From the NCBI RefSeq assembly GCF_038003525.1, contig NZ_JBBOPI010000002.1:62001-126000 (forward strand): 64,000 nucleotides of DNA. Direction: 5' to 3'. The DNA is from Solibacillus sp. FSL H8-0538 (GTDB lineage Bacteria > Bacillota > Bacilli > Bacillales_A > Planococcaceae). Positions 1 to 64,000 of this stretch are shown piece after piece; position 1 is the first letter of the stretch, and each line of letters begins with the position of its first letter. Position numbers and translations under genes: made by a program. The notes beneath the pieces were generated by a model. It saw only the letters and a program-made list of their open reading frames with translations. It made no database searches and was not told the DNA's origin.

Positions 1-495
1 TTATACAACTAACGGGTAGCTTTAGTTCAACAAGGTAAATAAGAAAAGTCGATTCCTAAATGTCATAGGAAATCGATTTTCTTTATGGATTGAAACTGCT
101 TATCGTTGGAATTCCACATTGAACTAAACTTTGATTTGAGAACTAGTGAATAGTTTTTCACCTCTCTTCACCCGCAAGCCCACCAAATTACGGTTTGGTA
201 ATAGGTTCTTCCTCGCGTATATGTATATACGAATATATGAATATATCTAATCATTCAAGACACTTTTTCCTTTTATAAGGCACTACCTGTAGTTAGGGCT
301 AAACGGCTTATTTTAGGGAGTTGTCGAAGAAAAGAATAGAAAAGAATAGCGCAGAAGAATGTTTTTGATGCTTAGAGGAGATCTCTATGCCCATTTACTA
401 TCCCAGCACCAGGAGATTGTTTTGGTTTCATAGGTAGGAAAGTTATCCATTCTTCTCGACCAAAAACGTTTCCATTCTGCGCAAATCGAAATTGC
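1..495. other. Gene-free left edge with repeat remnants
   Basis: I see no convincing coding region here. It holds an imperfect inverted repeat around 7-27 (AACTAA/TTTAGTT), a weak hairpin around 47-80, an array of four 8-bp repeats at 218-249, and a shortened copy of the dispersed element containing AAAACGTTTCCATTCT at about 449-490. The stretch 130-400 resembles the stretch around 50160-50400, so both look like copies of one ancestral plasmid segment. Confidence 0.6.
218..249. repeat. Octamer array A (4 x TATAYNNN)
   Basis: Four consecutive direct 8-bp units: TATATGTA, TATACGAA, TATATGAA, TATATCTA. The first five bases are constant apart from T/C and the last three vary. This is the shortest of the larger arrays and shares flanking sequence with array H (50288-50343). 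It is a candidate binding site for the ribbon-helix-helix partner of ParA. Confidence 0.7.
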
Positions 496-523
496 AAAAA
501 CACGGGGGCAACTAACCCCCGTG
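496..523 (-). terminator. Rho-independent terminator of dsdA
   Basis: On the minus strand a strong hairpin (CACGGGGG / CCCCCGTG, loop of 7) is followed by five T residues. It starts about 6 bases after the stop codon of the D-serine dehydratase gene. Confidence 0.9.
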
Positions 524-528
524 CTGAA

Positions 529-1890
529 TTACCTTTGATTCTCTAACGAAAAATTCAATCCTTTTTGATAATATTCCTTCTTCATTTCTTCCGGAACCAT
601 ATTTCCACCAGTCCCCCAAATAATGTGTGTACCTTTACTCATTTTTTCTGTTAAATTATGCTTCAGTAAATACTCGGTGCCTTCTTTCCCTAATTTAATC
701 GGGCCAATCATGCCTGCTAGTGCTGAAGGTTCTAAATGAATCCCCTCTGTATCAACTAGTTCCTTTAATAACTTATACAATTGTTCATCGCTAACCGTAT
801 AATTCCCACTTAGAAACGGCTCTATCGTTTTACCAACAAATCCAGATGGTCTTCCTACAGCAAGTCCATCAGCGTCTGTTACATTATCAAGACCTATATC
901 TTGAACAGAAATTTTATCATGAAGGCCTGTCATTAACCCAAGTAACATACATGGCGAGTGGGTAGGTTCTGCAAAGAAACAGTGAACATGGTCTTGATAC
1001 AATAACTTCAAACCAAAAGCGATCCCGCCAGGACCACCGCCTACACCACATGGAAGGTAAACAAACAATGGATGATCTTCATCAACTGTTATCTCTAACT
1101 CTTCTAATTGTTTTTCTAACCGAGATGCGGCTACTGTGTATCCTAAAAATAGATCATGGGAATTTTCATCATCTACAAAATAACATGCAGGATCCCCATC
1201 TGCTTGGCGTCGGCCTTCCTCTACGGCTTTACTATAATCAGATTCATATTCAATTACAGTCACATTTTTGCTGCGGAGTAAGTCTTTTTTCCATTGTTTT
1301 GCATCCGCCGACATATGCACGGTCACATTAAAACCTAACTTTGCACTCATGATGCCAATACTAAGTCCTAAATTTCCAGTCGAGCCTACTGCGATGGAAT
1401 AGTGAGCGAAGAATGTTCGAAACCGATCACTCGCTAAAATGGAATAGTCATCTTGAATCGTCAACAATTGATGTTGAAGCGCTAATTCTTCTGCATGTTT
1501 TAGCACTTCATAAATCCCGCCTCTTGCTTTTATAGACCCGGATATCGGAAGGTGACTATCACACTTAAGCAATAATTCACCTACTATCGGTTGTTGATAC
1601 TCCTGCTCTAAGGATTGTTTCATGGAAGGAATACGCACTAAAGGAGATTCGATTATCCCATTCATCTTTTTTGTTTCAGGAAATACTTTAGCAATATATG
1701 GAGCAAAGCGTTTTAACCTTTCCTCTGCATCCTTTACATCATCTTGACTAAGGGGGGATTTTTTAATTCCTTTTTCAAACTGTTCAATATTAGGATTTAA
1801 CCACAATACTTCCTTCATCGAAGTGAGTTTGTCTAGTAAAGGATACTGTTCTTTCCATGTTTTTAGATCTCTGAATTCAAGCTCGTTCAC
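529..1890 (-). CDS. dsdA: D-serine ammonia-lyase (D-serine dehydratase)
   Basis: A PLP-dependent fold-type II enzyme that converts D-serine to pyruvate and ammonia in the cytoplasm, allowing detoxification or use of D-serine. The PLP-lysine motif SGSIKARGG and the glycine-rich phosphate loop (CGVGGGPGG) match E. coli DsdA. The longest frame begins at 1926, but GAGGAGG at 1900-1906 lies 9 bases before a GTG at 1890. I prefer that start, giving 453 aa, close to the 442 aa of E. coli DsdA. It is divergent from an XRE-cupin regulator with palindromes in between, which suggests local control. Confidence 0.93.
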
Positions 1891-1954
1891 GTTGATCGTC
1901 CTCCTCATTGATGTCATTCTAGTCATTCAAAAAGCAAAATATAAATTAACAAAC

Positions 1955-1971
1955 GTTAAATTAAATTTAAC
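1955..1971. promoter_or_regulatory. Palindromic operator candidate in dsdA/regulator intergenic region
   Basis: A perfect 17-bp inverted repeat, GTTAAAT-TAA-ATTTAAC, lies between the divergent dsdA and XRE-cupin genes. A second site at 2005-2027 repeats the GTTAA core, so this is a likely operator for the neighbouring regulator. Confidence 0.55.
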
Positions 1972-2004
1972 ATACACATTTTTAATTGTTAAGTATTATT
2001 TGAA

Positions 2005-2027
2005 AATGTTAAATTATAATTAACATT
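2005..2027. promoter_or_regulatory. Second operator candidate (AATGTTAA...TTAACATT)
   Basis: Perfect 8-bp half sites, AATGTTAA and TTAACATT, separated by 7 bases, 24 bases upstream of the regulator start codon. It shares the GTTAA/TTAAC core with the palindrome at 1955-1971. Position and symmetry suggest autoregulation plus control of dsdA. Confidence 0.5.
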
Positions 2028-2050
2028 TAATCCTCAAGGAGTGCATAGTC

Positions 2051-2596
2051 ATGGAAAATATCGATATTGGGAAGAAGCTTGAAAAATATAGAAAAGGGAA
2101 AAACTTAAGCATTCGAGAATTAGCAAAGTTAGCTGAAATCACGCCTTCTATGTTGAGCCAAATCGAACGTGGCTTAGCAAACCCTTCGATTCAGACGCTT
2201 AAAGTGTTAGCGAAAACCCTCGACGTTCCGACATTTAGTTTTTTCATTGAAGAAACAAACACGGTTGATTTAGTCGTTAGGGCTAGTCACCGAAAGAAAA
2301 TGATCACTGAAAACATATCGTATGAGCTCGTTTCTCCTGATTTTACTGGAAAGCTTGCAACAGCCATTATGAATTTACCACCAAACACGGCTTCCTCTGA
2401 GAAACAATTGGGACATACTGGAGAAGAAGTTGCTTTTGTCTTAGAGGGGAAAATTATAGTATTTCTAGAGGACGAAGAATACCTCTTGGAAACTGGGGAT
2501 AGTGTAAAAATACCTGCACAAATGAAGCATAAGTGGGAAAATAAGTTTAATGAACATGCTGCCATACTGTTTTCGGTGACGCCACCAGCGTTTTAA
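2051..2596 (+). CDS. XRE-family regulator with C-terminal cupin domain
   Basis: A DNA-binding regulator of 181 aa. An XRE-type helix-turn-helix occupies residues 8-62 (LSIRELAKLAEITPSMLSQI), and a cupin_2 sensor domain occupies about 105-178 (HTGEEVAFVLEGK, then LETGDSVKIPA). The start follows AAGGAG at a good distance. It is divergently transcribed from dsdA across a 160-bp region with two inverted repeats. This layout is common for regulators of the adjacent catabolic gene, so D-serine or a related amino acid is the inferred ligand. This is not proven by the sequence. Confidence 0.85.
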   Translation: MENIDIGKKLEKYRKGKNLSIRELAKLAEITPSMLSQIERGLANPSIQTLKVLAKTLDVPTFSFFIEETNTVDLVVRASHRKKMITENISYELVSPDFTGKLATAIMNLPPNTASSEKQLGHTGEEVAFVLEGKIIVFLEDEEYLLETGDSVKIPAQMKHKWENKFNEHAAILFSVTPPAF

Positions 2597-2672
2597 TTTT
2601 CGGATTGAGTTGGCTTTTTTTGTTTCACATTCGGAATATATTGAGTCTTGGGAGAAAGAAGAAGTGTAGAAA

Positions 2673-3053
2673 TTGCATAATCTATTTCATATTTACGGAA
2701 ACGCCAATGATTTCATTTTGCGATCAACATTCACAATACGTTCGATTGATTTTACATTAGTTGAGGACCACTCACTTTCTCCTCAACTTCAACAACTTCC
2801 GTTTGAAAAAGATAATCAATTTATTAGGGCTTTCGTTTATTTGAGTAACCTTCATGAAGAACATTATTTGCTAATTGAAGAATGTGCGCTAAAAAATACA
2901 TTTGTAGAAAATTTAGTTCACTGTGAATTTTATGATGCAAATCTAGATGTATTTCTTGAAGATGGGCAGTCAAAAAACGTTGCCATTCTTCGGAAAACTT
3001 TTCTATTCTGCGCAAACCGGAATCGAAAAGAAACAGGAGATCGGTGCCTATAG
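2673..3053 (+). CDS. Hypothetical protein, 3' end inside a dispersed repeat
   Basis: A possible 126-aa protein starting at TTG behind a purine-rich stretch. I recognise no family. The last 25 or so codons fall inside the dispersed element that recurs at 3753-3890 and 5560-5690, so the C terminus is probably not ancestral. Either the element inserted into the gene or the frame is a remnant. Confidence that this is a functional gene is low. Confidence 0.3.
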   Translation: MHNLFHIYGNANDFILRSTFTIRSIDFTLVEDHSLSPQLQQLPFEKDNQFIRAFVYLSNLHEEHYLLIEECALKNTFVENLVHCEFYDANLDVFLEDGQSKNVAILRKTFLFCANRNRKETGDRCL

Positions 3054-3115
3054 AGAGAGAGGAGCGCTTTGCTGAGCAGCTTACGCAAGCACTTCTTCAG
3101 CATCACAAGCAATCC
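2975..3115. repeat. Dispersed element, copy b
   Basis: About 135 bp beginning AAAAACGTTGCCATTCTTCG, then CTTTTCTATTCTGCGCAAAC and a stretch with AAACAGGAGATCG. Closely similar sequences occur at 3753-3890 and 5560-5690, and a shortened one at 449-490. I see no coding function. It could be a miniature mobile element or a plasmid-borne structural repeat. Confidence 0.65.
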
Positions 3116-3306
3116 GTGGTGTGAGGGGCCTCCCTAACATCCCCAACACGTTAGAAAGACACATCTTGCCCAATATAGGGCGAGATGTGTCCTTCCGTAT
3201 CGACCAAAAATGGCAACCTCATCCCATATTGAGATTGCCTTCTTTAGGAATTATTTATTCCGTGCTCTCTCCCACATTTGCTGAGATTAGATTACTCTGC
3301 ACATTA

Positions 3307-3621
3307 TTAGTTTAAGCCATCCATAAAAGCTTCAATTTCTTGCTGTGTTTTGCGGTCCTTACTAACAAATCGGCCCACTTCATTACCTTTATCGTAAGCA
3401 AGAAAACTTGGAATCCCATATACATCTAATTCGATACATAGATCGATGAATTGATCGCGGTCAATCTTCACAAAATGATAATTACTATACTTTTCTTCTA
3501 TGGTAGGCAATATCGGATCAATGACACGACAATCCCCACACCAATCTGCTGAAAAAACAAATAGCGTATGTTCACCTTTTTTTAGTTCTTCAAATTGCTC
3601 CATCGATTGTAAATTTTCCAT
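3307..3621 (-). CDS. Thioredoxin-like protein (YtpP type)
   Basis: A 104-aa cytoplasmic thioredoxin-fold protein with the redox motif WCGDC (residues 27-31) and the cis-proline region GIPSFLAY. Length and motif fit the B. subtilis YtpP family, which is proposed to act as a thiol-disulfide reductase (assigned by family, not shown here). The start at 3621 follows an AGGAGG site. It stands alone between non-coding stretches, with no operon partner. Confidence 0.85.
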   Translation of the reverse strand: MENLQSMEQFEELKKGEHTLFVFSADWCGDCRVIDPILPTIEEKYSNYHFVKIDRDQFIDLCIELDVYGIPSFLAYDKGNEVGRFVSKDRKTQQEIEAFMDGLN

Positions 3622-4113
3622 ATAAAAACCTCCTTACTACCTGTTATTTTTCTAATAATACCATATTTCAAAAATGCTTTATTTACTATTTCACACAAAT
3701 ATAAGGGAAATTAATTTGAGTAAAATAACAAATTGGCAGGTTATACGTTCATTTTTACCAAAAACGTTGCCATTCTTCGGAAAACTTTTCTATTCTGCGC
3801 AAACCGAAATCGAAACGAAACAGGAGATCGTTACCTAGAGAGATAAACGCTTTACTGAACAGCTCACGCACGCACTTCTTTCAGTCTAAGTAATCGTGCT
3901 CATTAGGTACCGAGGGATTTTCACCAATTGGAATGTCTACAATTTCAACCATGATGGTAAAAATAATACTTAAACGAAAACAGATAATCAATAATATTAA
4001 ACATTAAATTAATATTATTTATTTTTTTGTATGAATAAATCAACTTTATTGTTTGTATTTTTAATCATTTGTTATACAATATAATCGAATCAACAAAAAG
4101 GAAGGGTTTCATT
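3622..4113. other. Intergenic region with dispersed element copy c
   Basis: No gene seen. The core at about 3753-3890 is a copy of the dispersed element also found at 2975-3115 and 5560-5690, starting again AAAAACGTTGCCATTCTTCG. The rest is AT-rich and leads into the promoter region of the DUF2089 gene. Confidence 0.6.
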
Positions 4114-4479
4114 ATGGCTTATAAAGTAATCACAAATTGTCCTGTCTGCAGTAAAACATTGAAAATTACAAAATTGCAGTGCTCTCATTGTCACACCACC
4201 ATTGAAAATGAGTTTGAATTATCTAAGCTGGCATCCTTATCAAAGGATCAGCTTCATTTTGTGGAAGTATTTTTAACATGCAGAGGAAATATCAAAGAAG
4301 TTGAAAAAGAACTGGGGATTTCCTATCCAACGGTTCGAGGCAAGCTAACAGACATCATTTCATTCCTTGGATATGTGGAGAAGAAGAAAAATGAAGTAGA
4401 CGAGAAAAAAGTTGTCACCATGTTGGAAAATGGCGAAATCACACCAGAAGAAGCCATTAAGCTCTTAAAAGAGGAATAG
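4114..4479 (+). CDS. DUF2089-family protein
   Basis: A protein of 121 aa from the ATG at 4114, which has GGAAGG upstream; an in-frame TTG at 4069 lacks such a site. The N terminus is a zinc-ribbon-like segment (CPVCSKTL...CSHCHT). A helix-turn-helix-like stretch (VEKELGISYPTVRGKL) follows, and the C terminus ends in a short SHOCT-like helix pair (MLENGEITPEEAIKLLKEE). DUF2089 proteins are presumed regulators that neighbour YvlB/LiaX-like proteins. Here the next gene starts 13 bases downstream and shares the SHOCT-like motif, so the two are likely co-transcribed. Confidence 0.8.
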   Translation: MAYKVITNCPVCSKTLKITKLQCSHCHTTIENEFELSKLASLSKDQLHFVEVFLTCRGNIKEVEKELGISYPTVRGKLTDIISFLGYVEKKKNEVDEKKVVTMLENGEITPEEAIKLLKEE

Positions 4480-4492
4480 GGAGGAATTTATT

Positions 4493-4882
4493 ATGAAAGA
4501 GGAAATTAAACGAGTGTTAACAATGGTTCAAGAAGGGAAGATTGATGCGGATACGGGATCCGAACTGATTCAAGTATTAAAAGAGAAAGAAGAAACCGGT
4601 AATACGCTTGTTGAAAAACCGGCAAAATATTTAGATAAAACATTAAAAATCCGTGTGGTATCAGCCGAAAATGATAATGTCATAGTCAATTTGCCGATAA
4701 AACTTGTCAAAGCAGTATTAATGGCTGGACACAGCATCGCAGCGAGTATTCCTCAATCCGAAAAATACGTGAAAGATATCGACATAAGCCTTATTCTGGA
4801 AGCAATCGAAAACGAATTAGATGGCCAAATTGTTGATATTCAATCGGCAAACGGGGATACCGTTTCGGTCATCATTGATTAG
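4493..4882 (+). CDS. SHOCT-like/YvlB-N domain protein
   Basis: A 129-aa protein whose first 30 residues (VLTMVQEGKIDADTGSELIQ) match the short bihelical motif at the start of YvlB/LiaX-type proteins. The rest is an uncharacterised alpha/beta domain. It is preceded by a strong GGAGG site and is the second gene of a tight three-gene operon. Its role is unknown; envelope-stress sensing is suggested only by the YvlB relationship. Confidence 0.7.
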   Translation: MKEEIKRVLTMVQEGKIDADTGSELIQVLKEKEETGNTLVEKPAKYLDKTLKIRVVSAENDNVIVNLPIKLVKAVLMAGHSIAASIPQSEKYVKDIDISLILEAIENELDGQIVDIQSANGDTVSVIID

Positions 4883-4892
4883 TGATTTGCTT

Positions 4893-5174
4893 ATGATTCA
4901 TGTCAAAGTGAAAGCAAAAGATGTTCGGTTTACCCTCCCCATTCCATATGCCTTTTTAAACATGGCTCTTTCCATTTTGTGTTCAAAATTTTTTCAGCAA
5001 CTTGCAAAAAAATGGACAAAAAAGCACTTCGATAGAGAAAAACTGGACTTTACATTTCCACTAATAGACAAAAAAACGCTAAAGCCTATTGTTAAGGAAC
5101 TGAAAAATTATAAAGGCCTCGTGCTAGTAGATGTCAAAGCTAAAGACGGTACAGAGGTTAAGGTTCGACTATAA
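4893..5174 (+). CDS. Hypothetical protein, third gene of DUF2089 operon
   Basis: About 93 aa starting at ATG 4893, 10 bases after the previous stop. Earlier in-frame starts would overlap the upstream gene heavily. It contains a hydrophobic stretch (FLNMALSILCSKFF) and a basic region, and ends KDGTEVKVRL. Its general layout echoes the C-terminal half of the preceding gene (a hydrophobic segment, then a domain ending in a short beta pair), so the two may be distant relatives. I can assign no function. Confidence 0.6.
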   Translation: MIHVKVKAKDVRFTLPIPYAFLNMALSILCSKFFQQLAKKWTKKHFDREKLDFTFPLIDKKTLKPIVKELKNYKGLVLVDVKAKDGTEVKVRL

Positions 5175-5931
5175 TTTTTTATCGACTACACCGACCACTG
5201 ACATGCATTTTGAAGAAAAAAGGGAGTTCGTTTTCAATAAAGGCGTCCCCTATTTCCTGTACAATGTACTCCGTTATTTTGCAAAAGCGCCCGATTGTTG
5301 AATAACATGACTGGCGTTTTTTAAACTACTTTATTATCTCTGTACAAATACAGGTATAGGGTTAGCAATGAATGCTGCTAAAGGGGATAAAGCTATAATT
5401 GTTATTCCTGATAATGGGGAACGTTACTTAAGTATGGACGGGTTGTTTGAAGTTTCTAATTGAGTAGCCCTAGCTCAATACGCAGCAATTCGAAAAACAT
5501 CTCGCCCAAAATAGAGCTAGATGCTGTCCTTCCTTATGTAAATAGGAGGTAATACGTTCCTATCCACCAAAACGTTTCCACTCTTAGGAAAACTTTTCTA
5601 TTCTGCGCGAAAAGAAACAGGATTTCCCTGCCTATAGCGAGAGATGAACGCTTTACTATAAAGCTCACGCAAATACTTCACCAGTATCATGAGCATTTGG
5701 TGGAGTGAGATTTCATCTTTTTTCTACCTTGCAAATTTCTACTTTTGCGAGGTAGATTATTGCTATTGTTTTCGGAGTTGTTTGTATGGCGCTTGAATAC
5801 GATGGTCGCGCCTGTATCGAGGACAGACTTTTTGTAGGGGCCATCACTTATTTCTGTTGTATAATGGCGATTAGACTTTAAACGCATCAAAGACAACGGG
5901 ATGACCCCTTGTTTGAATGGGGGCTTGTGTT
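5175..5931. other. Intergenic region with gene remnant and repeat copy d
   Basis: No intact gene. It contains a cysteine-synthase C-terminal fragment (5350-5463), a degenerate ACATCTCGCCC hairpin near 5500, a copy of the dispersed element at 5560-5690, and a hairpin near 5725-5755 (CTACCTTGCAAA / TTTGCGAGGTAG). A 69-codon minus-strand frame at 5687-5896 has no ribosome binding site that I trust. Confidence 0.6.
5350..5463 (+). pseudogene. C-terminal remnant of a cysteine synthase/CBS-like enzyme
   Basis: An open stretch of about 37 codons ending in TGA encodes a GLAMNAAKGDKA segment followed by IPDNGERYLS and GLFE. This is the typical C-terminal signature of O-acetylserine sulfhydrylases and cystathionine beta-synthases of the PLP fold-type II family. 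No upstream part is present, so it is a gene fragment. Confidence 0.7.
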
Positions 5932-6696
5932 ATGAACATTGATTATATTTCAGACTTACATTTGGATTTTTACGTAAAGCGGGAAGGTAGCCAGGAGAAG
6001 TTTGAACAAAAGACATTTCGTTTTTTAGAAGGGCTACTACCCATCGAATTGGGTGATGTACTTGTCATTGCGGGTGACATTTCACATTTTAATGCGCAGA
6101 GCGGCCTCACGCTAAAGTACTTTTCTAGTCGATATAAGCATGTCTTGTTCGTACTCGGGAATCACGATTATTATTTAACTTCCACGAAACAAGAACGAAA
6201 ATACCATCAGAACAGTCACGAACGCGCACTGGAATTGCTTCAAATGATTGAGCGTTTACCTAATGTGACGCTGCTACAAAAGTTTGAAAAGGTAACCGTT
6301 GAGGGCATTACGTTTGCGGGTGCGACCAATTGGTATTCCTTAGAAGACTTTGCCGATTTACAATACTTCCGGACTGTATCAAATGATTCGGTGATGATTC
6401 AAGGAATGGAACTTGCACATGAACATACCGAGGAACAAAACCATTATCGCACACTAGATGAAGTAGATGTTTGTATAACCCATGTCCCACCTCTACTCAT
6501 TAACAGCCATAAGCGCTATTCTACGACTTCTTGCTATTTAAACGAGTTAAAGGTGATAAAGGCACCACACTATATTTTTGGTCATTGTCATGAACAAAAC
6601 ATCTATCAAAAAGCTGATATACATTTTTATATTAACGCGCTTGGTTATCCAAGTGAACAATTAATACAGCAAATTAGATCGTTTACACTCATATAA
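5932..6696 (+). CDS. Calcineurin-like metallophosphoesterase
   Basis: A protein of 254 aa with the canonical metal-binding motifs in order: DLHLDF (D-x-H), GDIS, GNHDYY, a histidine in CITHVPP, and GHCHEQN. It would hydrolyse phosphoesters with two divalent metals; the substrate is unknown. The ATG at 5932 is preferred because the D-x-H strand should lie near the N terminus. A short purine-rich site precedes it. The final 45 codons and 3' flank are duplicated at 10242-10370. It stands alone and is followed by two hairpins. Confidence 0.88.
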   Translation: MNIDYISDLHLDFYVKREGSQEKFEQKTFRFLEGLLPIELGDVLVIAGDISHFNAQSGLTLKYFSSRYKHVLFVLGNHDYYLTSTKQERKYHQNSHERALELLQMIERLPNVTLLQKFEKVTVEGITFAGATNWYSLEDFADLQYFRTVSNDSVMIQGMELAHEHTEEQNHYRTLDEVDVCITHVPPLLINSHKRYSTTSCYLNELKVIKAPHYIFGHCHEQNIYQKADIHFYINALGYPSEQLIQQIRSFTLI

Positions 6697-6705
6697 CAAA
6701 CGCGT

Positions 6706-6778
6706 CCCGAAAAACATGTTTTTCAAGACGCGTTTACTTTAGGCTGGCACATGAATCCTAATCGTGCCAGCCTTTTCA
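6706..6778 (+). terminator. Two consecutive hairpins after metallophosphoesterase gene
   Basis: The first hairpin pairs AAACGCGTC with GACGCGTTT around 6703-6740. The second pairs GGCTGGCAC with GTGCCAGCC around 6741-6773 and is followed by TTTTTC, so it has the form of an intrinsic terminator. In the duplicated copy near 10377 only the second hairpin is present. Confidence 0.75.
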
Positions 6779-7414
6779 ACCTCTATTGTTAGTTCGAGTC
6801 CGTTTTCTGCGGCATACTTTTCTATTCTTTTCATTTCTATTCTTTCCTACGCTACTCCATCTCAAAATGCCCATTTTCGGTATTCACGCCAGTATCCCAA
6901 CTACTCTAACCAGTTTGTTACTCCTGTTACTGATTGATTTTCGTAAAGCTCCCGTTTGAGACCTAACAGTAGATCAGAAATCGCCAAGGGTATTAAAGAA
7001 ATTGCCTTTGCTTTGAACAGTGGAAAAAAACATCTTTTAGATAGGTTTTTAATTTTTATAGAATACTAAATAGGCTTGGTTCATTTTCAGTAGAACCGAG
7101 CCTAATCTGTTTTAACTACTTTGATTTTTATTGAACTAAACTGCCCTGTTAGCCATCCAGAGGCAGTATCATACCCTGTAAGTGCCGCAAAGATTATTGC
7201 GCTTTTTAAAAAAGCTTGTTGAAAAAAACGGTACTTCCTTAACAAGCTGGGTACCTGCGAAGGTACACCTTTATTTATTCTTCACCAGACTAATTTTCAA
7301 TAAATTTATGGAACTTTCTAACTATTTTGCGATTATAATCAAACCGTTTACAACCTCCCTTCGTTTCCTTTGATAGTAACGTTAAAAAAACATGTATAAA
7401 ATGGAGGAAGAATC
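6779..7414. other. Intergenic region with duplicated segment and hairpins
   Basis: 6779-6985 is nearly identical to 10405-10610. It includes, on the minus strand, the tail of an unrecognised frame ending in SVTGVTNWLE. A terminator-like hairpin (TAGGCTTGGTTC / GAACCGAGCCTA) lies at 7071-7104. 7205-7275 contains complementary arms AGCTTGTT / AACAAGCT and a GGTAC direct repeat, upstream of the AcfC-like gene. I see no protein gene. Confidence 0.55.
7071..7104. terminator. Terminator-like hairpin
   Basis: A 12-bp stem, TAGGCTTGGTTC / GAACCGAGCCTA, with a 10-base loop and a T-rich tail on the plus strand (CTGTTTT). No intact gene ends directly upstream, so it probably served a lost gene. Confidence 0.55.
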
Positions 7415-8218
7415 ATGAAAAAGACCGTTTTTCTATCAGCTTTACTTCTCTTTGTCATTACGGCTACCGGATTGTCAGCCTATGCAAAAATGGACCGTAA
7501 GCCGGCGTCCCAGACGACACCAAATTCCATCCAAAGTGATCATGTCATCCGGGTGTACGGACCAGGCGGACCACTTGGACCGATCAAGGAAGCTGCTGAA
7601 CATTTTTCAGCTGAAACGGGAATCAAGGTCGAAGTAACAGCCGGACCAGAGGGCAATTGGATCAGCCAGGCAAAGCAAGATGCAGATATTATTTTCGGTG
7701 GCTCCGAATATATGCTGCAGGACTTCACCTTTAACCACCCCGAAATGATCGATACTAAATCACGAACGGAGCTTTACCCGCGTGCTGCAGGAATATTGGT
7801 GAGGAAAGGTAATCCTAAGAAGATTGAAAGCCTGGAGGATTTAACGAAAAAGGGAGTCAAAATAATCGATGTGAATGGGGCTGGCCAGCTTGGCCTGTGG
7901 GAAGACCTGGCAGGCAGAAAAGGGCTGATCGAAGGCATTTCCCAAAATATTAACCTTTCTGTAAAGTCGAGTGCCGAAGCCATTGAACGATGGAAATCGA
8001 ATTCCAGCCTGGACGCCTGGATTACCTATGAATCGTGGCATTACCGTCTCCAGGATGTGACCGACCTGGTCGAACTGCCCGAAGAAGAAAAGCTCTATCG
8101 TGGAACGCCGATCGTCCTGACGAAAATCACCGATCAGAAAAAAGAGGCACAGCAATTTATTGATTATTTAAAAACAGAAGAATCTCACCAAATCTTTCAA
8201 AAATGGGGCTGGAAGTAA
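7415..8218 (+). CDS. AcfC-like periplasmic-type substrate-binding protein
   Basis: A secreted binding protein of 267 aa with a signal peptide (residues 1-24, ending AYA). It has the signature of the AcfC branch of molybdate/sulfate-type binding proteins: VYGPGGPLGPIKEAA, VEVTAGPEGNW and ADIIFGGSEYM. No ABC permease or ATPase is adjacent, so its ligand and partner are unknown. The start follows GGAGGA. Base composition is clearly more GC-rich than in most of the window, which suggests acquisition together with the next three genes. Confidence 0.83.
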   Translation: MKKTVFLSALLLFVITATGLSAYAKMDRKPASQTTPNSIQSDHVIRVYGPGGPLGPIKEAAEHFSAETGIKVEVTAGPEGNWISQAKQDADIIFGGSEYMLQDFTFNHPEMIDTKSRTELYPRAAGILVRKGNPKKIESLEDLTKKGVKIIDVNGAGQLGLWEDLAGRKGLIEGISQNINLSVKSSAEAIERWKSNSSLDAWITYESWHYRLQDVTDLVELPEEEKLYRGTPIVLTKITDQKKEAQQFIDYLKTEESHQIFQKWGWK

Positions 8219-8256
8219 GGGCGAGCCTGAAATCTAAAAAACTGGGAGGAACATAC

Positions 8257-8745
8257 ATGAAAAAAGGAATTTTTACGCTCACGATACTTTCGATTATTTT
8301 TGCTTTGGCTGCCTGTGGAAAAAGCACTGAGGAAAAAACAGAGCCGGATCAACCCGATCAAGCCCAAACGGAACAAACAAAATCGGAACAAGCCCCGGCT
8401 GACAACCTTCAGCTTTTGGAGAATGAGAAAGTTGGAGAGTACCTGGCGGATCCACAGGGAAGGGCCCTGTATTACTTTAAAAAGGACGAAGCAGGAAAAA
8501 GCAATTGCAGCGGAGACTGCCTGGCAATCTGGCCGGCATTTACCCAGGAGGATTTCGCCGTCCCGGAAGGTTTTGACAAAAAGGATTTCGATACGATCAC
8601 AAGAGAAGACAACGGGGAGAAGCAGGTCACGTACAAAGGCTTTCCTCTCTATTATTTTGCAAAAGACCTACAAGAAGGGGATGTAAACGGACAAGGAGTA
8701 AAAGATGTATGGTTTGTCGTAAACAGCGAAACAGAATTTGAATAA
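8257..8745 (+). CDS. Yx(FWY)xxD-motif lipoprotein (COG4315 type)
   Basis: A 162-aa lipoprotein with signal peptide and lipobox LAAC (Cys20), a charged linker, then two copies of the secreted repeat. In these, ALYYFKKDEAG and LYYFAKDLQEG carry the Y-x-aromatic-x-x-D core, separated by CSGDCLAIWP. GGGAGGA lies before ATG 8257; an earlier in-frame start would overlap the upstream gene. Proteins of this type occur beside ECF sigma factors, as here. Function is unknown; a redox or surface-binding role has been proposed for relatives. Confidence 0.85.
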   Translation: MKKGIFTLTILSIIFALAACGKSTEEKTEPDQPDQAQTEQTKSEQAPADNLQLLENEKVGEYLADPQGRALYYFKKDEAGKSNCSGDCLAIWPAFTQEDFAVPEGFDKKDFDTITREDNGEKQVTYKGFPLYYFAKDLQEGDVNGQGVKDVWFVVNSETEFE

Positions 8746-8841
8746 GCCTGCCCAGGGAACGATCAGTCGCGGTCGTTCCCATCTTTACTTTTAAAATAGT
8801 ATAATGGCAATATATTTTTATCCAATAACAGGGAGTGCCAC

Positions 8842-9387
8842 ATGAAAGAAAATTACGATGCGGAATTAATGAGATTGGTAAACGAAAAACACGGTCACGC
8901 ATTAGAGGAGCTTTATGATCGATATATAAAGCTTGTTTACGGCTTCGTTATGAAGTTTTGTAATGGGAATGAGGGTAAGACGAAAGAGATTATTCAGTTG
9001 GTCTTTTTGAGGCTATGGACAACAAACAGCCATTACGATCCCGCTCAAGGCAGCTTTGTAAATTGGCTCCTCACGATTACTCGCAATATTTGCATTGACT
9101 ACCACCGCAAAGAGAAGAGGCATACGCAACACTATCAAGAGGAACATGAAGATATCGCCGACCTTGCCAATGCAATCGAGCAACGAGTAAATACGAATGA
9201 TATTGAGATGGCGAAAAACAAATTGCCGACGGCGCAAAGAAAATTAATCGATTTGCTTTATTGGAAAGGGTATTCTCTTTCAGAGATCGCCAAGCTGGAA
9301 CAAGAACCGCTCGGCACGATTAAAAGTAGGCTGCACCAAGCTCTTAAAGGTTTGAGGAAACATCTGGAATTGGAGGATATAAAATGA
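8842..9387 (+). CDS. ECF-type RNA polymerase sigma factor
   Basis: A 181-aa sigma-70 family protein with region 2 (about residues 12-85, VYGFVMKFC...QLVFLRLWT) and region 4 (about 125-175, YSLSEIAKLEQEPLGTIKSR). It would direct RNA polymerase to stress or surface-response promoters. The stop codon overlaps the start of the anti-sigma gene (ATGA), showing translational coupling. GGGAG precedes the start. Confidence 0.92.
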   Translation: MKENYDAELMRLVNEKHGHALEELYDRYIKLVYGFVMKFCNGNEGKTKEIIQLVFLRLWTTNSHYDPAQGSFVNWLLTITRNICIDYHRKEKRHTQHYQEEHEDIADLANAIEQRVNTNDIEMAKNKLPTAQRKLIDLLYWKGYSLSEIAKLEQEPLGTIKSRLHQALKGLRKHLELEDIK

Positions 9388-10106
9388 GAAGGGATTGTGA
9401 TCATTTAATTCCATATATAGCAAGTGAACTCAAAGAGCGCGAACGCATGGCCTTTGATGAACATTTAAAGAATTGTACGGAGTGTAAGAAAGAATATCAG
9501 GAATTGTCCCAGGCCTGGCATGCTTTGCCATTTGATTATACCGAAATCGAGGTTCCTGAATCGCTAAAAGGCGAGGTGCTGGGGTTTGTTTTTGATCACC
9601 AAACGAAAAGTGGTACGGAAACATTCATGGCTAAAATGAGCAAGCTTGCCATGATGTTCAAAAGCCATTTCACTCCAGTTTCAACCAGTATCGTGGCCTT
9701 CTTGTTGCTCGCGATTATTGGCCTTGGAATAGCGAATGTACAGGAAAAAAATCGCCATGCCGAAAATATACCCATTGAGATTTTAACAGCCATTCCCTTA
9801 AAAGCAGCCAATCAAAGCCACCCGGGAACAAACGGCATCGCATATATTGTCCAGCAGGGATCAGAGAAAAATTTGGTGGTGCAGGTTCATGAATTACCCG
9901 GTGTCGAAGGTTCACAGGTTTACCAGGTTTGGCTGCTGAAAAACGGCACGAGGGAAAATAGCGGCATATTCAAGCCGGACGAAAACGGATCCGGAATACT
10001 GACCTACCAGCTCGCCGAAGGGCAGACTTTTGATCAAATCGGCATCACCGTCGAACCGGACGCCAACAGTAGCCAGCCAAGGGGAGACAAAATAGCCGGG
10101 TCATAG
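9384..10106 (+). CDS. Membrane anti-sigma factor with zinc-finger and RskA-like domain
   Basis: A 240-aa protein. The N-terminal zinc-binding anti-sigma domain carries the H-x3-C-x2-C pattern (HLKNCTEC). One transmembrane segment follows (about residues 90-112, STSIVAFLLLAIIGLGIA). The extracytoplasmic RskA-type domain (VYQVWLLKNG, ITVEPDANSSQPRG) completes it. It should hold the upstream ECF sigma factor at the membrane until released by signal-driven proteolysis, as known for the family. It overlaps the sigma gene by 4 bases. Confidence 0.9.
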   Translation: MRRDCDHLIPYIASELKERERMAFDEHLKNCTECKKEYQELSQAWHALPFDYTEIEVPESLKGEVLGFVFDHQTKSGTETFMAKMSKLAMMFKSHFTPVSTSIVAFLLLAIIGLGIANVQEKNRHAENIPIEILTAIPLKAANQSHPGTNGIAYIVQQGSEKNLVVQVHELPGVEGSQVYQVWLLKNGTRENSGIFKPDENGSGILTYQLAEGQTFDQIGITVEPDANSSQPRGDKIAGS

Positions 10107-10241
10107 ATGGTAACAGAAAAGGACAGATACATTTTAAATATCTGGCTAACCTTATATTACGAACGGGTGCTAATGTTCAAGAAACTTACCCAAAAATGAT
10201 CAAACTTTTTTATGAAAATTCCATCTGTATTCTAAAAGGTA

Positions 10242-10610
10242 ATGAAGGCACCACACTATATTTTTGGTCATTGTCATGAACAAAACATCTATCAAAAAGC
10301 AGATGTACATTTTTATATTAACGCCCTGGGATATCCAAGTGAACAATTAATACAGCAAATTAGATCGTTTACTTTAGGCTGGCACAAGAATCCTAATCGT
10401 GCCAGCCTTTTTCAACCTCTCTTGTTAGTTTGAGTCCATTTTCTGCGGCATACTTTTCTATTCTTTTCTATTCTTTCCTACGCTACTCCATCTCAAAATG
10501 CCCATTTTCGGTATTCACGCCAGTATCCCCAACTACTCTAACCAGTTTGTTACTCCTGTTACTGATTGATTTTCGTAAAGCTCCCGTTTGAGACCTAACA
10601 GTAGATCAGG
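10242..10610 (+). repeat. Second copy of metallophosphoesterase 3' end and flank
   Basis: Nearly the same sequence as 6550-6985. It carries the last ~45 codons of the metallophosphoesterase (GHCHEQNIYQKAD), the GGCTGGCAC hairpin and about 200 bp of downstream DNA. Relative to the first copy, the segment with the first hairpin is missing exactly between two CGTTTAC repeats. As a gene it is a truncated remnant. Confidence 0.85.
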
Positions 10611-11089
10611 GTTTATACGCGTATACGTAATAAAGTTCTTCCCCTCCACACTAGATAATCGGTTTAAATACGGTATGCAGTCGTTCGTGTCGTGCCCGTC
10701 AATCCGTCCGCTGACCGCTCCCCGTCTTTTCCGAACACTCCACTCACTTTGTATCACTGTAAAACGATATTCCCCTGCCAAGCATCATGGGCACTCATTC
10801 AAATACCGATTTCCCCTTCCGAAAGTCAGTTAAAATTGGTTTGCTGCAAAACTAGTTTCTTCCTTCTGCATGTGGGTTGTTTCTCTCTCCGCTCTGTCTA
10901 TGTTTCCCTATCCTCGTTCTAAACTCCGTTAATTGAAAACGATGCTGCATTATAGACAATGCCTGATAACATAAGGTTTTAAGCAAGTCCTCCTCGGTCA
11001 ATATTGTGGGTTAAAATTGCTTTTATGACCGGATACTAATTTGAACCCTCGATTTGAACCTAAAACAAACTAACTTTCATCAAGAAATT

Positions 11090-11545
11090 CAATGCGTTCT
11101 TCCTCTAAAAATTGGGGATTAATTCGCTTATATGTTGAAGAGGCTGACTCCCTTAATGGCACCGTACCCTATGCTAAAAATCCCATAAAATACGCCTCTT
11201 GTACAACCTGGCACAGAAGCCAATCCACCGCACTTGCATACCCGACACTCATGAATGCATGCTCTTGCTAGCGATCATCTGGAATAATTTCAAGCGCATT
11301 CATACCATCTAATATGTACTTATAATCATCATGATCTAAATCAGTTGCTAGAATTGCAGAAAGGCCATGTACAAACATCCACATTGCCTGATCAAAACGA
11401 TACTAATTCTTCGTTGTATCAAGCTGCTTATGTGTTTCATACATACACCACTCCCGATAATTCGGTATTTCAGCTGATTTTGCTACCCGAATTCCCATTT
11501 CACGTACTGCTTTTCTACGTATTTAAAGGGACTTATGATCAAAGC
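11090..11545 (-). pseudogene. Decayed unidentified gene
   Basis: Minus-strand frames read AMWMFVHGLSAILATDL followed by DHDDYKYILDGMNALEI and later a segment ending in a plausible C terminus. They are interrupted by at least two stop codons and frame changes. The pattern resembles the C-terminal ligand domain of a TetR-type regulator, but I cannot assign it firmly. Confidence 0.35.
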
Positions 11546-11886
11546 CGTCATGCTAGCCCCTTTTCTCTAAAGAAAATGTAAACATCGATGAAGCCTTGCT
11601 GTTACTGGATTCTCTCTGGCTCTATGCACAGAAATGTTTACAAACTTCGCTCAGATTCCTTTTTCAATGCACTGAGCAAATAGTTGTAAACATTTCAATG
11701 AAAAATCGCTTATAAACCCTTATACAGTGCATGTTTACACCATGTTCAATTGCGTAACTCAACTTTCGCAGTTTAAGCTCGGAAAAGAGTACCAAGATCG
11801 TTGTTACGACATGTTAAACCGTCACACAACAATTGTTTTCACCCGCTACATTACCTGCCCAGTTAGTTCAATAATGACTATTAATA

Positions 11887-12672
11887 TTATACTGTTAGCT
11901 TACCTTCAAAAAACGTTATAGACTTACCAAAAAGAAAAATGTTATCATCCAATACTTTAACTTTAATAATTCCCCCTCTTTCTGAAGCCTGATAAGCTGT
12001 AAAATCGGTTTTATGTAATTTATTTTTCCAATATGGTCCTAAACAACAATGGGATGAACCATTTACATAATCTTCAATTATTCCTTGAGATGGAGAAAAG
12101 AAACGAGAAACAAAGTCGAATTCATTTTCGTTAGAATGACTGGTAACAATAACCCCTCGAACTGGTAATTGTGCAATTAAATCTATATTAGGTTTCATAT
12201 TCCTTACAATTTCTTCTGATTCCACTTCAACTAAGTAGTCGAGTCTGCTCTTGCCTACATACACAGGTTTAACACCTAAAGCCTTGATTAATAATTCTGG
12301 GGCAACCACGTTCTCTTCAATAATTGCAGGAAACTGTAATTGAACCCAACCATCTATTAAATGCGCTTTAAGAACGCCACTTTTTGTATGAAAGGTAATA
12401 GATTTCTCTTTATCAACAAATCCTTTTTCCCACAAAAAGTATGAACTTGCCAGTGTTCCGTGTCCGCAAATTTGTATTTCAGTGGATGGGGTGAACCAGC
12501 GTAGATGATATTCACCATTTAAGAAATCGATAAACGCTGTGGTTGGTAAGTTAATCTCTTTCGCAACTGTCTGCATCCAACTACTATCTTTTACGTCACT
12601 TAAAAAACAAACAGCAGCTGGATTTCCTCTAAAGGCTTGTTCTGTAAATGTATTTATAATCGACAATTCCAT
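11887..12672 (-). CDS. PhzF-family isomerase/epimerase
   Basis: A 261-aa protein of the PhzF superfamily (diaminopimelate-epimerase fold). Family motifs seen: FRGNPAAVC near the N terminus, ICGHGTLASSYF with the conserved G-H-G/A-T-L, and GSSHCCLGPYW in the C-terminal half. PhzF itself isomerises a phenazine precursor. Most bacillar relatives have unknown substrates, and no phenazine genes are nearby. It is flanked on both sides by decayed DNA, so it is a surviving single gene. Confidence 0.85.
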   Translation of the reverse strand: MELSIINTFTEQAFRGNPAAVCFLSDVKDSSWMQTVAKEINLPTTAFIDFLNGEYHLRWFTPSTEIQICGHGTLASSYFLWEKGFVDKEKSITFHTKSGVLKAHLIDGWVQLQFPAIIEENVVAPELLIKALGVKPVYVGKSRLDYLVEVESEEIVRNMKPNIDLIAQLPVRGVIVTSHSNENEFDFVSRFFSPSQGIIEDYVNGSSHCCLGPYWKNKLHKTDFTAYQASERGGIIKVKVLDDNIFLFGKSITFFEGKLTV

Positions 12673-13368
12673 CTTTAATTCCCACTTTCAATTATTTAAC
12701 CAATAATACTTAAAGTTCTCTCACAAATGTCTTAATTCCTTCTTCAACTATCCTACTGCGTTAGTTTAAGTACATTTCTTCACAATCATCTCACTTCTAA
12801 AAAATCTATAGAGGTGCGATGATTTTAATCAAACTTTATTACAAATTATCAATCTTTTTTACAAAGCTTCAAAAGAAGGATACCCCAAAACGTTCGGCAA
12901 TCTCTTTTATGAGCTTTGCGAAGATGAAAAATACATCGATTACCTCACTGCCTTACAATCCCTTCTAAATATCTTCCAAACTTTAGCGGAGGTTGTTTTA
13001 AACGTCAAATGACTAAATGGTTGACCGCTTTACCTAGTTAGATCAAGCACTTCCTCGACATCTAGGGGTGCGAAAATTGAGGTATCAAATAAAAAAATCA
13101 CATATAAATGTGACATAGATCACCCTATTTAATCGTTAGCTCTTTAATATGTATTTTTAGACGTCTCGCACAATTCATTATTCTAATTCTAATTGTTTGG
13201 ATATCATTTAAATTAGAAAACTTTATCTGAAGCAGTACTTCTCTTTTCAAATCCCGAGACTGTCAATATTTTTGTGTAAATGACTTTTCAGCCTCTTCAA
13301 GAAGATCGTCACTTCGGTATTTAATTGAGCTTGTTCGGAGGTTTGATTTAGGTTTCTGCCCTTGCGAA
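12673..13368. other. Gene-free region with orphan reading frame
   Basis: Codons 12812-13012 on the plus strand are open and protein-like (KASKEGYPKTFGNLFYELC, then SLLNIFQTLAEVVLNVK), but they lack a start codon and have a stop just upstream, so they look like a truncated gene. The remaining sequence, including a half copy of the TTAGTT repeat near 12757, shows nothing I can name. Confidence 0.45.
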
Positions 13369-13917
13369 TTACTTCGATTTCAAGTTTTCAAACATTTCTT
13401 CGAGTGCTACACGTGCTTTATTAAATCCAATATGACAACGTGTGGCGAAGCGCTCGTTGTCATTTTCAAATTGCGTCACTAAGAAGCGTTCCAGCGATTC
13501 TTCGTTCGGAAATTGTTCTTTACGTTTCGTATATTTCTTGATTTGTTTATTAAAGGACTCGATTAAATTGGTCGAATAAATACTTCGCCAAATGTCTTTG
13601 GGAAAGTCATAAAACGTGAGTAGATAGTGGTTTTCTCGCAAGGATTTCACGACTTTGCCATAGGGCTTTTCCCATTTTTCACAGAACGTATCGAGCGCTT
13701 TTTGACCTGCTTCAGCGTCTGTTACTTGATGGACTTTCTTAAAGTCATCACAGATTCCCTGGCGATCTTCCACGCGTACTTTATGTGAAATATTGCGCGC
13801 CACATGTACTAAACAAGTTTGATACTGAGCTTTTGGAAAAACGGTTGTGATGACGTCTACCATGCCCTTTAAGCCGTCTGAAATAAATAACAGCACATCT
13901 TCAACACCACGTTTAAT
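13369..13917 (-). mobile_element. IS256-family transposase, truncated
   Basis: The C-terminal ~180 codons of an IS256 transposase (ISDGLKGMVDVI, FPKAQYQTCLVHVARN, NLIESFNKQIKKYTK). These include the DDE-family region around the second Asp and the Glu in the NLIESFNK block. The N-terminal half is missing: the frame breaks near 13917, only 41 bases from the kdpE stop. It cannot encode an active enzyme. Its junction with the kdp locus suggests kdp arrived or was trimmed through IS-mediated rearrangement. Confidence 0.88.
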
Positions 13918-13957
13918 TTATTTGCAATAAAGCAAATTAAAGCTGAAATGAATTGAT

Positions 13958-14659
13958 TTATTCATTTTTTAACATTCGATAACCCACGCCGATATGTGTT
14001 TGGATATACTTTGGTTGCGTTGAATCTGTTTCGATTTTTTTTCGTAACGTTGCCATAAAGACACGTAAAGAGGCGACATCATTTTCCCACGTACTACCCC
14101 AAATTTCCTTTGTAATGTAGTTATGAGTCAGTACTTTTCCTACATTTTTAGAAAGTAGCACGAGCAGTTTATATTCAATTGGTGTAAGATGCAGTTCCAC
14201 ATCTTTTAAAAAGGCACACCCAGCCACATAATCGATTTTTAAGTCTCCATTTGTAAAGTGAAGGTTTTGTTGTGGACCTTCTGATTGATAATAGTGAATA
14301 CGGCGAATCGCCACTCGTAATCTTGCAAGTAATTCCTCGATTGAAAAGGGCTTCGTCAAATAGTCATCTGCACCAGCATCAAGCGCTTCAATTTTATCTT
14401 GATCCATACTTCGAGCACTTACGACGATAATGGGCATAGTGGACCAAGAACGGATTTTTTTAATAATCTCTATGCCGTCCATATCAGGTAATCCTAAATC
14501 TAAAATAACGATATCAGGATTATGAGAAACCGCTTCTAAAATTGCCTGGCTTCCACGAGATGCAGTATGAAATTTATATTCTTGGGTTTCCAGTGTTATT
14601 GATATAAGATTTTTGATTGCTTCATCATCTTCTACAACTAAGACGAACGGTTTACTCAT
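13958..14659 (-). CDS. kdpE: KdpE response regulator
   Basis: A 233-aa OmpR-type regulator. The receiver domain is residues 5-117, with the acidic pair near VVEDDEA, phospho-acceptor Asp in DIVILDLGLPD and Lys in DDYLTKPF. The winged-helix DNA-binding domain is about 135-231 (LTPIEYKLLVLLSKNVGKV). It pairs with KdpD, overlapping its gene by 8 bases, and activates kdpFABC under potassium limitation. The IS256 remnant begins just past its stop. Confidence 0.95.
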   Translation of the reverse strand: MSKPFVLVVEDDEAIKNLISITLETQEYKFHTASRGSQAILEAVSHNPDIVILDLGLPDMDGIEIIKKIRSWSTMPIIVVSARSMDQDKIEALDAGADDYLTKPFSIEELLARLRVAIRRIHYYQSEGPQQNLHFTNGDLKIDYVAGCAFLKDVELHLTPIEYKLLVLLSKNVGKVLTHNYITKEIWGSTWENDVASLRVFMATLRKKIETDSTQPKYIQTHIGVGYRMLKNE

Positions 14660-17354
14660 AAATTTTCACCTCTTCAGCTTGTAATGTGAATCGGAAAATC
14701 GTTCCTTTTGGATGACGGTCGTGTACTGTTAATGTACCACCATGTGCGGAAATAATCGACTTACATAAAGCTAAACCAATGCCCATACCACGTCTGCTAT
14801 CCGATATACTTTTGTGGGCTGTATAAAACATTTCAAAGAGTTTCTCTTTTACTTCATTTGAAATACCGTCGCCATTATCTGCGATATCAACGATAATCCA
14901 ATCGTTTTCTTTCTTCGTTGAAATCGTAATCTCAGAGCCAACAGATGTATACTTAATCGCATTATCAATCAGGTTAATCAGCACTTGAACAATTAATCGT
15001 AGGTCGAGTTTCGCCATTAAAAAACCTTCTGCACAATCGACTTTCATGATATGCTCACGGCTTTTCCGATTCACGTGGAGAAGCGCTTCATTGATGACCT
15101 CATCAATTAATTCAGCCTCCATTTGGATATTCATCGTACCATCTTCAATTCTTGTAATAGATAGTAAATTTTCAACTAAGTTGATTAACCACTGGGCATC
15201 ATTATAAATATCCTCATATAATCGTATTTTTTTATCTTCGTCTATACTAAATTCGTTATTCAATAAGATATTCGCATTCCCTGAAATCGTAGTCAGTGGG
15301 GAACGCAAATCATGGGAAATGGCACGTAATAAATTGGCTCTTAATTCTTCATTTTTAGCTTGAGTTGCAGCTTCTTCTCGTTTACGTATGAAGTGCTCTT
15401 TTTCTAATGCGAGGGCACATTCCCCAAGCATTGATAAAACTAAATTATTTTCTAATGTATCGAGCGTTTTATTTTGTTTTAGTGCAATGCCAATGACACC
15501 ATACACATCAAGGTTTGTTCGGATAGCTAAGTATAAACATTTCGCACTCCCCAGCGTATTTGTCGTCGCACCGGCATGTTTGTTATTTTTAAATACCCAA
15601 GCAGCAACCGCTTGTTCATTGTCTGTAATGAATTCAGAGCGGTCTGTTGCGTCTTGTTCAAGAAATACGAATGGTTGTGCTAAATTTTGTTCATGGATTG
15701 GGTAGTACACGACGCTATGATTCAGTAATTTGACAAGCTGTTTAGCTGTTGTCGCTAAAATACCTTCTTGATGCGTTTCTTGTTGAAGCAGTTGATTCGT
15801 TTCAAGTAACACTTTTGTTCGGTAAGCCGTTTCCGCTGAATGTTGTGCTTGAATTTTTAATTTACTTGCTAACGTGCCAATAATAAAGGCTGTAATGAAC
15901 ATAATTACAAATGTGACTTGATAGCTCGGTTCATAGGCTGCAAGTGAATAAATCGGATACGTGAAGAAGAAATTGAACGCAATAACACTAAGCGCAGCCA
16001 TTAAAATACTACAAAAGAGATTCGCTGTGATGATTGCCGTGCCGAGTACACCAAGCATATACATATTTATAGTGTTCGTGTTACTAAAATTGAAGGTTTG
16101 GAATACAATGCCGATAGCCGTTGTGATTGCTAATATTAGCGCGACTTTCAGTAAGTCCATTCCACTGCACCATGATGATTTTTTCACAGCCTTTTTCTTT
16201 TTATACGGTTCAGCTTGTTGGTCTGGAATGACGTAGATATCTAGATTTGGTGATAAATTTGTTAGTTGCTCGGTAAACGATTTTTTTATGCGAAGAAAAT
16301 TTCGTTTTGTGTTTGAGCGTCCAATGACTACCTTTGTAACACGCGTATAACGGGCGAACTCGGATATTTGGAAGGCAACATCTTCTCCATAAACTTTCTC
16401 AATATTCGCTCCTAATTGTTCCGCAAGACGCATATTTTTGCGAAGTCTTTCTTTATTTATATCCGACCAATTGTCAAAGGAAGGTGTTTCTACAAACAAG
16501 GCTGTAAAATGCCCCTTAAACGCACTGGTCATTCTCGCAGCTGTTCGGATAATTTTCGTATTTGACGGGGAAGAGGATAGGCAAACTAAAATATGTTCCC
16601 CTGGATTTAAACTGCTTTTCGACGATGATTTACTTTTTTCTGCTACACGATTTACCCGGTCTGCAGTTCGTCTTAGCGCAATTTCCCGTAATGCTACTAA
16701 ATTATCCAAATTGAAAAAGTGATTCATCGCTTTTTCTGCTTGGTCTTGTTTATAAATTTTCCCTTCATTTAGGCGTTCAAGTAAATCTGCAGGCTCAATA
16801 TCAACAAGCGTTACTTGATCGGCTTCATCAAATACATGGTCTGGAATCCGCTCACGTACAACGACACCTGTAATCGATGCGACTAAATCATTCAAACTTT
16901 CGATATGCTGCACATTGATTGTTGTATAAACATCGATACCTGCCTTCAAAAGCTCTTGGATGTCTTGATATCGTTTTAGATGTCTTGCTTGTTCTAAATT
17001 CGTATGGGCAAGCTCATCGACTAAAATTAACTGCGGTTTTCTTAATATAACTGCATCTAAATCAAGTTCATGCAAGATCATGCCTTTATGTTGCACTTTA
17101 AGGGGGGGCAATTGCTCAATCCCTTGTAAAAGCGCCATTGTTTCAGGGCGTGCATGGGGCTCGATATAGCCTGCAACTACATCAACACCGTGTTCTTTTG
17201 CTAAATGAGCTGCTTTTAACATTGCGTACGTTTTACCAACACCAGCTGCATAGCCAAAGAAGATTTTTAAATGACCCTGATATTTTTCTTTTTTGATCAT
17301 TAGTATTCTTTTTAAAATCGCATCAGGATTTTCTCGCTCGAAGCTCATCGTCAT
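14652..17354 (-). CDS. kdpD: KdpD osmosensitive potassium sensor histidine kinase
   Basis: A full-length 900-aa KdpD. Visible in order: KdpD domain with Walker A GYAAGVGKTYAML (about 32-44) and the DELAHTN Walker B region; a universal-stress-protein domain (about 250-375); four membrane segments (about 400-500); a GAF-like region; and the kinase core with H box AISHDLRSPLTTISGN, N box NLIDNAIKYT and G boxes DNGDGI and GMGIGLAL. It phosphorylates KdpE when K+ is scarce. It is transcribed away from kdpFABC across a 253-bp region. Confidence 0.96.
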   Translation of the reverse strand: MTMSFERENPDAILKRILMIKKEKYQGHLKIFFGYAAGVGKTYAMLKAAHLAKEHGVDVVAGYIEPHARPETMALLQGIEQLPPLKVQHKGMILHELDLDAVILRKPQLILVDELAHTNLEQARHLKRYQDIQELLKAGIDVYTTINVQHIESLNDLVASITGVVVRERIPDHVFDEADQVTLVDIEPADLLERLNEGKIYKQDQAEKAMNHFFNLDNLVALREIALRRTADRVNRVAEKSKSSSKSSLNPGEHILVCLSSSPSNTKIIRTAARMTSAFKGHFTALFVETPSFDNWSDINKERLRKNMRLAEQLGANIEKVYGEDVAFQISEFARYTRVTKVVIGRSNTKRNFLRIKKSFTEQLTNLSPNLDIYVIPDQQAEPYKKKKAVKKSSWCSGMDLLKVALILAITTAIGIVFQTFNFSNTNTINMYMLGVLGTAIITANLFCSILMAALSVIAFNFFFTYPIYSLAAYEPSYQVTFVIMFITAFIIGTLASKLKIQAQHSAETAYRTKVLLETNQLLQQETHQEGILATTAKQLVKLLNHSVVYYPIHEQNLAQPFVFLEQDATDRSEFITDNEQAVAAWVFKNNKHAGATTNTLGSAKCLYLAIRTNLDVYGVIGIALKQNKTLDTLENNLVLSMLGECALALEKEHFIRKREEAATQAKNEELRANLLRAISHDLRSPLTTISGNANILLNNEFSIDEDKKIRLYEDIYNDAQWLINLVENLLSITRIEDGTMNIQMEAELIDEVINEALLHVNRKSREHIMKVDCAEGFLMAKLDLRLIVQVLINLIDNAIKYTSVGSEITISTKKENDWIIVDIADNGDGISNEVKEKLFEMFYTAHKSISDSRRGMGIGLALCKSIISAHGGTLTVHDRHPKGTIFRFTLQAEEVKIYE

Positions 17355-17607
17355 CCCTCGTTTTTATTTCAAGATTTTCATTAGCATAACCTAGAAAAAA
17401 TTAATGCAGTATTAGTATATATCTGTCTGACATTAAGATAGTATAAAGATTTTTTTTTATGAATCTACTATTCTATGTTCACTGAAATTTCTACTTCCTT
17501 TTATCCGCTTTTCAAAATCTTAATGCGTTCTTAATTTTAAACGCCTTTTTCCTAACACCGTATTAATTTCGAATTTAGTATTCTTGTATTCGAAGGGAGG
17601 AATGGTG
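17355..17607. promoter_or_regulatory. kdpDE/kdpFABC divergent control region
   Basis: AT-rich divergent promoter region. A direct repeat CTTAAT at 17519-17524 and 17530-17535 has 11-bp spacing, as expected for tandem binding of an OmpR-class dimer such as KdpE. This is inference. I do not see a recognisable c-di-AMP (ydaO) riboswitch in this short leader. Confidence 0.5.
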
Positions 17608-17697
17608 ATGCAAATAGTTTTAAGTGCCATTGGAGTAATAGCTGTTATTTTACTCATTTACTATATGGTGATTTTGCTAAGGGGTGATGAAAGTTGA
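17608..17697 (+). CDS. kdpF: KdpF-like small membrane subunit
   Basis: A 29-aa single-helix peptide (starts MQIVLSAIGVIAVILLI, ends RGDES). GGGAGG sits 7 bases before the ATG at 17608. Its TGA overlaps the kdpA start codon (TGATG). Size, hydrophobic helix and position directly before kdpA fit KdpF, which stabilises the KdpABC complex. It is easily missed because of its length. Confidence 0.88.
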   Translation: MQIVLSAIGVIAVILLIYYMVILLRGDES

Positions 17698-19511
17698 TGA
17701 ACTTAATTTTGCAATGTGGCTTGTATTTAGCCATTCTCGTCTTATTAGCAATCCCTTTAGGACATTATATTGGGAAAGTGATGAACGGAGAGAAAGTATT
17801 TCTATCAAGCTTATTCAAGCCACTCGAACAAGTTATTTATAAAGTGATGAAAATTGAAACTTCAGAGCAAATGTCGTGGAAAAAATACGCAGCCTCTGTT
17901 CTGTTATTTAGTGGTATAGGTTTTATTTTTTTATTCGTACTTCAATTAGTGCAGGGTACATTGTTCGGAAATCCACAAGGCATTGCAAATATGCCTTGGC
18001 ATTTATCGTTCAATAATGCAATTAGCTTTATTACGAATACAAATTGGCAGTCCTACACTGGTGAAGCTCAAATAACGTATTTAGTGCAGGCACTCGGATT
18101 AACTGTTCAAAACTTCGTATCTGCAGCGACCGGGATTGCAGTATTATTTGTACTAATTCGAGGGTTTATCAGTGTGAAAGGTAAAGGGCTCGGCAGTTTT
18201 TGGGTTGACGTCACAAGAGTGAATTTATACGTACTTTTACCAATCAGTTTTATGATCACGCTTGGTTTATTGTCACAAGGTGTCGTGCAAAATCTAAAGC
18301 CTGCAGAAACGGTGCAATTACTCGAGCCGATTGCGATTGCTGAAGATGGAACAATTATTGACTCAGCACAAATTGATGTGGAATCGAAGGAAGTATTTGT
18401 GGATGGGGAATTGGTTACGAATGCACAAATTATTACCGAGCAGTTTGTACCGATGGGACCAGCAGCAAGTCAGATTGCCATAAAACAATTAGGAACAAAT
18501 GGTGGTGGATTCTTTGGCGTAAACTCTGCCCACCCATTCGAAAATCCAACTGCCTTCTCAAATTTGATTGAAATGTTAGCGATTTTATTAATTCCGGTAG
18601 CACTATGTTTTACATTTGGACGAAATATAAGGGATAAAAAGCAAGGCTACGCTATTTTTACAGCGATGTTCATCATGTTAATGCTGGCAATGGCGGCGCT
18701 TACTGTTAATGAACAAATGGGTACACCTCAACTTGCCCAAGACGGAATGGTCGATCTATCCACTAACGAGCAAGCAGGTGGAAATATGGAAGGGAAGGAA
18801 TCTCGTTTTGGAATTGCAGCTTCCACAACGTGGACTGCATTTACAACTGCAGCGTCGAATGGTTCTGTAAATGCGATGCACGATAGTATGACCCCACTTG
18901 GCGGTATGGTGCCAATGCTCTTAATGCAACTCGGGGAAGTAATTTTTGGTGGTGTCGGTAGTGGGCTATACGGTATGTTGTCGTTCGTGATTTTAACCGT
19001 ATTTATTGCTGGGTTAATGGTCGGACGTACTCCTGAATATTTAGGAAAGAAAATCGAACCGTATGAAATGAAATGGGCTGTTCTTTGCTGTTTAGCAACG
19101 CCGATTGCGATTTTAGTAAGTGGTGGTATTGCGGCGATGGTGCCAAGTGTTGCGAATAGTTTAAATGAAGGTGGACCGCATGGTTTCTCAGAATTACTTT
19201 ATGCATTTACTTCAGCAGGGGCAAATAATGGATCAGCCTTTGCAGGATTTGCAGCGAATACACCGTTTATTAACTTGAGTTTAGGTTTAGCAATGGTATT
19301 TGCTCGCTTTGTACCAATCCTTTGTACACTAGCGATCGCAGGAAGTTTGATTAAAAAGAAAACGATGGCGACAACAGCTGGAACACTTTCAACGAGCAAT
19401 GGATTATTTATTTTCTTATTAATTTTTGTTGTCATTTTAGTAGGTGCATTAAGCTTCTTCCCAGCCCTTGCACTAGGACCGATTGCTGAATTTATGATTA
19501 TGGTGAGTTAG
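17697..19511 (+). CDS. kdpA: KdpA potassium-binding/translocating subunit
   Basis: The channel-like subunit of the KdpFABC K+ pump, about 604 aa with multiple membrane helices. All four selectivity-filter regions are recognisable: NTNWQSYTGE, GTNGGGFFGVNSAHPFENP, AASNGSVNAMHDS and SAGANNGSAF. It is longer than E. coli KdpA (557 aa). An extra charged stretch around residues 200-250 (EDGTIIDSAQIDVESKEV and on) lies in an outward-facing loop before the second filter. I prefer ATG 17697 over the upstream TTG because it overlaps the kdpF stop. Confidence 0.95.
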   Translation: MNLILQCGLYLAILVLLAIPLGHYIGKVMNGEKVFLSSLFKPLEQVIYKVMKIETSEQMSWKKYAASVLLFSGIGFIFLFVLQLVQGTLFGNPQGIANMPWHLSFNNAISFITNTNWQSYTGEAQITYLVQALGLTVQNFVSAATGIAVLFVLIRGFISVKGKGLGSFWVDVTRVNLYVLLPISFMITLGLLSQGVVQNLKPAETVQLLEPIAIAEDGTIIDSAQIDVESKEVFVDGELVTNAQIITEQFVPMGPAASQIAIKQLGTNGGGFFGVNSAHPFENPTAFSNLIEMLAILLIPVALCFTFGRNIRDKKQGYAIFTAMFIMLMLAMAALTVNEQMGTPQLAQDGMVDLSTNEQAGGNMEGKESRFGIAASTTWTAFTTAASNGSVNAMHDSMTPLGGMVPMLLMQLGEVIFGGVGSGLYGMLSFVILTVFIAGLMVGRTPEYLGKKIEPYEMKWAVLCCLATPIAILVSGGIAAMVPSVANSLNEGGPHGFSELLYAFTSAGANNGSAFAGFAANTPFINLSLGLAMVFARFVPILCTLAIAGSLIKKKTMATTAGTLSTSNGLFIFLLIFVVILVGALSFFPALALGPIAEFMIMVS

Positions 19512-19523
19512 GAGGTAGTAGAT

Positions 19524-21590
19524 ATGGTGACCGAATCAAAAAGTGCATTAACCGATAAAACGATGCTTATGAGAGCGATAAAAGATTCATTTGTTAAATT
19601 AAGTCCAAAATATCAAGCAGAAAATCCGGTTATGTTACTCGTTTATATTTCGGCAGTTTTAACCTCAGCGTTATTTGCGATTTCGCTGTTTGGCATTCAA
19701 GATGCATCTTCAGGATACACCTTTGCAATTGCAGTGATTTTATGGTTTACAGTCCTTTTTGCGAACTTTGCAGAAGCAATTGCAGAAGGGAAAGGGAAGG
19801 CACAAGCCGATTCTTTACGTGCAGCGAAAAAAGATGTGCCTGCGAACAAGCTTCGAAGTCTTGGTGATTTAGAAGATGTCACGGTTGTTTCATCAGTTAC
19901 CCTTCAAAAAGGCGATCTTGTCATCGTGAAAGCAGGGGAACAAATCCCAGCGGATGGAGAAGTCATTGAAGGAGCTGCGTCTGTTGATGAAAGTGCGATT
20001 ACAGGTGAATCAGCACCAGTCATTCGAGAAAGTGGTGGCGATAGAAGTGCAGTTACAGGTGGAACAACAGTCATTTCAGATGCATTGATTATCCGTGTGA
20101 CGAGCATTCCAGGTGAGAGTTTTCTTGACAAAATGATTGCCATGGTCGAAGGGGCAGCCCGTAAAAAAACGCCAAATGAATTAGCACTGCAAATTTTACT
20201 TGTCGCATTGTCGATCATCTTTATTTTAGTAACGATATCACTCTATACGTTTTCCGCTTTTTCCGCTGATTTGGCTATGATGGAAAATCCGGTATCTGTT
20301 ACAACCCTTGTTGCATTACTTGTCTGCTTAGCACCAACAACGATTGGGGCCTTGTTATCTGCTATTGGAATTGCGGGAATGAGTCGCTTAAATCAAGCAA
20401 ACGTATTGGCAATGAGTGGGCGAGCAATTGAAGCAGCAGGTGATGTAGACATTTTAATGCTTGATAAAACGGGAACTATTACAATCGGAAATCGACAAGC
20501 GACGGAGTTTGTACCGGTTGATGGGGTAACAGCAGAAGAATTAGCTGATGCAGCACAGCTTTCATCTTTAGCTGATGAAACGCCCGAAGGCAGAAGCATC
20601 GTTGTTCTGGCAAAAGAACAGTTCGGTATTCGAGGTCGCTCGTTGAAAGATCAACCATTGAATTTCATTCCGTTTACGGCGAAAACACGCATGAGTGGCG
20701 TCAATTTTGAAGACAACGAAATTCGTAAAGGTGCAGCAGAAGTGATTCGTACGTATGCGGAGCAAAACGGTGGGACGTATAGTAAGCAATGTGAGGAAGC
20801 GGTGAAGCAAATCGCTGAAAAAGGCGGTACACCACTTGTTGTTACGAAAAATCACCGCATATTGGGGGTCATTTACTTAAAGGATATTGTAAAGCAAGGT
20901 GTACAAGAAAAGTTTGCGGACTTACGTAAAATGGGCATCAAAACGATTATGATTACAGGTGATAATCCATTGACTGCAGCAGCGATTGCAGCGGAAGCAG
21001 GCGTTGATGATTTCTTAGCAGAAGCGACACCAGAAGCAAAACTTGAAATGATTCGAGAATTTCAGCGGAAAGGTCACTTAGTGGCGATGACAGGAGACGG
21101 AACAAACGATGCACCAGCCCTTGCCCAAGCAGATGTAGCAGTAGCGATGAATACAGGTACACAAGCAGCTAAAGAAGCAGGTAACATGGTAGATCTAGAT
21201 TCCTCGCCAACGAAATTAATTGAAATTGTTCGTATCGGTAAGCAACTTCTCATGACACGAGGGAGTTTAACAACATTTTCAATTGCGAATGACTTAGCGA
21301 AATACTTTGCGATTATCCCTGCACTATTCATCGGGTTATATCCAGAGCTCAGTAAGTTAAATATTATGCAATTGCATAGTCCAGAAAGTGCAATATTATC
21401 AGCCATTGTTTACAATGCGTTCATCATTATTGCATTAATTCCACTTGCATTAAGTGGTGTAAAATACCGTGAAGTGCCTGCTGGGAAATTGTTATCACGT
21501 AACTTACTTATTTATGGGCTAGGGGGAATTATTACACCATTTATATTTATTAAATTAATTGATATTGTGCTTGTAGCTATGGGCATGTAA
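19524..21590 (+). CDS. kdpB: KdpB P-type ATPase subunit
   Basis: A 688-aa catalytic subunit of the high-affinity K+ pump. P-type ATPase signatures: TGES in the actuator domain (about 157), phosphorylation motif DKTGTIT (about 313), the nucleotide-binding KGA segment, and [15 protein letters not shown] near the hinge. Membrane helices flank these domains as in the family. GGAGG precedes the ATG, 12 bases after the kdpA stop. Length matches known KdpB proteins. Confidence 0.96.
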
Positions 21591-21608
21591 AAGAAAGGAG
21601 TCCTTAAA

Positions 21609-22229
21609 TTGAAGCGTTTAAAAGGGGTTTTATCCCGTTCGATTGTATTCTTCATTATCTTCACCCTTATTTATGGTGTTGTTTATCCAGGAATGATGAC
21701 TGGCGTTGCACAGGTTGTTTTTCCTGATAAGGCGAATGGAAGTATTATTGAAGTTGATGGCAAGAAATATGGCTCCGCTTTACTCGGCCAACAATTTACC
21801 GAGGATACACATATGTGGGGACGTATTATGCAGATTGATACCGCAACCTATAAAGATGCAGAAGGGAATCAATTAATGTATGCGTTTCCTGCTAACTTAA
21901 GTTCAGCGAGTGAAGAATATGGTGCGTTGATAGCTGAACGAGTTGTAAAAATTCAAGCGGCTCACCCAGAAAAAGCAAATATGTTGATTCCTGTCGATTT
22001 AGTTACGAGCTCAGGTAGTGGTTTGGATCCAAGTATTTCTGTGGCTGCTGCAAATTATCAAGTAGAGCGACTAGCCAAAAATAATAATCTATCCATTGAG
22101 GAAGTGGAATCCATTATTGAACAATGTAGCGAATCTCGATTTTTAGGTGTTTTCGGTGAAGAAACTGTTAATGTTCTAAAAGTGAATTTAATGCTAGATG
22201 GGATTTTAGATCATGAAAAACCCGAATAG
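21609..22229 (+). CDS. kdpC: KdpC potassium pump accessory subunit
   Basis: A 206-aa single-pass membrane protein (helix about residues 11-33) with typical KdpC motifs: the GSALLGQQF block, MWGR, and DLVTSSGSGLDPSIS in the extracytoplasmic domain. It starts at TTG behind AAAGGAG and ends the operon, followed by a clear terminator at 22257. KdpC stabilises the KdpAB assembly. Confidence 0.95.
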   Translation: MKRLKGVLSRSIVFFIIFTLIYGVVYPGMMTGVAQVVFPDKANGSIIEVDGKKYGSALLGQQFTEDTHMWGRIMQIDTATYKDAEGNQLMYAFPANLSSASEEYGALIAERVVKIQAAHPEKANMLIPVDLVTSSGSGLDPSISVAAANYQVERLAKNNNLSIEEVESIIEQCSESRFLGVFGEETVNVLKVNLMLDGILDHEKPE

Positions 22230-22256
22230 TAATTAAATAAATTCTAACCCCTAATG

Positions 22257-22292
22257 AGTAGTGTTAGTACTTCATACGAGCACTACTTTTTT
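22257..22292 (+). terminator. Terminator of kdpFABC
   Basis: Stem AGTAGTG / CACTACT with a 17-base loop, followed by TTTTTTG, 28 bases past the kdpC stop codon. Confidence 0.85.
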
Positions 22293-22454
22293 GTTTGTAA
22301 AATGTAATTGATTTTTGTGTATGTTCTAAGTTTTTTTTTGAAACTCAAAGAGGAAAAATGCATCATTATAGTAAGCCCGTATTCAAATTACGCATATAAA
22401 CATGCAGCGCCTCCCGGTACTATAAAGGGATCAATGAAAGGAGGTGTTTTCCAT

Positions 22455-22706
22455 ATGCCACAGCAAAAATTAACGATTATCCCCATCACATTACATTCTG
22501 AATTTATAAATTCCTCTGTAGCCACCTCAACAGAAGATCCCCGCATTAGAACATGTCCGATAAAAACTGCAACGGTGGAAATTTCCCTCTGTAATGGCGT
22601 AGATGAGCACATCATCCAAAGTGTGACGCTTATGTTAATTTGGCCTGCTAACCCCTCTGCCCCTCAAACATCTTGTTTTCCTCACAAACCACCATCAAAA
22701 CACTAA
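22455..22706 (+). CDS. Small protein, possibly truncated IS66-type accessory protein
   Basis: An 83-codon frame behind a strong GGAGG site. The first ~60 residues look protein-like (IRTCPIKTATVEIS, then NGVDEHIIQSV), recalling the C-terminal part of small IS66-family TnpA accessory proteins. The remainder is low-complexity and falls in a dispersed repeat, so the natural C terminus is lost. It may be the last trace of an insertion sequence. Confidence 0.35.
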   Translation: MPQQKLTIIPITLHSEFINSSVATSTEDPRIRTCPIKTATVEISLCNGVDEHIIQSVTLMLIWPANPSAPQTSCFPHKPPSKH

Positions 22707-22881
22707 AAATTCGAACCCGCACCAAGGTAATATTCTGCCCTAATATCTTTTTCCAACCTTCTATCACAAAGCGGTTTACTCAATACAAATTTACCTTTAC
22801 ACGAACCATCCCATGAAAATCTTAAAATTATAAACCACTATGAATAATTCAGGTTTAATGTTGTTTTTAAACAAAATAAAA

Positions 22882-22911
22882 ACTTGTTAGGGACTAGAAT
22901 CTCTAACAAGT
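22882..22911 (-). terminator. Hairpin after PH-like pseudogene
   Basis: Inverted repeat CTTGTTAGGGA / TCTCTAACAAG with a short loop, located 25 bases beyond the stop codon of the minus-strand pseudogene, with a run of T-rich sequence on that strand. It is a probable intrinsic terminator. Confidence 0.65.
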
Positions 22912-22935
22912 TTAATTATGCCATTTTTTCAATAA

Positions 22936-23351
22936 TCAAATAGTCTTTTGTTTTTTTTCATAACTAATGGTATTTCTCTCGCAAAAGGTAATTAAATCAC
23001 TGTACACGTTTTCTGGTATAAATAAGGTTACATGAATAGAGAAACCTTTTTGTGTCTTAATAACAGCTAATTTTGACTTCCAATTTACTCGCTTGAAAAT
23101 CACCTTTTTAATGTCCGAGAATGCCACCTGTTTGCTATAAATAGTTAGATCAAATAGGTGAATTGTATAAACGATAGTATGCTCATTTATGGCTAATGTG
23201 TAGTTAATCAATGCTGTGAGTAAAGCTACCGTAAATATTACGAAGAATAGCCACTGAAGCCACGTATTATCCTAAGATGGAATACTTATAGCTACAATAA
23301 AAACGCCATTGGTAAAATAAATTGACGTTGAGTAGTTGCTTTATATATCAT
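22936..23351 (-). pseudogene. Broken membrane/PH-like domain protein
   Basis: The frame would begin at ATG 23351 behind GGGGAG, with a hydrophobic N terminus. It then needs a frame change near 23285-23300 and meets an in-frame stop at 23272-23274. After that it continues openly through a membrane helix (LFFVIFTVALLTALI) and a domain with FSDIKKVIFKR, to the stop at 22936. The layout resembles small PH-like (YdbS/EbsA type) membrane proteins. Two separate lesions argue for true decay, not one sequencing error. Confidence 0.6.
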
Positions 23352-23436
23352 ACTACCACTCCCCTATTTTTGTTAAACCTACTCTTTTCTTAACTAAACA
23401 GATTCACTTTTATGGTAGACATCCTCGAAATAATCC

Positions 23437-24150
23437 TTATTTAGAATAGCCATTTTTTTGAACAATCGCTATAAAGATCATAATCAAAATCATGCTGTAG
23501 GTGAAGAGCCAACCAAACTGCCCGTAAACCTGTGCGGATATCGAAGTAATGTCATCGCCCACACCCATGATTTCCAAGGAGTAACGTAGAGGAGGTACAA
23601 GCCAATTTATTAATTCTATTTTTAAAATTTCTACTTTCGCGACTGCTAAAACTAAGGTAATAACTAGAACGCTTATCACACCCCACCATGTGTTTATATT
23701 GCTTTTTACGAGCTCTCTAGTGAAAAATAAAGATAATGCAATCGAGAGAGTCGCTAGATTAAAATGCGCCAAAAAACCACTCACAATGTGGACCATACGA
23801 AGCCCAGATGTAAAGGCATTAAAAATGATAGGATAAGCTACAGCTATAATACTTAGGATTAAACCGACTACAATACAATTGATTACCAAAGCAAGGTAAT
23901 ATTTTCTCGTATTTTTGGTATGCATAATGGTGATTTGTTTTTGTCCTTCATCTTCAGCATGCATAATAGTTATCGTAACCCAGCCCATTATAAAAAATAA
24001 AAGAAGTGCCGTAAATGAATAACTGTCCATTATCGGATTAGGTACGTACGTATAATTGATGATGAGCAACATGATAAAGAGTGAAACTGGAGGGACGTAC
24101 TTGTGTGTTCGAAAATAAGTAGCCAATAAATAGTGAATCAAGCCCTTCAT
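23437..24150 (-). CDS. ABC transporter membrane protein
   Basis: A 237-aa integral membrane protein with about six hydrophobic segments (for example LLFFIMGWVTITIMH and WGVISVLVITLVLAVA). It sits 22 bases downstream of an ABC ATPase gene and forms its permease partner. The substrate is unknown. The pair resembles small ABC-2 type exporters found with peptide or bacteriocin-immunity functions, but no precursor peptide is seen nearby. GAGGAG precedes the start. Confidence 0.8.
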   Translation of the reverse strand: MKGLIHYLLATYFRTHKYVPPVSLFIMLLIINYTYVPNPIMDSYSFTALLLFFIMGWVTITIMHAEDEGQKQITIMHTKNTRKYYLALVINCIVVGLILSIIAVAYPIIFNAFTSGLRMVHIVSGFLAHFNLATLSIALSLFFTRELVKSNINTWWGVISVLVITLVLAVAKVEILKIELINWLVPPLRYSLEIMGVGDDITSISAQVYGQFGWLFTYSMILIMIFIAIVQKNGYSK

Positions 24151-24172
24151 TATTATGTTTTCTCCTCTTCCT

Positions 24173-25054
24173 TTAAAAATACTTTAAAAATTCGGTTTCT
24201 TTTGTATGTAAAGGTTCCAACAGTTTGATTGAAGCCCCCTTGTCTAATAGTTCTTTTACAATCTTATTTGTTTGATCTTGACTAACGTTCAGTTCAATCA
24301 ACCTTTGACTATTAGCCATTTCTTTCTCTTTCTCGATAATTATTTTATTCTTTAATGACTCAATGGAAACAGTGTTTGGCAATTCAAACACTACTCTATT
24401 CATAAGCTTCCCATGTACTTGTTGGTTACTAGTCTGGATTATTTGTCTTTCGTGAATGATAAGTATTCGGTCCACAACTTTTTCTAGCAGCTTAGTCTCA
24501 TGACAGGTTAAAATAATACTAATATTCCTTTCCTTTAAAGACATTAATAATGCTTCCAAATCGGCTTGTGCTTTTGGATCAAGACCGGAAAGCGGCTCAT
24601 CCATAATCAGCAAATCGGTTTCTTCTAACATCGCCTGCATGATGAAAACTTTTTGTTTCATCCCCTTTGAAAAATGAACAATACGGATGTCTCGCTTGTT
24701 TTCCATGCTAAATATTTCTAGTAATGTGTTAATTCGATTCTGAAGCCATAGTTTTGGTAATCCACGGATTTTCCCCATATGGGTTAGATACTCTGACAGC
24801 GTAAAAGGAACTACTGTTGGAATCGTCTCTGGTACATACCCAATACTGATAGGTTCTCCTTTGCGAAAAAGGATTTGCCCAGTATCTGGCTTGGTTAACC
24901 CGCCAATCATTTTCAATAGCGTACTTTTTCCAGATCCGTTTTTTCCAACGATTGCCGTAACTTGATTAGCCGAAATTGAAATGGATATATTTTCTATAAT
25001 TAAGTTATTTTTAAATTTCTTCGTTACATTCTGTAGTTCTAAGACTGTTTCCAC
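24173..25054 (-). CDS. ABC transporter ATP-binding protein
   Basis: A 293-aa ABC ATPase with Walker A GKNGSGKST, signature VHFSKGMKQK (a variant of LSGGQ), Walker B LLIMDEPLSGLDP and the H-loop histidine (LTCHE). It starts at GTG 25054. The C-terminal ~70 residues extend beyond the ATPase core, as in ABC-2 export systems. It is first gene of a two-gene operon with the membrane protein at 23437-24150. Confidence 0.92.
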   Translation of the reverse strand: METVLELQNVTKKFKNNLIIENISISISANQVTAIVGKNGSGKSTLLKMIGGLTKPDTGQILFRKGEPISIGYVPETIPTVVPFTLSEYLTHMGKIRGLPKLWLQNRINTLLEIFSMENKRDIRIVHFSKGMKQKVFIMQAMLEETDLLIMDEPLSGLDPKAQADLEALLMSLKERNISIILTCHETKLLEKVVDRILIIHERQIIQTSNQQVHGKLMNRVVFELPNTVSIESLKNKIIIEKEKEMANSQRLIELNVSQDQTNKIVKELLDKGASIKLLEPLHTKETEFLKYF

Positions 25055-25601
25055 TTCTACACACCCTTTATTTTTTTACTTAAAAGAACATACCTAATTA
25101 TTCATAAACAGGTATAGTTTCCTTAACGTATTCGCTTCTATCTTGTAAAGAAGGATCAATCGAAACGTTCAATAAAACGAGCTGTATTATGTGGCAATGA
25201 CCGAAATTGTAAATCATTAAGCCGTTTTTTTATTAACTAAATAGCCTATTGGTTTTATTAAAATAGATTCAAGAAAGTATTATTTGTCAGTGATCGAGTT
25301 AATTATACAATATTTAGGTGTATTCTAAATAAAAATATACAAAAATATCCAATATGATTATTTGTGTTGTTCCCTAATCTCAGTTTGAAAAGCTTACTAT
25401 CTTGAGACATTATAAAGACTAATTTAAAGGTGATTTAATTATGTACCAATAGACTTTATTCTACTAGGAATGTAAAGGTTTACACTTAAACTAACCAGCT
25501 AGTAATTTGTATAATAGATAGTTAAATAATGGAATTTCACTGTGCTATACTCTAAATAAGATATGATAAATAAACTTTAGATTAGTTTCAGAGGAGACGT
25601 T
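25055..25601. other. Gene-free AT-rich stretch
   Basis: I see no gene or repeat I can support. Near the right end TATACT (25552-25557) lies about 45 bases before the DinB-like start codon and could be its -10 box. Confidence 0.5.
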
Positions 25602-26144
25602 ATGAAAAGTAGGTACATGAAAAATTATTTCACCGTCATTTATGAGCAGCGAGAAGAATTTGCTGATGAGCTAAAAAATTTTAAAAATAAAGAATGGGAA
25701 CGTCCTCAAGAAGATAAGTGGTCTTTTGGAGAAACATATTACCATTTATACTTAATGGTTAGACTATTTAGACAGTTAAACAAACTGTATTTACCGATTT
25801 CTAAGCCTATTGCTACACTAAAAAAAGGAAAGTCATACAAATTTAATAGTGAAAATATATTCACTGAATATAAAGAAAAACACAATAAACCTATGAAAGC
25901 ACCTTTTGTATTATTGCCACCAAAAGATATTAAAGAGAAAATTTCATTTGAATGGTTAGTAAACGAGTTAGATAGCGAAACTAGGTATTTAGAAAAAATG
26001 CTTTCTAATATAAGCGATAACGTTGCTGGACAGATACGTTATCCCGATCCAATTGCTCATTATCCAAATTTGATACAATGTATTGCCATACTAGGTATAC
26101 ATGAAAAACATCATTTTTTATTATGTAAAAAATATTATAACTAA
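25602..26144 (+). CDS. DinB-family protein
   Basis: A 180-aa four-helix-bundle protein of the DinB/YfiT superfamily. Potential metal-ligand histidines lie in YYHLYLMVR (helix 2) and HEKHHFLL (C terminus), the usual family positions. Such proteins are often bacillithiol-dependent transferases or of unknown function; substrate and partner are not indicated here. ATG 25602 follows GAGGAG. Confidence 0.85.
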   Translation: MKSRYMKNYFTVIYEQREEFADELKNFKNKEWERPQEDKWSFGETYYHLYLMVRLFRQLNKLYLPISKPIATLKKGKSYKFNSENIFTEYKEKHNKPMKAPFVLLPPKDIKEKISFEWLVNELDSETRYLEKMLSNISDNVAGQIRYPDPIAHYPNLIQCIAILGIHEKHHFLLCKKYYN

Positions 26145-26241
26145 CAATAATATTGACCTAATGGGGACGTTTTCCACTTATGGAGCCCACCAATATATAT
26201 GAAAATGTATTTTTAGGAACTATAACAATGCATGACAACAC

Positions 26242-26348
26242 AAGCAGCATCACGTGATTCCTGGCAGATCGGTCTCAGCCGAACTGACCAGGACCGCAGC
26301 TCGACGGAGAAAACCATTCCGTCGAATTGCTCTCACGTCATGCTGCTT
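26242..26348. repeat. Cloverleaf-forming palindromic element
   Basis: A 107-bp element that folds as a three-way junction. The outer stem pairs AAGCAGCAT-c-ACGTGA (26242-26257) with TCACGT-c-ATGCTGCTT (26333-26348). Arm 1 at 26260-26292 has nested stems CCTGG/CCAGG, CAG/CTG and CGG/CCG. Arm 2 has TCGACGGA (26301-26308) pairing with TCCGTCGA (26318-26325). It is much more GC-rich than its surroundings. It may be a miniature mobile element, a structured RNA or an attachment-type site; I cannot decide. Confidence 0.7.
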
Positions 26349-26355
26349 TTCATTT

Positions 26356-26425
26356 TGCCTGCTAACCCCTCTGCCCCCCAAACAATCACTATGAATCTAG
26401 TATTCATCACAAACCACCATCAAAA
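26356..26425. repeat. Short dispersed repeat, copy 2
   Basis: TGCCTGCTAACCCCTCTGCC followed by ACAAACCACCATCAAAA matches 22642-22710 with small differences, including an insertion between the two blocks. Here it abuts the cloverleaf element; at 22642 there is no cloverleaf. Confidence 0.7.
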
Positions 26426-26512
26426 AACTGAAAATTCAGTCACAAACTATATCTAGAAATAAATACCTATATTATAATTTACTTACAAGTATTTTTTGGA
26501 GGTGAGGAACTA

Positions 26513-26581
26513 ATGTTTGCACTATGTATGATTGCTTTAACCGTATGGTGTTGTGCTGCTTTTGTGAATGAATTTGAGTAG
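26513..26581 (+). CDS. 22-residue hydrophobic peptide
   Basis: A very short frame, MFALCMIALTVWCCAAFVNE plus two residues, behind a strong GGAGGTGAGG site. The hydrophobic character and good initiation context suggest a small membrane peptide. Alternatively it may be a leader peptide for the DUF1659/DUF2922 operon about 110 bases downstream. No family is recognised. Confidence 0.5.
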   Translation: MFALCMIALTVWCCAAFVNEFE

Positions 26582-26693
26582 GGATATGTTTGCACTTAAT
26601 AAGAGATAAATGACAAAGGAAGAAAATGGATGAAATCGATAACTTATTACTAAGGGATATTATATAATCGGATTTAGGAGGGAGGTGAATAGA

Positions 26694-26903
26694 TTGGAAA
26701 ATTACAAAAATAATATCCTATTGACGTTTTATAAACCGGATGAATTTGGCGTAGAAAAAAAGGCACGCGTAACGTTGAGCGATGTTCGAACGGATTTAAC
26801 TGTTGCAGAAATTAATGAGGTAGCCAAGGCTTTTGCATCGTTAATTATGCACACGTTGGGCGGTGTCGAGCTAGTTCAGTATTCACATGTTCTTCATTCG
26901 TAA
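26694..26903 (+). CDS. DUF1659-family protein
   Basis: A protein of 69 aa from the TTG at 26694, placed 7 bases after GGAGGTGA; the GTG at 26685 lies inside that site. Matches the DUF1659 pattern: a basic, beta-rich N terminus, then LTVAEINEVAKAFASLI. It is always small and usually followed by DUF2922 and YvrJ genes in Bacillales, as here. Function unknown. Confidence 0.82.
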   Translation: MENYKNNILLTFYKPDEFGVEKKARVTLSDVRTDLTVAEINEVAKAFASLIMHTLGGVELVQYSHVLHS

Positions 26904-26943
26904 TGCCAAAGCAAATTATTCTATTTAAAGGAGGTGATTTTCG

Positions 26944-27186
26944 ATGAGTAACGCGACAACTAAAAATGTACTAGTTATGGAGTTTAATGACGCGAAAGGA
27001 AAAGCACGGTCAATTCGTGTAGCGGATCCAAAAACAAATTTAACAGCTGCGACAGTAGAGGCTGCAATGCAAGTAATCAATGACTTAAATGTTTTTAACT
27101 CGATTAGTCTTGAAGGCCCAGCCTCGATTAAAGGCGCCAAAACAGTACAAACAGTTACAAACGACTTCGACATTGTTATTGGCTAA
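26944..27186 (+). CDS. DUF2922-family protein
   Basis: An 80-aa protein with the family pattern VLVMEFNDAKGKARSIRV, then LTAATVEAAMQVIND. AAGGAGGTG lies upstream. It is co-directional with and 40 bases after the DUF1659 gene, and the two proteins share the same overall fold logic. No biochemical role is known for the family. Confidence 0.85.
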   Translation: MSNATTKNVLVMEFNDAKGKARSIRVADPKTNLTAATVEAAMQVINDLNVFNSISLEGPASIKGAKTVQTVTNDFDIVIG

Positions 27187-27264
27187 ATAAAACGTATAGA
27201 CCAGGTGAGAACCCCCATTCTTGCCTGGTCATTTCTAAACTTAAAAACGAGAGGAGTGCGTGCT

Positions 27265-27504
27265 TTGAAAAGTAAAAGCTTAAAAATCGCAACGCTTGCT
27301 CATGCCGTTTATAAAAAATGCGAGTGTTGTAACCGCGTAAAAGATATTTACTTCAAAATGAGCGTGTTAGATGCTGCTAAGGCAAATTATTTGGTTGGTG
27401 ACTTCGATTTATGTAAATCATGCGGACAAAATTTTGGAGATATCCTGAATATTAAAGTTAGTACAGAGAACGTTCTGAATGACTTCAATTTCAGTAAAAC
27501 GTAA
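27265..27504 (+). CDS. Zinc-ribbon-like hypothetical protein
   Basis: A 79-aa protein from TTG 27265, with GAGAGGAG upstream; longer frames lack a ribosome binding site. It has two cysteine pairs, CECC near residue 19 and CKSC near residue 56, typical of a small zinc ribbon. Its stop codon overlaps the ATG of the YvrJ gene (TAATG), so the two are translationally coupled. Function unknown. Confidence 0.65.
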   Translation: MKSKSLKIATLAHAVYKKCECCNRVKDIYFKMSVLDAAKANYLVGDFDLCKSCGQNFGDILNIKVSTENVLNDFNFSKT

Positions 27505-27629
27505 TGGAAGATATCATACCATATCTGGATTACGGATTTTCTTTTATTCTCTCCATTTATCTTTTAATTCGCATGGAAAAAAAAATCGAAGCCCTCACTG
27601 AGAGCATTAACAAACTCAACAATAATTAA
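27504..27629 (+). CDS. YvrJ-family small protein
   Basis: A 41-aa protein with one hydrophobic helix (FSFILSIYLLIRMEKKIEAL) followed by the amphipathic tail LTESINKLNNN, the YvrJ signature. It overlaps the preceding gene by one base. YvrJ proteins accompany DUF1659/DUF2922 and an amidase in many Bacillales. The set here is complete. Confidence 0.8.
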   Translation: MEDIIPYLDYGFSFILSIYLLIRMEKKIEALTESINKLNNN

Positions 27630-27722
27630 AACTTAAAAATTTAAGCGAGAATTGTTCCATTTGTCAGAATCAATATACAACATATTATGAAATAAGTGCA
27701 AGCCAGGAGAGGGGTGTTTTGT

Positions 27723-28562
27723 TTGAGTCTAACGATTAAATACCTGCAACATTTGCAGCTAGAAGGTAAGTCCCTGAATACGCTCGATACGTACAGGTAC
27801 CACTTGATTGCCTTTTTTACGTGGGTTAAGGAGAACGGTCATGAGCTGGATGGCCTTAGACCCGCTCACTTATTCGATTTCAAAGAAGTCCTACTGAAGG
27901 AAGGAAAATCGGAACGCACTGTCAACGGCATCATTTCCTGTGTTCGCGGGTATTTTGATTATTTAGTTTTGAATGAGGTCGTGAAAATGAATCCAGTATC
28001 AAAATTGTTGCAGATTAAAGTAGCGGATTATCGCCAGGATCGCCTGACAGATGAGCAGCTTAACCATTTTTATCATTTTATCGATGCTCTGCAAGTCAAT
28101 GTCCGTGCAGCCTTTTATTTAATGCTCGCAACTGGGGCACGTGTCAGTGAAATTGCCGATCTCACAAAGGTCGATTTTTCCATTGAGAACGATAAATTAT
28201 TCGTTGATATCCCAGATGCCAATTGGGGCAGTGTCCGCAAAGTCCCAGTACTGAACGTAAAGGCAGCGCAAATCCTCGTTGATTACTTAGCAGACCTAGA
28301 AGTCACGGATTTACCAGCGTTTCGCGTCAGTAAACGTACACTGCAGCGATATGCCTACATTTTTTCAGAGCAATATGGCATACAGTTTAGTTGCCACGCC
28401 TTGCGCCATACGTTTGCCACGATCCTGCTGGAAAACGGGGTTCAGATTGAAAAAATACAGTACTTACTTGGCCATCGATCGATAACCCTGGCCAGACAAT
28501 ACAAACAACCTGCTTTTATGAATGTGAATGACTTAGATCCGTCTGTGTGGGTACAGACTTAA
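27723..28562 (+). CDS. Tyrosine recombinase (XerC/D-type integrase)
   Basis: A protein of about 279 aa from TTG 27723, placed behind GAGAGGGG; an in-frame GTG lies at 27696. N-terminal SAM-like domain (residues 1-85) and catalytic domain. Catalytic residues: Arg in ATGARVSEIADL, His-x-x-Arg in HALRHTFATILL, His in LLGHRSITLARQY with a nearby tyrosine. It cuts and rejoins DNA at specific sites. Candidates for its site are the inverted GTTTTCCTA repeats just downstream. It may act in plasmid dimer resolution or integration of this cluster. Confidence 0.88.
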   Translation: MSLTIKYLQHLQLEGKSLNTLDTYRYHLIAFFTWVKENGHELDGLRPAHLFDFKEVLLKEGKSERTVNGIISCVRGYFDYLVLNEVVKMNPVSKLLQIKVADYRQDRLTDEQLNHFYHFIDALQVNVRAAFYLMLATGARVSEIADLTKVDFSIENDKLFVDIPDANWGSVRKVPVLNVKAAQILVDYLADLEVTDLPAFRVSKRTLQRYAYIFSEQYGIQFSCHALRHTFATILLENGVQIEKIQYLLGHRSITLARQYKQPAFMNVNDLDPSVWVQT

Positions 28563-28578
28563 TAGTATAAAGTGCAAC

Positions 28579-28669
28579 TTCCAACTGAGGGTGTTTTCCT
28601 AACCCCCCACTGTTGGAATAGGAAAACAAGTGAAATACGCCACGTCCTGTGGCACATCTTGTTTTCCTA
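28579..28669. promoter_or_regulatory. Inverted-repeat cluster downstream of recombinase gene
   Basis: Arms TTCCAAC (28579-28585) / GTTGGAA (28612-28618) enclose one copy of GTTTTCCTA. An inverted copy (28619-28627) and a direct copy (28661-28669) follow, with GCCAC/GTGGC at the centre of the second hairpin. Three copies in alternating orientation, starting 16 bases after the recombinase stop, suggest a recombinase target or a compound terminator. Confidence 0.5.
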
Positions 28670-28753
28670 ACGCCGTGTTAGCGCGAACGAATCGAGCTTT
28701 TGCGAGACAAATTAAAGTGTCGGATAATCTTGAAAATAGATTGGAGGGATAAA

Positions 28754-29323
28754 ATGATCATTATTTTTGATTATGGCCACGGAGGAAAGGACCCTGGCGC
28801 AACGTATAAAGGGCGTCATGAGGCGGATGATGTGTTACGTATTGGACAAGCCATAGCCAAACGTTTACGGGATGCAGGGGTACAAATCGATGAAACACGC
28901 ACATCAAACCAAGCGTTGTCACTCGAGCAGCGTGTGAAGATGGAATGGAAGAAAACCTATGATTTCTTTATTTCGTTTCACCGCAATGCGTTTAAGCCTG
29001 AAGTAGCGACGGGTGCTGAAGTGTTTGTTTATAAATCTATAAACGCAAAATCGAAGCCACTTGCAGATAAGATCCAAAGTGCTTTAGTGAATGTTGGATT
29101 TCGGAATCGCGGGGTAAAAGAGGCGGAGTTTTATGTATTGAAGCATACACGCGCGCCTGCCTTATTACTAGAAATCGGTTTTATTGATAATAGCGCTGAT
29201 AACCAGCTGTTTGATTCGAAGTTTGAGGAGCTGGTTGAAGGGATGGCCCATGCAATTTTGGCGGTTGCTGGGGGGAAGAAGGTTGATACGTGTCCTGCTT
29301 GTGGGCAGGGGGTTGGTTTATAA
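28754..29323 (+). CDS. N-acetylmuramoyl-L-alanine amidase (Amidase_3)
   Basis: A 189-aa zinc amidase that cleaves the bond between muramic acid and the stem peptide. Zinc and catalytic residues: His in DYGHGGKDPGA, Glu in GRHEADD, His in SFHRNA and Glu in LLLEIGFIDN. No signal peptide. The tail ends CPACGQGVGL and may bind zinc. ATG 28754 lies behind TGGAGGG. Lack of a signal and position after YvrJ/DUF2922 recall phage-endolysin-like amidases of this conserved cluster. Confidence 0.9.
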   Translation: MIIIFDYGHGGKDPGATYKGRHEADDVLRIGQAIAKRLRDAGVQIDETRTSNQALSLEQRVKMEWKKTYDFFISFHRNAFKPEVATGAEVFVYKSINAKSKPLADKIQSALVNVGFRNRGVKEAEFYVLKHTRAPALLLEIGFIDNSADNQLFDSKFEELVEGMAHAILAVAGGKKVDTCPACGQGVGL

Positions 29324-29326
29324 GGA

Positions 29327-29364
29327 AAAGCAGCTTCAGAGTAAGGTACTGAGGCTGCTTTTTT
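29327..29364 (+). terminator. Terminator of amidase gene
   Basis: Stem AAGCAGCTTCAG / CTGAGGCTGCTT followed by TTTTTTG, directly after the amidase stop. An A-run on the left makes it potentially bidirectional. Confidence 0.88.
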
Positions 29365-29446
29365 GAAAAATAGTGTTTCAAGACTCTGTTCGTAAACCTT
29401 GTTGCCCATTGGTTCATACTAAAAAGGCCGTTTTTACTGAAAATTA

Positions 29447-29472
29447 TTGAACCAACGCACTCTTTAGTTGAA
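29447..29472. repeat. TTGAACTAA-type inverted repeat
   Basis: TTGAACCAA and TTAGTTGAA separated by 7 bases, one of several copies of a short dispersed hairpin (also 7-27, 30371-30396, 39149-39175, 40610-40636). Confidence 0.55.
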
Positions 29473-29533
29473 TAAGGAAACAGCGTTACTCCTTCTTGAA
29501 GTAAAGCTACTGTTAGTTGAAGATTCATTAAAA

Positions 29534-30274
29534 CTACCAAGTTAAATCATTTAAGAATGTAAGAATATCTTTGTTCACGTCATTAATGTCCGTGCCTAAT
29601 GTCATTAAATGTTTAGAATTCGGATACCCCTTCATTGTTTTTTGATTCGTCGCAACGCTTTGAAAAATTACCTCTGCACTCTCTTTATACAATGGTTCAT
29701 CTAATTCACCATATAATATACGAAATGGTGACGTTAAAAGTGCTAATTTATCCATCGTACTATCTATTAGCTGTTGGAACTCGACTAATGAATCGATAGA
29801 CATATTTTGAAGACGTTTCATTTCTAAATTTATTTGTTCTTCATTTTTCCCTTCAAGTTGTTTGTATTTTTTTGCATAATGAAAAACACGCTTTTGTAGA
29901 AAAGTAGCTTCCCTATGTATTGGCACTGACATTGTCAAAACACCATTTATCTCCAACTCTTGACCAACTTTTAATGCAAATACACCACCAAGAGAAAGAC
30001 CAACCACAGCTATTTTTTCAAAACCTTCATCCTTCAACAACTGGTAACCGTTTAGTACATCTTGCCACCAATCTGCCGGTCTATATGTGAGCAGTTCTTC
30101 TGCTGTTAAACCATGTCCACTGTATAATGGGGCATAGCAAGAATAATTGTTTTTTAGCAAATGCTTCCCTAACTTTTTCATATCAATCGTATTGCTTGTA
30201 AAAGAATGTAATAGTAAAACGGCTTTCTCTCCACCTTTATAGAAAAAAGGCTTAGGGGGTACTATTTTCATCAT
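29534..30274 (-). CDS. Carboxylesterase (Est30-like alpha/beta hydrolase)
   Basis: A 246-aa alpha/beta hydrolase. Nucleophile elbow GLSLGG (Ser about 93), an acid in GELDEPLY and catalytic His in SKHLMTL near the C terminus match the Geobacillus Est30 carboxylesterase group, which hydrolyses short-chain esters. The N-terminal VLLLHSFTSN strand-loop provides the oxyanion hole. GAGG upstream of the start. It stands alone between hairpin repeats. Confidence 0.88.
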   Translation of the reverse strand: MMKIVPPKPFFYKGGEKAVLLLHSFTSNTIDMKKLGKHLLKNNYSCYAPLYSGHGLTAEELLTYRPADWWQDVLNGYQLLKDEGFEKIAVVGLSLGGVFALKVGQELEINGVLTMSVPIHREATFLQKRVFHYAKKYKQLEGKNEEQINLEMKRLQNMSIDSLVEFQQLIDSTMDKLALLTSPFRILYGELDEPLYKESAEVIFQSVATNQKTMKGYPNSKHLMTLGTDINDVNKDILTFLNDLTW

Positions 30275-30370
30275 TATTTTGAATACCTCACTAACATATT
30301 CTTAGACTTAAATTAAATAGCTGAATATCAAATTTTGATAATTCCTTTAAAGTATAACATCCATTCGTTA

Positions 30371-30396
30371 TTGAACTAATTGCACCGTTAGTTCAA
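30371..30396. repeat. Perfect TTGAACTAA inverted repeat
   Basis: TTGAACTAA / TTAGTTCAA with an 8-base spacer, the best copy of a short hairpin family scattered through the window. Confidence 0.65.
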
Positions 30397-30519
30397 TAGG
30401 AAGTATTTTTTAGTCTATCTTACACATTCAAATACATGAAATGAACTTCCTTCTCCATACCCGTTAATAACTTCATGGAGAATAATTTTATCCAAGCCAA
30501 TGCGTTTGCTTATGGGTCC

Positions 30520-30690
30520 TCTTCACATAACAGCATCTTGTCCCCCATCAACGATAGTGCGTGGTAAACACTGTGCTGTTTGTTGTCTTACCAGTGCCCC
30601 CCCTTAAAATTCCCGAACGTTACTATAATCGCTTTTTTGTTTTCTGACACATCTGCTCCCACAATAGTTGAAACTCCATGTTTTTTAATT
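30520..30690 (-). pseudogene. Decayed parA 5' end (copy B)
   Basis: Read on the minus strand it begins like the intact parA: VSENKKAIIVTFGNFKGG and the P-loop GGTGKTTNS. A run of seven G bases shifts the frame, and later lesions remove the rest, although an LLCEEDP segment is still recognisable (LLCDQDP in the intact ParA). It lies directly downstream of the intact octamer array B. Confidence 0.85.
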
Positions 30691-30692
30691 CG

Positions 30693-30748
30693 TATATGGA
30701 TATACAAATATATTCGTATATAGATATATTAATATACGAATATATTAG
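30693..30748. repeat. Octamer array B (7 x TATAYNNN)
   Basis: Seven uninterrupted units: TATATGGA, TATACAAA, TATATTCG, TATATAGA, TATATTAA, TATACGAA, TATATTAG. It occupies the position of the parA promoter region relative to decayed copy B. Every unit keeps TATA plus T/C. Confidence 0.85.
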
Positions 30749-30794
30749 TTCATTGGTTTTCTTTTTTAATAGAAAACCACCCAACAATTATTTA

Positions 30795-31694
30795 TCACTC
30801 CTGAATCATTTCTTTAATAGCTTCAGCTAAGGCATCAGTCGTTCTATAAGACTCCTCCAATGTATTTTCAATTCCCCCAATTTCTAACAATACCGAGTTC
30901 TCTTGAAGATCATGATTATATGTGTTCCGAGGATTTTCACCTTTTCCAATTACACCTCTGGATAATCCAGGATATAATTTCTCTAATTTTTTATGAAGGC
31001 CTATAGCAAAGGCTCTGTTCGCTTCATAATTATCAGTTGTTTTTGATACAACAAATAAAATTTTCGCATAATCTACTCCACCAATTTTTATGGTTGAATC
31101 TGTTCTTTTTTGAGAATCTCTGTGGATGTCAAAAATCATTTTAATGCTCTTATGCTCAGTTAATGATTCTTGTACTATTTCCCTAGAAACTGTATAGGAA
31201 TCGGCAAATGATAAGTTTCGCTCAGTTAAGATACCCAAAATATCCGTATCATCATGGATAGCGTTAATCTTATTTTCCTTTAACGCTTTGCTGAACGCCT
31301 TCCCAACCAAAGTAACATTTTTCGTCTCACTAAATGCTTCTCTAGGATTTTTTATGTTCAGTTCTGGAATATATGATTCTTGATTATGTGAGTGATAAAT
31401 CAACACTAATGGAGCTTTTTCATCAGCAGCGGAAGACACGGACTGGTCTCCATGAGAATTAGTTAGAACATTTGTCATTACCTCTTTTCCACTAAAGAAG
31501 AAGAACCATGAAAAAGCGAGTGTAAAAAGTAGCGCGCCACTTGAAACGGCAGATATTCTATTTACCATCCGTTTTTTATTCATACTTCTTGCCTTTTGTC
31601 TGAGCTTCGTTTCAGTTGATGCAATAAAGTCTTCACTTGGATGTTGAGGATACGTTTCCTTAATCCTATTAAATAGATCTTTTTCATTTTGCAT
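30795..31694 (-). CDS. Membrane-anchored SpoIIP-like amidase, partner of ECF sigma
   Basis: A 299-aa protein. A cytoplasmic N terminus of about 43 residues precedes one transmembrane segment (about 46-68, ISAVSSGALLFTLAFSWFF). The extracytoplasmic SpoIIP-type domain has IYHSHNQESYIPE, FDIHRDS and LLEIGGIENTLEES, with the metal-binding His/Glu residues conserved. It starts 11 bases inside the sigma gene, with AAGGAGG there. The cytoplasmic N terminus in the place of an anti-sigma domain suggests it may regulate the sigma factor. This is inference. Confidence 0.83.
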   Translation of the reverse strand: MQNEKDLFNRIKETYPQHPSEDFIASTETKLRQKARSMNKKRMVNRISAVSSGALLFTLAFSWFFFFSGKEVMTNVLTNSHGDQSVSSAADEKAPLVLIYHSHNQESYIPELNIKNPREAFSETKNVTLVGKAFSKALKENKINAIHDDTDILGILTERNLSFADSYTVSREIVQESLTEHKSIKMIFDIHRDSQKRTDSTIKIGGVDYAKILFVVSKTTDNYEANRAFAIGLHKKLEKLYPGLSRGVIGKGENPRNTYNHDLQENSVLLEIGGIENTLEESYRTTDALAEAIKEMIQE

Positions 31695-32223
31695 TTGTCA
31701 AAGCCTCCTTAGCATCCATACCTAGTTTTCTTTTGAGGTCTTTCAAGGCTCTGTGATAGTCTACTTTCACTTTGGATTCACTACATTGTAGAATTTCAGA
31801 AGTCTCTTTTATCGAAAACTCGTTAATGCCACGAAGGATAACAACCGCTCTATAATTAGGTTTCAATTTAGAAATCGCTTCATGTACAAATTGTTCCATT
31901 TCAGCTGTTTCCAACACTTCATCCGGCTTCTTATCGTTGGATTCTAACTGTGTGAAAAATCCATTCTTAAAAACAGAAATAAACTTCTTTTTTCTATAGT
32001 GATCCACCGCTACATGCTTGGCTATGGAAAATATCCAAGTTTTTAAATTGTTTCCGCTTTTAAAATTGGGTAAGTTTTTTAACACACGAATGAATACTTC
32101 TTGTGTCAAGTCCTCTGCATCATTTTGATTTCCTGAAAAACAAACAAGAAATCTAAACACGTCTAAATAATGATTATTGTAAATTACAACTATACTGGAC
32201 TCTACGTTTTTTAAATCAATCAA
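31684..32223 (-). CDS. ECF-type sigma factor
   Basis: A protein of 179 aa from TTG 32223, which follows AGGGGGG; the ATG at 32238 has no site of its own. Region 2 (DAEDLTQEVFIRVLKNLP, about 45-62) and region 4 (FSIKETSEILQCSESKVKVD, about 140-160) are clear. It resembles SigW/SigV-like ECF factors. Its 3' end overlaps the SpoIIP-like gene by 11 bases, so the two are translationally coupled. Confidence 0.9.
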   Translation of the reverse strand: MIDLKNVESSIVVIYNNHYLDVFRFLVCFSGNQNDAEDLTQEVFIRVLKNLPNFKSGNNLKTWIFSIAKHVAVDHYRKKKFISVFKNGFFTQLESNDKKPDEVLETAEMEQFVHEAISKLKPNYRAVVILRGINEFSIKETSEILQCSESKVKVDYHRALKDLKRKLGMDAKEALTNAK

Positions 32224-32574
32224 GCTGTCCCCCCTCATTGTGTATTCACGTATTATTCGTTTGAGGTAAATAAAAGGTTACAATTATTTCATTTGAAATT
32301 GATCTATGTATACCAATTCTAGTAAATTAGCAATAATTCCTATTTAACATCCGATTTACTAAGGGGTGTACTTGCTATTGGCAAAGGCTTCGAAAACGTA
32401 CCAATCTGAAAAGAAAATGGACGAATTTCCTCTACATACTGAATCTTTTGTTTCCAAAAGTGGAGTAACCTTATACAAAGTTCCATGAAATGAACTTCCT
32501 TCTCCATACCCGTTAATACCTTCATGGAGAATAAATGTATCAAAGCCAATGCGTTTGATATGGGTCCTCTTCAC

Positions 32575-32681
32575 ATAACAGCACCTTGTCCCCCATCAAC
32601 GATAGTGCGTGGCAAGCACCGTGCTGTTTGTTGTCTTACCAGTGATCCCACAATCGTTGAAACGCCATATTTTTCAAGGCG
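32575..32681 (-). pseudogene. Decayed parA 5' end (copy C)
   Basis: Nearly identical to decayed parA copy B but with an internal deletion that removes the first ~18 codons up to the P-loop glycines. KTTNST-coding sequence and the LLCEEDP segment remain. The neighbouring 32488-32575 matches 30433-30520. It lies directly beside array C. Confidence 0.8.
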
Positions 32682-32737
32682 TATATCCATATACCGATAT
32701 ATTCGTATACGGATATATTTATATATGGATATATTTT
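32682..32737. repeat. Octamer array C (7 x TATAYNNN)
   Basis: Seven units: TATATCCA, TATACCGA, TATATTCG, TATACGGA, TATATTTA, TATATGGA, TATATTTT. The 8-bp phase is perfect. The variable bases differ from array B although flanks are homologous, so the TATAY core has been kept while the rest drifted. Confidence 0.85.
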
Positions 32738-32959
32738 TTCGTTTGTTTTCTTGAAATAAGCTGTACCGAGTAGGTGGATACCACGGTCCTCTTTCTCTGC
32801 CTATTCAGCATTGGTCAAACGCTTACCAACCCGATTAAATCGTGAATTCAAGACCGGTGTCACTGGCAACGTCTATGTATCTGTATTACGTATATCCGTT
32901 ACAACAAAACAAACTAGGCGTACGTATCCACTGTGAAGGACAGTGAAACAAATGAAGGA

Positions 32960-33250
32960 AAATGTGGGGAGATGCAATAATCCATTCCGAACAAGGGGTA
33001 CATAATACAAGCCCTACTTTCCTAAAGCTTGCAAAGAAATTAGGATTAACACAAGCGATGTCTCACCGTGGGAACTGTAGGGATAACGCGCCTATGGAAT
33101 CGTTTTGGGGCATATGAAAGATGAAACAGATGGCAAATCATGTCGCACATTCGAAGAGGTTAAATAAGAAGTGAAGAGTTATATGACGTACTCTAATTAT
33201 TATCGGGGGCAATGGAATCTAAAAAGAAGGACGCCTGCGAAACACAGACG
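32960..33250 (+). mobile_element. IS3-family transposase remnant (IS150-like orfB end)
   Basis: Frames on the plus strand read SPTFLKLAKKLGLTQAMS, RGNCRDNAPMESFWG (with the catalytic Glu of the DDE set) and KSYMTYSNYYRGQWNLK. They are interrupted by stops and frame shifts. This is the C-terminal part of an IS3/IS150 OrfB and is inactive. Confidence 0.85.
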
Positions 33251-33505
33251 TCCTCTGACTGACAAAGCAGTCAAGTCTTTTTATAAAATGTACCTCTTTC
33301 ACAATTTTAGATACACTTCCACCATTCAAACTGGAATATCACGTCCTACTTGGCTGTTCTGTCACGATATACAATCAGAGTAATTGTATTTAATAGGATG
33401 GTAACGATGAGAAGAACTTCTGCGGCGGACACAACAGCACCCGTTGTGTCCATTAGAGCGCGAACTTGTTCAACTAACCTGCGCCTTAATAAATTGGCAT
33501 AAAAC

Positions 33506-33535
33506 AAAAGGCTTCCTCTTATCGGGGAGCCTTTT
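33506..33535 (-). terminator. Terminator of degV-like gene
   Basis: AAAAGGCTTCC / GGGAGCCTTTT type hairpin located about 27 bases beyond the stop of the minus-strand DegV gene, with T residues on that strand. Confidence 0.8.
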
Positions 33536-33561
33536 AGATTTTCAATGTACGGTATACAAGA

Positions 33562-34413
33562 TTAATTTTCTATTCCGGCAATCCCAAAGCCTCCAGGACC
33601 AGAATGAGTAGAAATCATGGCACCGGCTTGAATCCACGTGATATTTTCGAAACCCGTTTCATTGGCAATTTCATTCATCCGTTGCTTGATACTTTCACTG
33701 AGTCCGATTGAGTACATAAAATAAAGTTGTTGTCGATCAATGTCATATTGATTTAAATAATCACGCATTAATTTTTCAGCAACAGCGCTCATATTGCCAC
33801 GATATTTTTTAGTTGAAACAAGCTTTCCTTCCACTAATTCAATGCATGGTTTTATTTTCAACAAAGCACCTCCGAGATACGCTAAATTACTTACGCGCCC
33901 ACCTGCTCTTAAAAAATCTAAGCTACCAGGAATGAAAGCCAGCCTTGATTTAGGAACCTTTGCTTTGATTTTTTCGATTAAGTGAGCAGGATCAATCGTA
34001 GGTTCTTTCTCTAGCAAGTTAACTGCATACATCACAACTGCAGTTAATCCACCTGTCACGTTCAACGCATCAATTAAAAAAAGATCCTGTAAATCCTCCG
34101 CTGCAATTAACGCATTTTGAAAGGAAGCCGATGCCTTTGACGTATAACCAATATGAATAATGATACTATCTGGAAAATCCGTTTTAATTTTTGTAAAAAA
34201 CTCATGATACTCATGGACATTTGTGGCAGATGTAGAGGGTATCTTTTTTGTGCGATCATGATACTCATAAATTTCTTTTACGGGTAGATGACCGTCTAAA
34301 TAATCCTGTCCATCCATGATGACGTGCATCGGTACCACTTGTACATCATGTTTGTCCGCTAAATTTTTCGGCAAATCCGCCCCACTCTCGGTCGATAAAA
34401 TAATCCTTCTCAC
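33562..34413 (-). CDS. DegV-family fatty-acid-binding protein
   Basis: A 283-aa protein of the DegV/FakB fold. Motifs: STESGADLP at the N terminus, a conserved PSTSATNVHEY segment, IHIGYTSKASASF and STHSGPGGFGIAG near the C terminus. Known members bind fatty acids; some (FakB) deliver them to the kinase FakA for phospholipid synthesis. No kinase partner lies nearby. It starts at GTG 34413 behind GGAGGGG. Confidence 0.9.
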   Translation of the reverse strand: MRRIILSTESGADLPKNLADKHDVQVVPMHVIMDGQDYLDGHLPVKEIYEYHDRTKKIPSTSATNVHEYHEFFTKIKTDFPDSIIIHIGYTSKASASFQNALIAAEDLQDLFLIDALNVTGGLTAVVMYAVNLLEKEPTIDPAHLIEKIKAKVPKSRLAFIPGSLDFLRAGGRVSNLAYLGGALLKIKPCIELVEGKLVSTKKYRGNMSAVAEKLMRDYLNQYDIDRQQLYFMYSIGLSESIKQRMNEIANETGFENITWIQAGAMISTHSGPGGFGIAGIEN

Positions 34414-34780
34414 TATAGATCCCCTCCAACTTGTGCTTGGCTTGTAAAATTTACTTTAACTATACATCAAAAGGGTAAATCATCCAATTAAAGGATAAAT
34501 AGTTACATGCATTTTAGAACCACTACTATCGAATGTACTACCTTCTCTGAATAACTATTTGTCTAATCCAAATTTCATAGGCTTCTCTGCTGCCTAAAAA
34601 CAAGTCGGCCTGATCTTGTTGTATAGCGTTAGTATTATAGCGTTTGGCTACGCCGAGAGGTTCCCCAGGGGGCTGGGCTAAAGCCCTTCACGCCCCAAAA
34701 TATAACTAATGATACCCACTCAATACGAAAAGGAAGAAACTGGTAATAAGAAATATGTAATGGCAGAGTGGAGTATTTAA
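34414..34780. other. Intergenic region with GC-rich hairpin
   Basis: AT-rich except for 34640-34695, where GGTTCCCCAGGGGGCTGGGC and a nearby AAAGCCC can form a strong GC hairpin ending in TTCAC. Such hairpin ends occur in IS200/IS605-type elements, but no transposase or TnpB is present. Confidence 0.4.
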
Positions 34781-36331
34781 TTAGCCAGTGCCGGGTAAGT
34801 AGTCAGCCATGAATAATTGTTCGGTAATGGGCTGCTCATGTCTCATTTTTTGTACATAGTTTACTAGTGTTTTATAGCCAGCTACTGGTTCTAGTAAATC
34901 GATATGTTCGTTGACGATTGTTTGGATAGCCTCGCCAAAACGTGTGCCGAGGTCTTTCTTTAGCCAAATGATATAGGCGATGTAGTGCTCGACTGTTGTC
35001 CAGCCTGTTTTTGCATTGCGTCCTTTGCCTGTTGTTGTTTTCAGTAGTTTTTTAGATTGCTTCAGGAGCTTGTTTAAGGAGCTGTTTGAGATGCCGATTT
35101 CGCTGCATAGTTCTTTTTGGGTACGCCAAATAAACGGTTCCGATGATGATTTTTCGGCCGAAATCCAGTTTGTGATATCTTGTTCCCACTCATGTAAATG
35201 ACTGCGTGTGCGGTCTTCTCGCGCTTTTTTATGCTTGTACCAAATCGTTTTCCCAAATGAAACAGGCATGTCCATTTCAGTACATACATATAATGATAGT
35301 AGCTGCTCGACGTATTCTTTTTTTGGTCCGTGGTAGCTGCCTGAATAGGCAGATGCTAGGATTGTTTTGATGTCTTGCGGCTTTAACGGTGCGTGTAAGT
35401 TTGAGTTGTATTCGTCGAGTAAATCGTACGCATACGCTTGATCACGTCCGTCTTGATAGCACACTAAAGCAAGCGTAAATAACATGTTATTACGCCCGAT
35501 TTGTCCTTTTTGTCCTTGTACGGCCTTTGTATGTATGAGTTGGCGGAACCAATCTGCGTTTAAGAGTGCGGAGCTTGTTGTTTTTTGTGGCACAACGTAT
35601 AGCTCGCGTCCTTCGTCTGCATCTTTTCGTTGGGACCATGCAATTAATGTTGATGGATCGTATGTTGCTAACTCATTAAACCATCGCACGTTTTTCGTAT
35701 TAGGCGTGCGGAAAAAGCCAAAGTCGTTGCAGAGTAGGTCTGCTTCGACGCTTGATAAGCTGCGTTTTATATTGTCCGCAATGCGCTTTGCGACTTTTAA
35801 GCTGCGGAAGTTATATTTATTGGAAATGAAAAATGGTTTTGTTAAGGCGAAGTACACCTGATATCCTCTATCTGACTTTAGAATGAGCGTTGGTTGGCCG
35901 ATGCATTCATCTATACATGCTAGTAAAATATCATTTACACTATGACGCTGCGTGTCGATGTCGATGACGAATGTATTGATTTGCAGGAGATTCTTTTCTT
36001 CAAAACCTTTAATTGTTTCACGTTTGTCATCTGCGTAGTAGTAGCGACGGAATACGTTTGGTGTGAAGTGTGAAATGCGATCCGCTTGCTCGATTAACGT
36101 TTCTTTTGAGGTAATGATGTAGCCTTTCACGCCACATTCAAAATGGCTTTTATCGCGCACAGCAAAGACAGCCCCTTTTTTATGGAGCTTATCGAGCTGC
36201 TTTGCTCTGCGTTGGAGATCAGCTGGTGCTTTTGATGATTTTGGATTGTATGTAAGTAGTCCTTCATGAAGGATTGTATTAAAGACATTTGTGAGCTTAT
36301 CCGTTTGCCCAGAAAACGCAAAAATAGCCAA
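34781..36331 (-). CDS. Plasmid replication primase (AEP-like with PriCT_1), copy 1
   Basis: A replication protein of about 516 aa. An archaeo-eukaryotic primase-like catalytic region has FVIDIDTQRHS (metal-binding D-x-D) and SDRGYQVYF. A PriCT_1 domain (IGRNNMLFTLALVCYQDG) and a C-terminal helix-turn-helix region follow. I favour TTG 36331 because GGGGGAG lies 9 bases upstream and the N-terminal length then matches the paralogue at 56961-58514; an ATG (36349) and a longer frame to 36430 exist. No iterons are adjacent, but octamer arrays D-F and a possible small RNA lie upstream. Confidence 0.82.
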   Translation of the reverse strand: MAIFAFSGQTDKLTNVFNTILHEGLLTYNPKSSKAPADLQRRAKQLDKLHKKGAVFAVRDKSHFECGVKGYIITSKETLIEQADRISHFTPNVFRRYYYADDKRETIKGFEEKNLLQINTFVIDIDTQRHSVNDILLACIDECIGQPTLILKSDRGYQVYFALTKPFFISNKYNFRSLKVAKRIADNIKRSLSSVEADLLCNDFGFFRTPNTKNVRWFNELATYDPSTLIAWSQRKDADEGRELYVVPQKTTSSALLNADWFRQLIHTKAVQGQKGQIGRNNMLFTLALVCYQDGRDQAYAYDLLDEYNSNLHAPLKPQDIKTILASAYSGSYHGPKKEYVEQLLSLYVCTEMDMPVSFGKTIWYKHKKAREDRTRSHLHEWEQDITNWISAEKSSSEPFIWRTQKELCSEIGISNSSLNKLLKQSKKLLKTTTGKGRNAKTGWTTVEHYIAYIIWLKKDLGTRFGEAIQTIVNEHIDLLEPVAGYKTLVNYVQKMRHEQPITEQLFMADYLPGTG

Positions 36332-36435
36332 TAGCGAGTCCTCCCCCATGAGTGAGTGAACGCTACTAGCTATAAACCTACGAAATTTGGGTACACTAAA
36401 AAAAAGTGCACAAATACAATTTTCAATCATCTTTA

Positions 36436-36464
36436 TTGAAAATTAAATCTCGCCTTGTTATAAT
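36436..36464 (+). promoter_or_regulatory. Sigma-A-type promoter divergent from primase gene 1
   Basis: TTGAAA (36436-36441), a 17-base spacer, and a consensus TATAAT (36459-36464) on the plus strand. No protein gene follows, so it likely drives the small RNA candidate. Confidence 0.65.
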
Positions 36465-36470
36465 CATTAC

Positions 36471-36625
36471 AGTTTATAGTTAATAAATACATAACTGATG
36501 TGTTGGTAGCACAAAGTTATGCATACTGCTGTCGTTCACGATTTAATTGTGATCGATTAGGCAAAAATGGTGAAGTCATTCCTTGTCCGGCCAAAGACAA
36601 GTTGGAATGGCTTCTTTTTATTTTC
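36471..36625 (+). ncRNA. Candidate small RNA upstream of primase gene 1
   Basis: A near-consensus promoter is followed after about 100 bases by a strong terminator: CATTCCTTGTC pairing with GACAAG-TTGGAATG, then CTTTTTATTTT (36572-36622). Between them no reading frame has a ribosome binding site. Position immediately upstream of, and divergent from, a replication gene suggests a plasmid copy-control or stability RNA. This function is inference. Confidence 0.55.
36572..36622 (+). terminator. Terminator of small RNA candidate
   Basis: A long stem with GTCATTCCTTGTC on the left and GACAAGTTGGAATGGC on the right, loop CGGCCAAA, followed by a T-rich tail. Confidence 0.8.
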
Positions 36626-36702
36626 CCTAACACTTATTTACATAGATTATAGGACTTCCAAAACGTTGATGCAATAGCATTTTTCGCGTTTTCCCGTTCT
36701 CG

Positions 36703-36774
36703 TATATAAATATACGAGTATACTAATAGTTAGTTATATTCGTATTCGCATATATTAATATGTACGTATACGTT
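36703..36774. repeat. Octamer array D (9 units)
   Basis: Nine in-phase 8-bp units, for example TATATAAA, TATACGAG, TATACTAA, TATATTCG, TATATTAA, TATACGTT. Three are degenerate (TAGTTAGT, TATTCGCA, TATGTACG). It lies about 370 bp upstream of primase gene 1. Confidence 0.78.
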
Positions 36775-36812
36775 CTTTAAACGTTCATTTACAGCCATTC
36801 TTGAACGTGAAC

Positions 36813-36884
36813 TATATGTATAAATTGGTATACGGGTATATAGATATAGGCATTTATCTATATACCCATATATCTATATATTTT
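36813..36884. repeat. Octamer array E (9 units)
   Basis: Nine in-phase units, including TATATGTA, TATACGGG, TATATAGA, TATACCCA, TATATCTA and TATATTTT, with TAAATTGG, TATAGGCA and TTTATCTA degenerate. It is separated from array D by 38 bp and is not in the same 8-bp phase, so it is a distinct array. Confidence 0.78.
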
Positions 36885-37334
36885 TGGGGGTAACTTTAGA
36901 TTTTGGGGAAATAGCCGTTCATGAGGGGCTTTTTTTGTCGATTAGAACGGATCTTGACTCAAACTAGTTTCGGCTTTTGTTCGTAGATACGAAGAGATAA
37001 CTTTCATAGCTGCCTAAGTAAGGACCGCATCTCGTACGATTTTGACCGAGATGTGTCTTTCTATTTTTTTCTGCGCAATAATGCCAAAAGAATATACAAC
37101 TCAAAATATGATAGCAAGTGAAGCTAAGTAGCATTAAGAAAAGCCAAAAATATTACGATGGTAGTGAGGAAGAATCGTCGCGTAAGTATCCTCTAACGTT
37201 TGTTTATAACCTGTTTCATCATCGTTTCTCCCTTAGATAAAAGTTCATTTTCTTTCTTCCTCATTCCCCTACTCCTTCTACCAGCTGGACCCCAAACGTT
37301 CATGTAGCAGGGTTTTCATTCTAGACATCCAAGA

Positions 37335-37374
37335 TATACGGGTATATCCGTATATGCATATACCTATATACTTT
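37335..37374. repeat. Octamer array F (5 x TATAYNNN)
   Basis: Five perfect units: TATACGGG, TATATCCG, TATATGCA, TATACCTA, TATACTTT. It is the third array in the non-coding stretch between primase gene 1 and the SDR gene. Confidence 0.82.
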
Positions 37375-37640
37375 GAAGAGGACTTCCTTGAAACTAACAT
37401 CCCCCCTACCACTATAAAACAAAAAGCTGATGAAATTTCGTCTGGTGTCTATCATCAAAACGATAATTCATTTCTACTTTTGCTCCTATATTGGCGATTC
37501 GAAAAGGTTGGCTCCTAATGAGGCGTTTTAGTAGCCTCTAATTTAATTTACGAGGGTTCAAAATAAATTAATCATATTTTCCCATCCAAAGAATACTATG
37601 GACTGTAGGAGATTTACGATAATTTTTAGGGGTGATATCA

Positions 37641-38381
37641 ATGGGGAAATTTGAAAACAAAGTAGTATTAATTACAGGCGGTTCGCGTGGACAAGGTGCT
37701 GCACATGCTCGAGCATTTGTTGGCGAAGGCGCAAAGGTAGTTATTACCGACGTATTGGTGCAAGAAGGACAAGCATTAGCAGCGGAGTTAGGTGATAATG
37801 TCACATTCTTTAAACATGACGTAACATCAGAAGCAGAGTGGTTAGCCGTTGTAGAAGATACAGAAGCTAAATACGGTCCAATTAGCGTACTTGTCAACAA
37901 TGCAGGGATTGTTATTAGTAAAACGTTAGAAGAAATCACAGAAGCGGACTATCGCAAAGTAATCGACATCAACCAAGTCGGCGTTTTTTTAGGGATGAAA
38001 ACGGTGGCACCCTCCCTAAAGAAAGTAACAAATGGCGCCATTATCAATATTTCTTCCATTAACGGACTAAGGGGAGGTCCTGGTACAATCTCTTATGATG
38101 CCTCTAAATTTGCAGTGCGAGGGATGACAAAGTCCGCTGCCATCGAACTAGCACCTTTTGGCATTCGTGTAAATTCGATTCACCCTGGTGTCATATTAAC
38201 GCCAATGGTCCAGCAAGAAGGCATTGAAGATTCGGTGAGCCAATTAGCTGAATCGATCCCGCTACAACGTGTTGCGCAACCAGAGGAAGTGTCAAAATTA
38301 GTCTTATTCTTGGCGGAAGATGCCAGCTATTCAACGGGGTCTGAATTCATTCTAGATGGTGGATTAACCGCTAAATATTAA
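37641..38381 (+). CDS. SDR-family oxidoreductase
   Basis: A 246-aa short-chain dehydrogenase. NAD(P)-binding TGGSRGQG (about 12-19), an Asp after the second strand (ITDV) that favours NAD, NNAG (about 84-87), catalytic Ser in INISSING and Y-x-x-x-K in YDASK. It is closest in pattern to 3-alpha/20-beta-hydroxysteroid-dehydrogenase-type SDRs. The true substrate is unknown. ATG 37641 follows AGGGGTGA; the frame's earlier start is unsupported. Confidence 0.9.
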   Translation: MGKFENKVVLITGGSRGQGAAHARAFVGEGAKVVITDVLVQEGQALAAELGDNVTFFKHDVTSEAEWLAVVEDTEAKYGPISVLVNNAGIVISKTLEEITEADYRKVIDINQVGVFLGMKTVAPSLKKVTNGAIINISSINGLRGGPGTISYDASKFAVRGMTKSAAIELAPFGIRVNSIHPGVILTPMVQQEGIEDSVSQLAESIPLQRVAQPEEVSKLVLFLAEDASYSTGSEFILDGGLTAKY

Positions 38382-38406
38382 TTGATCCAACATCCGTCAG
38401 GTAAAA

Positions 38407-38760
38407 TTAAGGGGTTGTTTCCTCAAAGTTTAGCTGAATGACTTCTTCTGTTTTACTATCAAATTCAATCGTGACGAAAAGCCCGAATTCTTTTTTACCT
38501 TCCTTCAAAATCAACTTAAATTTCTCAGTAGTGGATTGATTCCCGACCTTTCGACCTATATGTAAATAATCCGTCACTTGTGCATTTGGATATTTTTTAG
38601 CAGCCTTTTCGATTGCGAGAATACCCCATTTTGCATATGAGGGATTAGGCTTTACTTGTATTGTTGAAGCATTTACTAGATTGACATAGATCATTGGAAT
38701 CGTATAAATTGATGTAGCCAAAAGAATCGTAATAAAAAGTTTTCTCACATCTAAACCCAC
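38407..38760 (-). CDS. DUF3889-family secreted protein (YqzG/YhdC-like)
   Basis: A protein of about 117 aa with an N-terminal signal sequence (FITILLATSIYTIPMIY) and the family core YAKWGILAIEKAAKKYPNAQ, then DYLHIGRK. This matches the small exported DUF3889 proteins of Bacillus, whose function is unknown. The start is uncertain: GTG 38760 or GTG 38748, neither with a strong ribosome binding site. It converges on the SDR gene. Confidence 0.78.
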   Translation of the reverse strand: MGLDVRKLFITILLATSIYTIPMIYVNLVNASTIQVKPNPSYAKWGILAIEKAAKKYPNAQVTDYLHIGRKVGNQSTTEKFKLILKEGKKEFGLFVTIEFDSKTEEVIQLNFEETTP

Positions 38761-39040
38761 TTTCTTTTTTTGTTAATATGCCACTTTAAAACCGGTCCTA
38801 TGTAAAAAAAATTCAGAAAAACATGGTATTAAATACTTTCGCAAGGCCTCTTTAAAACGCCTCAGTAGGCAATTAACATATACCTATTCATATTGGGTCC
38901 CGTAAGAAAAATAGCTGCGTATGCAATATTTTATGCAGAATATGCGTCAGTGCATTTTCCTTTAGAAATAGCAGATTCCTTATCCTACAAGGGCTTCAAA
39001 CGTAGTTGTATAAAAATATGCATAACAACCGCAAACGAGA

Positions 39041-39082
39041 AAAAGCTCGAAACGCTGATATAACAGTGTTTCGAGCTTTTTT
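39041..39082. terminator. Bidirectional terminator-like hairpin
   Basis: AAAAGCTCGAAACGCTG pairs almost perfectly with CAGTGTTTCGAGCTTTT, with A and T runs on both sides. No intact gene ends beside it. Confidence 0.8.
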
Positions 39083-39102
39083 GTGTATTACCAAACTTTT
39101 AT

Positions 39103-39160
39103 TTGGGAACGTTTATTAGGTTTAATTTGTATACTTTATAAATCCTTGTTGCACTAAAGC
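39103..39160. repeat. TTTGGGAACGTTTAT repeat, copy 1
   Basis: About 58 bp (TTTGGGAACGTTTATTAGG, then TATACTTTATAAATC and GTTGCAC) closely matching 40741-40799, with a shorter copy at 41127-41160. Confidence 0.7.
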
Positions 39161-39325
39161 ACCCTTTTAGTTGAAGAAGTCGCTAAATACTGTTATGAAA
39201 ATACTGCACTAATATCAGATAAATGGCTTCCTTCTAAATACGATCAAAGTATAGATAATATAGTTTAAATTCCCATAAAATAGCTAACCGGCTTTGTATT
39301 CTCTTTTCTAAGAGAGGCATTTAGA

Positions 39326-40159
39326 TTACAAAGGTAAGCCTTTCTCTAAAGAAGATACCCAATTTTTCTTTAAAAATGGGATAATCCAAATCAAACCTAA
39401 CACGATTAGAATAGTCGCACCAATTAAAATTGTTAAAATAGGAGGAGTTGACGTTGCCTGAATGTCTGTATTTAAATTAAACCAAAAGTATATATCCCTC
39501 AGAGCAACTACTGAGTTAAAAACAATATGTATGAGTATGGGAGTAACGAGACTCTTGGTTTTAATAAACCATATGCACATTATAATGCCAATTATTGTTG
39601 TCCCGAATATATTATCTAAGTGCAATGTTCCAAATAAGATTGATGAAAAGATTATTCCTTTTTTCACCCCAAATTTATAAGATAACCTTCCTAATAAGAA
39701 ACCTCTAAAAATTATTTCCTCACATATTGGGGCAATCAGAACTAAAGTAATTATCTTAAAAATAAAAATCCATAAAACTGTCTCTTGGTTCACGGGCAAA
39801 ACATCTGATTCGCTTGGAGATTGGGGAAAAACAACAAACAATATCGCAGTTACAAATAATAATAAACCCAATCCTGTGAACATCGGCATAATCACAGAAG
39901 CAAAAATTGTTCTAACTTTAACTGATTCCTTCGGCTTTTTTAAAAAGAATTTTAAAGAACTGTTGCACTGATTCAACTTTATTGTAAACCAGTAAACAGG
40001 AACAATATACATAATAAAAACAATCATTATTCTTGTCTTTCCTTCGCTTGGTATTTCTTTAATTAATGGGAAAGAAGAGACAAAAATGCTTACTATAATC
40101 GTTGAGATTATCCATATTAAAAGATTTCTTATTTTTGTGACTTGAAAAACACTATTCAT
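39326..40159 (-). CDS. CPBP-family intramembrane glutamic protease
   Basis: A 277-aa membrane protein with about eight hydrophobic helices. The CPBP (Abi/CAAX-like) signature is present: CEEIIFRGFLLG (E-E-x-x-x-R), FGTLHLDN and HIVFNSV carrying the catalytic/metal-like Glu and His residues. In Gram-positives such proteins act in bacteriocin self-immunity or prenyl-protein processing; no bacteriocin gene is visible here. AAGGAAAGG lies before the ATG. Confidence 0.88.
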   Translation of the reverse strand: MNSVFQVTKIRNLLIWIISTIIVSIFVSSFPLIKEIPSEGKTRIMIVFIMYIVPVYWFTIKLNQCNSSLKFFLKKPKESVKVRTIFASVIMPMFTGLGLLLFVTAILFVVFPQSPSESDVLPVNQETVLWIFIFKIITLVLIAPICEEIIFRGFLLGRLSYKFGVKKGIIFSSILFGTLHLDNIFGTTIIGIIMCIWFIKTKSLVTPILIHIVFNSVVALRDIYFWFNLNTDIQATSTPPILTILIGATILIVLGLIWIIPFLKKNWVSSLEKGLPL

Positions 40160-40232
40160 TTATAATCCTTTCCTTCCAAGTACCCGTAGATATTAATATT
40201 ATTTCAAATCAAATGAATCTTGGTTTTGTCTA

Positions 40233-40442
40233 TTAAATCAGCCTTTCTGGTTCTTCAGCATACCATTCAGCAAAACCGCAATTACTACATATATATGGAT
40301 TTACTGTAGTGTTTTTCTTATTCGAGAGAAATCTATCTCCTTCTGGATTTTTAACTATCAGTCCTTTAAATCCATTATCAATAAAACATTTAATTAATTT
40401 ACTTCCACATTTTTCACAGTTTTTTTCTTGTTGATCCCTCAA
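40233..40442 (-). CDS. Small zinc-ribbon protein
   Basis: About 69 aa. TTG 40442 has GAGGTGA at a fitting distance; a GTG at 40451 lies within that site. Two C-x-x-C pairs, CEKC near the N terminus and CSNC near the C terminus (YICSNCGFAEWYAEEPE), form a nucleic-acid-type zinc ribbon. The pattern is common in uncharacterised Bacillus proteins. No partner gene. Confidence 0.68.
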   Translation of the reverse strand: MRDQQEKNCEKCGSKLIKCFIDNGFKGLIVKNPEGDRFLSNKKNTTVNPYICSNCGFAEWYAEEPERLI

Positions 40443-40694
40443 CCTTTTCACCTCGAAAATAATATTTTTTAGATTAAACTCGTTTCACAGGAATATTTCA
40501 TTAGATTTTAATTTGTTAATATTTACTATACTTTTCTACGTTCTGATTCATATAAAGTTTCAATTTAAAAAATCCACTTCATTATTTACTTAACGCATTC
40601 ACATTTTTATTGAACTTACCTGCTGCGTTAGTTGAAGAAAAAATTCACCCAATGCGTGGTTTGGAGGCATACTAATCATAGGCAGCCAAAAGCA

Positions 40695-40722
40695 AACACC
40701 CCATTCAATTGAATGGGGTGTT
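40695..40722. terminator. Bidirectional terminator
   Basis: AACACCCCATTC and GAATGGGGTGTT form a perfect 12-bp stem around AATT, followed by TTTTATT on the plus strand and TTTGCTTTT on the minus strand. Confidence 0.8.
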
Positions 40723-40740
40723 TTATTCCCTAACTTCCAT

Positions 40741-40799
40741 TTGGGAACGTTTATCAGGTTTATCTTGTATGCTTTATAAATCGTTGTTGCACCAAAATC
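40741..40799. repeat. TTTGGGAACGTTTAT repeat, copy 2
   Basis: Matches 39103-39160 with few differences (TTATCAGGTTTATCTTGTAT versus the first copy). Both copies lie just before a minus-strand gene end. Confidence 0.7.
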
Positions 40800-40857
40800 C
40801 TCGTTAATTGGACTGGCTTTTTTGATTTGGGTATTCCTAAAGCATAATATTTAAATA

Positions 40858-41025
40858 TTATGCTTTAGTTGAACATTCTTTACAGATAAACTTGCCTTCT
40901 AGATTTAAAAAAGCTTTGATTTCAGTAAATCCTTTTCTTTTCGGATATTTAAGTTGTACAAATACTTCTTGATCACCTTTAATTTCTGTATTACACTTCA
41001 TACATTTTGGAATTATTAATGCCAT
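40858..41025 (-). CDS. Small zinc-ribbon protein (transporter-annotated family)
   Basis: About 55 aa from the ATG at 41025, 7 bases after GGAGG. Contains KCMKCNTEIKG and ICKECS, two C-x-x-C pairs flanking a beta segment. In Bacillus, similar proteins are labelled as hydroxamate-transport related, but nothing in the sequence supports transport. Function unknown. Confidence 0.65.
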   Translation of the reverse strand: MALIIPKCMKCNTEIKGDQEVFVQLKYPKRKGFTEIKAFLNLEGKFICKECSTKA

Positions 41026-41202
41026 CATATACCCTCCTATCCGCAATAATACTATGTCTATACTTTATTACGATTGAGATGTCTAGACGTTTCAATTTCA
41101 ATATAATTTTGTTAACAAAGTTTTATTTGGGAACGTTTATTGTATATGCTATTTATAAACTATTTAATTAATAAATGGTCATTGAATACTCATTTTCTAT
41201 TT

Positions 41203-41679
41203 CTAATCAAAAATGATGTGTATGTATTTTTCAGTCTTTAAATTCTCAAGATGATGTAGTTCAATGTCTTCGATAATAATCTGTCTTTTTTTCAGTATTT
41301 GATTATAGTCTTCTGCCCAAAAACGGATCAACTCAGCTGCGTGTTCTTTTTTAATAGATTGTCTTAAATAATTTAATAAGTCATTTAAAAATGTTGAATT
41401 CCAATTCCCTTCGATACAGTAAACATACGGTTGATAATTATAATTCTCCAAATCAGACGGTGGATTTTCCCATTCAAATATTTTCAAGCGACCAAAAGCT
41501 GATTCATCTGGTGCATGTAAAATCTTTGCATCATCAGGCATTAAATGCCATGTTTGTTCAGGTGTTTCTTGCGTAATTGGATATAATTTTTTTAACTCTC
41601 TCACTGTAATTTTTGTAATTCCAGTACAATCAATCGTTGGTAAAGGCTCATTTGCTACAAGTACAGAATATAAAGTCAT
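41203..41679 (-). CDS. Hypothetical protein
   Basis: A 158-aa protein with a clean AAGGAG site before ATG 41679. I do not recognise the family. It is acidic and aromatic-rich (KIFEWENPPSDLENYNYQPY), with a helical middle (FLNDLLNYLRQSIKKEHAAEL). It has no signal peptide or membrane segment. Size and composition recall immunity proteins of polymorphic toxin systems, but no toxin gene is adjacent. Confidence 0.6.
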   Translation of the reverse strand: MTLYSVLVANEPLPTIDCTGITKITVRELKKLYPITQETPEQTWHLMPDDAKILHAPDESAFGRLKIFEWENPPSDLENYNYQPYVYCIEGNWNSTFLNDLLNYLRQSIKKEHAAELIRFWAEDYNQILKKRQIIIEDIELHHLENLKTEKYIHIIFD

Positions 41680-41981
41680 TGGGTATCTCCTTTTCTAAAA
41701 TATTATTCATGATAATTTAATATTTTCGACAAATAGTTTGAAAAACCTTGTAAATAGGTTCCCAAAAGCGGTGTTTGGGGACATTGGATCTACGTCAAGA
41801 TTTTAGACACACTTTGCTTAACTTTTTTGTTGCGCAACATCCATTTTTTAGTGTTCCACATCTCGAGTAGCCCGTCAAAGTGAAAAGAGCCTTTGACCGC
41901 CTACTCGGGATGTAGAGCGGAAATGATAGGAAGTTGCGCCCGAAAAATGTGGTGGGGAATGTGTGGTTTTACCCTCGTTTA

Positions 41982-42801
41982 TTATGCTACTGCTCGGCAC
42001 ATTTTTTCATAGGCATCAGGTGTGAAATAACCGATGCTACCATGAATACGTTTGCGGTTATACCAGCCCTCAATATACTTAAATAAGGCAATACGTGCTG
42101 TTTCAAAGCCATCATATCGCTTTCTATATACTTCATCTTTTTTTAGCGTAGCGTGGAATGATTCGATACACGCATTGTCATAAGGGCAACCTTTTCGGCT
42201 AAATGATGGGATCATCTCATACTTCTTTAAGCGTTTTTGAAAATCTTCACTTGTATATTGCGACCCTAAATCTGTGTGGATAATAAGACCAGGTGCAGGC
42301 TTTTGGTCTGCCACAGCGTTGTCAAGTGCGATTAAAACTAGATCTACCGTCATTCTACGGGCAAATTCATAGCCGACAATTTTCTTTGTATGTAGGTCTA
42401 AAACCGACGCCAAATAACACCAACCGTCACGCAGTGTGTGAATATACGTAATATCTGCCACCCATTTTTGATTGATGGCTTCGGTTGTAAAGTCTTGTTC
42501 CAGCACGTTTTCACGCGCCTCCACTGGTGTTTTCGATGACGCCGGTTTGTACTTTTTTTGTAATGTTCGAACGAATGCCTGCTCGTTTCATAATGCGCTG
42601 TATGCGATCAATACTGCCTGTATATCCTTCTCGTTTCAGGATTTCAAAAATCTTTGGTGCGCCGTATCGCTCATCACTTTCTTTGTGAATAATTCGAATA
42701 CGTGCCAGCAGTTTTTCATTGGCAACATGGTAGCTATTGGGCTTCTTCTGAAACGATTGATAATACGTACTTTTTGGCATCTTTAATACACGACACATCA
42801 A
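41982..42801 (-). pseudogene. IS3 orfB transposase, frameshifted
   Basis: DDE integrase with VADITYIHTL (first Asp), HTDLGSQYTS (second Asp) and ACIESFHATLKKDE (Glu), preceded by the orfB N-terminal region (ERYGAPKIFEILKREGY). The frame breaks at a run of seven A/T bases at 42553-42559. With six bases the protein would read KKYKPASSKTPVEARE through the junction. It is a homopolymer slip, natural or a sequencing error. Confidence 0.88.
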
Positions 42802-42857
42802 CTGAACAGGTTGATGTTCGCTCTCTTTGGTAATATGGTCGATCAGCTCTTGGTCTT

Positions 42858-43118
42858 CTATTTTTGCGCGAATTTGGTCATAGCCTTTTTTAGGATTTCT
42901 ACCTCTTGTTTCAAGCGGAGGTTTTCTTTTTGGATCGCAACGACTTCCGCTGCAGTTAACTCGCCAGCCCCTTCAATTGGGGAATGTAGTTTAATCCATT
43001 TATAGATTGTTACTTCTGATACACCATATTCGCTTGATAGTTGGCTGACCGTTGTACCCGAGCGATAAAGCTCGACTACTGTTTGTTTGAACTCTTGATT
43101 ATATTTTTTTTGACTCAT
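42858..43118 (-). CDS. IS3-family orfA transposase protein
   Basis: An 86-aa protein with a helix-turn-helix (TTVSQLSSEYGVSEVTIYKW) and a leucine-rich coiled coil (LRLKQEVEILKKAM), the OrfA pattern of IS3/IS150 elements. OrfA normally binds the ends and joins OrfB through ribosomal frameshifting. Because orfB is broken here, transposition is unlikely. Confidence 0.9.
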   Translation of the reverse strand: MSQKKYNQEFKQTVVELYRSGTTVSQLSSEYGVSEVTIYKWIKLHSPIEGAGELTAAEVVAIQKENLRLKQEVEILKKAMTKFAQK

Positions 43119-43470
43119 GTTCGGACACGTCCTCTCGTTACCTCTATTTTAGTGAGTTAGGCGAGGTATGTCCATGCATCTATATTACATCCATTTTGTA
43201 TTCATGAGCAAAAGTAATTAACTTCCCTTGAATGCCTCTAAATTCATTTTGGTATGCTTTACCCTGTATATCGCAACTATGTTCATTTTCGAAATACACA
43301 CCAAAAGCGGTGTTTGGGGACATTTTTTGTTTTCAGTATACATTAGTAATTAGTTCGTTACCTCTTACCTCTTTTCTCGTTGATTTTAATTAAATTTATT
43401 GCAAGTTTACACAACGAAATGTAATATATAGTTAACATTTGCAATGTATATATTGCATTGGAGGCGTGAT
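43119..43470. other. Right end of IS3 and XRE promoter region
   Basis: 43175-43300 on the minus strand keeps an open fragment (ENEHSCDIQGKAYQNEFRG) of an unknown gene truncated by the IS. 43298-43325 carries the CAAAAGCGGTGTTTGGGGAC repeat. 43440-43457 is a palindrome at the XRE promoter. Confidence 0.5.
43440..43457. promoter_or_regulatory. Palindrome before XRE gene
   Basis: TGCAAT-GTATAT-ATTGCA, a perfect 6-bp inverted repeat 14 bases before the start codon. It is a likely autoregulatory operator for the small XRE protein. Confidence 0.6.
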
Positions 43471-43665
43471 ATGAAAAATAACGTGAAATTTGTCCGTATG
43501 AAAAAAGGGGTGACGCAGGAGCAACTCGCTAAAAAAGTCGGGGTCACAAGACAAACAATTGGCTTAATTGAAAAAGGCGATTATAATCCAACATTAAGTC
43601 TGTGTATAGCAATTGCAAGTGAGTTAACTCAAACATTAGATAGTTTATTTTGGGAGGTTGAATAA
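43471..43665 (+). CDS. Small XRE-family regulator
   Basis: A 64-aa protein, almost entirely one helix-turn-helix domain (KKGVTQEQLAKKVGVTRQTI, then LIEKGDYNPTLSLC). ATG 43471 follows GGAGGCG. It is coupled to a membrane protein gene starting at 43667. Such Cro/YvaO-like regulators with a small membrane partner are common in Bacillales and usually autoregulate. Confidence 0.88.
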   Translation: MKNNVKFVRMKKGVTQEQLAKKVGVTRQTIGLIEKGDYNPTLSLCIAIASELTQTLDSLFWEVE

Positions 43666-43666
43666 C

Positions 43667-44140
43667 GTGAAAACCTGGCTTAAAACTTTCTTGCCACAAG
43701 ATGAGTATAAAGAACGCCAAATGCTGACTTTTTTAGCAGAAGCCGCTGTTATACAAGTTGTACTTATTTTAGCTTTAATGATGATTAGTCAATTATTATT
43801 CTCTATGACATCTAAATTAATGCTTGTTATTTGTTTATTTAGTATCATCCTTTATGTAGGGGGACGTTACATTTTTTCTGGTAGTGAGTATACAGATATT
43901 AGTACAGAGAAAGAATATAAAAAACAAGTAAAGTTGTTACGAGTAAAAAGTATAGGATTTGCTGCTATTTATTTTATCTTAGGCGTCTTTTTCAATTTAT
44001 TCGGAAGTGTCTCGTTTTTTGATAGTAGAGAAAATCAGTTAGAATTTCTTATAGTTTTAGCGATAGCGGGTGTATTTTTGTTTGGAACGCAATATATATC
44101 ATTGCGTAGTTCATATATGAAAAATAAAGACTTAATGTAG
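43667..44140 (+). CDS. Small membrane protein, partner of XRE regulator
   Basis: A protein of 157 aa from GTG 43667, about 10 bases after GGGAGG. Four hydrophobic segments (IQVVLILALMMISQLLF, LMLVICLFSIILYVGG, IGFAAIYFILGVFFNLFG and FLIVLAIAGVFLFG). It resembles the DUF3169/DUF3278-type membrane proteins found with small XRE regulators. Function unknown. Confidence 0.78.
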   Translation: MKTWLKTFLPQDEYKERQMLTFLAEAAVIQVVLILALMMISQLLFSMTSKLMLVICLFSIILYVGGRYIFSGSEYTDISTEKEYKKQVKLLRVKSIGFAAIYFILGVFFNLFGSVSFFDSRENQLEFLIVLAIAGVFLFGTQYISLRSSYMKNKDLM

Positions 44141-44370
44141 GAAGCTTTTATTAAAGATAAAGCACACCTAAAAGTATAAAATATTATTAGTAGTATTTTG
44201 TGCTTTTAAATATATTCAACAATTCCCGATAGTTAAATTTTGTAATTATAGTTCCCAAACCCTCGTTTGGAAGCTTTTTATATTAGAAAATCCCAAAAAT
44301 CACTTACCGTTGTAAGTCCGCATTTTTCTGATGAGACGCAATATTCACGTTAAAATTTCTAAAAAAAATA

Positions 44371-44410
44371 AAAACAGCTTACGAATTTTGAACTCGTAAG
44401 CTGTTTTTTT
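44371..44410 (-). terminator. Terminator of parA-parB operon
   Basis: AAAACAGCTTACGA pairs with TCGTAAGCTGTTTT, followed by an A/T run on both sides. It lies just beyond the stop codon of the ribbon-helix-helix gene. Confidence 0.88.
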
Positions 44411-44412
44411 GA

Positions 44413-44796
44413 TTAGCGATCTCGCTTTTGAATGATTTCGAGAACGAGATGAAAGGTTTTCTTTTCGTCATTTACGAGGCTGGATTCAATGTACTCGTCT
44501 AAGAGGATATCGATTAAGTTGTCGACATTATCGGCTTTACCTAGTTGAATAAGGGCATTTAGTTTATTACGTGTTGCTTTGGTTACGCGAACGCTTGTGA
44601 TTTGGGCTGCATCGCGTTTTTTTGATGCCTTTTCTTCAACGATTGGTGGTGCCGGTGTTGGTTGTGGTTCTTGAACAGGGGCTTCTGCTACTGGTTCGTC
44701 TGTTAGCTCTAGCTTGAACTCTTGTGCTGGCACAATTTTAGGGCCTCGATTGAGTAGCTTCTTTTTCGGATTTCCATTGTTTAATAGATTACTCAT
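44413..44796 (-). CDS. Ribbon-helix-helix partition partner (ParB-like, DUF5388 type)
   Basis: A 127-aa protein. A disordered proline/glutamate-rich N-terminal half (PQPTPAPPIVEEK) precedes a ribbon-helix-helix module: strand ITSVRVTK followed by helices TRNKLNALIQLG and NVDNLIDILLDEYI. It begins 3 bases after parA. Small RHH proteins that follow a ParA act as centromere-binding proteins and repressors of the operon. The octamer arrays next to the parA promoter are its probable targets. The N-terminal arm could stimulate ParA. Confidence 0.83.
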   Translation of the reverse strand: MSNLLNNGNPKKKLLNRGPKIVPAQEFKLELTDEPVAEAPVQEPQPTPAPPIVEEKASKKRDAAQITSVRVTKATRNKLNALIQLGKADNVDNLIDILLDEYIESSLVNDEKKTFHLVLEIIQKRDR

Positions 44797-44799
44797 TTG

Positions 44800-45627
44800 T
44801 TATACCTCCACGAGCTCGGCTTGGACACGCTTAATGAATTCTTCTGCAATCGTTTCGTAGCTCTTGTGTACTTTCCGGTCATGCATATCGATATTTGTGA
44901 TACCTGTGATGTCGAAGCGTTTTAAGCGTTCCATGTTCGTCACGACGTTATCAAATAAGTTCTCGGCACCAAAAATATCGCGTGCACTTTCCAATGTGGC
45001 TAAATCGACCGCAGCACCATTTTTCAGGAGCACCGGTAATATGCCGACGATATCTAAATCTGCACCGTAATCGTCAATAAGTGATTGCAGATAGCCCGTA
45101 AAGACCTCGGCCCCTTGTAAACTGCGCTCTTGTGTTTGCAGGACGACCACCACGAAATCAGATGCATAAAGCGCTGCATCCGTAATAATCGAGATGGTTG
45201 GCGGTACATCGATAAAGATGAAGTCATAATCTTTTTTTATTGGTTCGATTAACGTAGAGAAGTATTGAACGCGCGCTGTCGTGTCATTCGGAAACTTCTT
45301 TTCTAAGAAACGAGGATAGAGTGCGAAATCGCTGAAACTTGGTAGCAAGTACAGGTTTTCTTTTACCTCGGTCACGATTTGTGCGAGGTTCTCCTCTTGG
45401 ATCGCAGCCATTAACGTTTTATTGAATGTAACAATTTCATCTGACACAAGCGTTTTCGTTTTCAGGTACAGGGATGTCGCGTTCGCTTGCGGGTCTTGGT
45501 CACATAACAGCACCTTATATCCTTTCAGGGCTAATGCGTGCGCGATCATGGTGCTGTTCGTCGTCTTGCCTGTCCCACCTTTAAAATTACCAAACGTTAC
45601 GATAATTGCTTCTTTGTCTTTTGACAC
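44800..45627 (-). CDS. parA: ParA-family partition ATPase
   Basis: A protein of 275 aa from GTG 45627, which has GGGGGAG upstream; the frame to 45645 includes that site. Deviant Walker A FKGGTGKTTNS (about 12-22), LLCDQDPQANAT switch region and Walker B DFIFIDVPPTIS. No N-terminal DNA-binding domain, so type Ib. It partitions plasmid copies with the adjacent RHH protein. Arrays G1 and G2 lie upstream. Two decayed copies of its 5' end occur at 30520-30690 and 32575-32681. Confidence 0.93.
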   Translation of the reverse strand: MSKDKEAIIVTFGNFKGGTGKTTNSTMIAHALALKGYKVLLCDQDPQANATSLYLKTKTLVSDEIVTFNKTLMAAIQEENLAQIVTEVKENLYLLPSFSDFALYPRFLEKKFPNDTTARVQYFSTLIEPIKKDYDFIFIDVPPTISIITDAALYASDFVVVVLQTQERSLQGAEVFTGYLQSLIDDYGADLDIVGILPVLLKNGAAVDLATLESARDIFGAENLFDNVVTNMERLKRFDITGITNIDMHDRKVHKSYETIAEEFIKRVQAELVEV

Positions 45628-45670
45628 GTCTTCTCCCCCAATCATTGGAATGAAATGTTTTCTCCAAACA

Positions 45671-45686
45671 TATATGTATATATTTT
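45671..45686. repeat. Octamer array G1 (2 units) at parA promoter
   Basis: TATATGTA and TATATTTT, 44 bases upstream of the parA start codon. It is the shortest array and in the position of an operator. Confidence 0.55.
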
Positions 45687-45770
45687 AGCTGAGAGTTTTT
45701 TGAATTACAAGGGGACGGAGGATTTATTTGGGATTGGTGGGAGCAGGTTCGAACGGTGGTCTTAATTACA

Positions 45771-45810
45771 TATATGCATATACTAATAAATTCGTATATG
45801 CATATATCAA
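45771..45810. repeat. Octamer array G2 (5 units) upstream of parA
   Basis: TATATGCA, TATACTAA, TAAATTCG, TATATGCA, TATATCAA in perfect 8-bp phase, about 145 bp upstream of the parA start. It is the most likely native centromere of the partition operon. Confidence 0.8.
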
Positions 45811-45878
45811 CTTCTGAAAATAATAAAAAAGCAATTAATGACGACGACTTTTACTAGTCTGGCTCATTAATTGCGGCT

Positions 45879-48800
45879 GATGTTCTACTCTGTACAATTA
45901 CATTGGGCTAAAACAAATCCATATCTTGCGTTTTCTTCACAGGTATTTTACTACTCTCTAAAATTACATTGGTCTAAAACAGAAATTCACAATGCACTGT
46001 ATGATACTGAGTTTTACTACTCTCTAAAATTACATTGGTCTAAAACTCAAAACTGATTTCTTGGCCCAATTCGTTTGTTTTACTACTCTCTAAAATTACA
46101 TTGGTCTAAAACTAGTGATTTCGTTCAGCACTTTCAGCTTCAGTTTTACTACTCTCTAAAATTACATTGGTCTAAAACTTGTATCTGTCTTTTGCCTTTA
46201 AAACACTCGTTTTACTACTCTCTAAAATTACATTGGTCTAAAACAGAAGAATATCATCCTCGGTACAAATTGGTGTTTTACTACTCTCTAAAATTACATT
46301 GGTCTAAAACTGCTGCACAAAATCAATTTTAGTTAATTTGGTTTTACTACTCTCTAAAATTACATTGGTCTAAAACATTGGGGGCAAGGTAGACGTCAAA
46401 GGTTGGGTTTTACTACTCTCTAAAATTACATTGGTCTAAAACAAGAAATTACTCTAGATACTTTAATAGATTGTTTTACTACTCTCTAAAATTACATTGG
46501 TCTAAAACCTACATCAACTGTGGAGGACATCGCACAATGTTTTACTACTCTCTAAAATTACATTGGTCTAAAACTTACAAAATAAAATTGTAGATCTATC
46601 TACTGTTTTACTACTCTCTAAAATTACATTGGTCTAAAACTACTTAGTAGACAATATGCCATCATTTTTAGTTTTACTACTCTCTAAAATTACATTGGTC
46701 TAAAACATAACACAACACGACATTCTGAACCCATTAGTTTTACTACTCTCTAAAATTACATTGGTCTAAAACCTTTCGTTTTTACAAAACGATAAACCTC
46801 TTGTTTTACTACTCTCTAAAATTACATTGGTCTAAAACTCACCGTCAGTATCAGGTTTTGTTGGATCTGTTTTACTACTCTCTAAAATTACATTGGTCTA
46901 AAACAAAGTCGCGGATATTTCGACGAACGACAAAGTTTTACTACTCTCTAAAATTACATTGGTCTAAAACAGTAGTTCCTGCATTGTAGCCATATCGCAA
47001 GTTTTACTACTCTCTAAAATTACATTGGTCTAAAACTTGGTGATTGATGTCATGGTTCCTTCTAGGGTTTTACTACTCTCTAAAATTACATTGGTCTAAA
47101 ACGACAAGTCTAAGAGTTTTAACGACATATTAGTTTTACTACTCTCTAAAATTACATTGGTCTAAAACTCCCCTACCGTAGCAGGAGACAAAATCCATGT
47201 TTTACTACTCTCTAAAATTACATTGGTCTAAAACACATATGCCGCTTCTGCAACAGCAGGAACCGTTTTACTACTCTCTAAAATTACATTGGTCTAAAAC
47301 TGTAACCGAGAAGGGGAACTAGCAGAGCCTGGTTTTACTACTCTCTAAAATTACATTGGTCTAAAACCATGCTCAAACCTTAACTGCAACAAGAAGCGTT
47401 TTACTACTCTCTAAAATTACATTGGTCTAAAACATGTAATGACCGAGTTCATGAGCAGCATAGGTTTTACTACTCTCTAAAATTACATTGGTCTAAAACC
47501 ATGCTCAAACCTTAACTGCAACAAGAAGCGTTTTACTACTCTCTAAAATTACATTGGTCTAAAACATGTAATGACCGAGTTCATGAGCAGCATAGGTTTT
47601 ACTACTCTCTAAAATTACATTGGTCTAAAACGTAATGTCTTTAAATGCACCACCGCCTGCGGTTTTACTACTCTCTAAAATTACATTGGTCTAAAACGTA
47701 CAAGTTCCGGTATCGGTTTTATCGTCGGTTTTACTACTCTCTAAAATTACATTGGTCTAAAACCACGGGAATGGTTGCCGTTGCGATCAATGCGTTTTAC
47801 TACTCTCTAAAATTACATTGGTCTAAAACACACGCACAGGCTGGTCTGCATACATCCTAGTTTTACTACTCTCTAAAATTACATTGGTCTAAAACGATGC
47901 TTCAATTCGTTTTACCCGTTCTTCTGTTTTACTACTCTCTAAAATTACATTGGTCTAAAACAGCTCAAGTTGCAGAAGTTATTGAAAGAGTGTTTTACTA
48001 CTCTCTAAAATTACATTGGTCTAAAACAAAAGATGGTGATTGGATTATGAAAACTCAGTTTTACTACTCTCTAAAATTACATTGGTCTAAAACTGGATGT
48101 ATCTATTAAGCTACCTTCGGGCAGTTTTACTACTCTCTAAAATTACATTGGTCTAAAACTTTACGATTCGCTCTGTAGTTCCAGTTATTGTTTTACTACT
48201 CTCTAAAATTACATTGGTCTAAAACCATGGATAGGGGGAAAGTGCCTAATAGCAAGTTTTACTACTCTCTAAAATTACATTGGTCTAAAACAAGTCAGCC
48301 ATTTAAACTTATCAATTCCTAGTTTTACTACTCTCTAAAATTACATTGGTCTAAAACTGCAAACAACTATTAAGACAGTTGTTGATGGTTTTACTACTCT
48401 CTAAAATTACATTGGTCTAAAACTTGCAATTCGCTTTTCCTGCTGCTGCTAACGTTTTACTACTCTCTAAAATTACATTGGTCTAAAACCCTTGCGAATT
48501 GACAGTCGACGAATATGCAGTTTTACTACTCTCTAAAATTACATTGGTCTAAAACAACGAGTGACAATTATTCAACGATGTTGAAGTTTTACTACTCTCT
48601 AAAATTACATTGGTCTAAAACCACCAAGTGGATAAGAGTTTGGCCACTTTCGTTTTACTACTCTCTAAAATTACATTGGTCTAAAACATTGGCTACGGAC
48701 GTTATCGTACCATCGACGTTTTACTACTCTCTAAAATTACATTGGTCTAAAACTTGACGAATGGCAGCAGTCATTAAACCGCCGTTTTACTACTCTCTAA

Positions 48801-49017
48801 AATTACATTGGTCTAAAACTCAATTGAAGTTAAACCACCAGAAGTTCAAGTTTTACTACTCTCTAAAATTACATTGGTCTAAAACAGACTTACAAACTAG
48901 CATCCGCTATTTTCGGTTTTACTACTCTCTAAAATTACATTGGTCTAAAACACGTCCCGCTTCATCAATTAGAACAACGCAGTTTTACTACTCTCTAAAA
49001 TTACATTGGTCTAAAAC
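45879..49017 (-). CRISPR. CRISPR array, 48 repeats, type II-A-like, no cas genes intact
   Basis: Forty-eight 36-bp repeats and 47 spacers of 30 bp (one of 31 bp, at 47301). On the minus strand the repeat begins GTTTTAGACCAATG and ends GAGTAGTAAAAC. This resembles Listeria/Streptococcus type II-A repeats (GTTTTAGA start, AAAAC end). Direction: the most degenerate repeat (45879-45914, six differences) lies at the left. At the right end the DNA reads ATTTGAG directly before the first repeat on the minus strand, the known leader-end motif of type II-A arrays. Two adjacent spacers (47368-47463) are repeated at 47500-47595. No cas9, cas1 or cas2 is in the window. Confidence 0.97.
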
Positions 49018-49120
49018 CTCAAATTTTAGTACGTAGTGTTTTAAAAACGGTTGCAAGTTAAAAAATGAGCTATTTTTCCACTAATAAAGCTTGTGTCATG
49101 AAAGTAATCTTGAACTGCTA
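49018..49120 (-). promoter_or_regulatory. CRISPR leader
   Basis: On the minus strand this AT-rich stretch ends AAAATTTGAG immediately before the first repeat, matching the ATTTGAG leader-anchoring motif known for type II-A adaptation. Further upstream TTGCAA could be a -35 box. I see no certain promoter. Confidence 0.65.
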
Positions 49121-49760
49121 ATTTTTTGTCCGCTGCTCCGTTTTGTATAGGGCATCTAGTTTAAATCGCTTTAGTTCCTTATATCACAATTTAATCTCAT
49201 AACGTGATTCAGTGGATTTAATTAGATGAATGGTTTGATGTTCAACTAATTCAAGTAAATATGGATTGGACGTTAGGCAGATTATCGTTCACTCTTGTTC
49301 ATTTAAACAAATAAATAATTGTTCAAAACTTATTTGACCGAACTCATTTTCTGGGAAATGGTAAATACATACATTGGTATTTTTATTATGAACTAAATGC
49401 AGCCCATTTTCTAATAAAAATTACCAATTTTCAAAAATAGATAAAGGTACTCCCGTTTTATTGCTTACATTCACCTGCTCAAGCTTAATAGTTATTAATA
49501 ATGTAACTATATGGCCTTTTGGAGGGAGGTTTTGAAACAACTTTGCTTTTTGATATTGTCGTACTCATGCTTGTCTCTATGCGGTCTTCTTTTTGTGTTC
49601 GGTAAATTTGATTTTAGTCAGCTCTTGAATCAATTTTTTAATACACTTTCTATAATCCAAACTTGTACTAGTATTGACTAACAAACAATAGAAAAGATTG
49701 GCGCAGAATAGGATAGAATCGAACAGAAAAAAATACTCTAAAACCGCACAAACGCCCCCA
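49121..49760. other. CRISPR-flanking region with decayed gene
   Basis: Holds the broken gene at 49184-49560. 49690-49735 has repeated AATAGAAAAG/GCGCAGAAT-type sequence related to the dispersed element near the left end of the window. No intact gene. Confidence 0.6.
49184..49560 (-). pseudogene. Decayed gene at csn2 position
   Basis: A minus-strand frame reads QKAKLFQNLPPKGHIVTLL, TGVPLSIFENW, a stop at 49421-49423, then NTNVCIYHFPENEFGQISFE, a stop at 49289-49291, then IICLTSNPYLLELVEH and a C-terminal SRYEIKL before the final stop. It is oriented towards and ends 166 bp before the CRISPR leader end, where csn2 normally sits in type II-A loci. The strand-helix-strand pattern fits the C-terminal part of Csn2, but identity is inferred mainly from position. 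Confidence 0.45.
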
Positions 49761-50069
49761 CTATTCGTTATACGTTAAAATTATCTTTGTATAGGAGGTG
49801 AAATCACTCAGATGTTTATCCAAAATCGCTTGCAGAATATCGAGCTCAATCGCCTGATCATCCTGCACTGCACTATTTCGAAAACCTACCATGTTCATTA
49901 ACGTTTTCGCAAGTGCCTCATCCATGATGCCTGCCTCCTGTAACAACTGAAACGCTTCTCGGCTTGCCTTTGGTAAACCTAATTTTTTCTCACTGACAAG
50001 ATGCATAGCGAGGTCAATACTCGCTTCACAGGCACGTCTAAAACAGGAAATGACAGGGGCTTCCGTTAA
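49761..50069 (-). pseudogene. HepT-like (DUF86/HEPN) remnant
   Basis: About 100 codons matching the HEPN-type HepT fold: CFRRACEASIDLAMHLVSEK, EAGIMDEALAKTLMNMVGFRN and a C-terminal HLSDFTSYTKII. The N-terminal helix and a start codon are missing (a stop precedes 50069). At the nuclease motif R-x4-H the sequence is RNSAVQ, so the His is a Gln. No MntA antitoxin is adjacent. It is a truncated and probably catalytically dead toxin gene. Confidence 0.75.
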
Positions 50070-50287
50070 CTAGAGGACCATTGAAATAGAAACAGTAGAA
50101 AAGTTTAGAAAAGAACAGCGAAGTTTTGCGCAGGATGGCATAGAGTAGAGTAGAATTGGAAAGACATGCGTTGAAGGGAACATTTCAACAACCGAAAAAT
50201 CCGATCCTTTGCCCCAACTTCAACTTGAAACAACCCTCTCTTCACCTGCACTCCCATCAAAAAACGGTATAATCCTGGTTTTTTATG

Positions 50288-50343
50288 TATATGCGCATAC
50301 GGATATACTGATATATTCGTATATGGATATATGAATATACCCA
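50288..50343. repeat. Octamer array H (7 units)
   Basis: TATATGCG, CATACGGA, TATACTGA, TATATTCG, TATATGGA, TATATGAA, TATACCCA in perfect 8-bp phase. Flanks on both sides resemble those of array A. Confidence 0.83.
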
Positions 50344-50597
50344 ATCACTCAGGACATCTCGCCCTTTTATACGGAAGTGTTCCTTTAACTATGGAGGCTA
50401 TTGTAGATGTACTGAGTTCTGAAACAAACGTAAGCCCGAATTATAAAAAAGCGCACCATTCCTAGACGCATCACAAATAACCATATATCATGATTTTTTA
50501 TCGTATATACGGCTCATATTATTTTCTGCTTGGTGCCTGGATTGTTTTAGACCAAGCCCTGCGACCCTTGTAAGGACTACACAAATAGACAGCACAA

Positions 50598-50626
50598 AAC
50601 TCAGCCTAGATAGTGTAGGCTGAGTT
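50598..50626 (-). terminator. Terminator of RND efflux gene
   Basis: AACTCAGCCTA pairs with TAGGCTGAGTT around a 7-base loop, followed by TTGTG on the minus strand, about 110 bases beyond the stop of the RND gene. Confidence 0.75.
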
Positions 50627-50734
50627 CTCCATGATTTTTGTAATTTCCCCATACATTTGGTTAGAGAGAATAACAATATTAGAATGCTTGCTGATCTCCA
50701 TTACGGCTGGGCGAGTGTAGCTGACACTTTTCTT

Positions 50735-53700
50735 CTATACACCTGCTTTTTCCCTTAGCTGTTTCTTTGCTTTTCGGAAATGAAGTGATTCATATACAAC
50801 TGGAATAACCACAAGTGTCAATAATGTTGCCATTGTTAATCCGCCAATTACCACAACTGCAAGACTACTTGATACTAAACTAGTCGACTCTGCCTGTTTA
50901 AATAATAAGGGAATCATCGCACTGACAGTGGCCATTGCCGTCATTAAGATTGGACGCATTCTTGTCGCTGCTGCTTCTACTAGCGCATCACGAATGATCA
51001 TCGTTTGTTCATTCTGTTTGACACGGTCTAACAATACAATGGCGTTCGTCACTACAATACCGATTAACATTAAGGCACCAAGTAATGCCGTAATATCTAC
51101 AGTAATCCCACTTATTAATAGCCCAAGAATGGCGCCAATTGCAGCTAATGGTAGTGAACATAATATAGCAATTGGGGCACGGAATGTCTTAAAGGTAACA
51201 ACCATAATTAAGAATACAATGCCAACCGACACAAGCATGGTGATAAATAAATCAGAGAAATCGTCAGCTTGTTGTGCACTTGCACCACCAATATACACGT
51301 TCACTCCGTCTGGAATTTTCATTCCCTTTGCATCCTTCTCACCAAAGATGGCTTTTGTGATCTCTGCATTGACCTTAGATAATTTTTCAGGGTCAACATT
51401 AGCGGTAATACGTACATACGAATCACCATCTTTATGGAATACATTTGTGGGCTTCTCTTCCCCTTTTAACGTTGCTACCTTGGAAATAGGCTCCATTCCT
51501 GTAGGTGTAGCAATTAACATATTATTTAAGTCCTCTTTCGTTTTTGGATTCAACAGAGGCTCTAGCATGATGGATGTAGGCTGTGAATCAATAGTTGCCA
51601 TGCCCATAGGTGTTCGGTTTAAATAAACACCCAATTGCTGAGAAATTTGCATTGCACTTCCTTCTGCAGCATTCACTTCAAATGAGTAAATCATTTTTTT
51701 GGCATCCTGATTTGTTGTTACTTTTTCGATACCTTTGATTCCCTCGATTTTCCCCTTCACGTTTGTGGCTGTTTCTTCAATCTGTGTTAAATCGTCACCC
51801 ATGACATCAATTGTAATATCGGTAGACGAACCTGACATAAAGGAAGCTGTGTTTACAGTTAGTACAGCACCCTCATACGCCTTCTTTTGCTTTTCAAGTC
51901 GTTCAATGATTTGTTCCGTGTCTTTCTTATCCTTTAATATCACCACGATTGTCGCTAGCGTTGGAGAATTAACATTCCCAAAACTTGCTCCATCTTCCGT
52001 GTTCCCAAGCTGTGTGTATTCATATTTCACTTCATCTTGTGAATGGATGAAATCTTCAAGTCGAAGTGTATTTTCTTTTACTTTTTCAAGAGGAGTATCA
52101 TTTGGATACTCTAGAGAAGCAATCACGTAATCAGCTGTCGATTTGTCAACTGCTCCTTTAGGCATTGCAAAATACGTCCCAATTGAACCTACAAACAATA
52201 GTATAGCCAGAAGATAGACAACCCATTTATGGTTTAATGTCCATGTTAATAAGCGAGAGAAACGTATTGCTGGTTTATGCACAGCGAGTTTACTATTTTT
52301 CAATAAGGCTGAACTCATCAGCGGTACAACGGTAACTGCCACAATTAATGATGCAAGCAAAGAATACGTGATGGTTAAGGCGAATGGCATTAAGAAATCT
52401 TGTAAACCGCCACTAACTAATCCGATTGGTAAGAAAACGGCTACCGTAGTTAATGTAGAAGCTAAAATTGCCGTTCCTACTTCTTTCGTCGCTTCCGTAA
52501 CAAGACGTACCGAGAATTTCTCCTTTTGCATTTTGCGGAAAATATTCTCAATGACGACGATACTATCATCAACAAGTCGTCCAACTGCTACCGCTACTCC
52601 GCCTAGTGTCAAAATGTTTAAGGTAATGTCTGACATCCATAGTAGAAACAGTGTAAAAGCTAGAGAAAGTGGGATTGAGACGATCGTAATAAATGTTGAA
52701 CGAAGGTTTCTTAAAAATAGAACAATCACTATGGTTGCAAACAGTGCACCCAATAATACTTCCTTCAGCATTGTGTTAACTGAACTTTCAATCATATCCG
52801 CAGTTGAAACAATAACATCACCTTGGACTTCACGATATTGTTTATTTATTTTCTTTGTTACTTCTGCAATTTCTTTCCCAGTACTTACTGCGTTCGCACT
52901 GCTTTCTTTTGTCATAATAAGGAACAAGGCATCCTTACCGTTTACCCGAGTAAGTGTCGTATTTGGTTTTTTAATGCTTATCTTTGCAACATCCCCCAGT
53001 TTCACAGCTGGTGCAATGGATAATTGTTCAATGTCTTTCACCGAATTTAATGTTCCAACGACTTTGATGTTACTCGCTTTTCCGTCAATCGTTTTTTCAC
53101 CGACGGCCGTAGAAAGATTTTGCCCCTGAAGCGCAGTCATTACGTTCTCAAGTGATAATTGTTTTTCAGCTAGAATATTATTATCTAATTCTAAAGAAAC
53201 ATATGAACTCTCTGTACCAAAGGTTTGCACGTTTGCGAGACCTTTTATATCTTTGTACATTGGAATGATCTTTTTCTTCGCAAATTCGCTGTTGCTTCGT
53301 GTTAATCCATCTTTAAAGGTAATAGAAACCTGTGCAATTGGAATCATGGATGTATTTAATTGAACAATTGAAGGTTTCTGAACATTATTCGGGAGTGTCA
53401 ACGTTGCAAGCGCTTCTTGCACTTCTTGCTTGGCCTCTTTCATATTCGTTTTCGACTCAAAGAAAATATCTATCTTCGAAAACCCGTCTCCTGTTGTAGA
53501 GAAAACATCTTTCTTTCCTTTGACAGACCCCACTGCCGTTTCAATTGGCGTTGTGACCTGTTGTTCCATCGAATTAGAATCGACCCCTTGCCCCATTGCA
53601 ATAATCGTTACTTGTGGTTGATCAGCTGGTGGCAAAAACTCCATTGGTAACTTGAAATAACTAACAATCCCTAATAGTAAAACTAGAACTGTCACTAACG

Positions 53701-53746
53701 TAATGGCCGCTTTATTTTTAAAGGACCATTTTGTAAACAAAGACAT
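50735..53746 (-). CDS. swrC: RND-family efflux permease (SwrC/AcrB-like)
   Basis: A 1003-aa proton-driven exporter with the RND architecture: first helix then a large extracytoplasmic domain, helices 2-6 (LGALFATIVIVLFLRNLRST, GGVAVAVGRLVDDSIVVIEN carrying the essential Asp pair), a second large domain, and helices 8-12. N-terminal KWSFKNKAAITL matches SwrC (YerP) of Bacillus, which exports surfactin and confers lipid and drug tolerance. No periplasmic adaptor or TolC is present, as expected in Gram-positives. AAGGAG precedes the ATG. Confidence 0.93.
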   Translation of the reverse strand: MSLFTKWSFKNKAAITLVTVLVLLLGIVSYFKLPMEFLPPADQPQVTIIAMGQGVDSNSMEQQVTTPIETAVGSVKGKKDVFSTTGDGFSKIDIFFESKTNMKEAKQEVQEALATLTLPNNVQKPSIVQLNTSMIPIAQVSITFKDGLTRSNSEFAKKKIIPMYKDIKGLANVQTFGTESSYVSLELDNNILAEKQLSLENVMTALQGQNLSTAVGEKTIDGKASNIKVVGTLNSVKDIEQLSIAPAVKLGDVAKISIKKPNTTLTRVNGKDALFLIMTKESSANAVSTGKEIAEVTKKINKQYREVQGDVIVSTADMIESSVNTMLKEVLLGALFATIVIVLFLRNLRSTFITIVSIPLSLAFTLFLLWMSDITLNILTLGGVAVAVGRLVDDSIVVIENIFRKMQKEKFSVRLVTEATKEVGTAILASTLTTVAVFLPIGLVSGGLQDFLMPFALTITYSLLASLIVAVTVVPLMSSALLKNSKLAVHKPAIRFSRLLTWTLNHKWVVYLLAILLFVGSIGTYFAMPKGAVDKSTADYVIASLEYPNDTPLEKVKENTLRLEDFIHSQDEVKYEYTQLGNTEDGASFGNVNSPTLATIVVILKDKKDTEQIIERLEKQKKAYEGAVLTVNTASFMSGSSTDITIDVMGDDLTQIEETATNVKGKIEGIKGIEKVTTNQDAKKMIYSFEVNAAEGSAMQISQQLGVYLNRTPMGMATIDSQPTSIMLEPLLNPKTKEDLNNMLIATPTGMEPISKVATLKGEEKPTNVFHKDGDSYVRITANVDPEKLSKVNAEITKAIFGEKDAKGMKIPDGVNVYIGGASAQQADDFSDLFITMLVSVGIVFLIMVVTFKTFRAPIAILCSLPLAAIGAILGLLISGITVDITALLGALMLIGIVVTNAIVLLDRVKQNEQTMIIRDALVEAAATRMRPILMTAMATVSAMIPLLFKQAESTSLVSSSLAVVVIGGLTMATLLTLVVIPVVYESLHFRKAKKQLREKAGV

Positions 53747-54519
53747 AAAAAAATCTCCTTCCTCTTCCCCTTTTTCACTACATTTGTCTAGAACTCAAAA
53801 AAATGTTTCCCTTTTTTGGCTGCATTAACGAAAAGTAAGACCCCACTAAGCTCATTAAAGATTCAATTTATGGTTTATTTTCCCATTAACGTTGTAATTG
53901 TAATTCTTTTTCTTTTTATTGGCAACAAACCTAAGACTGTCCTACCTCTCAGCCTTAAGACTGATTTACGCATTTTTATTGCTTGAAATGAGGTGTGTCT
54001 ATTAAAGTGGGAAGAGAGACTACATTGTACGACAGCATATAGTATTTACTTGTACAGTTTCGGTTTTGAAAAAATTACAATTTAGGAGTTCTTCTTTGAC
54101 AGTAAGTCCCCTAAATTAGATACAGCCACGAATGAACCACCTATTGAACTCCATTTAAACCCTCGAATAATGCCAAGAATCAGTATGAATATTCCAAATA
54201 CTGCTCCAATCATTGAACCTATTCGGACTGTTTTATCACTAGGATTGGGACGCTGAATAGATACTCCAAAAAACTTATATACTTTTTGAAATCAAATTTT
54301 GGCAATAAAAAACCCGCTGAATTGGATGTTTACAAATTCAGCGGGCTTATTTGAGTGACCTATGGAATTAATTCGATCGTCATCAAAGTAAAGGTATTCA
54401 ATTAACATCCATTATTTTTGACTGACTATTCACCGTACAAAACGTGAGATGACAGCATCCCCTATCGATCCTAAGCTTCTGCCATCAGTACGGGCTTTCC
54501 CTTTTTGAACCTCTTGTTG
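53747..54519. other. Region with small-gene remnant and terminator
   Basis: 54082-54260 on the minus strand is open (GAVFGIFILILGIIRGFKW, then LGDLLSKKNS). It begins behind a stop and lacks a good start, so it looks like a truncated small membrane protein. A strong hairpin lies at 54310-54349. The rest is featureless. Confidence 0.5.
54310..54349. terminator. Terminator-like hairpin
   Basis: AACCCGCTGAATT pairs with AATTCAGCGGGCTT around a short loop, with an A run to the left giving a T tail on the minus strand. It may end the transcript of the chemotaxis receptor or the small remnant. Confidence 0.75.
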
Positions 54520-56517
54520 TTAGACTTTAAAGCGATGAACGGCCAGGCTTAATTCTTCACTCAATCCTGTTAATGTTTCTGCTGCAGTCGTTACAGACAA
54601 AATCGCGCGCAGCTGTTCATCTGTTGAGGCGCTCACTTCTTCACAAGCAGCAGCTGTTTCTTGCGATGTGGCTGCCATCGTTTGGATCGTATCCGAAACA
54701 TCATCTTTATGCATGGCTACTTTTTGGATTTCGATATAGACTTCATCAATTGAATCTTGCATAGCTGCCATCAATTTTGAAATTTCTCCAAAAGTAGTTT
54801 CAGTGTTGTTAACAACTATACCTTGACGCTGGAAGTTTTCACGTGTGTCATTCATTTGATGCGTAACGAGTCTAGATTCTGCTTGCAGTTCCTGAACAGT
54901 CAATTTAACTTCTTCTGTCGCGCGTGCCGATTGTTCGGCAAGTTTACGTACCTCTTCAGCCACCACGGCGAATCCTTTGCCATGCTCACCCGCACGTGCA
55001 GCTTCAATGCTGGCATTCAATGAAAGTAGATTCGTTTGGGATGAAATTTCGGTAATCGTTTCCATGACGCCACCAATTGCTTTTACTTTCGTTTCAAGCG
55101 TACTAATGACTTCTGACATGGCATGCAAATTCGTTTCCCAATCGCTAAAGGATTGTTTCAACTGGTGCATTTGACCTTGTCCGTTCGTATTCATGTCGCC
55201 TGCTTTCGTTGCAATATCAGACATGATACCTGCCTTCGTTGTGATTTCGTTAATTTGTTGACCAAGCGCATACGCACGTTCCGTAACAACTTCTGCGTCT
55301 TCTGCAGATTTCGATGCACCTTCTGCAATTTCCGTAACGGCAAGTGCCACTTCTTGACCCGATGCACTTGTTTCTTCCGCAACTGCACTTAAGCTTTCCG
55401 AGCTAGCACGGACGTTCGAGGCAGAGTCATTAACAACCGTTATAATGGCATTCATATTGTCAATCATCATATTAAAATTAGCGCCAAGTTCCCCAATTTC
55501 ATCCTTTGTTTTAATATCCGAACGAACCGTTAAATCACCTTGTGAAACAGCATTCATAAGTGCTTTTAATACACCAATCGGTTTAATCGTTCGGCTGATT
55601 GTGAAATACAATCCGATGAAAATAATAAATAACGTAACAAGTGCGACAAAAATCATGGATGTCCGTAAGTGGGTTGCTGTCGCATTAATATTTTTTTCCT
55701 GATACACGGCAGAAATTTTCCAACCAAGTTCCGGTAGTGTCGTATGAACATTTACATAATCAACACCCTCGTACTCATAGTAGGAAGTATTCTGTTCATT
55801 ACCTGCCTTATACATATCTGCAATGAAGGGCATCTCCATAAAATTCTCTCCGTTGCTCGATGGATGGGCAATAACTGTACCATCTGGATCCAATACCATT
55901 GGATACCCACCATAACCGACATCATTGGATTTGATCTCACTGGCTAATTCAGTAAGCTTAATATCAAGTGCAAGAACACCAATGACTTGGCCATTCGATT
56001 GTATAGCCTTAGTGACCGCAACAACCAATTCATCCGTTGCCAAGTCCATGAATGGTTTAGACCATTGGATCGTATCTGGATGTGCAACCGCATTTTGATA
56101 CCACTCACGCTTTGTTGGATCATAATCAGCTCCGAGGTCTGCTTGTGGCATGATTATTATTTTCTTCGTAGGAAGAGCTATATAGACAGAGGCTGCATCT
56201 TCATAGAAACCTAAAAAGTGACTAAACTCTTGTTTAAGGGCCTGAACGGTTGGACTTGTGGAAACGTCTTGTCCAGCAAGAGCAAAGTCAATGACTGTTG
56301 GTGTTGTAGACAGTTGTCCAATCCCCTTCCCATATTGACCAAGGAAATTTTCAATAGAAAAGCTAATTTCTTTCACAAGTGCTGCACTAGCTTCTGTAGC
56401 ACTTTTTTCAGTTGTATTTTTTACTTGTGTACTACTAATCACCGTCATAAACGCGATCCCTAGTAAAAATAGGACCATGACTGTCATGATAATTTTCGTT
56501 TTTACAGATTTAAACAT
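54520..56517 (-). CDS. Methyl-accepting chemotaxis protein
   Basis: A 665-aa transmembrane chemoreceptor. Helix 1 (about 9-29), an extracellular dCache ligand domain (about 38-270, with [17 protein letters not shown] and a [11 protein letters not shown] segment), helix 2 (about 285-305), HAMP (about 308-360) and the signalling domain with hairpin tip [20 protein letters not shown]. It controls CheA through CheW; no che genes are in the window, so it relies on chromosomal partners. The ligand is unknown; dCache receptors often sense amino acids. GAAGGTG precedes the ATG. Confidence 0.94.
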
Positions 56518-56960
56518 ATATAGCTAACACCTTCTCTTTCACTTGTTCAAAATAGGATTACTTTAAAAACTATCGACCATAAAGTTCATTTGTTTAGGTA
56601 GAAGTAATCATTACAAAAAATGGTAATAGTTAGAAGATACTAGTTCATCACCATATAGTAATTCGAAAACTCTCCATTTACCTGCAGTTTAAAAGCAAAA
56701 CTCACGTATCATAATTGTTATCGAGACAAACCACGAGAAGTGTTTTCCCTTAAGAAAACAAATATATTTATCTAGACCAGTTCTAAAATCCCCGTGTTCT
56801 AACTATCCCCCTAATCAAACCTAAACATAAGCCATCATCTAAACCAACTAACCAAAATAGAGTCCTCAAATACCTAAAACTATAACTCTAGTAAATTACG
56901 CTACTCCAGCCAAAAGCCAAACGTAAATAGAAATATGTAAAGGCAGACTGGAGTATTTAA
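56518..56960. other. Gene-free stretch
   Basis: No gene, repeat or hairpin that I can support. The last 40 bases (AAATATGTAAAGGCAGACTG) resemble the segment just beyond primase gene 1 (AAATATGTAATGGCAGAGTG near 34751), consistent with the two primase genes being duplicated with their 3' flanks. Confidence 0.5.
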
Positions 56961-58514
56961 TTAACCTGATGCTTCAAAGGATTGGTCGATGGGTATTCGG
57001 TCAGTTGGCTGAAAGATGAGCTGATCTACGTACGTCATTAATTTTTCGTACCCACCAACCTGTTCGAGCTCTTCTGTCCACTCCTGAATCATTTGGAGCA
57101 GCTGACGACGGTAATTCGCTTTTGACGCTTGTAACAACTGCATCGCATGCTGAATAAACAGGTGAACGGTTGTCCAGCCTGTTTTTGCGTTCCGTCCCTT
57201 ACCGGTAACGGTCTTTAGTAGTTTCGTAGAAGATTTGAGTACCTGGTTCAATGTACTTTGTGGAATCCCGATTGCTTCACATATTTCTTTTTGCGTACGC
57301 CAAATAAACGGTTCAGAAGGGTTATTTTCTGCCGTGATGTACGCGATGATGTCTTGTTCCCATTCGTCGTAATGACTTCGTGTACGGTCTTCTCTGTCCT
57401 TTTTAAACTTATACCAGACATGTCTCCCTGTATTTACTGGAATAGACTGGCCATTCGATACATGTAGGGCTAATAATGCCTCAATGTATTCTTTACTTGC
57501 CCCTTTGTACTTCCCAGAATACGCCGAATTCAGTATGCTGTGGATCGTCGCGCCTGTTAACGGGTAACGTAGGCGGTAATTGTACTCGTCAATAAAGTCC
57601 AATGTGCGGGACTTGTCCCACCCTTCACTAAAGCAAACGAGCGCGAGCGTAAAGAGCGTATTATTCCGTCCGATTTGCCCTTTCTGTCCTTTTACATCAA
57701 CGGCATGTACTAATGCTTGGAACCACTCTGAATCTAGCACAGAAGCTTTTGATAGTTTTGTAGGGACGACAAATAACGGTCGCTCGATGTTGTCATCAGA
57801 GCGAGTGGACCAATTGATGAATTCTGCCATGCTATATGTATTCGTTACTTGCGCAAACACGATATTCGCGGCCTTTGGTAAACGGAAGAAGCCAAAGTCA
57901 TTACAAAACAGATCGGCATCGACGTCTTTCAAACTTCTTTTTAGATTATCAGCGATTCGTTTTGCGACAGCTAATCCACGAAAATCGTTTTTATTTGAGA
58001 TAAATAGTGGCTGCTTTAACGTAAAGTACACCTGGTAGCCACGGTCTGAAGCGACAATTAACGTTGGTAGACCGATCGAGTGGTCCATACACGTGAGTAC
58101 AATCTCTTGTACCGTGTGCTTTTTTGTATCAATATCGACCACGAACGTGTTAATTTGCAGAAGGTTACGCTCCTCAAAGCCACGTATCATGCGCCTTGCA
58201 TCATCAGCGTATCCATACTGACGGTACACATTTGGTGTAAAATGCGTTAAGCCCGGTGCATCTTCAAGTAATGTTTCTTTGGACGTCACAATGTAGCCCT
58301 TTACGCCCGTTGTGTGGAAGTCTGCTTTTGAACGCACGACAAAGACAGCCCCCTTCTTCGAGCGCGCATCGATTTTCGCTGCCTCTATTCGTTTCGGAAG
58401 GGGCGCATTGGAGTATTTGGTTTTATAGGTAGTCAGCCCCTCATGTAAGATCACATCATAGACCTGTGCGAGATTTACGAGTACTGGTTCATCTTGAACT
58501 GCTGCTTGTGCCAT
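56961..58514 (-). CDS. Plasmid replication primase (AEP-like with PriCT_1), copy 2
   Basis: A 517-aa paralogue of the protein at 34781-36331, alignable over nearly its whole length. FVVDIDTKKHT supplies the D-x-D metal site, followed by SDRGYQVYFTL, a PriCT_1 domain (IGRNNTLFTLALVCFSEG) and a C-terminal winged-helix-like region (EICEAIGIPQSTLNQVL). GAGGTG precedes the ATG and overlaps a TGAACCA iteron core. It is divergent from the initiator gene across the iteron origin. It probably primes plasmid DNA synthesis. Confidence 0.87.
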   Translation of the reverse strand: MAQAAVQDEPVLVNLAQVYDVILHEGLTTYKTKYSNAPLPKRIEAAKIDARSKKGAVFVVRSKADFHTTGVKGYIVTSKETLLEDAPGLTHFTPNVYRQYGYADDARRMIRGFEERNLLQINTFVVDIDTKKHTVQEIVLTCMDHSIGLPTLIVASDRGYQVYFTLKQPLFISNKNDFRGLAVAKRIADNLKRSLKDVDADLFCNDFGFFRLPKAANIVFAQVTNTYSMAEFINWSTRSDDNIERPLFVVPTKLSKASVLDSEWFQALVHAVDVKGQKGQIGRNNTLFTLALVCFSEGWDKSRTLDFIDEYNYRLRYPLTGATIHSILNSAYSGKYKGASKEYIEALLALHVSNGQSIPVNTGRHVWYKFKKDREDRTRSHYDEWEQDIIAYITAENNPSEPFIWRTQKEICEAIGIPQSTLNQVLKSSTKLLKTVTGKGRNAKTGWTTVHLFIQHAMQLLQASKANYRRQLLQMIQEWTEELEQVGGYEKLMTYVDQLIFQPTDRIPIDQSFEASG

Positions 58515-59370
58515 TATGGTTCACCTCATGCCCTTAGAACGTTCGATTTCACTAAGGACAAGTATAATAAATGAACCACTTGCAAAATGGGCCTCTCTAA
58601 GCGTTTTTGAACCACTTTTTCAAACCACTTTTTTTCTTAGAGCCACAAGGGATTGCGAGATTTTGAAAAAAAAAGTTTCTATGACGAGTTCCCGAAAAAA
58701 TGAACCACTTTTCCGAATATGAACCACTATTTAATATGAACCAAAATAGCCCCTATACGTTGATAGAACAACCTTTCTAGCACTTTTCATTACGCCCCTA
58801 AGTACACCTCGTTCCCGAAAAAAAAGGCACCTGGTTCATTTATTAGTACACCCAGTTCCCGAAGATGAACAAAATATGAACCACTTTTAAAGCCATTTGT
58901 TGGTATGCCTATCTTTCTAAGTACACCTAGTTTCCGAAAACTCACTAAGTACACCTAGTTTCCGAAAACTCTCTTAATATGAACCACTTTAGTACACCTA
59001 GTTCCCGAAAATCGGTTCATTGTATCCCCTGTTTAGGAAGTGACGCTGTACTTTGATAGCACATGTACAAAGTCTCCACTTACTTTTGCTCTTATCCTCG
59101 TAATCCCTTCTTTTCCGAACAAATTTACCGTGGTTCGTATTTTATGCTAAGTACACCTAGTTTCCGAAACATGAACCACTTCCTCTGTTTTTGAACCAAT
59201 TTTGACCCCTAACCATACCTAGTTCCCGAAAAATGTCGAATTTCATCATATTTTGGACCAATAGTGGTTCATCTTATCACTCTAACTACAAAAATGGTTC
59301 ATAAAGCATTGGCTATTAATTCATCTTTGTTATACTAAAGAGGATGATAGAATGTACGAGGTGAACTAGA
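58515..59370. promoter_or_regulatory. Iteron-type plasmid replication origin
   Basis: An 850-bp non-coding region packed with two interleaved repeats. Type 1, AGTACACCTAGTTTCCGAAA, occurs about eight times (near 58685 partly, 58799, 58845, 58919, 58947, 58991, 59149, 59213). Type 2, ATGAACCACTT, occurs about ten times in full or part (58570, 58607, 58621, 58700, 58718, 58735, 58875, 58978, 59170, 59191), with inverted GGTTCAT cores near 58832, 59014, 59265 and 59296. A TATACT box lies upstream of the initiator gene. Flanked by a primase and an initiator, it is the likely origin. Confidence 0.88.
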
Positions 59371-61086
59371 ATGTCCTATAAAGATATGCCCGAACGTATG
59401 ATTATTAAAAATGAATGGCTTCCGTTAGTCATAGTAGAAGAAGCACTTCCACTATTTCAAGCAGATTCACGCTATATCGAGCTTTTAGAGCGTTGGGTAC
59501 ATGATGCGTCTTTACTAAGCGTAAATGCCCTGCATGTGCCTTCACAGAGCTTACAGGTGCTTTGTAATTTCTTTACGGACTCTTTATACCCAAATCAACC
59601 ATTAACAAAACTGATGATTCGTAATGCGATTCACAACTATACCGATTCTATCCTAGCTGAAGTTGGGCCTTATCTCCAAAATGAAGTGTCTGCTCCAGAA
59701 AATGAACCACCTCATGTGGAAGTCATAGAGCAAGTACTCGATAACGATTATATGTATGGTACGATGCACTCGGATTATCAGCTGATGCGTGATTTAGTCA
59801 CAAAGAAAAAGCAATTTGTTGAAAATGAAGACGGTTTATACGGAGCGAAGATTCAAGATAATAAAGGAATCGTACGAGGGAAAGCCGAAGTACGACCGTT
59901 TACGATGGAGATCGCCAATTCTGAAAAGCAGCAAATGTGGCTATCCCTCATGGAATCGACACTGAGTTCACTCGATGAATGGACAGCCGATTTATTCGAC
60001 TTGATTTCGTATTTATGGATCGTACAGCCGAAAGATGCGGATGGATACATTAAATTCCATAGTGATGAGGCCTTGAAGCTCCGATTTGCGGATGCCATGA
60101 AGGAAGATTTCTATATCCGTGAAAAAGAGCGTTTTAGTATTATGAAGCGTGTCGCTGCCCTGTCAAGTATTTGGGTATCGATGCGTGGTGACAATATAAC
60201 CGTCATTGATACGGAAAAGATTTCAGATGAACAGCAGTATGATTTCACGACATTTAATCGCATGTTTGACATTGGTAGTTTAGATATGGCTTACGATAAA
60301 AAGACCGGCAAGGCAAAAGGGATTTACTCCTTACAAATTCGCCCTGCACCGATTCTTTCGTATTATTTAAACAATGAGCAGCAATCTTTCGGCGCACTTG
60401 ATTTAAAGGTCTTTCAATATAGTCACCATACGCAGCGAGAACATAAACGTTTGACACGTTATTTAAATTACCAATGGAAAATACGCGCGTTAAAACGTAC
60501 TTTGCATCAGCCGTTTAAGATTAAGACACTACTCGATGTGGTGGCCTTTCCTAAAAGTTATAACGGTGTACAAATACGTGATCGCCTTGAATCTGTACTA
60601 GACGATCTTCAGCACGATCATGTCATCAAAAACTGGTACTACACCGAACCCATCGATGAAGAGCGGATCGGGAAGCGCTTCTGGGTACAAAAATATTGGC
60701 GTCCTCTCACGGTGGTAATCGTTCCACCAGATGAAATTATTGCAGAGAATCTAAAGAAAATTAATATCGAAACATTAGCTTCACCCGTCGTCAATCATGA
60801 GGTCGCTGCCACAATCGTGTCTTCATCGATTACCGAGCAGCTTTCAGGAGATTCCGAACAAATTGCAATGAGCCTAGAAGAAAACCAGCCGATTGAAATT
60901 TCACCAGAGTATATCGCCGAGTTAATTGAACAGGACCAATTAAGCATCCGAAAAGCTGCAACGGAAATGGGGCTTTCCCATAGCACCCTCCTTCGCTACT
61001 TGAATAAACAGAATAAACGCTACAGCAAAGCGAATATTTTAAAATTAGAGCAATGGGCTGCCGGGAAACAGCAAACAAAAGAATAA
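59371..61086 (+). CDS. Probable plasmid replication initiator
   Basis: A 571-aa protein starting at ATG 59371 behind GAGGTGA. I do not recognise a named Rep family. The middle has winged-helix-like stretches (EWTADLFDLISYLWIVQP and KIKTLLDVVAFPKSYNGVQ), and the C terminus has a helix-turn-helix, LSIRKAATEMGLSHSTLLRY (about 522-541). Position at the right of an iteron origin, divergent from a primase, makes it the probable iteron-binding initiator. It is followed by a terminator at 61092-61121. Confidence 0.72.
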   Translation: MSYKDMPERMIIKNEWLPLVIVEEALPLFQADSRYIELLERWVHDASLLSVNALHVPSQSLQVLCNFFTDSLYPNQPLTKLMIRNAIHNYTDSILAEVGPYLQNEVSAPENEPPHVEVIEQVLDNDYMYGTMHSDYQLMRDLVTKKKQFVENEDGLYGAKIQDNKGIVRGKAEVRPFTMEIANSEKQQMWLSLMESTLSSLDEWTADLFDLISYLWIVQPKDADGYIKFHSDEALKLRFADAMKEDFYIREKERFSIMKRVAALSSIWVSMRGDNITVIDTEKISDEQQYDFTTFNRMFDIGSLDMAYDKKTGKAKGIYSLQIRPAPILSYYLNNEQQSFGALDLKVFQYSHHTQREHKRLTRYLNYQWKIRALKRTLHQPFKIKTLLDVVAFPKSYNGVQIRDRLESVLDDLQHDHVIKNWYYTEPIDEERIGKRFWVQKYWRPLTVVIVPPDEIIAENLKKINIETLASPVVNHEVAATIVSSSITEQLSGDSEQIAMSLEENQPIEISPEYIAELIEQDQLSIRKAATEMGLSHSTLLRYLNKQNKRYSKANILKLEQWAAGKQQTKE

Positions 61087-61556
61087 AAATAGTGGGCTAG
61101 CGAATACTTTGCTAGCTCTTTTTCTTTTTAGCTATTTCCTAAGGGTAGGAACGCTATGTGGGGTGAAAGAGGTAGCTAGCGTTGAAGAATGGTATTATAT
61201 GAAGCTAGTTAATGAATCTAGTGTCGGTAAAAAAAGGGGTACGTAAATAGTGGGGTGAATTAAACCTCATGATGTTACCTCCTGAAGATTAGAGGAAGAT
61301 AACCAACGTTTCTCTACCCCTTGTCATTAATGGCTTCCACCAAGCGTTCAAGAATACACAGGAGAACTGAGTAGCGCAAGACGATGGTATGGGAAAAAGG
61401 TTAACTCTTCCCCATAGCAACATCAATTCTTAGAACAAGCTTTGTAGAGAACTCAAATAATCATCTACTTGGAGAAGTTGGATTTTCATTCACACAAAAC
61501 GATAAAAACTATTGAAATTATTCAACAAGAAATAGTATATCTATCATTCACGTATT
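61087..61556. other. Intergenic region after initiator gene
   Basis: Begins with the terminator. 61250-61450 has scattered purine-rich segments but no frame I can assign. No repeats recognised. Confidence 0.5.
61092..61121 (+). terminator. Terminator of initiator gene
   Basis: GCTAGC arms separated by 9 bases, followed by TCTTTTTCTTTTT, about 9 bases past the stop codon. Confidence 0.7.
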
Positions 61557-62948
61557 TTATATTGTATTTATCGTAACGGTCTTCATTGTAGTAAAGAACT
61601 CTTTCGCAGCCTGCCCTTGCTCACGGGCACCAGTGCTTGAATTTTTCACTCCTCCAAACGGTGCTTGAGGTTCTGCTCCACCCGTTTCATCGTTCACTTG
61701 AACAAGCCCTACCTCACTACGATTGATAAAATCAAATGCTTTTTGAATATTGCTTGTGTAAATCGAGGCACTTAATCCAAACTCCGAATCGTTTGATAAT
61801 CGAATCGCCTCCTCGTAATCTTTTACCTTCATGACCGCTAGTACTGGTCCAAAAACTTCTTCACGTGCAATCGCCATCTCATGCGTTACATTCGTAAAAA
61901 TCGTAGGATCAATGTAGTATCCCTCTGATTTATCCTTTGTAGGGCCACCGCCAAATACAAGGTCAGCTCCTTCAGATTTTGCCTTTTCAATCGCCGCTAA
62001 AATATCCTCATATTGCCCTATAGATGAAACAGGGCCCATCGTAATACCAACTTCGATTTTCTTCGCTTCTGCGATTAAATGCTCTAAGGCTTCTTTATAA
62101 ATGGCTTCTTCGATGTACACTCGACTAGTGGCAGTACAACGTTGACCCGTTTGCTTCATCGCACCTTCAATTGTCAATCTGGCAGCTAATTTTAAATTGG
62201 CGTCTGCTAAAATGATGGCAGCATTTTTCCCACCTAGCTCAAGTTGGATTTTTTTATTCGTAGGTCCAGCTGTATTTAATATACTTTGCCCTACACCATT
62301 AGAACCCGTAAACGTAATCGCTTTGACTTCAGGTGCTTCCAGTATAACTTGCCCTACCTTTGAGCCACGCCCTTGCACAACGTTTAAAACGTTTATTGGC
62401 ATGCCTGCTTGTTCAAATAGTTCACCAATTAGCTTACCCGTTAAAGCCGTTTCAATGGAAGGCTTCCAAACGACGGTATTGCCATACACTAATGCAGGAG
62501 CAATTTTCCACAAAGGGATGGCAACAGGGAAATTCCACGGTGTAATGGCTGCCACAACACCAAGGGGCACACGCTTTGTGTACAATACTTTTGCTTCACT
62601 AGCAGAAGGTAATACTTCACCTGTTGCACGCATTCCTTCTTGTGCGTAGTAACGTAAAATGGACGCACCACGTTTAACTTCACCAATCATTTCATTTTTC
62701 GTTTTACCCATTTCACGCGAAGCAGTTTCTGCCACTTTATCGATATTTTGTTCAAGTAAGTCAGCCATCACGCGTAAAATTTCTCCACGTGCTACGGATG
62801 ATGTATTTTTCCAGCCTTCAAATGCTGCCTGAGCTGCTGAAACGACTGCTTTCGTTTCATCCAGTGTTAATAGCTCTACTTGACCGATACATTCAGATGG
62901 TTTTGCTGGATTAAATTGTTCACGAATTTCTCGAATGATTGTTGTCAT
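61557..62948 (-). CDS. NAD(P)-dependent aldehyde dehydrogenase
   Basis: A 463-aa aldehyde dehydrogenase. Catalytic Glu in LELGGKNAA and Cys in GQRCTATSR, the cofactor-binding ITFTGSNGVG, and the family stretch GVVAAITPWNFPVAIPLWK. Closest in pattern to semialdehyde dehydrogenases such as alpha-ketoglutaric or succinic semialdehyde enzymes. It lies 74 bases downstream of an aminotransferase gene in the same direction, so the pair probably converts an amine to an acid via the semialdehyde. GGAGGTG precedes the ATG. Confidence 0.92.
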   Translation of the reverse strand: MTTIIREIREQFNPAKPSECIGQVELLTLDETKAVVSAAQAAFEGWKNTSSVARGEILRVMADLLEQNIDKVAETASREMGKTKNEMIGEVKRGASILRYYAQEGMRATGEVLPSASEAKVLYTKRVPLGVVAAITPWNFPVAIPLWKIAPALVYGNTVVWKPSIETALTGKLIGELFEQAGMPINVLNVVQGRGSKVGQVILEAPEVKAITFTGSNGVGQSILNTAGPTNKKIQLELGGKNAAIILADANLKLAARLTIEGAMKQTGQRCTATSRVYIEEAIYKEALEHLIAEAKKIEVGITMGPVSSIGQYEDILAAIEKAKSEGADLVFGGGPTKDKSEGYYIDPTIFTNVTHEMAIAREEVFGPVLAVMKVKDYEEAIRLSNDSEFGLSASIYTSNIQKAFDFINRSEVGLVQVNDETGGAEPQAPFGGVKNSSTGAREQGQAAKEFFTTMKTVTINTI

Positions 62949-63022
62949 AAAACACCTCCAGGAGTTATTCCTACACGATTTTCATTATTTTTTATTTCTT
63001 TTGGAATCCCACTAATCATCGC

Positions 63023-64000
63023 TCACCCTTCTTTCTCAACAATTGTTTTACGTACATGTTCAAATGTCTCGTCTAAAATACGTAACATTTCATTTAGTTC
63101 TGCTTTAGATAAAATTAGGGGTGGCGAGAAGACAACTGTATCTTGATCGTACGTAACCGTTCGTAAGATTAAGCCCCGTTTCATTGTTTCTTGTACGAAA
63201 ATCGGGCTAAGTAATGTCTCGAAAAGCTCGCCTGTCTCACGGCTTTTTACTAATTCAATCGCTCCGAGTAATCCAAGGGTACGAACGCGTCCGATAAAGC
63301 TATATTTTTCTCGGAGTGCTTTGAAGCCTTCTAACATCGCTTCACCCATATTTGCTGCATTTTCGACAAGCTTTTCACGCTCAATAATTTCAATATTTTT
63401 CAACCCCACTTGGCAGGCAAGTGCATGACCACTGTACGTATAACCGTGCATTAATGTACCTTTTGAAAGCTCACAATACTCTTGATGGATTTTTTCTGAA
63501 ATCACCACTCCACCAAGTTGCACATAACCGCTGGATACACCTTTTGCAAACGACATCATATCAGGTACTACGCCGTAATGCTCCATGCCAAAAAATTTAC
63601 CAGTACGACCAAAGCCAGTAATTACTTCATCTGCAATGAATAAAATACCGTACTCATCGCATATTTCCCGCACTTCTTTAAAGTAATCTTTTTGCGGGAT
63701 GTTTACGCCTCCCGCACCTTGTACAGGCTCTGAAATAAATGCTGCAACGGTTTCAGGTCCTAGCGTTTCAATCGTTTCACGTAAATTACGCGCGGATTGA
63801 TTGTATACATAGTGGAAATCAGGTGCATGTGATTTCGTAAAGTCACGGAATGCTTGTAAACCTGTCGCATTTGTTGCCCCCATTGCCACACCGTGGTACG
63901 ACTGCGTACGTGAAATAATTTTTTGACGCTCCGGCTGCCCTTTTAGTAACCAATAATGACGTGCTAATTTAATCGCGGTGTCATTCGATTCCGAACCACC
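63023..64000 (-). CDS. Class III aminotransferase, cut by window end
   Basis: The C-terminal ~325 codons of an omega-amino-acid:pyruvate/amine aminotransferase, open to the window edge. GGSESNDTAIKLARHYW (substrate/PLP region), FIADEVITGFGRTG (PLP-ring Asp) and the PLP-lysine in SFAKGVSSGY are present. The frame runs past the internal ATG at 63889, so the true start lies outside. With the aldehyde dehydrogenase it fits catabolism of beta-alanine, GABA, taurine or a polyamine. Confidence 0.93.
   Translation of the reverse strand, partial: GGSESNDTAIKLARHYWLLKGQPERQKIISRTQSYHGVAMGATNATGLQAFRDFTKSHAPDFHYVYNQSARNLRETIETLGPETVAAFISEPVQGAGGVNIPQKDYFKEVREICDEYGILFIADEVITGFGRTGKFFGMEHYGVVPDMMSFAKGVSSGYVQLGGVVISEKIHQEYCELSKGTLMHGYTYSGHALACQVGLKNIEIIEREKLVENAANMGEAMLEGFKALREKYSFIGRVRTLGLLGAIELVKSRETGELFETLLSPIFVQETMKRGLILRTVTYDQDTVVFSPPLILSKAELNEMLRILDETFEHVRKTIVEKEG

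Follow-up and report, generated by a model that had tools for sequence, protein, structure and literature searches.

The tandem arrays of the form (RTATAYNN)n carried by a 192-kb plasmid of Solibacillus are, judging from sequence, probably the parS sites of a partition system made of a delta/omega-like ParA and a ribbon-helix-helix protein (DUF5388), and the system as a whole likely belongs to the delta/omega-like class as a variant with dispersed parS. We read the arrays as parS because exact three-unit runs of the array word are confined to this plasmid (contig C2), because arrays flank parAB in relatives, and because the core of the word is kept. The arrays at the par operon are worn and those elsewhere are intact, two of the latter lying on copies of a dead parA chimera.

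The window, that is, the whole stretch of 64,000 bases analysed, corresponds to bases 62001-126000 of contig C2 (191,584 bases) in a genome of two contigs and 3.93 Mb. In our reading C2 is a plasmid of 192 kb, and the other contig measures 3.7 Mb. The array unit had been described in the earlier note as an octamer with a TATAY core and three variable bases; TATAY is indeed kept, but the unit is a hexamer RTATAY followed by only two free bases (NN), repeated with a period of 8 bp, and since the hexamer is palindromic both strands match the word. The genome holds 22 exact three-unit matches, every one of them on C2 and absent from the other contig (the reversed control gave 1), and runs of TATAY of at least three units were absent from 20 first-order Markov simulations of the window. 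A graded array score, applied to C2 only, recovered nine arrays, against 0 per C2 length in 20 third-order simulations. They start at C2 positions 62217, 92692, 94681, 98702, 98812, 99334, 107770, 112287 and 140767, which in window numbering are 217, 30692, 32681, 36702, 36812, 37334, 45770 and 50287, the ninth lying beyond the window, and all nine are outside ORFs of at least 120 aa, where a random 50-base stretch falls with a frequency of 0.35. The arrays, which carry no strand, and a two-unit pair are as follows, 'home' and 'elsewhere' being our own sorting by synteny with relatives:

217..246, orphan array with 4/4 units perfect, set between two ORF 3' ends, its flanks homologous to those of the array at 50287
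30692..30745, orphan array of copy 1, 7 perfect RTATAY units with 8-bp period
32681..32734, orphan array of copy 2, 7 perfect RTATAY units
36702..36771, downstream block 1 of the home locus, 5/9 units perfect, with runs of up to 3
36812..36881, downstream block 2 of the home locus, likewise 5/9 units perfect, with runs of up to 3
37334..37371, further array of 5 perfect units, ~450 bp past block 2
45671..45684, RTATAY-type two-unit pair directly upstream of parA, also present in aligned relatives
45770..45807, home upstream array of parA, 5 units with the middle one broken, longest perfect run 2
50287..50340, orphan array of 7 units, 6 perfect, longest run 5
C2:140767, array beyond the window, 5/6 units perfect, longest run 4

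The array at 37334 was sorted as elsewhere and could belong to the home block. A splitting of the home upstream array by an insertion was considered and dropped, the same gap being present in relatives. Apart from copies 1 and 2, no remnants of parA, parB or rep were found beside the orphan arrays, and a search of 261 genomes for an orthologue of the 50287 locus matched four including our own, the other three chiefly at the array stretch.

The par genes and the replication genes of the window are all on the reverse strand:

34781..36430, reverse strand, PriCT_1 replication protein, a type found after the double array in relatives, sharing 74% identity with its counterpart in L. contaminans
44413..44796, reverse strand, intact parB-like gene, 127 aa, DUF5388, predicted ribbon-helix-helix
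44800..45645, reverse strand, intact parA, 281 aa, AAA_31 (E 1.7e-39), nearest solved chain Orf delta' (2oze, E 7.4e-35)
56961..58514, reverse strand, another PriCT_1 replication protein, sharing 55% identity with the first and closest to those of G154 and L. antri

The Walker-type ParA is short (281 aa), as in delta/omega-like systems, and is the sole AAA_31 match on C2, with nine others on the other contig, one of them below the cut-off. Across the genome only the parB-like gene passed the DUF5388 cut-off, a further match on the other contig falling below it. The predicted model of its product (mean pLDDT 70 over the whole, ~85-90 in residues 71-120) was compared with the PDB over residues 65-126, and the best match was Reg576 (6gyg; Z 8.2, rmsd 2.9, 61 residues aligned), followed by ParD2 (Z 4.8) and NikR (4.1). 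Thus a predicted ribbon-helix-helix protein adjoins parA in the manner of the small partner of the delta/omega-like class. Pfam still names DUF5388 as a family 'of unknown function'. Contiguous short repeats also adjoin the par operon as in that class, here in worn form with a longest run of 3 (5 if the array at 37334 is included). Many relatives have an array, parA, parB, a double array and a PriCT_1 protein in this order, whereas here the double array and its PriCT_1 gene lie ~7 kb from parB, thus the par block has been split. The two PriCT_1 genes are nearest to different lineages, which suggests a merged history of two related plasmids for C2.

The arrays of copies 1 and 2 adjoin the remains of a parA chimera:

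30435..30500, reverse strand, methyltransferase-like 3' end of copy 1, joined to its parA fragment
30501..30668, reverse strand, parA 5' fragment of copy 1, ~codons 1-56, frameshifted (tblastn aa 4-56, 58% identity; alignment; reading frames)
32484..32549, reverse strand, methyltransferase-like 3' end of copy 2, with the same junction as copy 1
32550..32657, reverse strand, parA 5' fragment of copy 2, with a ~59-base deletion over the P-loop start

The earlier note had regarded 30433-30750 and 32488-32740 as homologous duplicates, each pairing a decayed parA 5' end with a perfect seven-unit array, and our analysis bears this out in coordinates, homology and arrays: 7/7 units are perfect in both, and the copies share ~94% identity in the dead part. 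Both lesions that it had named were found as well, the frameshift of copy 1 sitting in a C/G run at 30597-30603 and copy 2 being without ~59 bases that span the first P-loop codons. ParA homology covers residues 4-56 in copy 1 and residues 25-52, in two frames, in copy 2, and in both it ends at ~codon 56, at a common junction with the 3' end of the other gene. Judged by eye from its peptide, the fused tail looks like a methyltransferase C-terminus; it differs at 4 of 66 positions between the copies, a third copy lies at C2:30733-30817, and the tail also occurs in relatives. Since the junction is common to both copies, parA was truncated and fused before the duplication, giving one chimera in two copies, and the frameshift and the deletion struck an already dead fragment. 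An ECF sigma factor gene and a SpoIIP-like gene lie between the two copies. Alignment with the intact 45500-45830, as the earlier note had advised, gave homology but only ~74-75% DNA identity, thus the copies are not recent duplicates of the intact parA; against relatives the truncated parA showed ~70-75% identity over most of its length, values that do not settle its lineage. Orthologues of the two dead loci were not found in related genomes (261 family genomes plus plasmid records): 26 of the 261, our own included, matched the tail, parA starts or arrays, none among the matches listed spanned tail and parA together, and the plasmid search matched two records, one to genes between the copies and one to parA.

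From coding decay beside intact arrays, the earlier note had suggested that selection acts on the arrays and not on parA. By the dead-coding yardstick which it had named beforehand this claim would fail in the one pair of copies, the whole hexamer having changed at 2/42 positions against 9/161 (5.6%) in dead coding (no difference, p=1.0), and TATA alone was not slower than dead coding either (p=0.36). However, this comparison is a weak one because the dead part has diverged so little. Within the arrays, TATA changed at 0/28 positions, R and Y at 2/14 and the free bases at 8/14 (TATA vs free bases, p=2.5e-5), with 9/51 changes in the near flanks. Divergence is lower in the left part of the chimera (9/161) than next to the array (9/51, p=0.017), thus the copies may be mosaic. 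A second duplicated pair, the arrays at 217 and 50287, with flanks in common on both sides, gave 0/16 for TATA, 4/8 for R and Y, 3/6 for the free bases and 16/64 for the flanks. When these two pairs, the only duplicated array pairs on C2, were pooled, TATA had changed at 0/44 positions, free bases at 11/20 and near flanks at 25/115 (TATA vs free bases, p=2.3e-7; TATA vs flanks, p=1.7e-4). We therefore favour selection on the arrays rather than on parA on the strength of the within-array contrast.

Alternatively, the off-home arrays may be passive relics, left over from duplications and from the merging of two related plasmids, too young for decay and without a present role. The two PriCT_1 genes of different affinity agree with such a merger, the common junction of copies 1 and 2 shows mere duplication, and dead coding that is only 5.6% diverged, with a hexamer no slower, is what young debris would look like. 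On the other hand, an untouched TATA amid changed free bases and flanks in two pairs, and arrays that are better kept away from home than at the live locus, argue against it, and we consider it rather unlikely. Exchange of units or arrays could also keep the TATA core, and a second alternative is that such recombination, without site-by-site selection, preserves the core and scrambles the free bases. Consistent with exchange, free bases changed more than near flanks in the pooled pairs (p=0.005), the arrays upstream of parA have 8 and 10 units in the near-identical pLIS35 and G149, and the array at 217 has 4 units while its partner at 50287 has 7. However, exchange requires intact donors, hence selection somewhere, and it should also have mended the home arrays, yet these are worn; this explanation seems improbable to us.

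Arrays beside intact parA in relatives were compared in the same way, and two such comparisons resembled the pairs on C2. Between pLIS35 and G149, 1/120 TATA positions, 6/56 free bases and 13/265 third codon positions of parA differed, and between L. contaminans and G042 one block gave 2/36 for TATA and 11/16 for free bases. In three pairs of Exiguobacterium plasmids the contrast was weaker, with changes at 2 to 7 of 108 TATA positions and at 5 or 6 of 50 free bases, and there the free bases changed less than third codon positions of parA (44 to 73 of 283).

The arrays of the par operon itself are the worn ones. Perfect units number 4/5, 5/9 and 5/9 in the three home arrays, with longest runs of 2, 3 and 3, and 4/4, 7/7, 7/7, 5/5, 6/7 and 5/6 in the arrays elsewhere, with longest runs of 4, 7, 7, 5, 5 and 4. 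In total 14/23 home units are perfect against 34/36 elsewhere (p=0.002), a comparison biased in favour of the off-home arrays because their extents were defined by their own intact runs; among the 12 units immediately flanking them, 0/12 had one mismatch and 2/12 had two. The home value is also low beside that of L. contaminans, G042 and G154, where 71/77 units are perfect (p=0.0009), and the arrays on dead parA (14/14) exceed those of the live operon (14/23, p=0.007). When the array at 37334 is counted as home, the values become 19/28 and 29/31 (p=0.018), and the longest home run is then 5. In each of eight relatives with pure RTATAY words, one or more home arrays hold a run of at least 4. 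Caryophanon latum, not among these eight, has home runs of 3, 3 and 2 and, next to a PriCT_1 gene on a separate contig, an array whose run reaches 4 (draft genome), thus worn home arrays are not unique to C2; it is either a second such case, or three units suffice.

A word-unbiased scan for period-8 repeats was applied to 11 other complete plasmids with this ParA, a near-duplicate twelfth being omitted. Arrays were found within ~0.9 kb of parA in 10/11, the L. plantarum plasmid showing no peak, and away from parA there was one peak in pEspB (~15 kb off), one in P. lenghuensis, of low complexity, and three in pLIS35, made of a different word. In a graded RTATAY scan of the same 11 plasmids, distant segments appeared in just two, pEspB (9039-9076) and P. 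lenghuensis (12805-12826). At its threshold the period-8 scan recovered only 4/9 C2 arrays and is therefore insensitive, and the RTATAY scan does not register other words, thus satellites in other plasmids may be missed.

The place of the double array directly upstream of PriCT_1 in many relatives could also indicate replication iterons bound by the PriCT_1 protein. We regard this as very unlikely, since P. lenghuensis, Carnobacterium, Vagococcus and Brochothrix have arrays beside parA although the few kb shown contain no annotated PriCT_1, since the graded scan of C2 found no RTATAY array near the second PriCT_1 gene (56961..58514), and since array words mostly track DUF5388. In the 11 rows whose DUF5388 strand has Ser ahead of V-R-V, no RTAGAY/RTCTAY units occurred in runs of at least 4; with Thr at the same position, such units were present in 13/13 rows; and two of the 26 rows, Brochothrix and Vagococcus, have other words and do not fit. 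The residue-word label requires two changes on the ParA tree (23 rows), one of them in S. faecavium, which is nested among Ser rows and switched residue and word together. In most rows, therefore, the array word appears to track one strand residue, a concordance that was noticed post hoc, includes near-duplicates and rests on two changes.

It is also conceivable that DUF5388 represses neighbouring genes through dispersed arrays, as omega does at its promoters. The two-unit pair at 45671..45684, kept directly upstream of parA, is operator-like, and omega sites overlap promoters (PMC4498918, partial text). However, the off-home arrays are at least 270 bp from the nearest ORF start (ORFs of at least 120 aa, shorter ones being uncounted), the array at 217 lies between two gene ends, and promoter-like sites around copies 1 and 2 numbered 10 against 11.0 in shuffles, with no excess; we hold this explanation to be very unlikely.

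In the parS reading, which we prefer, dimers of the single DUF5388 protein would bind the hexamers cooperatively, and several dispersed arrays would load ParB and engage ParA on the nucleoid. The arrays beside the dead parA fragments would then have been kept because they still serve with the intact parAB. More tentatively, the strong centromeres may now be the off-home arrays and not those at the par operon. In pSM19035, full stimulation of ParA needs at least four contiguous heptads (PMC9499535, partial text), and if this rule, derived from a heptad system, carried over to the octamer arrays of C2, the off-home arrays would be the sole full-strength sites. Since the home arrays no longer hold four contiguous intact units, we put forward, as a possibility that is itself doubtful, that the centromere has been relocated, parS function having left the par operon for satellite arrays, two of them on the dead parA chimera.

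Repeats of 8 bp are found in pAD1 RepB/RepC, with the word TAGTARRR. This system resembles that of C2 in having a ParA-like protein with a small partner and 8-bp arrays on a Gram-positive plasmid, and its word differs from the RTATAYNN of C2. The alphaproteobacterial repABC plasmid pAMI4 differs in its ParB, which is of another kind, and in its sites, which are not tandem octamers. It is alike in carrying centromere sites away from the par operon, a remote 3parS locus 11.5 kb off being essential for partition (PMC9040568, partial text). The delta/omega system of pSM19035 (inc18) shares with C2 a delta-type ParA, a small ribbon-helix-helix ParB, and parS of contiguous short repeats at several sites per plasmid, six in that case (PMC4498918 and PMC9499535, partial texts). 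In contrast to its 7-bp heptads, C2 has octamers with a palindromic RTATAY, DUF5388 in place of omega, a layout of array, parA, parB, double array and PriCT as in relatives, and intact arrays scattered over tens of kb, two on dead parA. Further counterparts are pEspB of Exiguobacterium (NC_010608.1), which has ParA-DUF5388 with arrays at the operon and one ~15 kb away, but whose home arrays are long (13 and 14 units), with one satellite and mixed RTATAY and RTAGAY words, and the ParA-DUF5388 locus of Caryophanon latum, where RTATAY runs at home do not exceed 3 and more arrays lie on that contig and on others, but in a fragmented draft genome where no dead parA copy was seen. Our literature search found no paper on DUF5388, TAGTARRR or Reg576, and on multiple or dispersed parS with ribbon-helix-helix proteins none concerning this class was recognised among the titles and abstract beginnings listed. 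Multiple parS per plasmid (pSM19035; PMC4498918, partial text) and remote essential parS (pAMI4; PMC9040568, partial text) are already known; what looks new is the combination, in a DUF5388 system of the ribbon-helix-helix type, of worn arrays at home with intact ones dispersed elsewhere, two of the latter on a dead parA chimera.

The number of parS sites, their distance from parAB and their evolution matter most for ribbon-helix-helix systems, the ParB of which is described as unable to spread (PMC9499535, partial text). The concordance of Ser/Thr with TATA/TAGA offers a hypothesis of one-residue specificity for DUF5388. C2 is a natural test, in which worn home arrays and intact arrays of 4, 4, 5, 5, 7 and 7 contiguous units occur under one parAB, and if the relocation were true, the plasmid would segregate from several scattered centromeres under that one parAB.

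A CRISPR array lies between the home array, which is the upstream array of the intact parA, and the 50287 array, an orphan RTATAY array.
Window 45946-49023: CRISPR array, 46 exact 36-bp repeats
At window 50544 stands GTTTTAGACCAA, present as a single copy in that orientation on the plasmid contig C2. It corresponds to the first bases of the CRISPR repeat when the repeat is reversed, and is possibly a tracrRNA anti-repeat. No Cas9-sized gene was seen on C2, since of its three ATG-started ORFs of at least 700 aa one encodes KdpD, another a protein of the AcrB family and the third a protein of S-layer type.

Other tandem repeats are found upstream of the second PriCT_1 gene, which encodes a replication protein.
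Window 58700-58971: tandem repeats, period 19 and 28
These are possible iterons. In pLIS35 (NZ_MZ127844.1), a relative plasmid with a homologous ParA-DUF5388 system, the scan for period-8 arrays recovered arrays of a different word (TTATCT type) at 2140-3789, distant from its ParA-DUF5388-type parA, and these perhaps belong to a second partition system.

A second dispersed repeat, confined to C2, was also observed.
Window 327, 10453; C2 2343, 5195, 7598, 58795, 141125, 147287, 158896, 185190: 10-bp direct repeats TAGAAAAGAA
When both contigs were searched with TAGAAAAGAATAGAAAAG at up to one mismatch, 13 matches were obtained on C2 and 0 on the other contig, while the reversed control gave 0.

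Two gene groups are carried by the plasmid.
Window 30795-32238: ECF sigma factor and SpoIIP-like protein
Window 14652-21590: potassium-uptake genes KdpD, KdpA and E1-E2 ATPase
The former pair is bracketed by the two dead parA chimeras (parA 5' fragments fused to a methyltransferase-like 3' end), which stand in direct orientation. Among the potassium-uptake genes, KdpD and KdpA were assigned by Pfam, and the E1-E2 ATPase is, from its context, KdpB.
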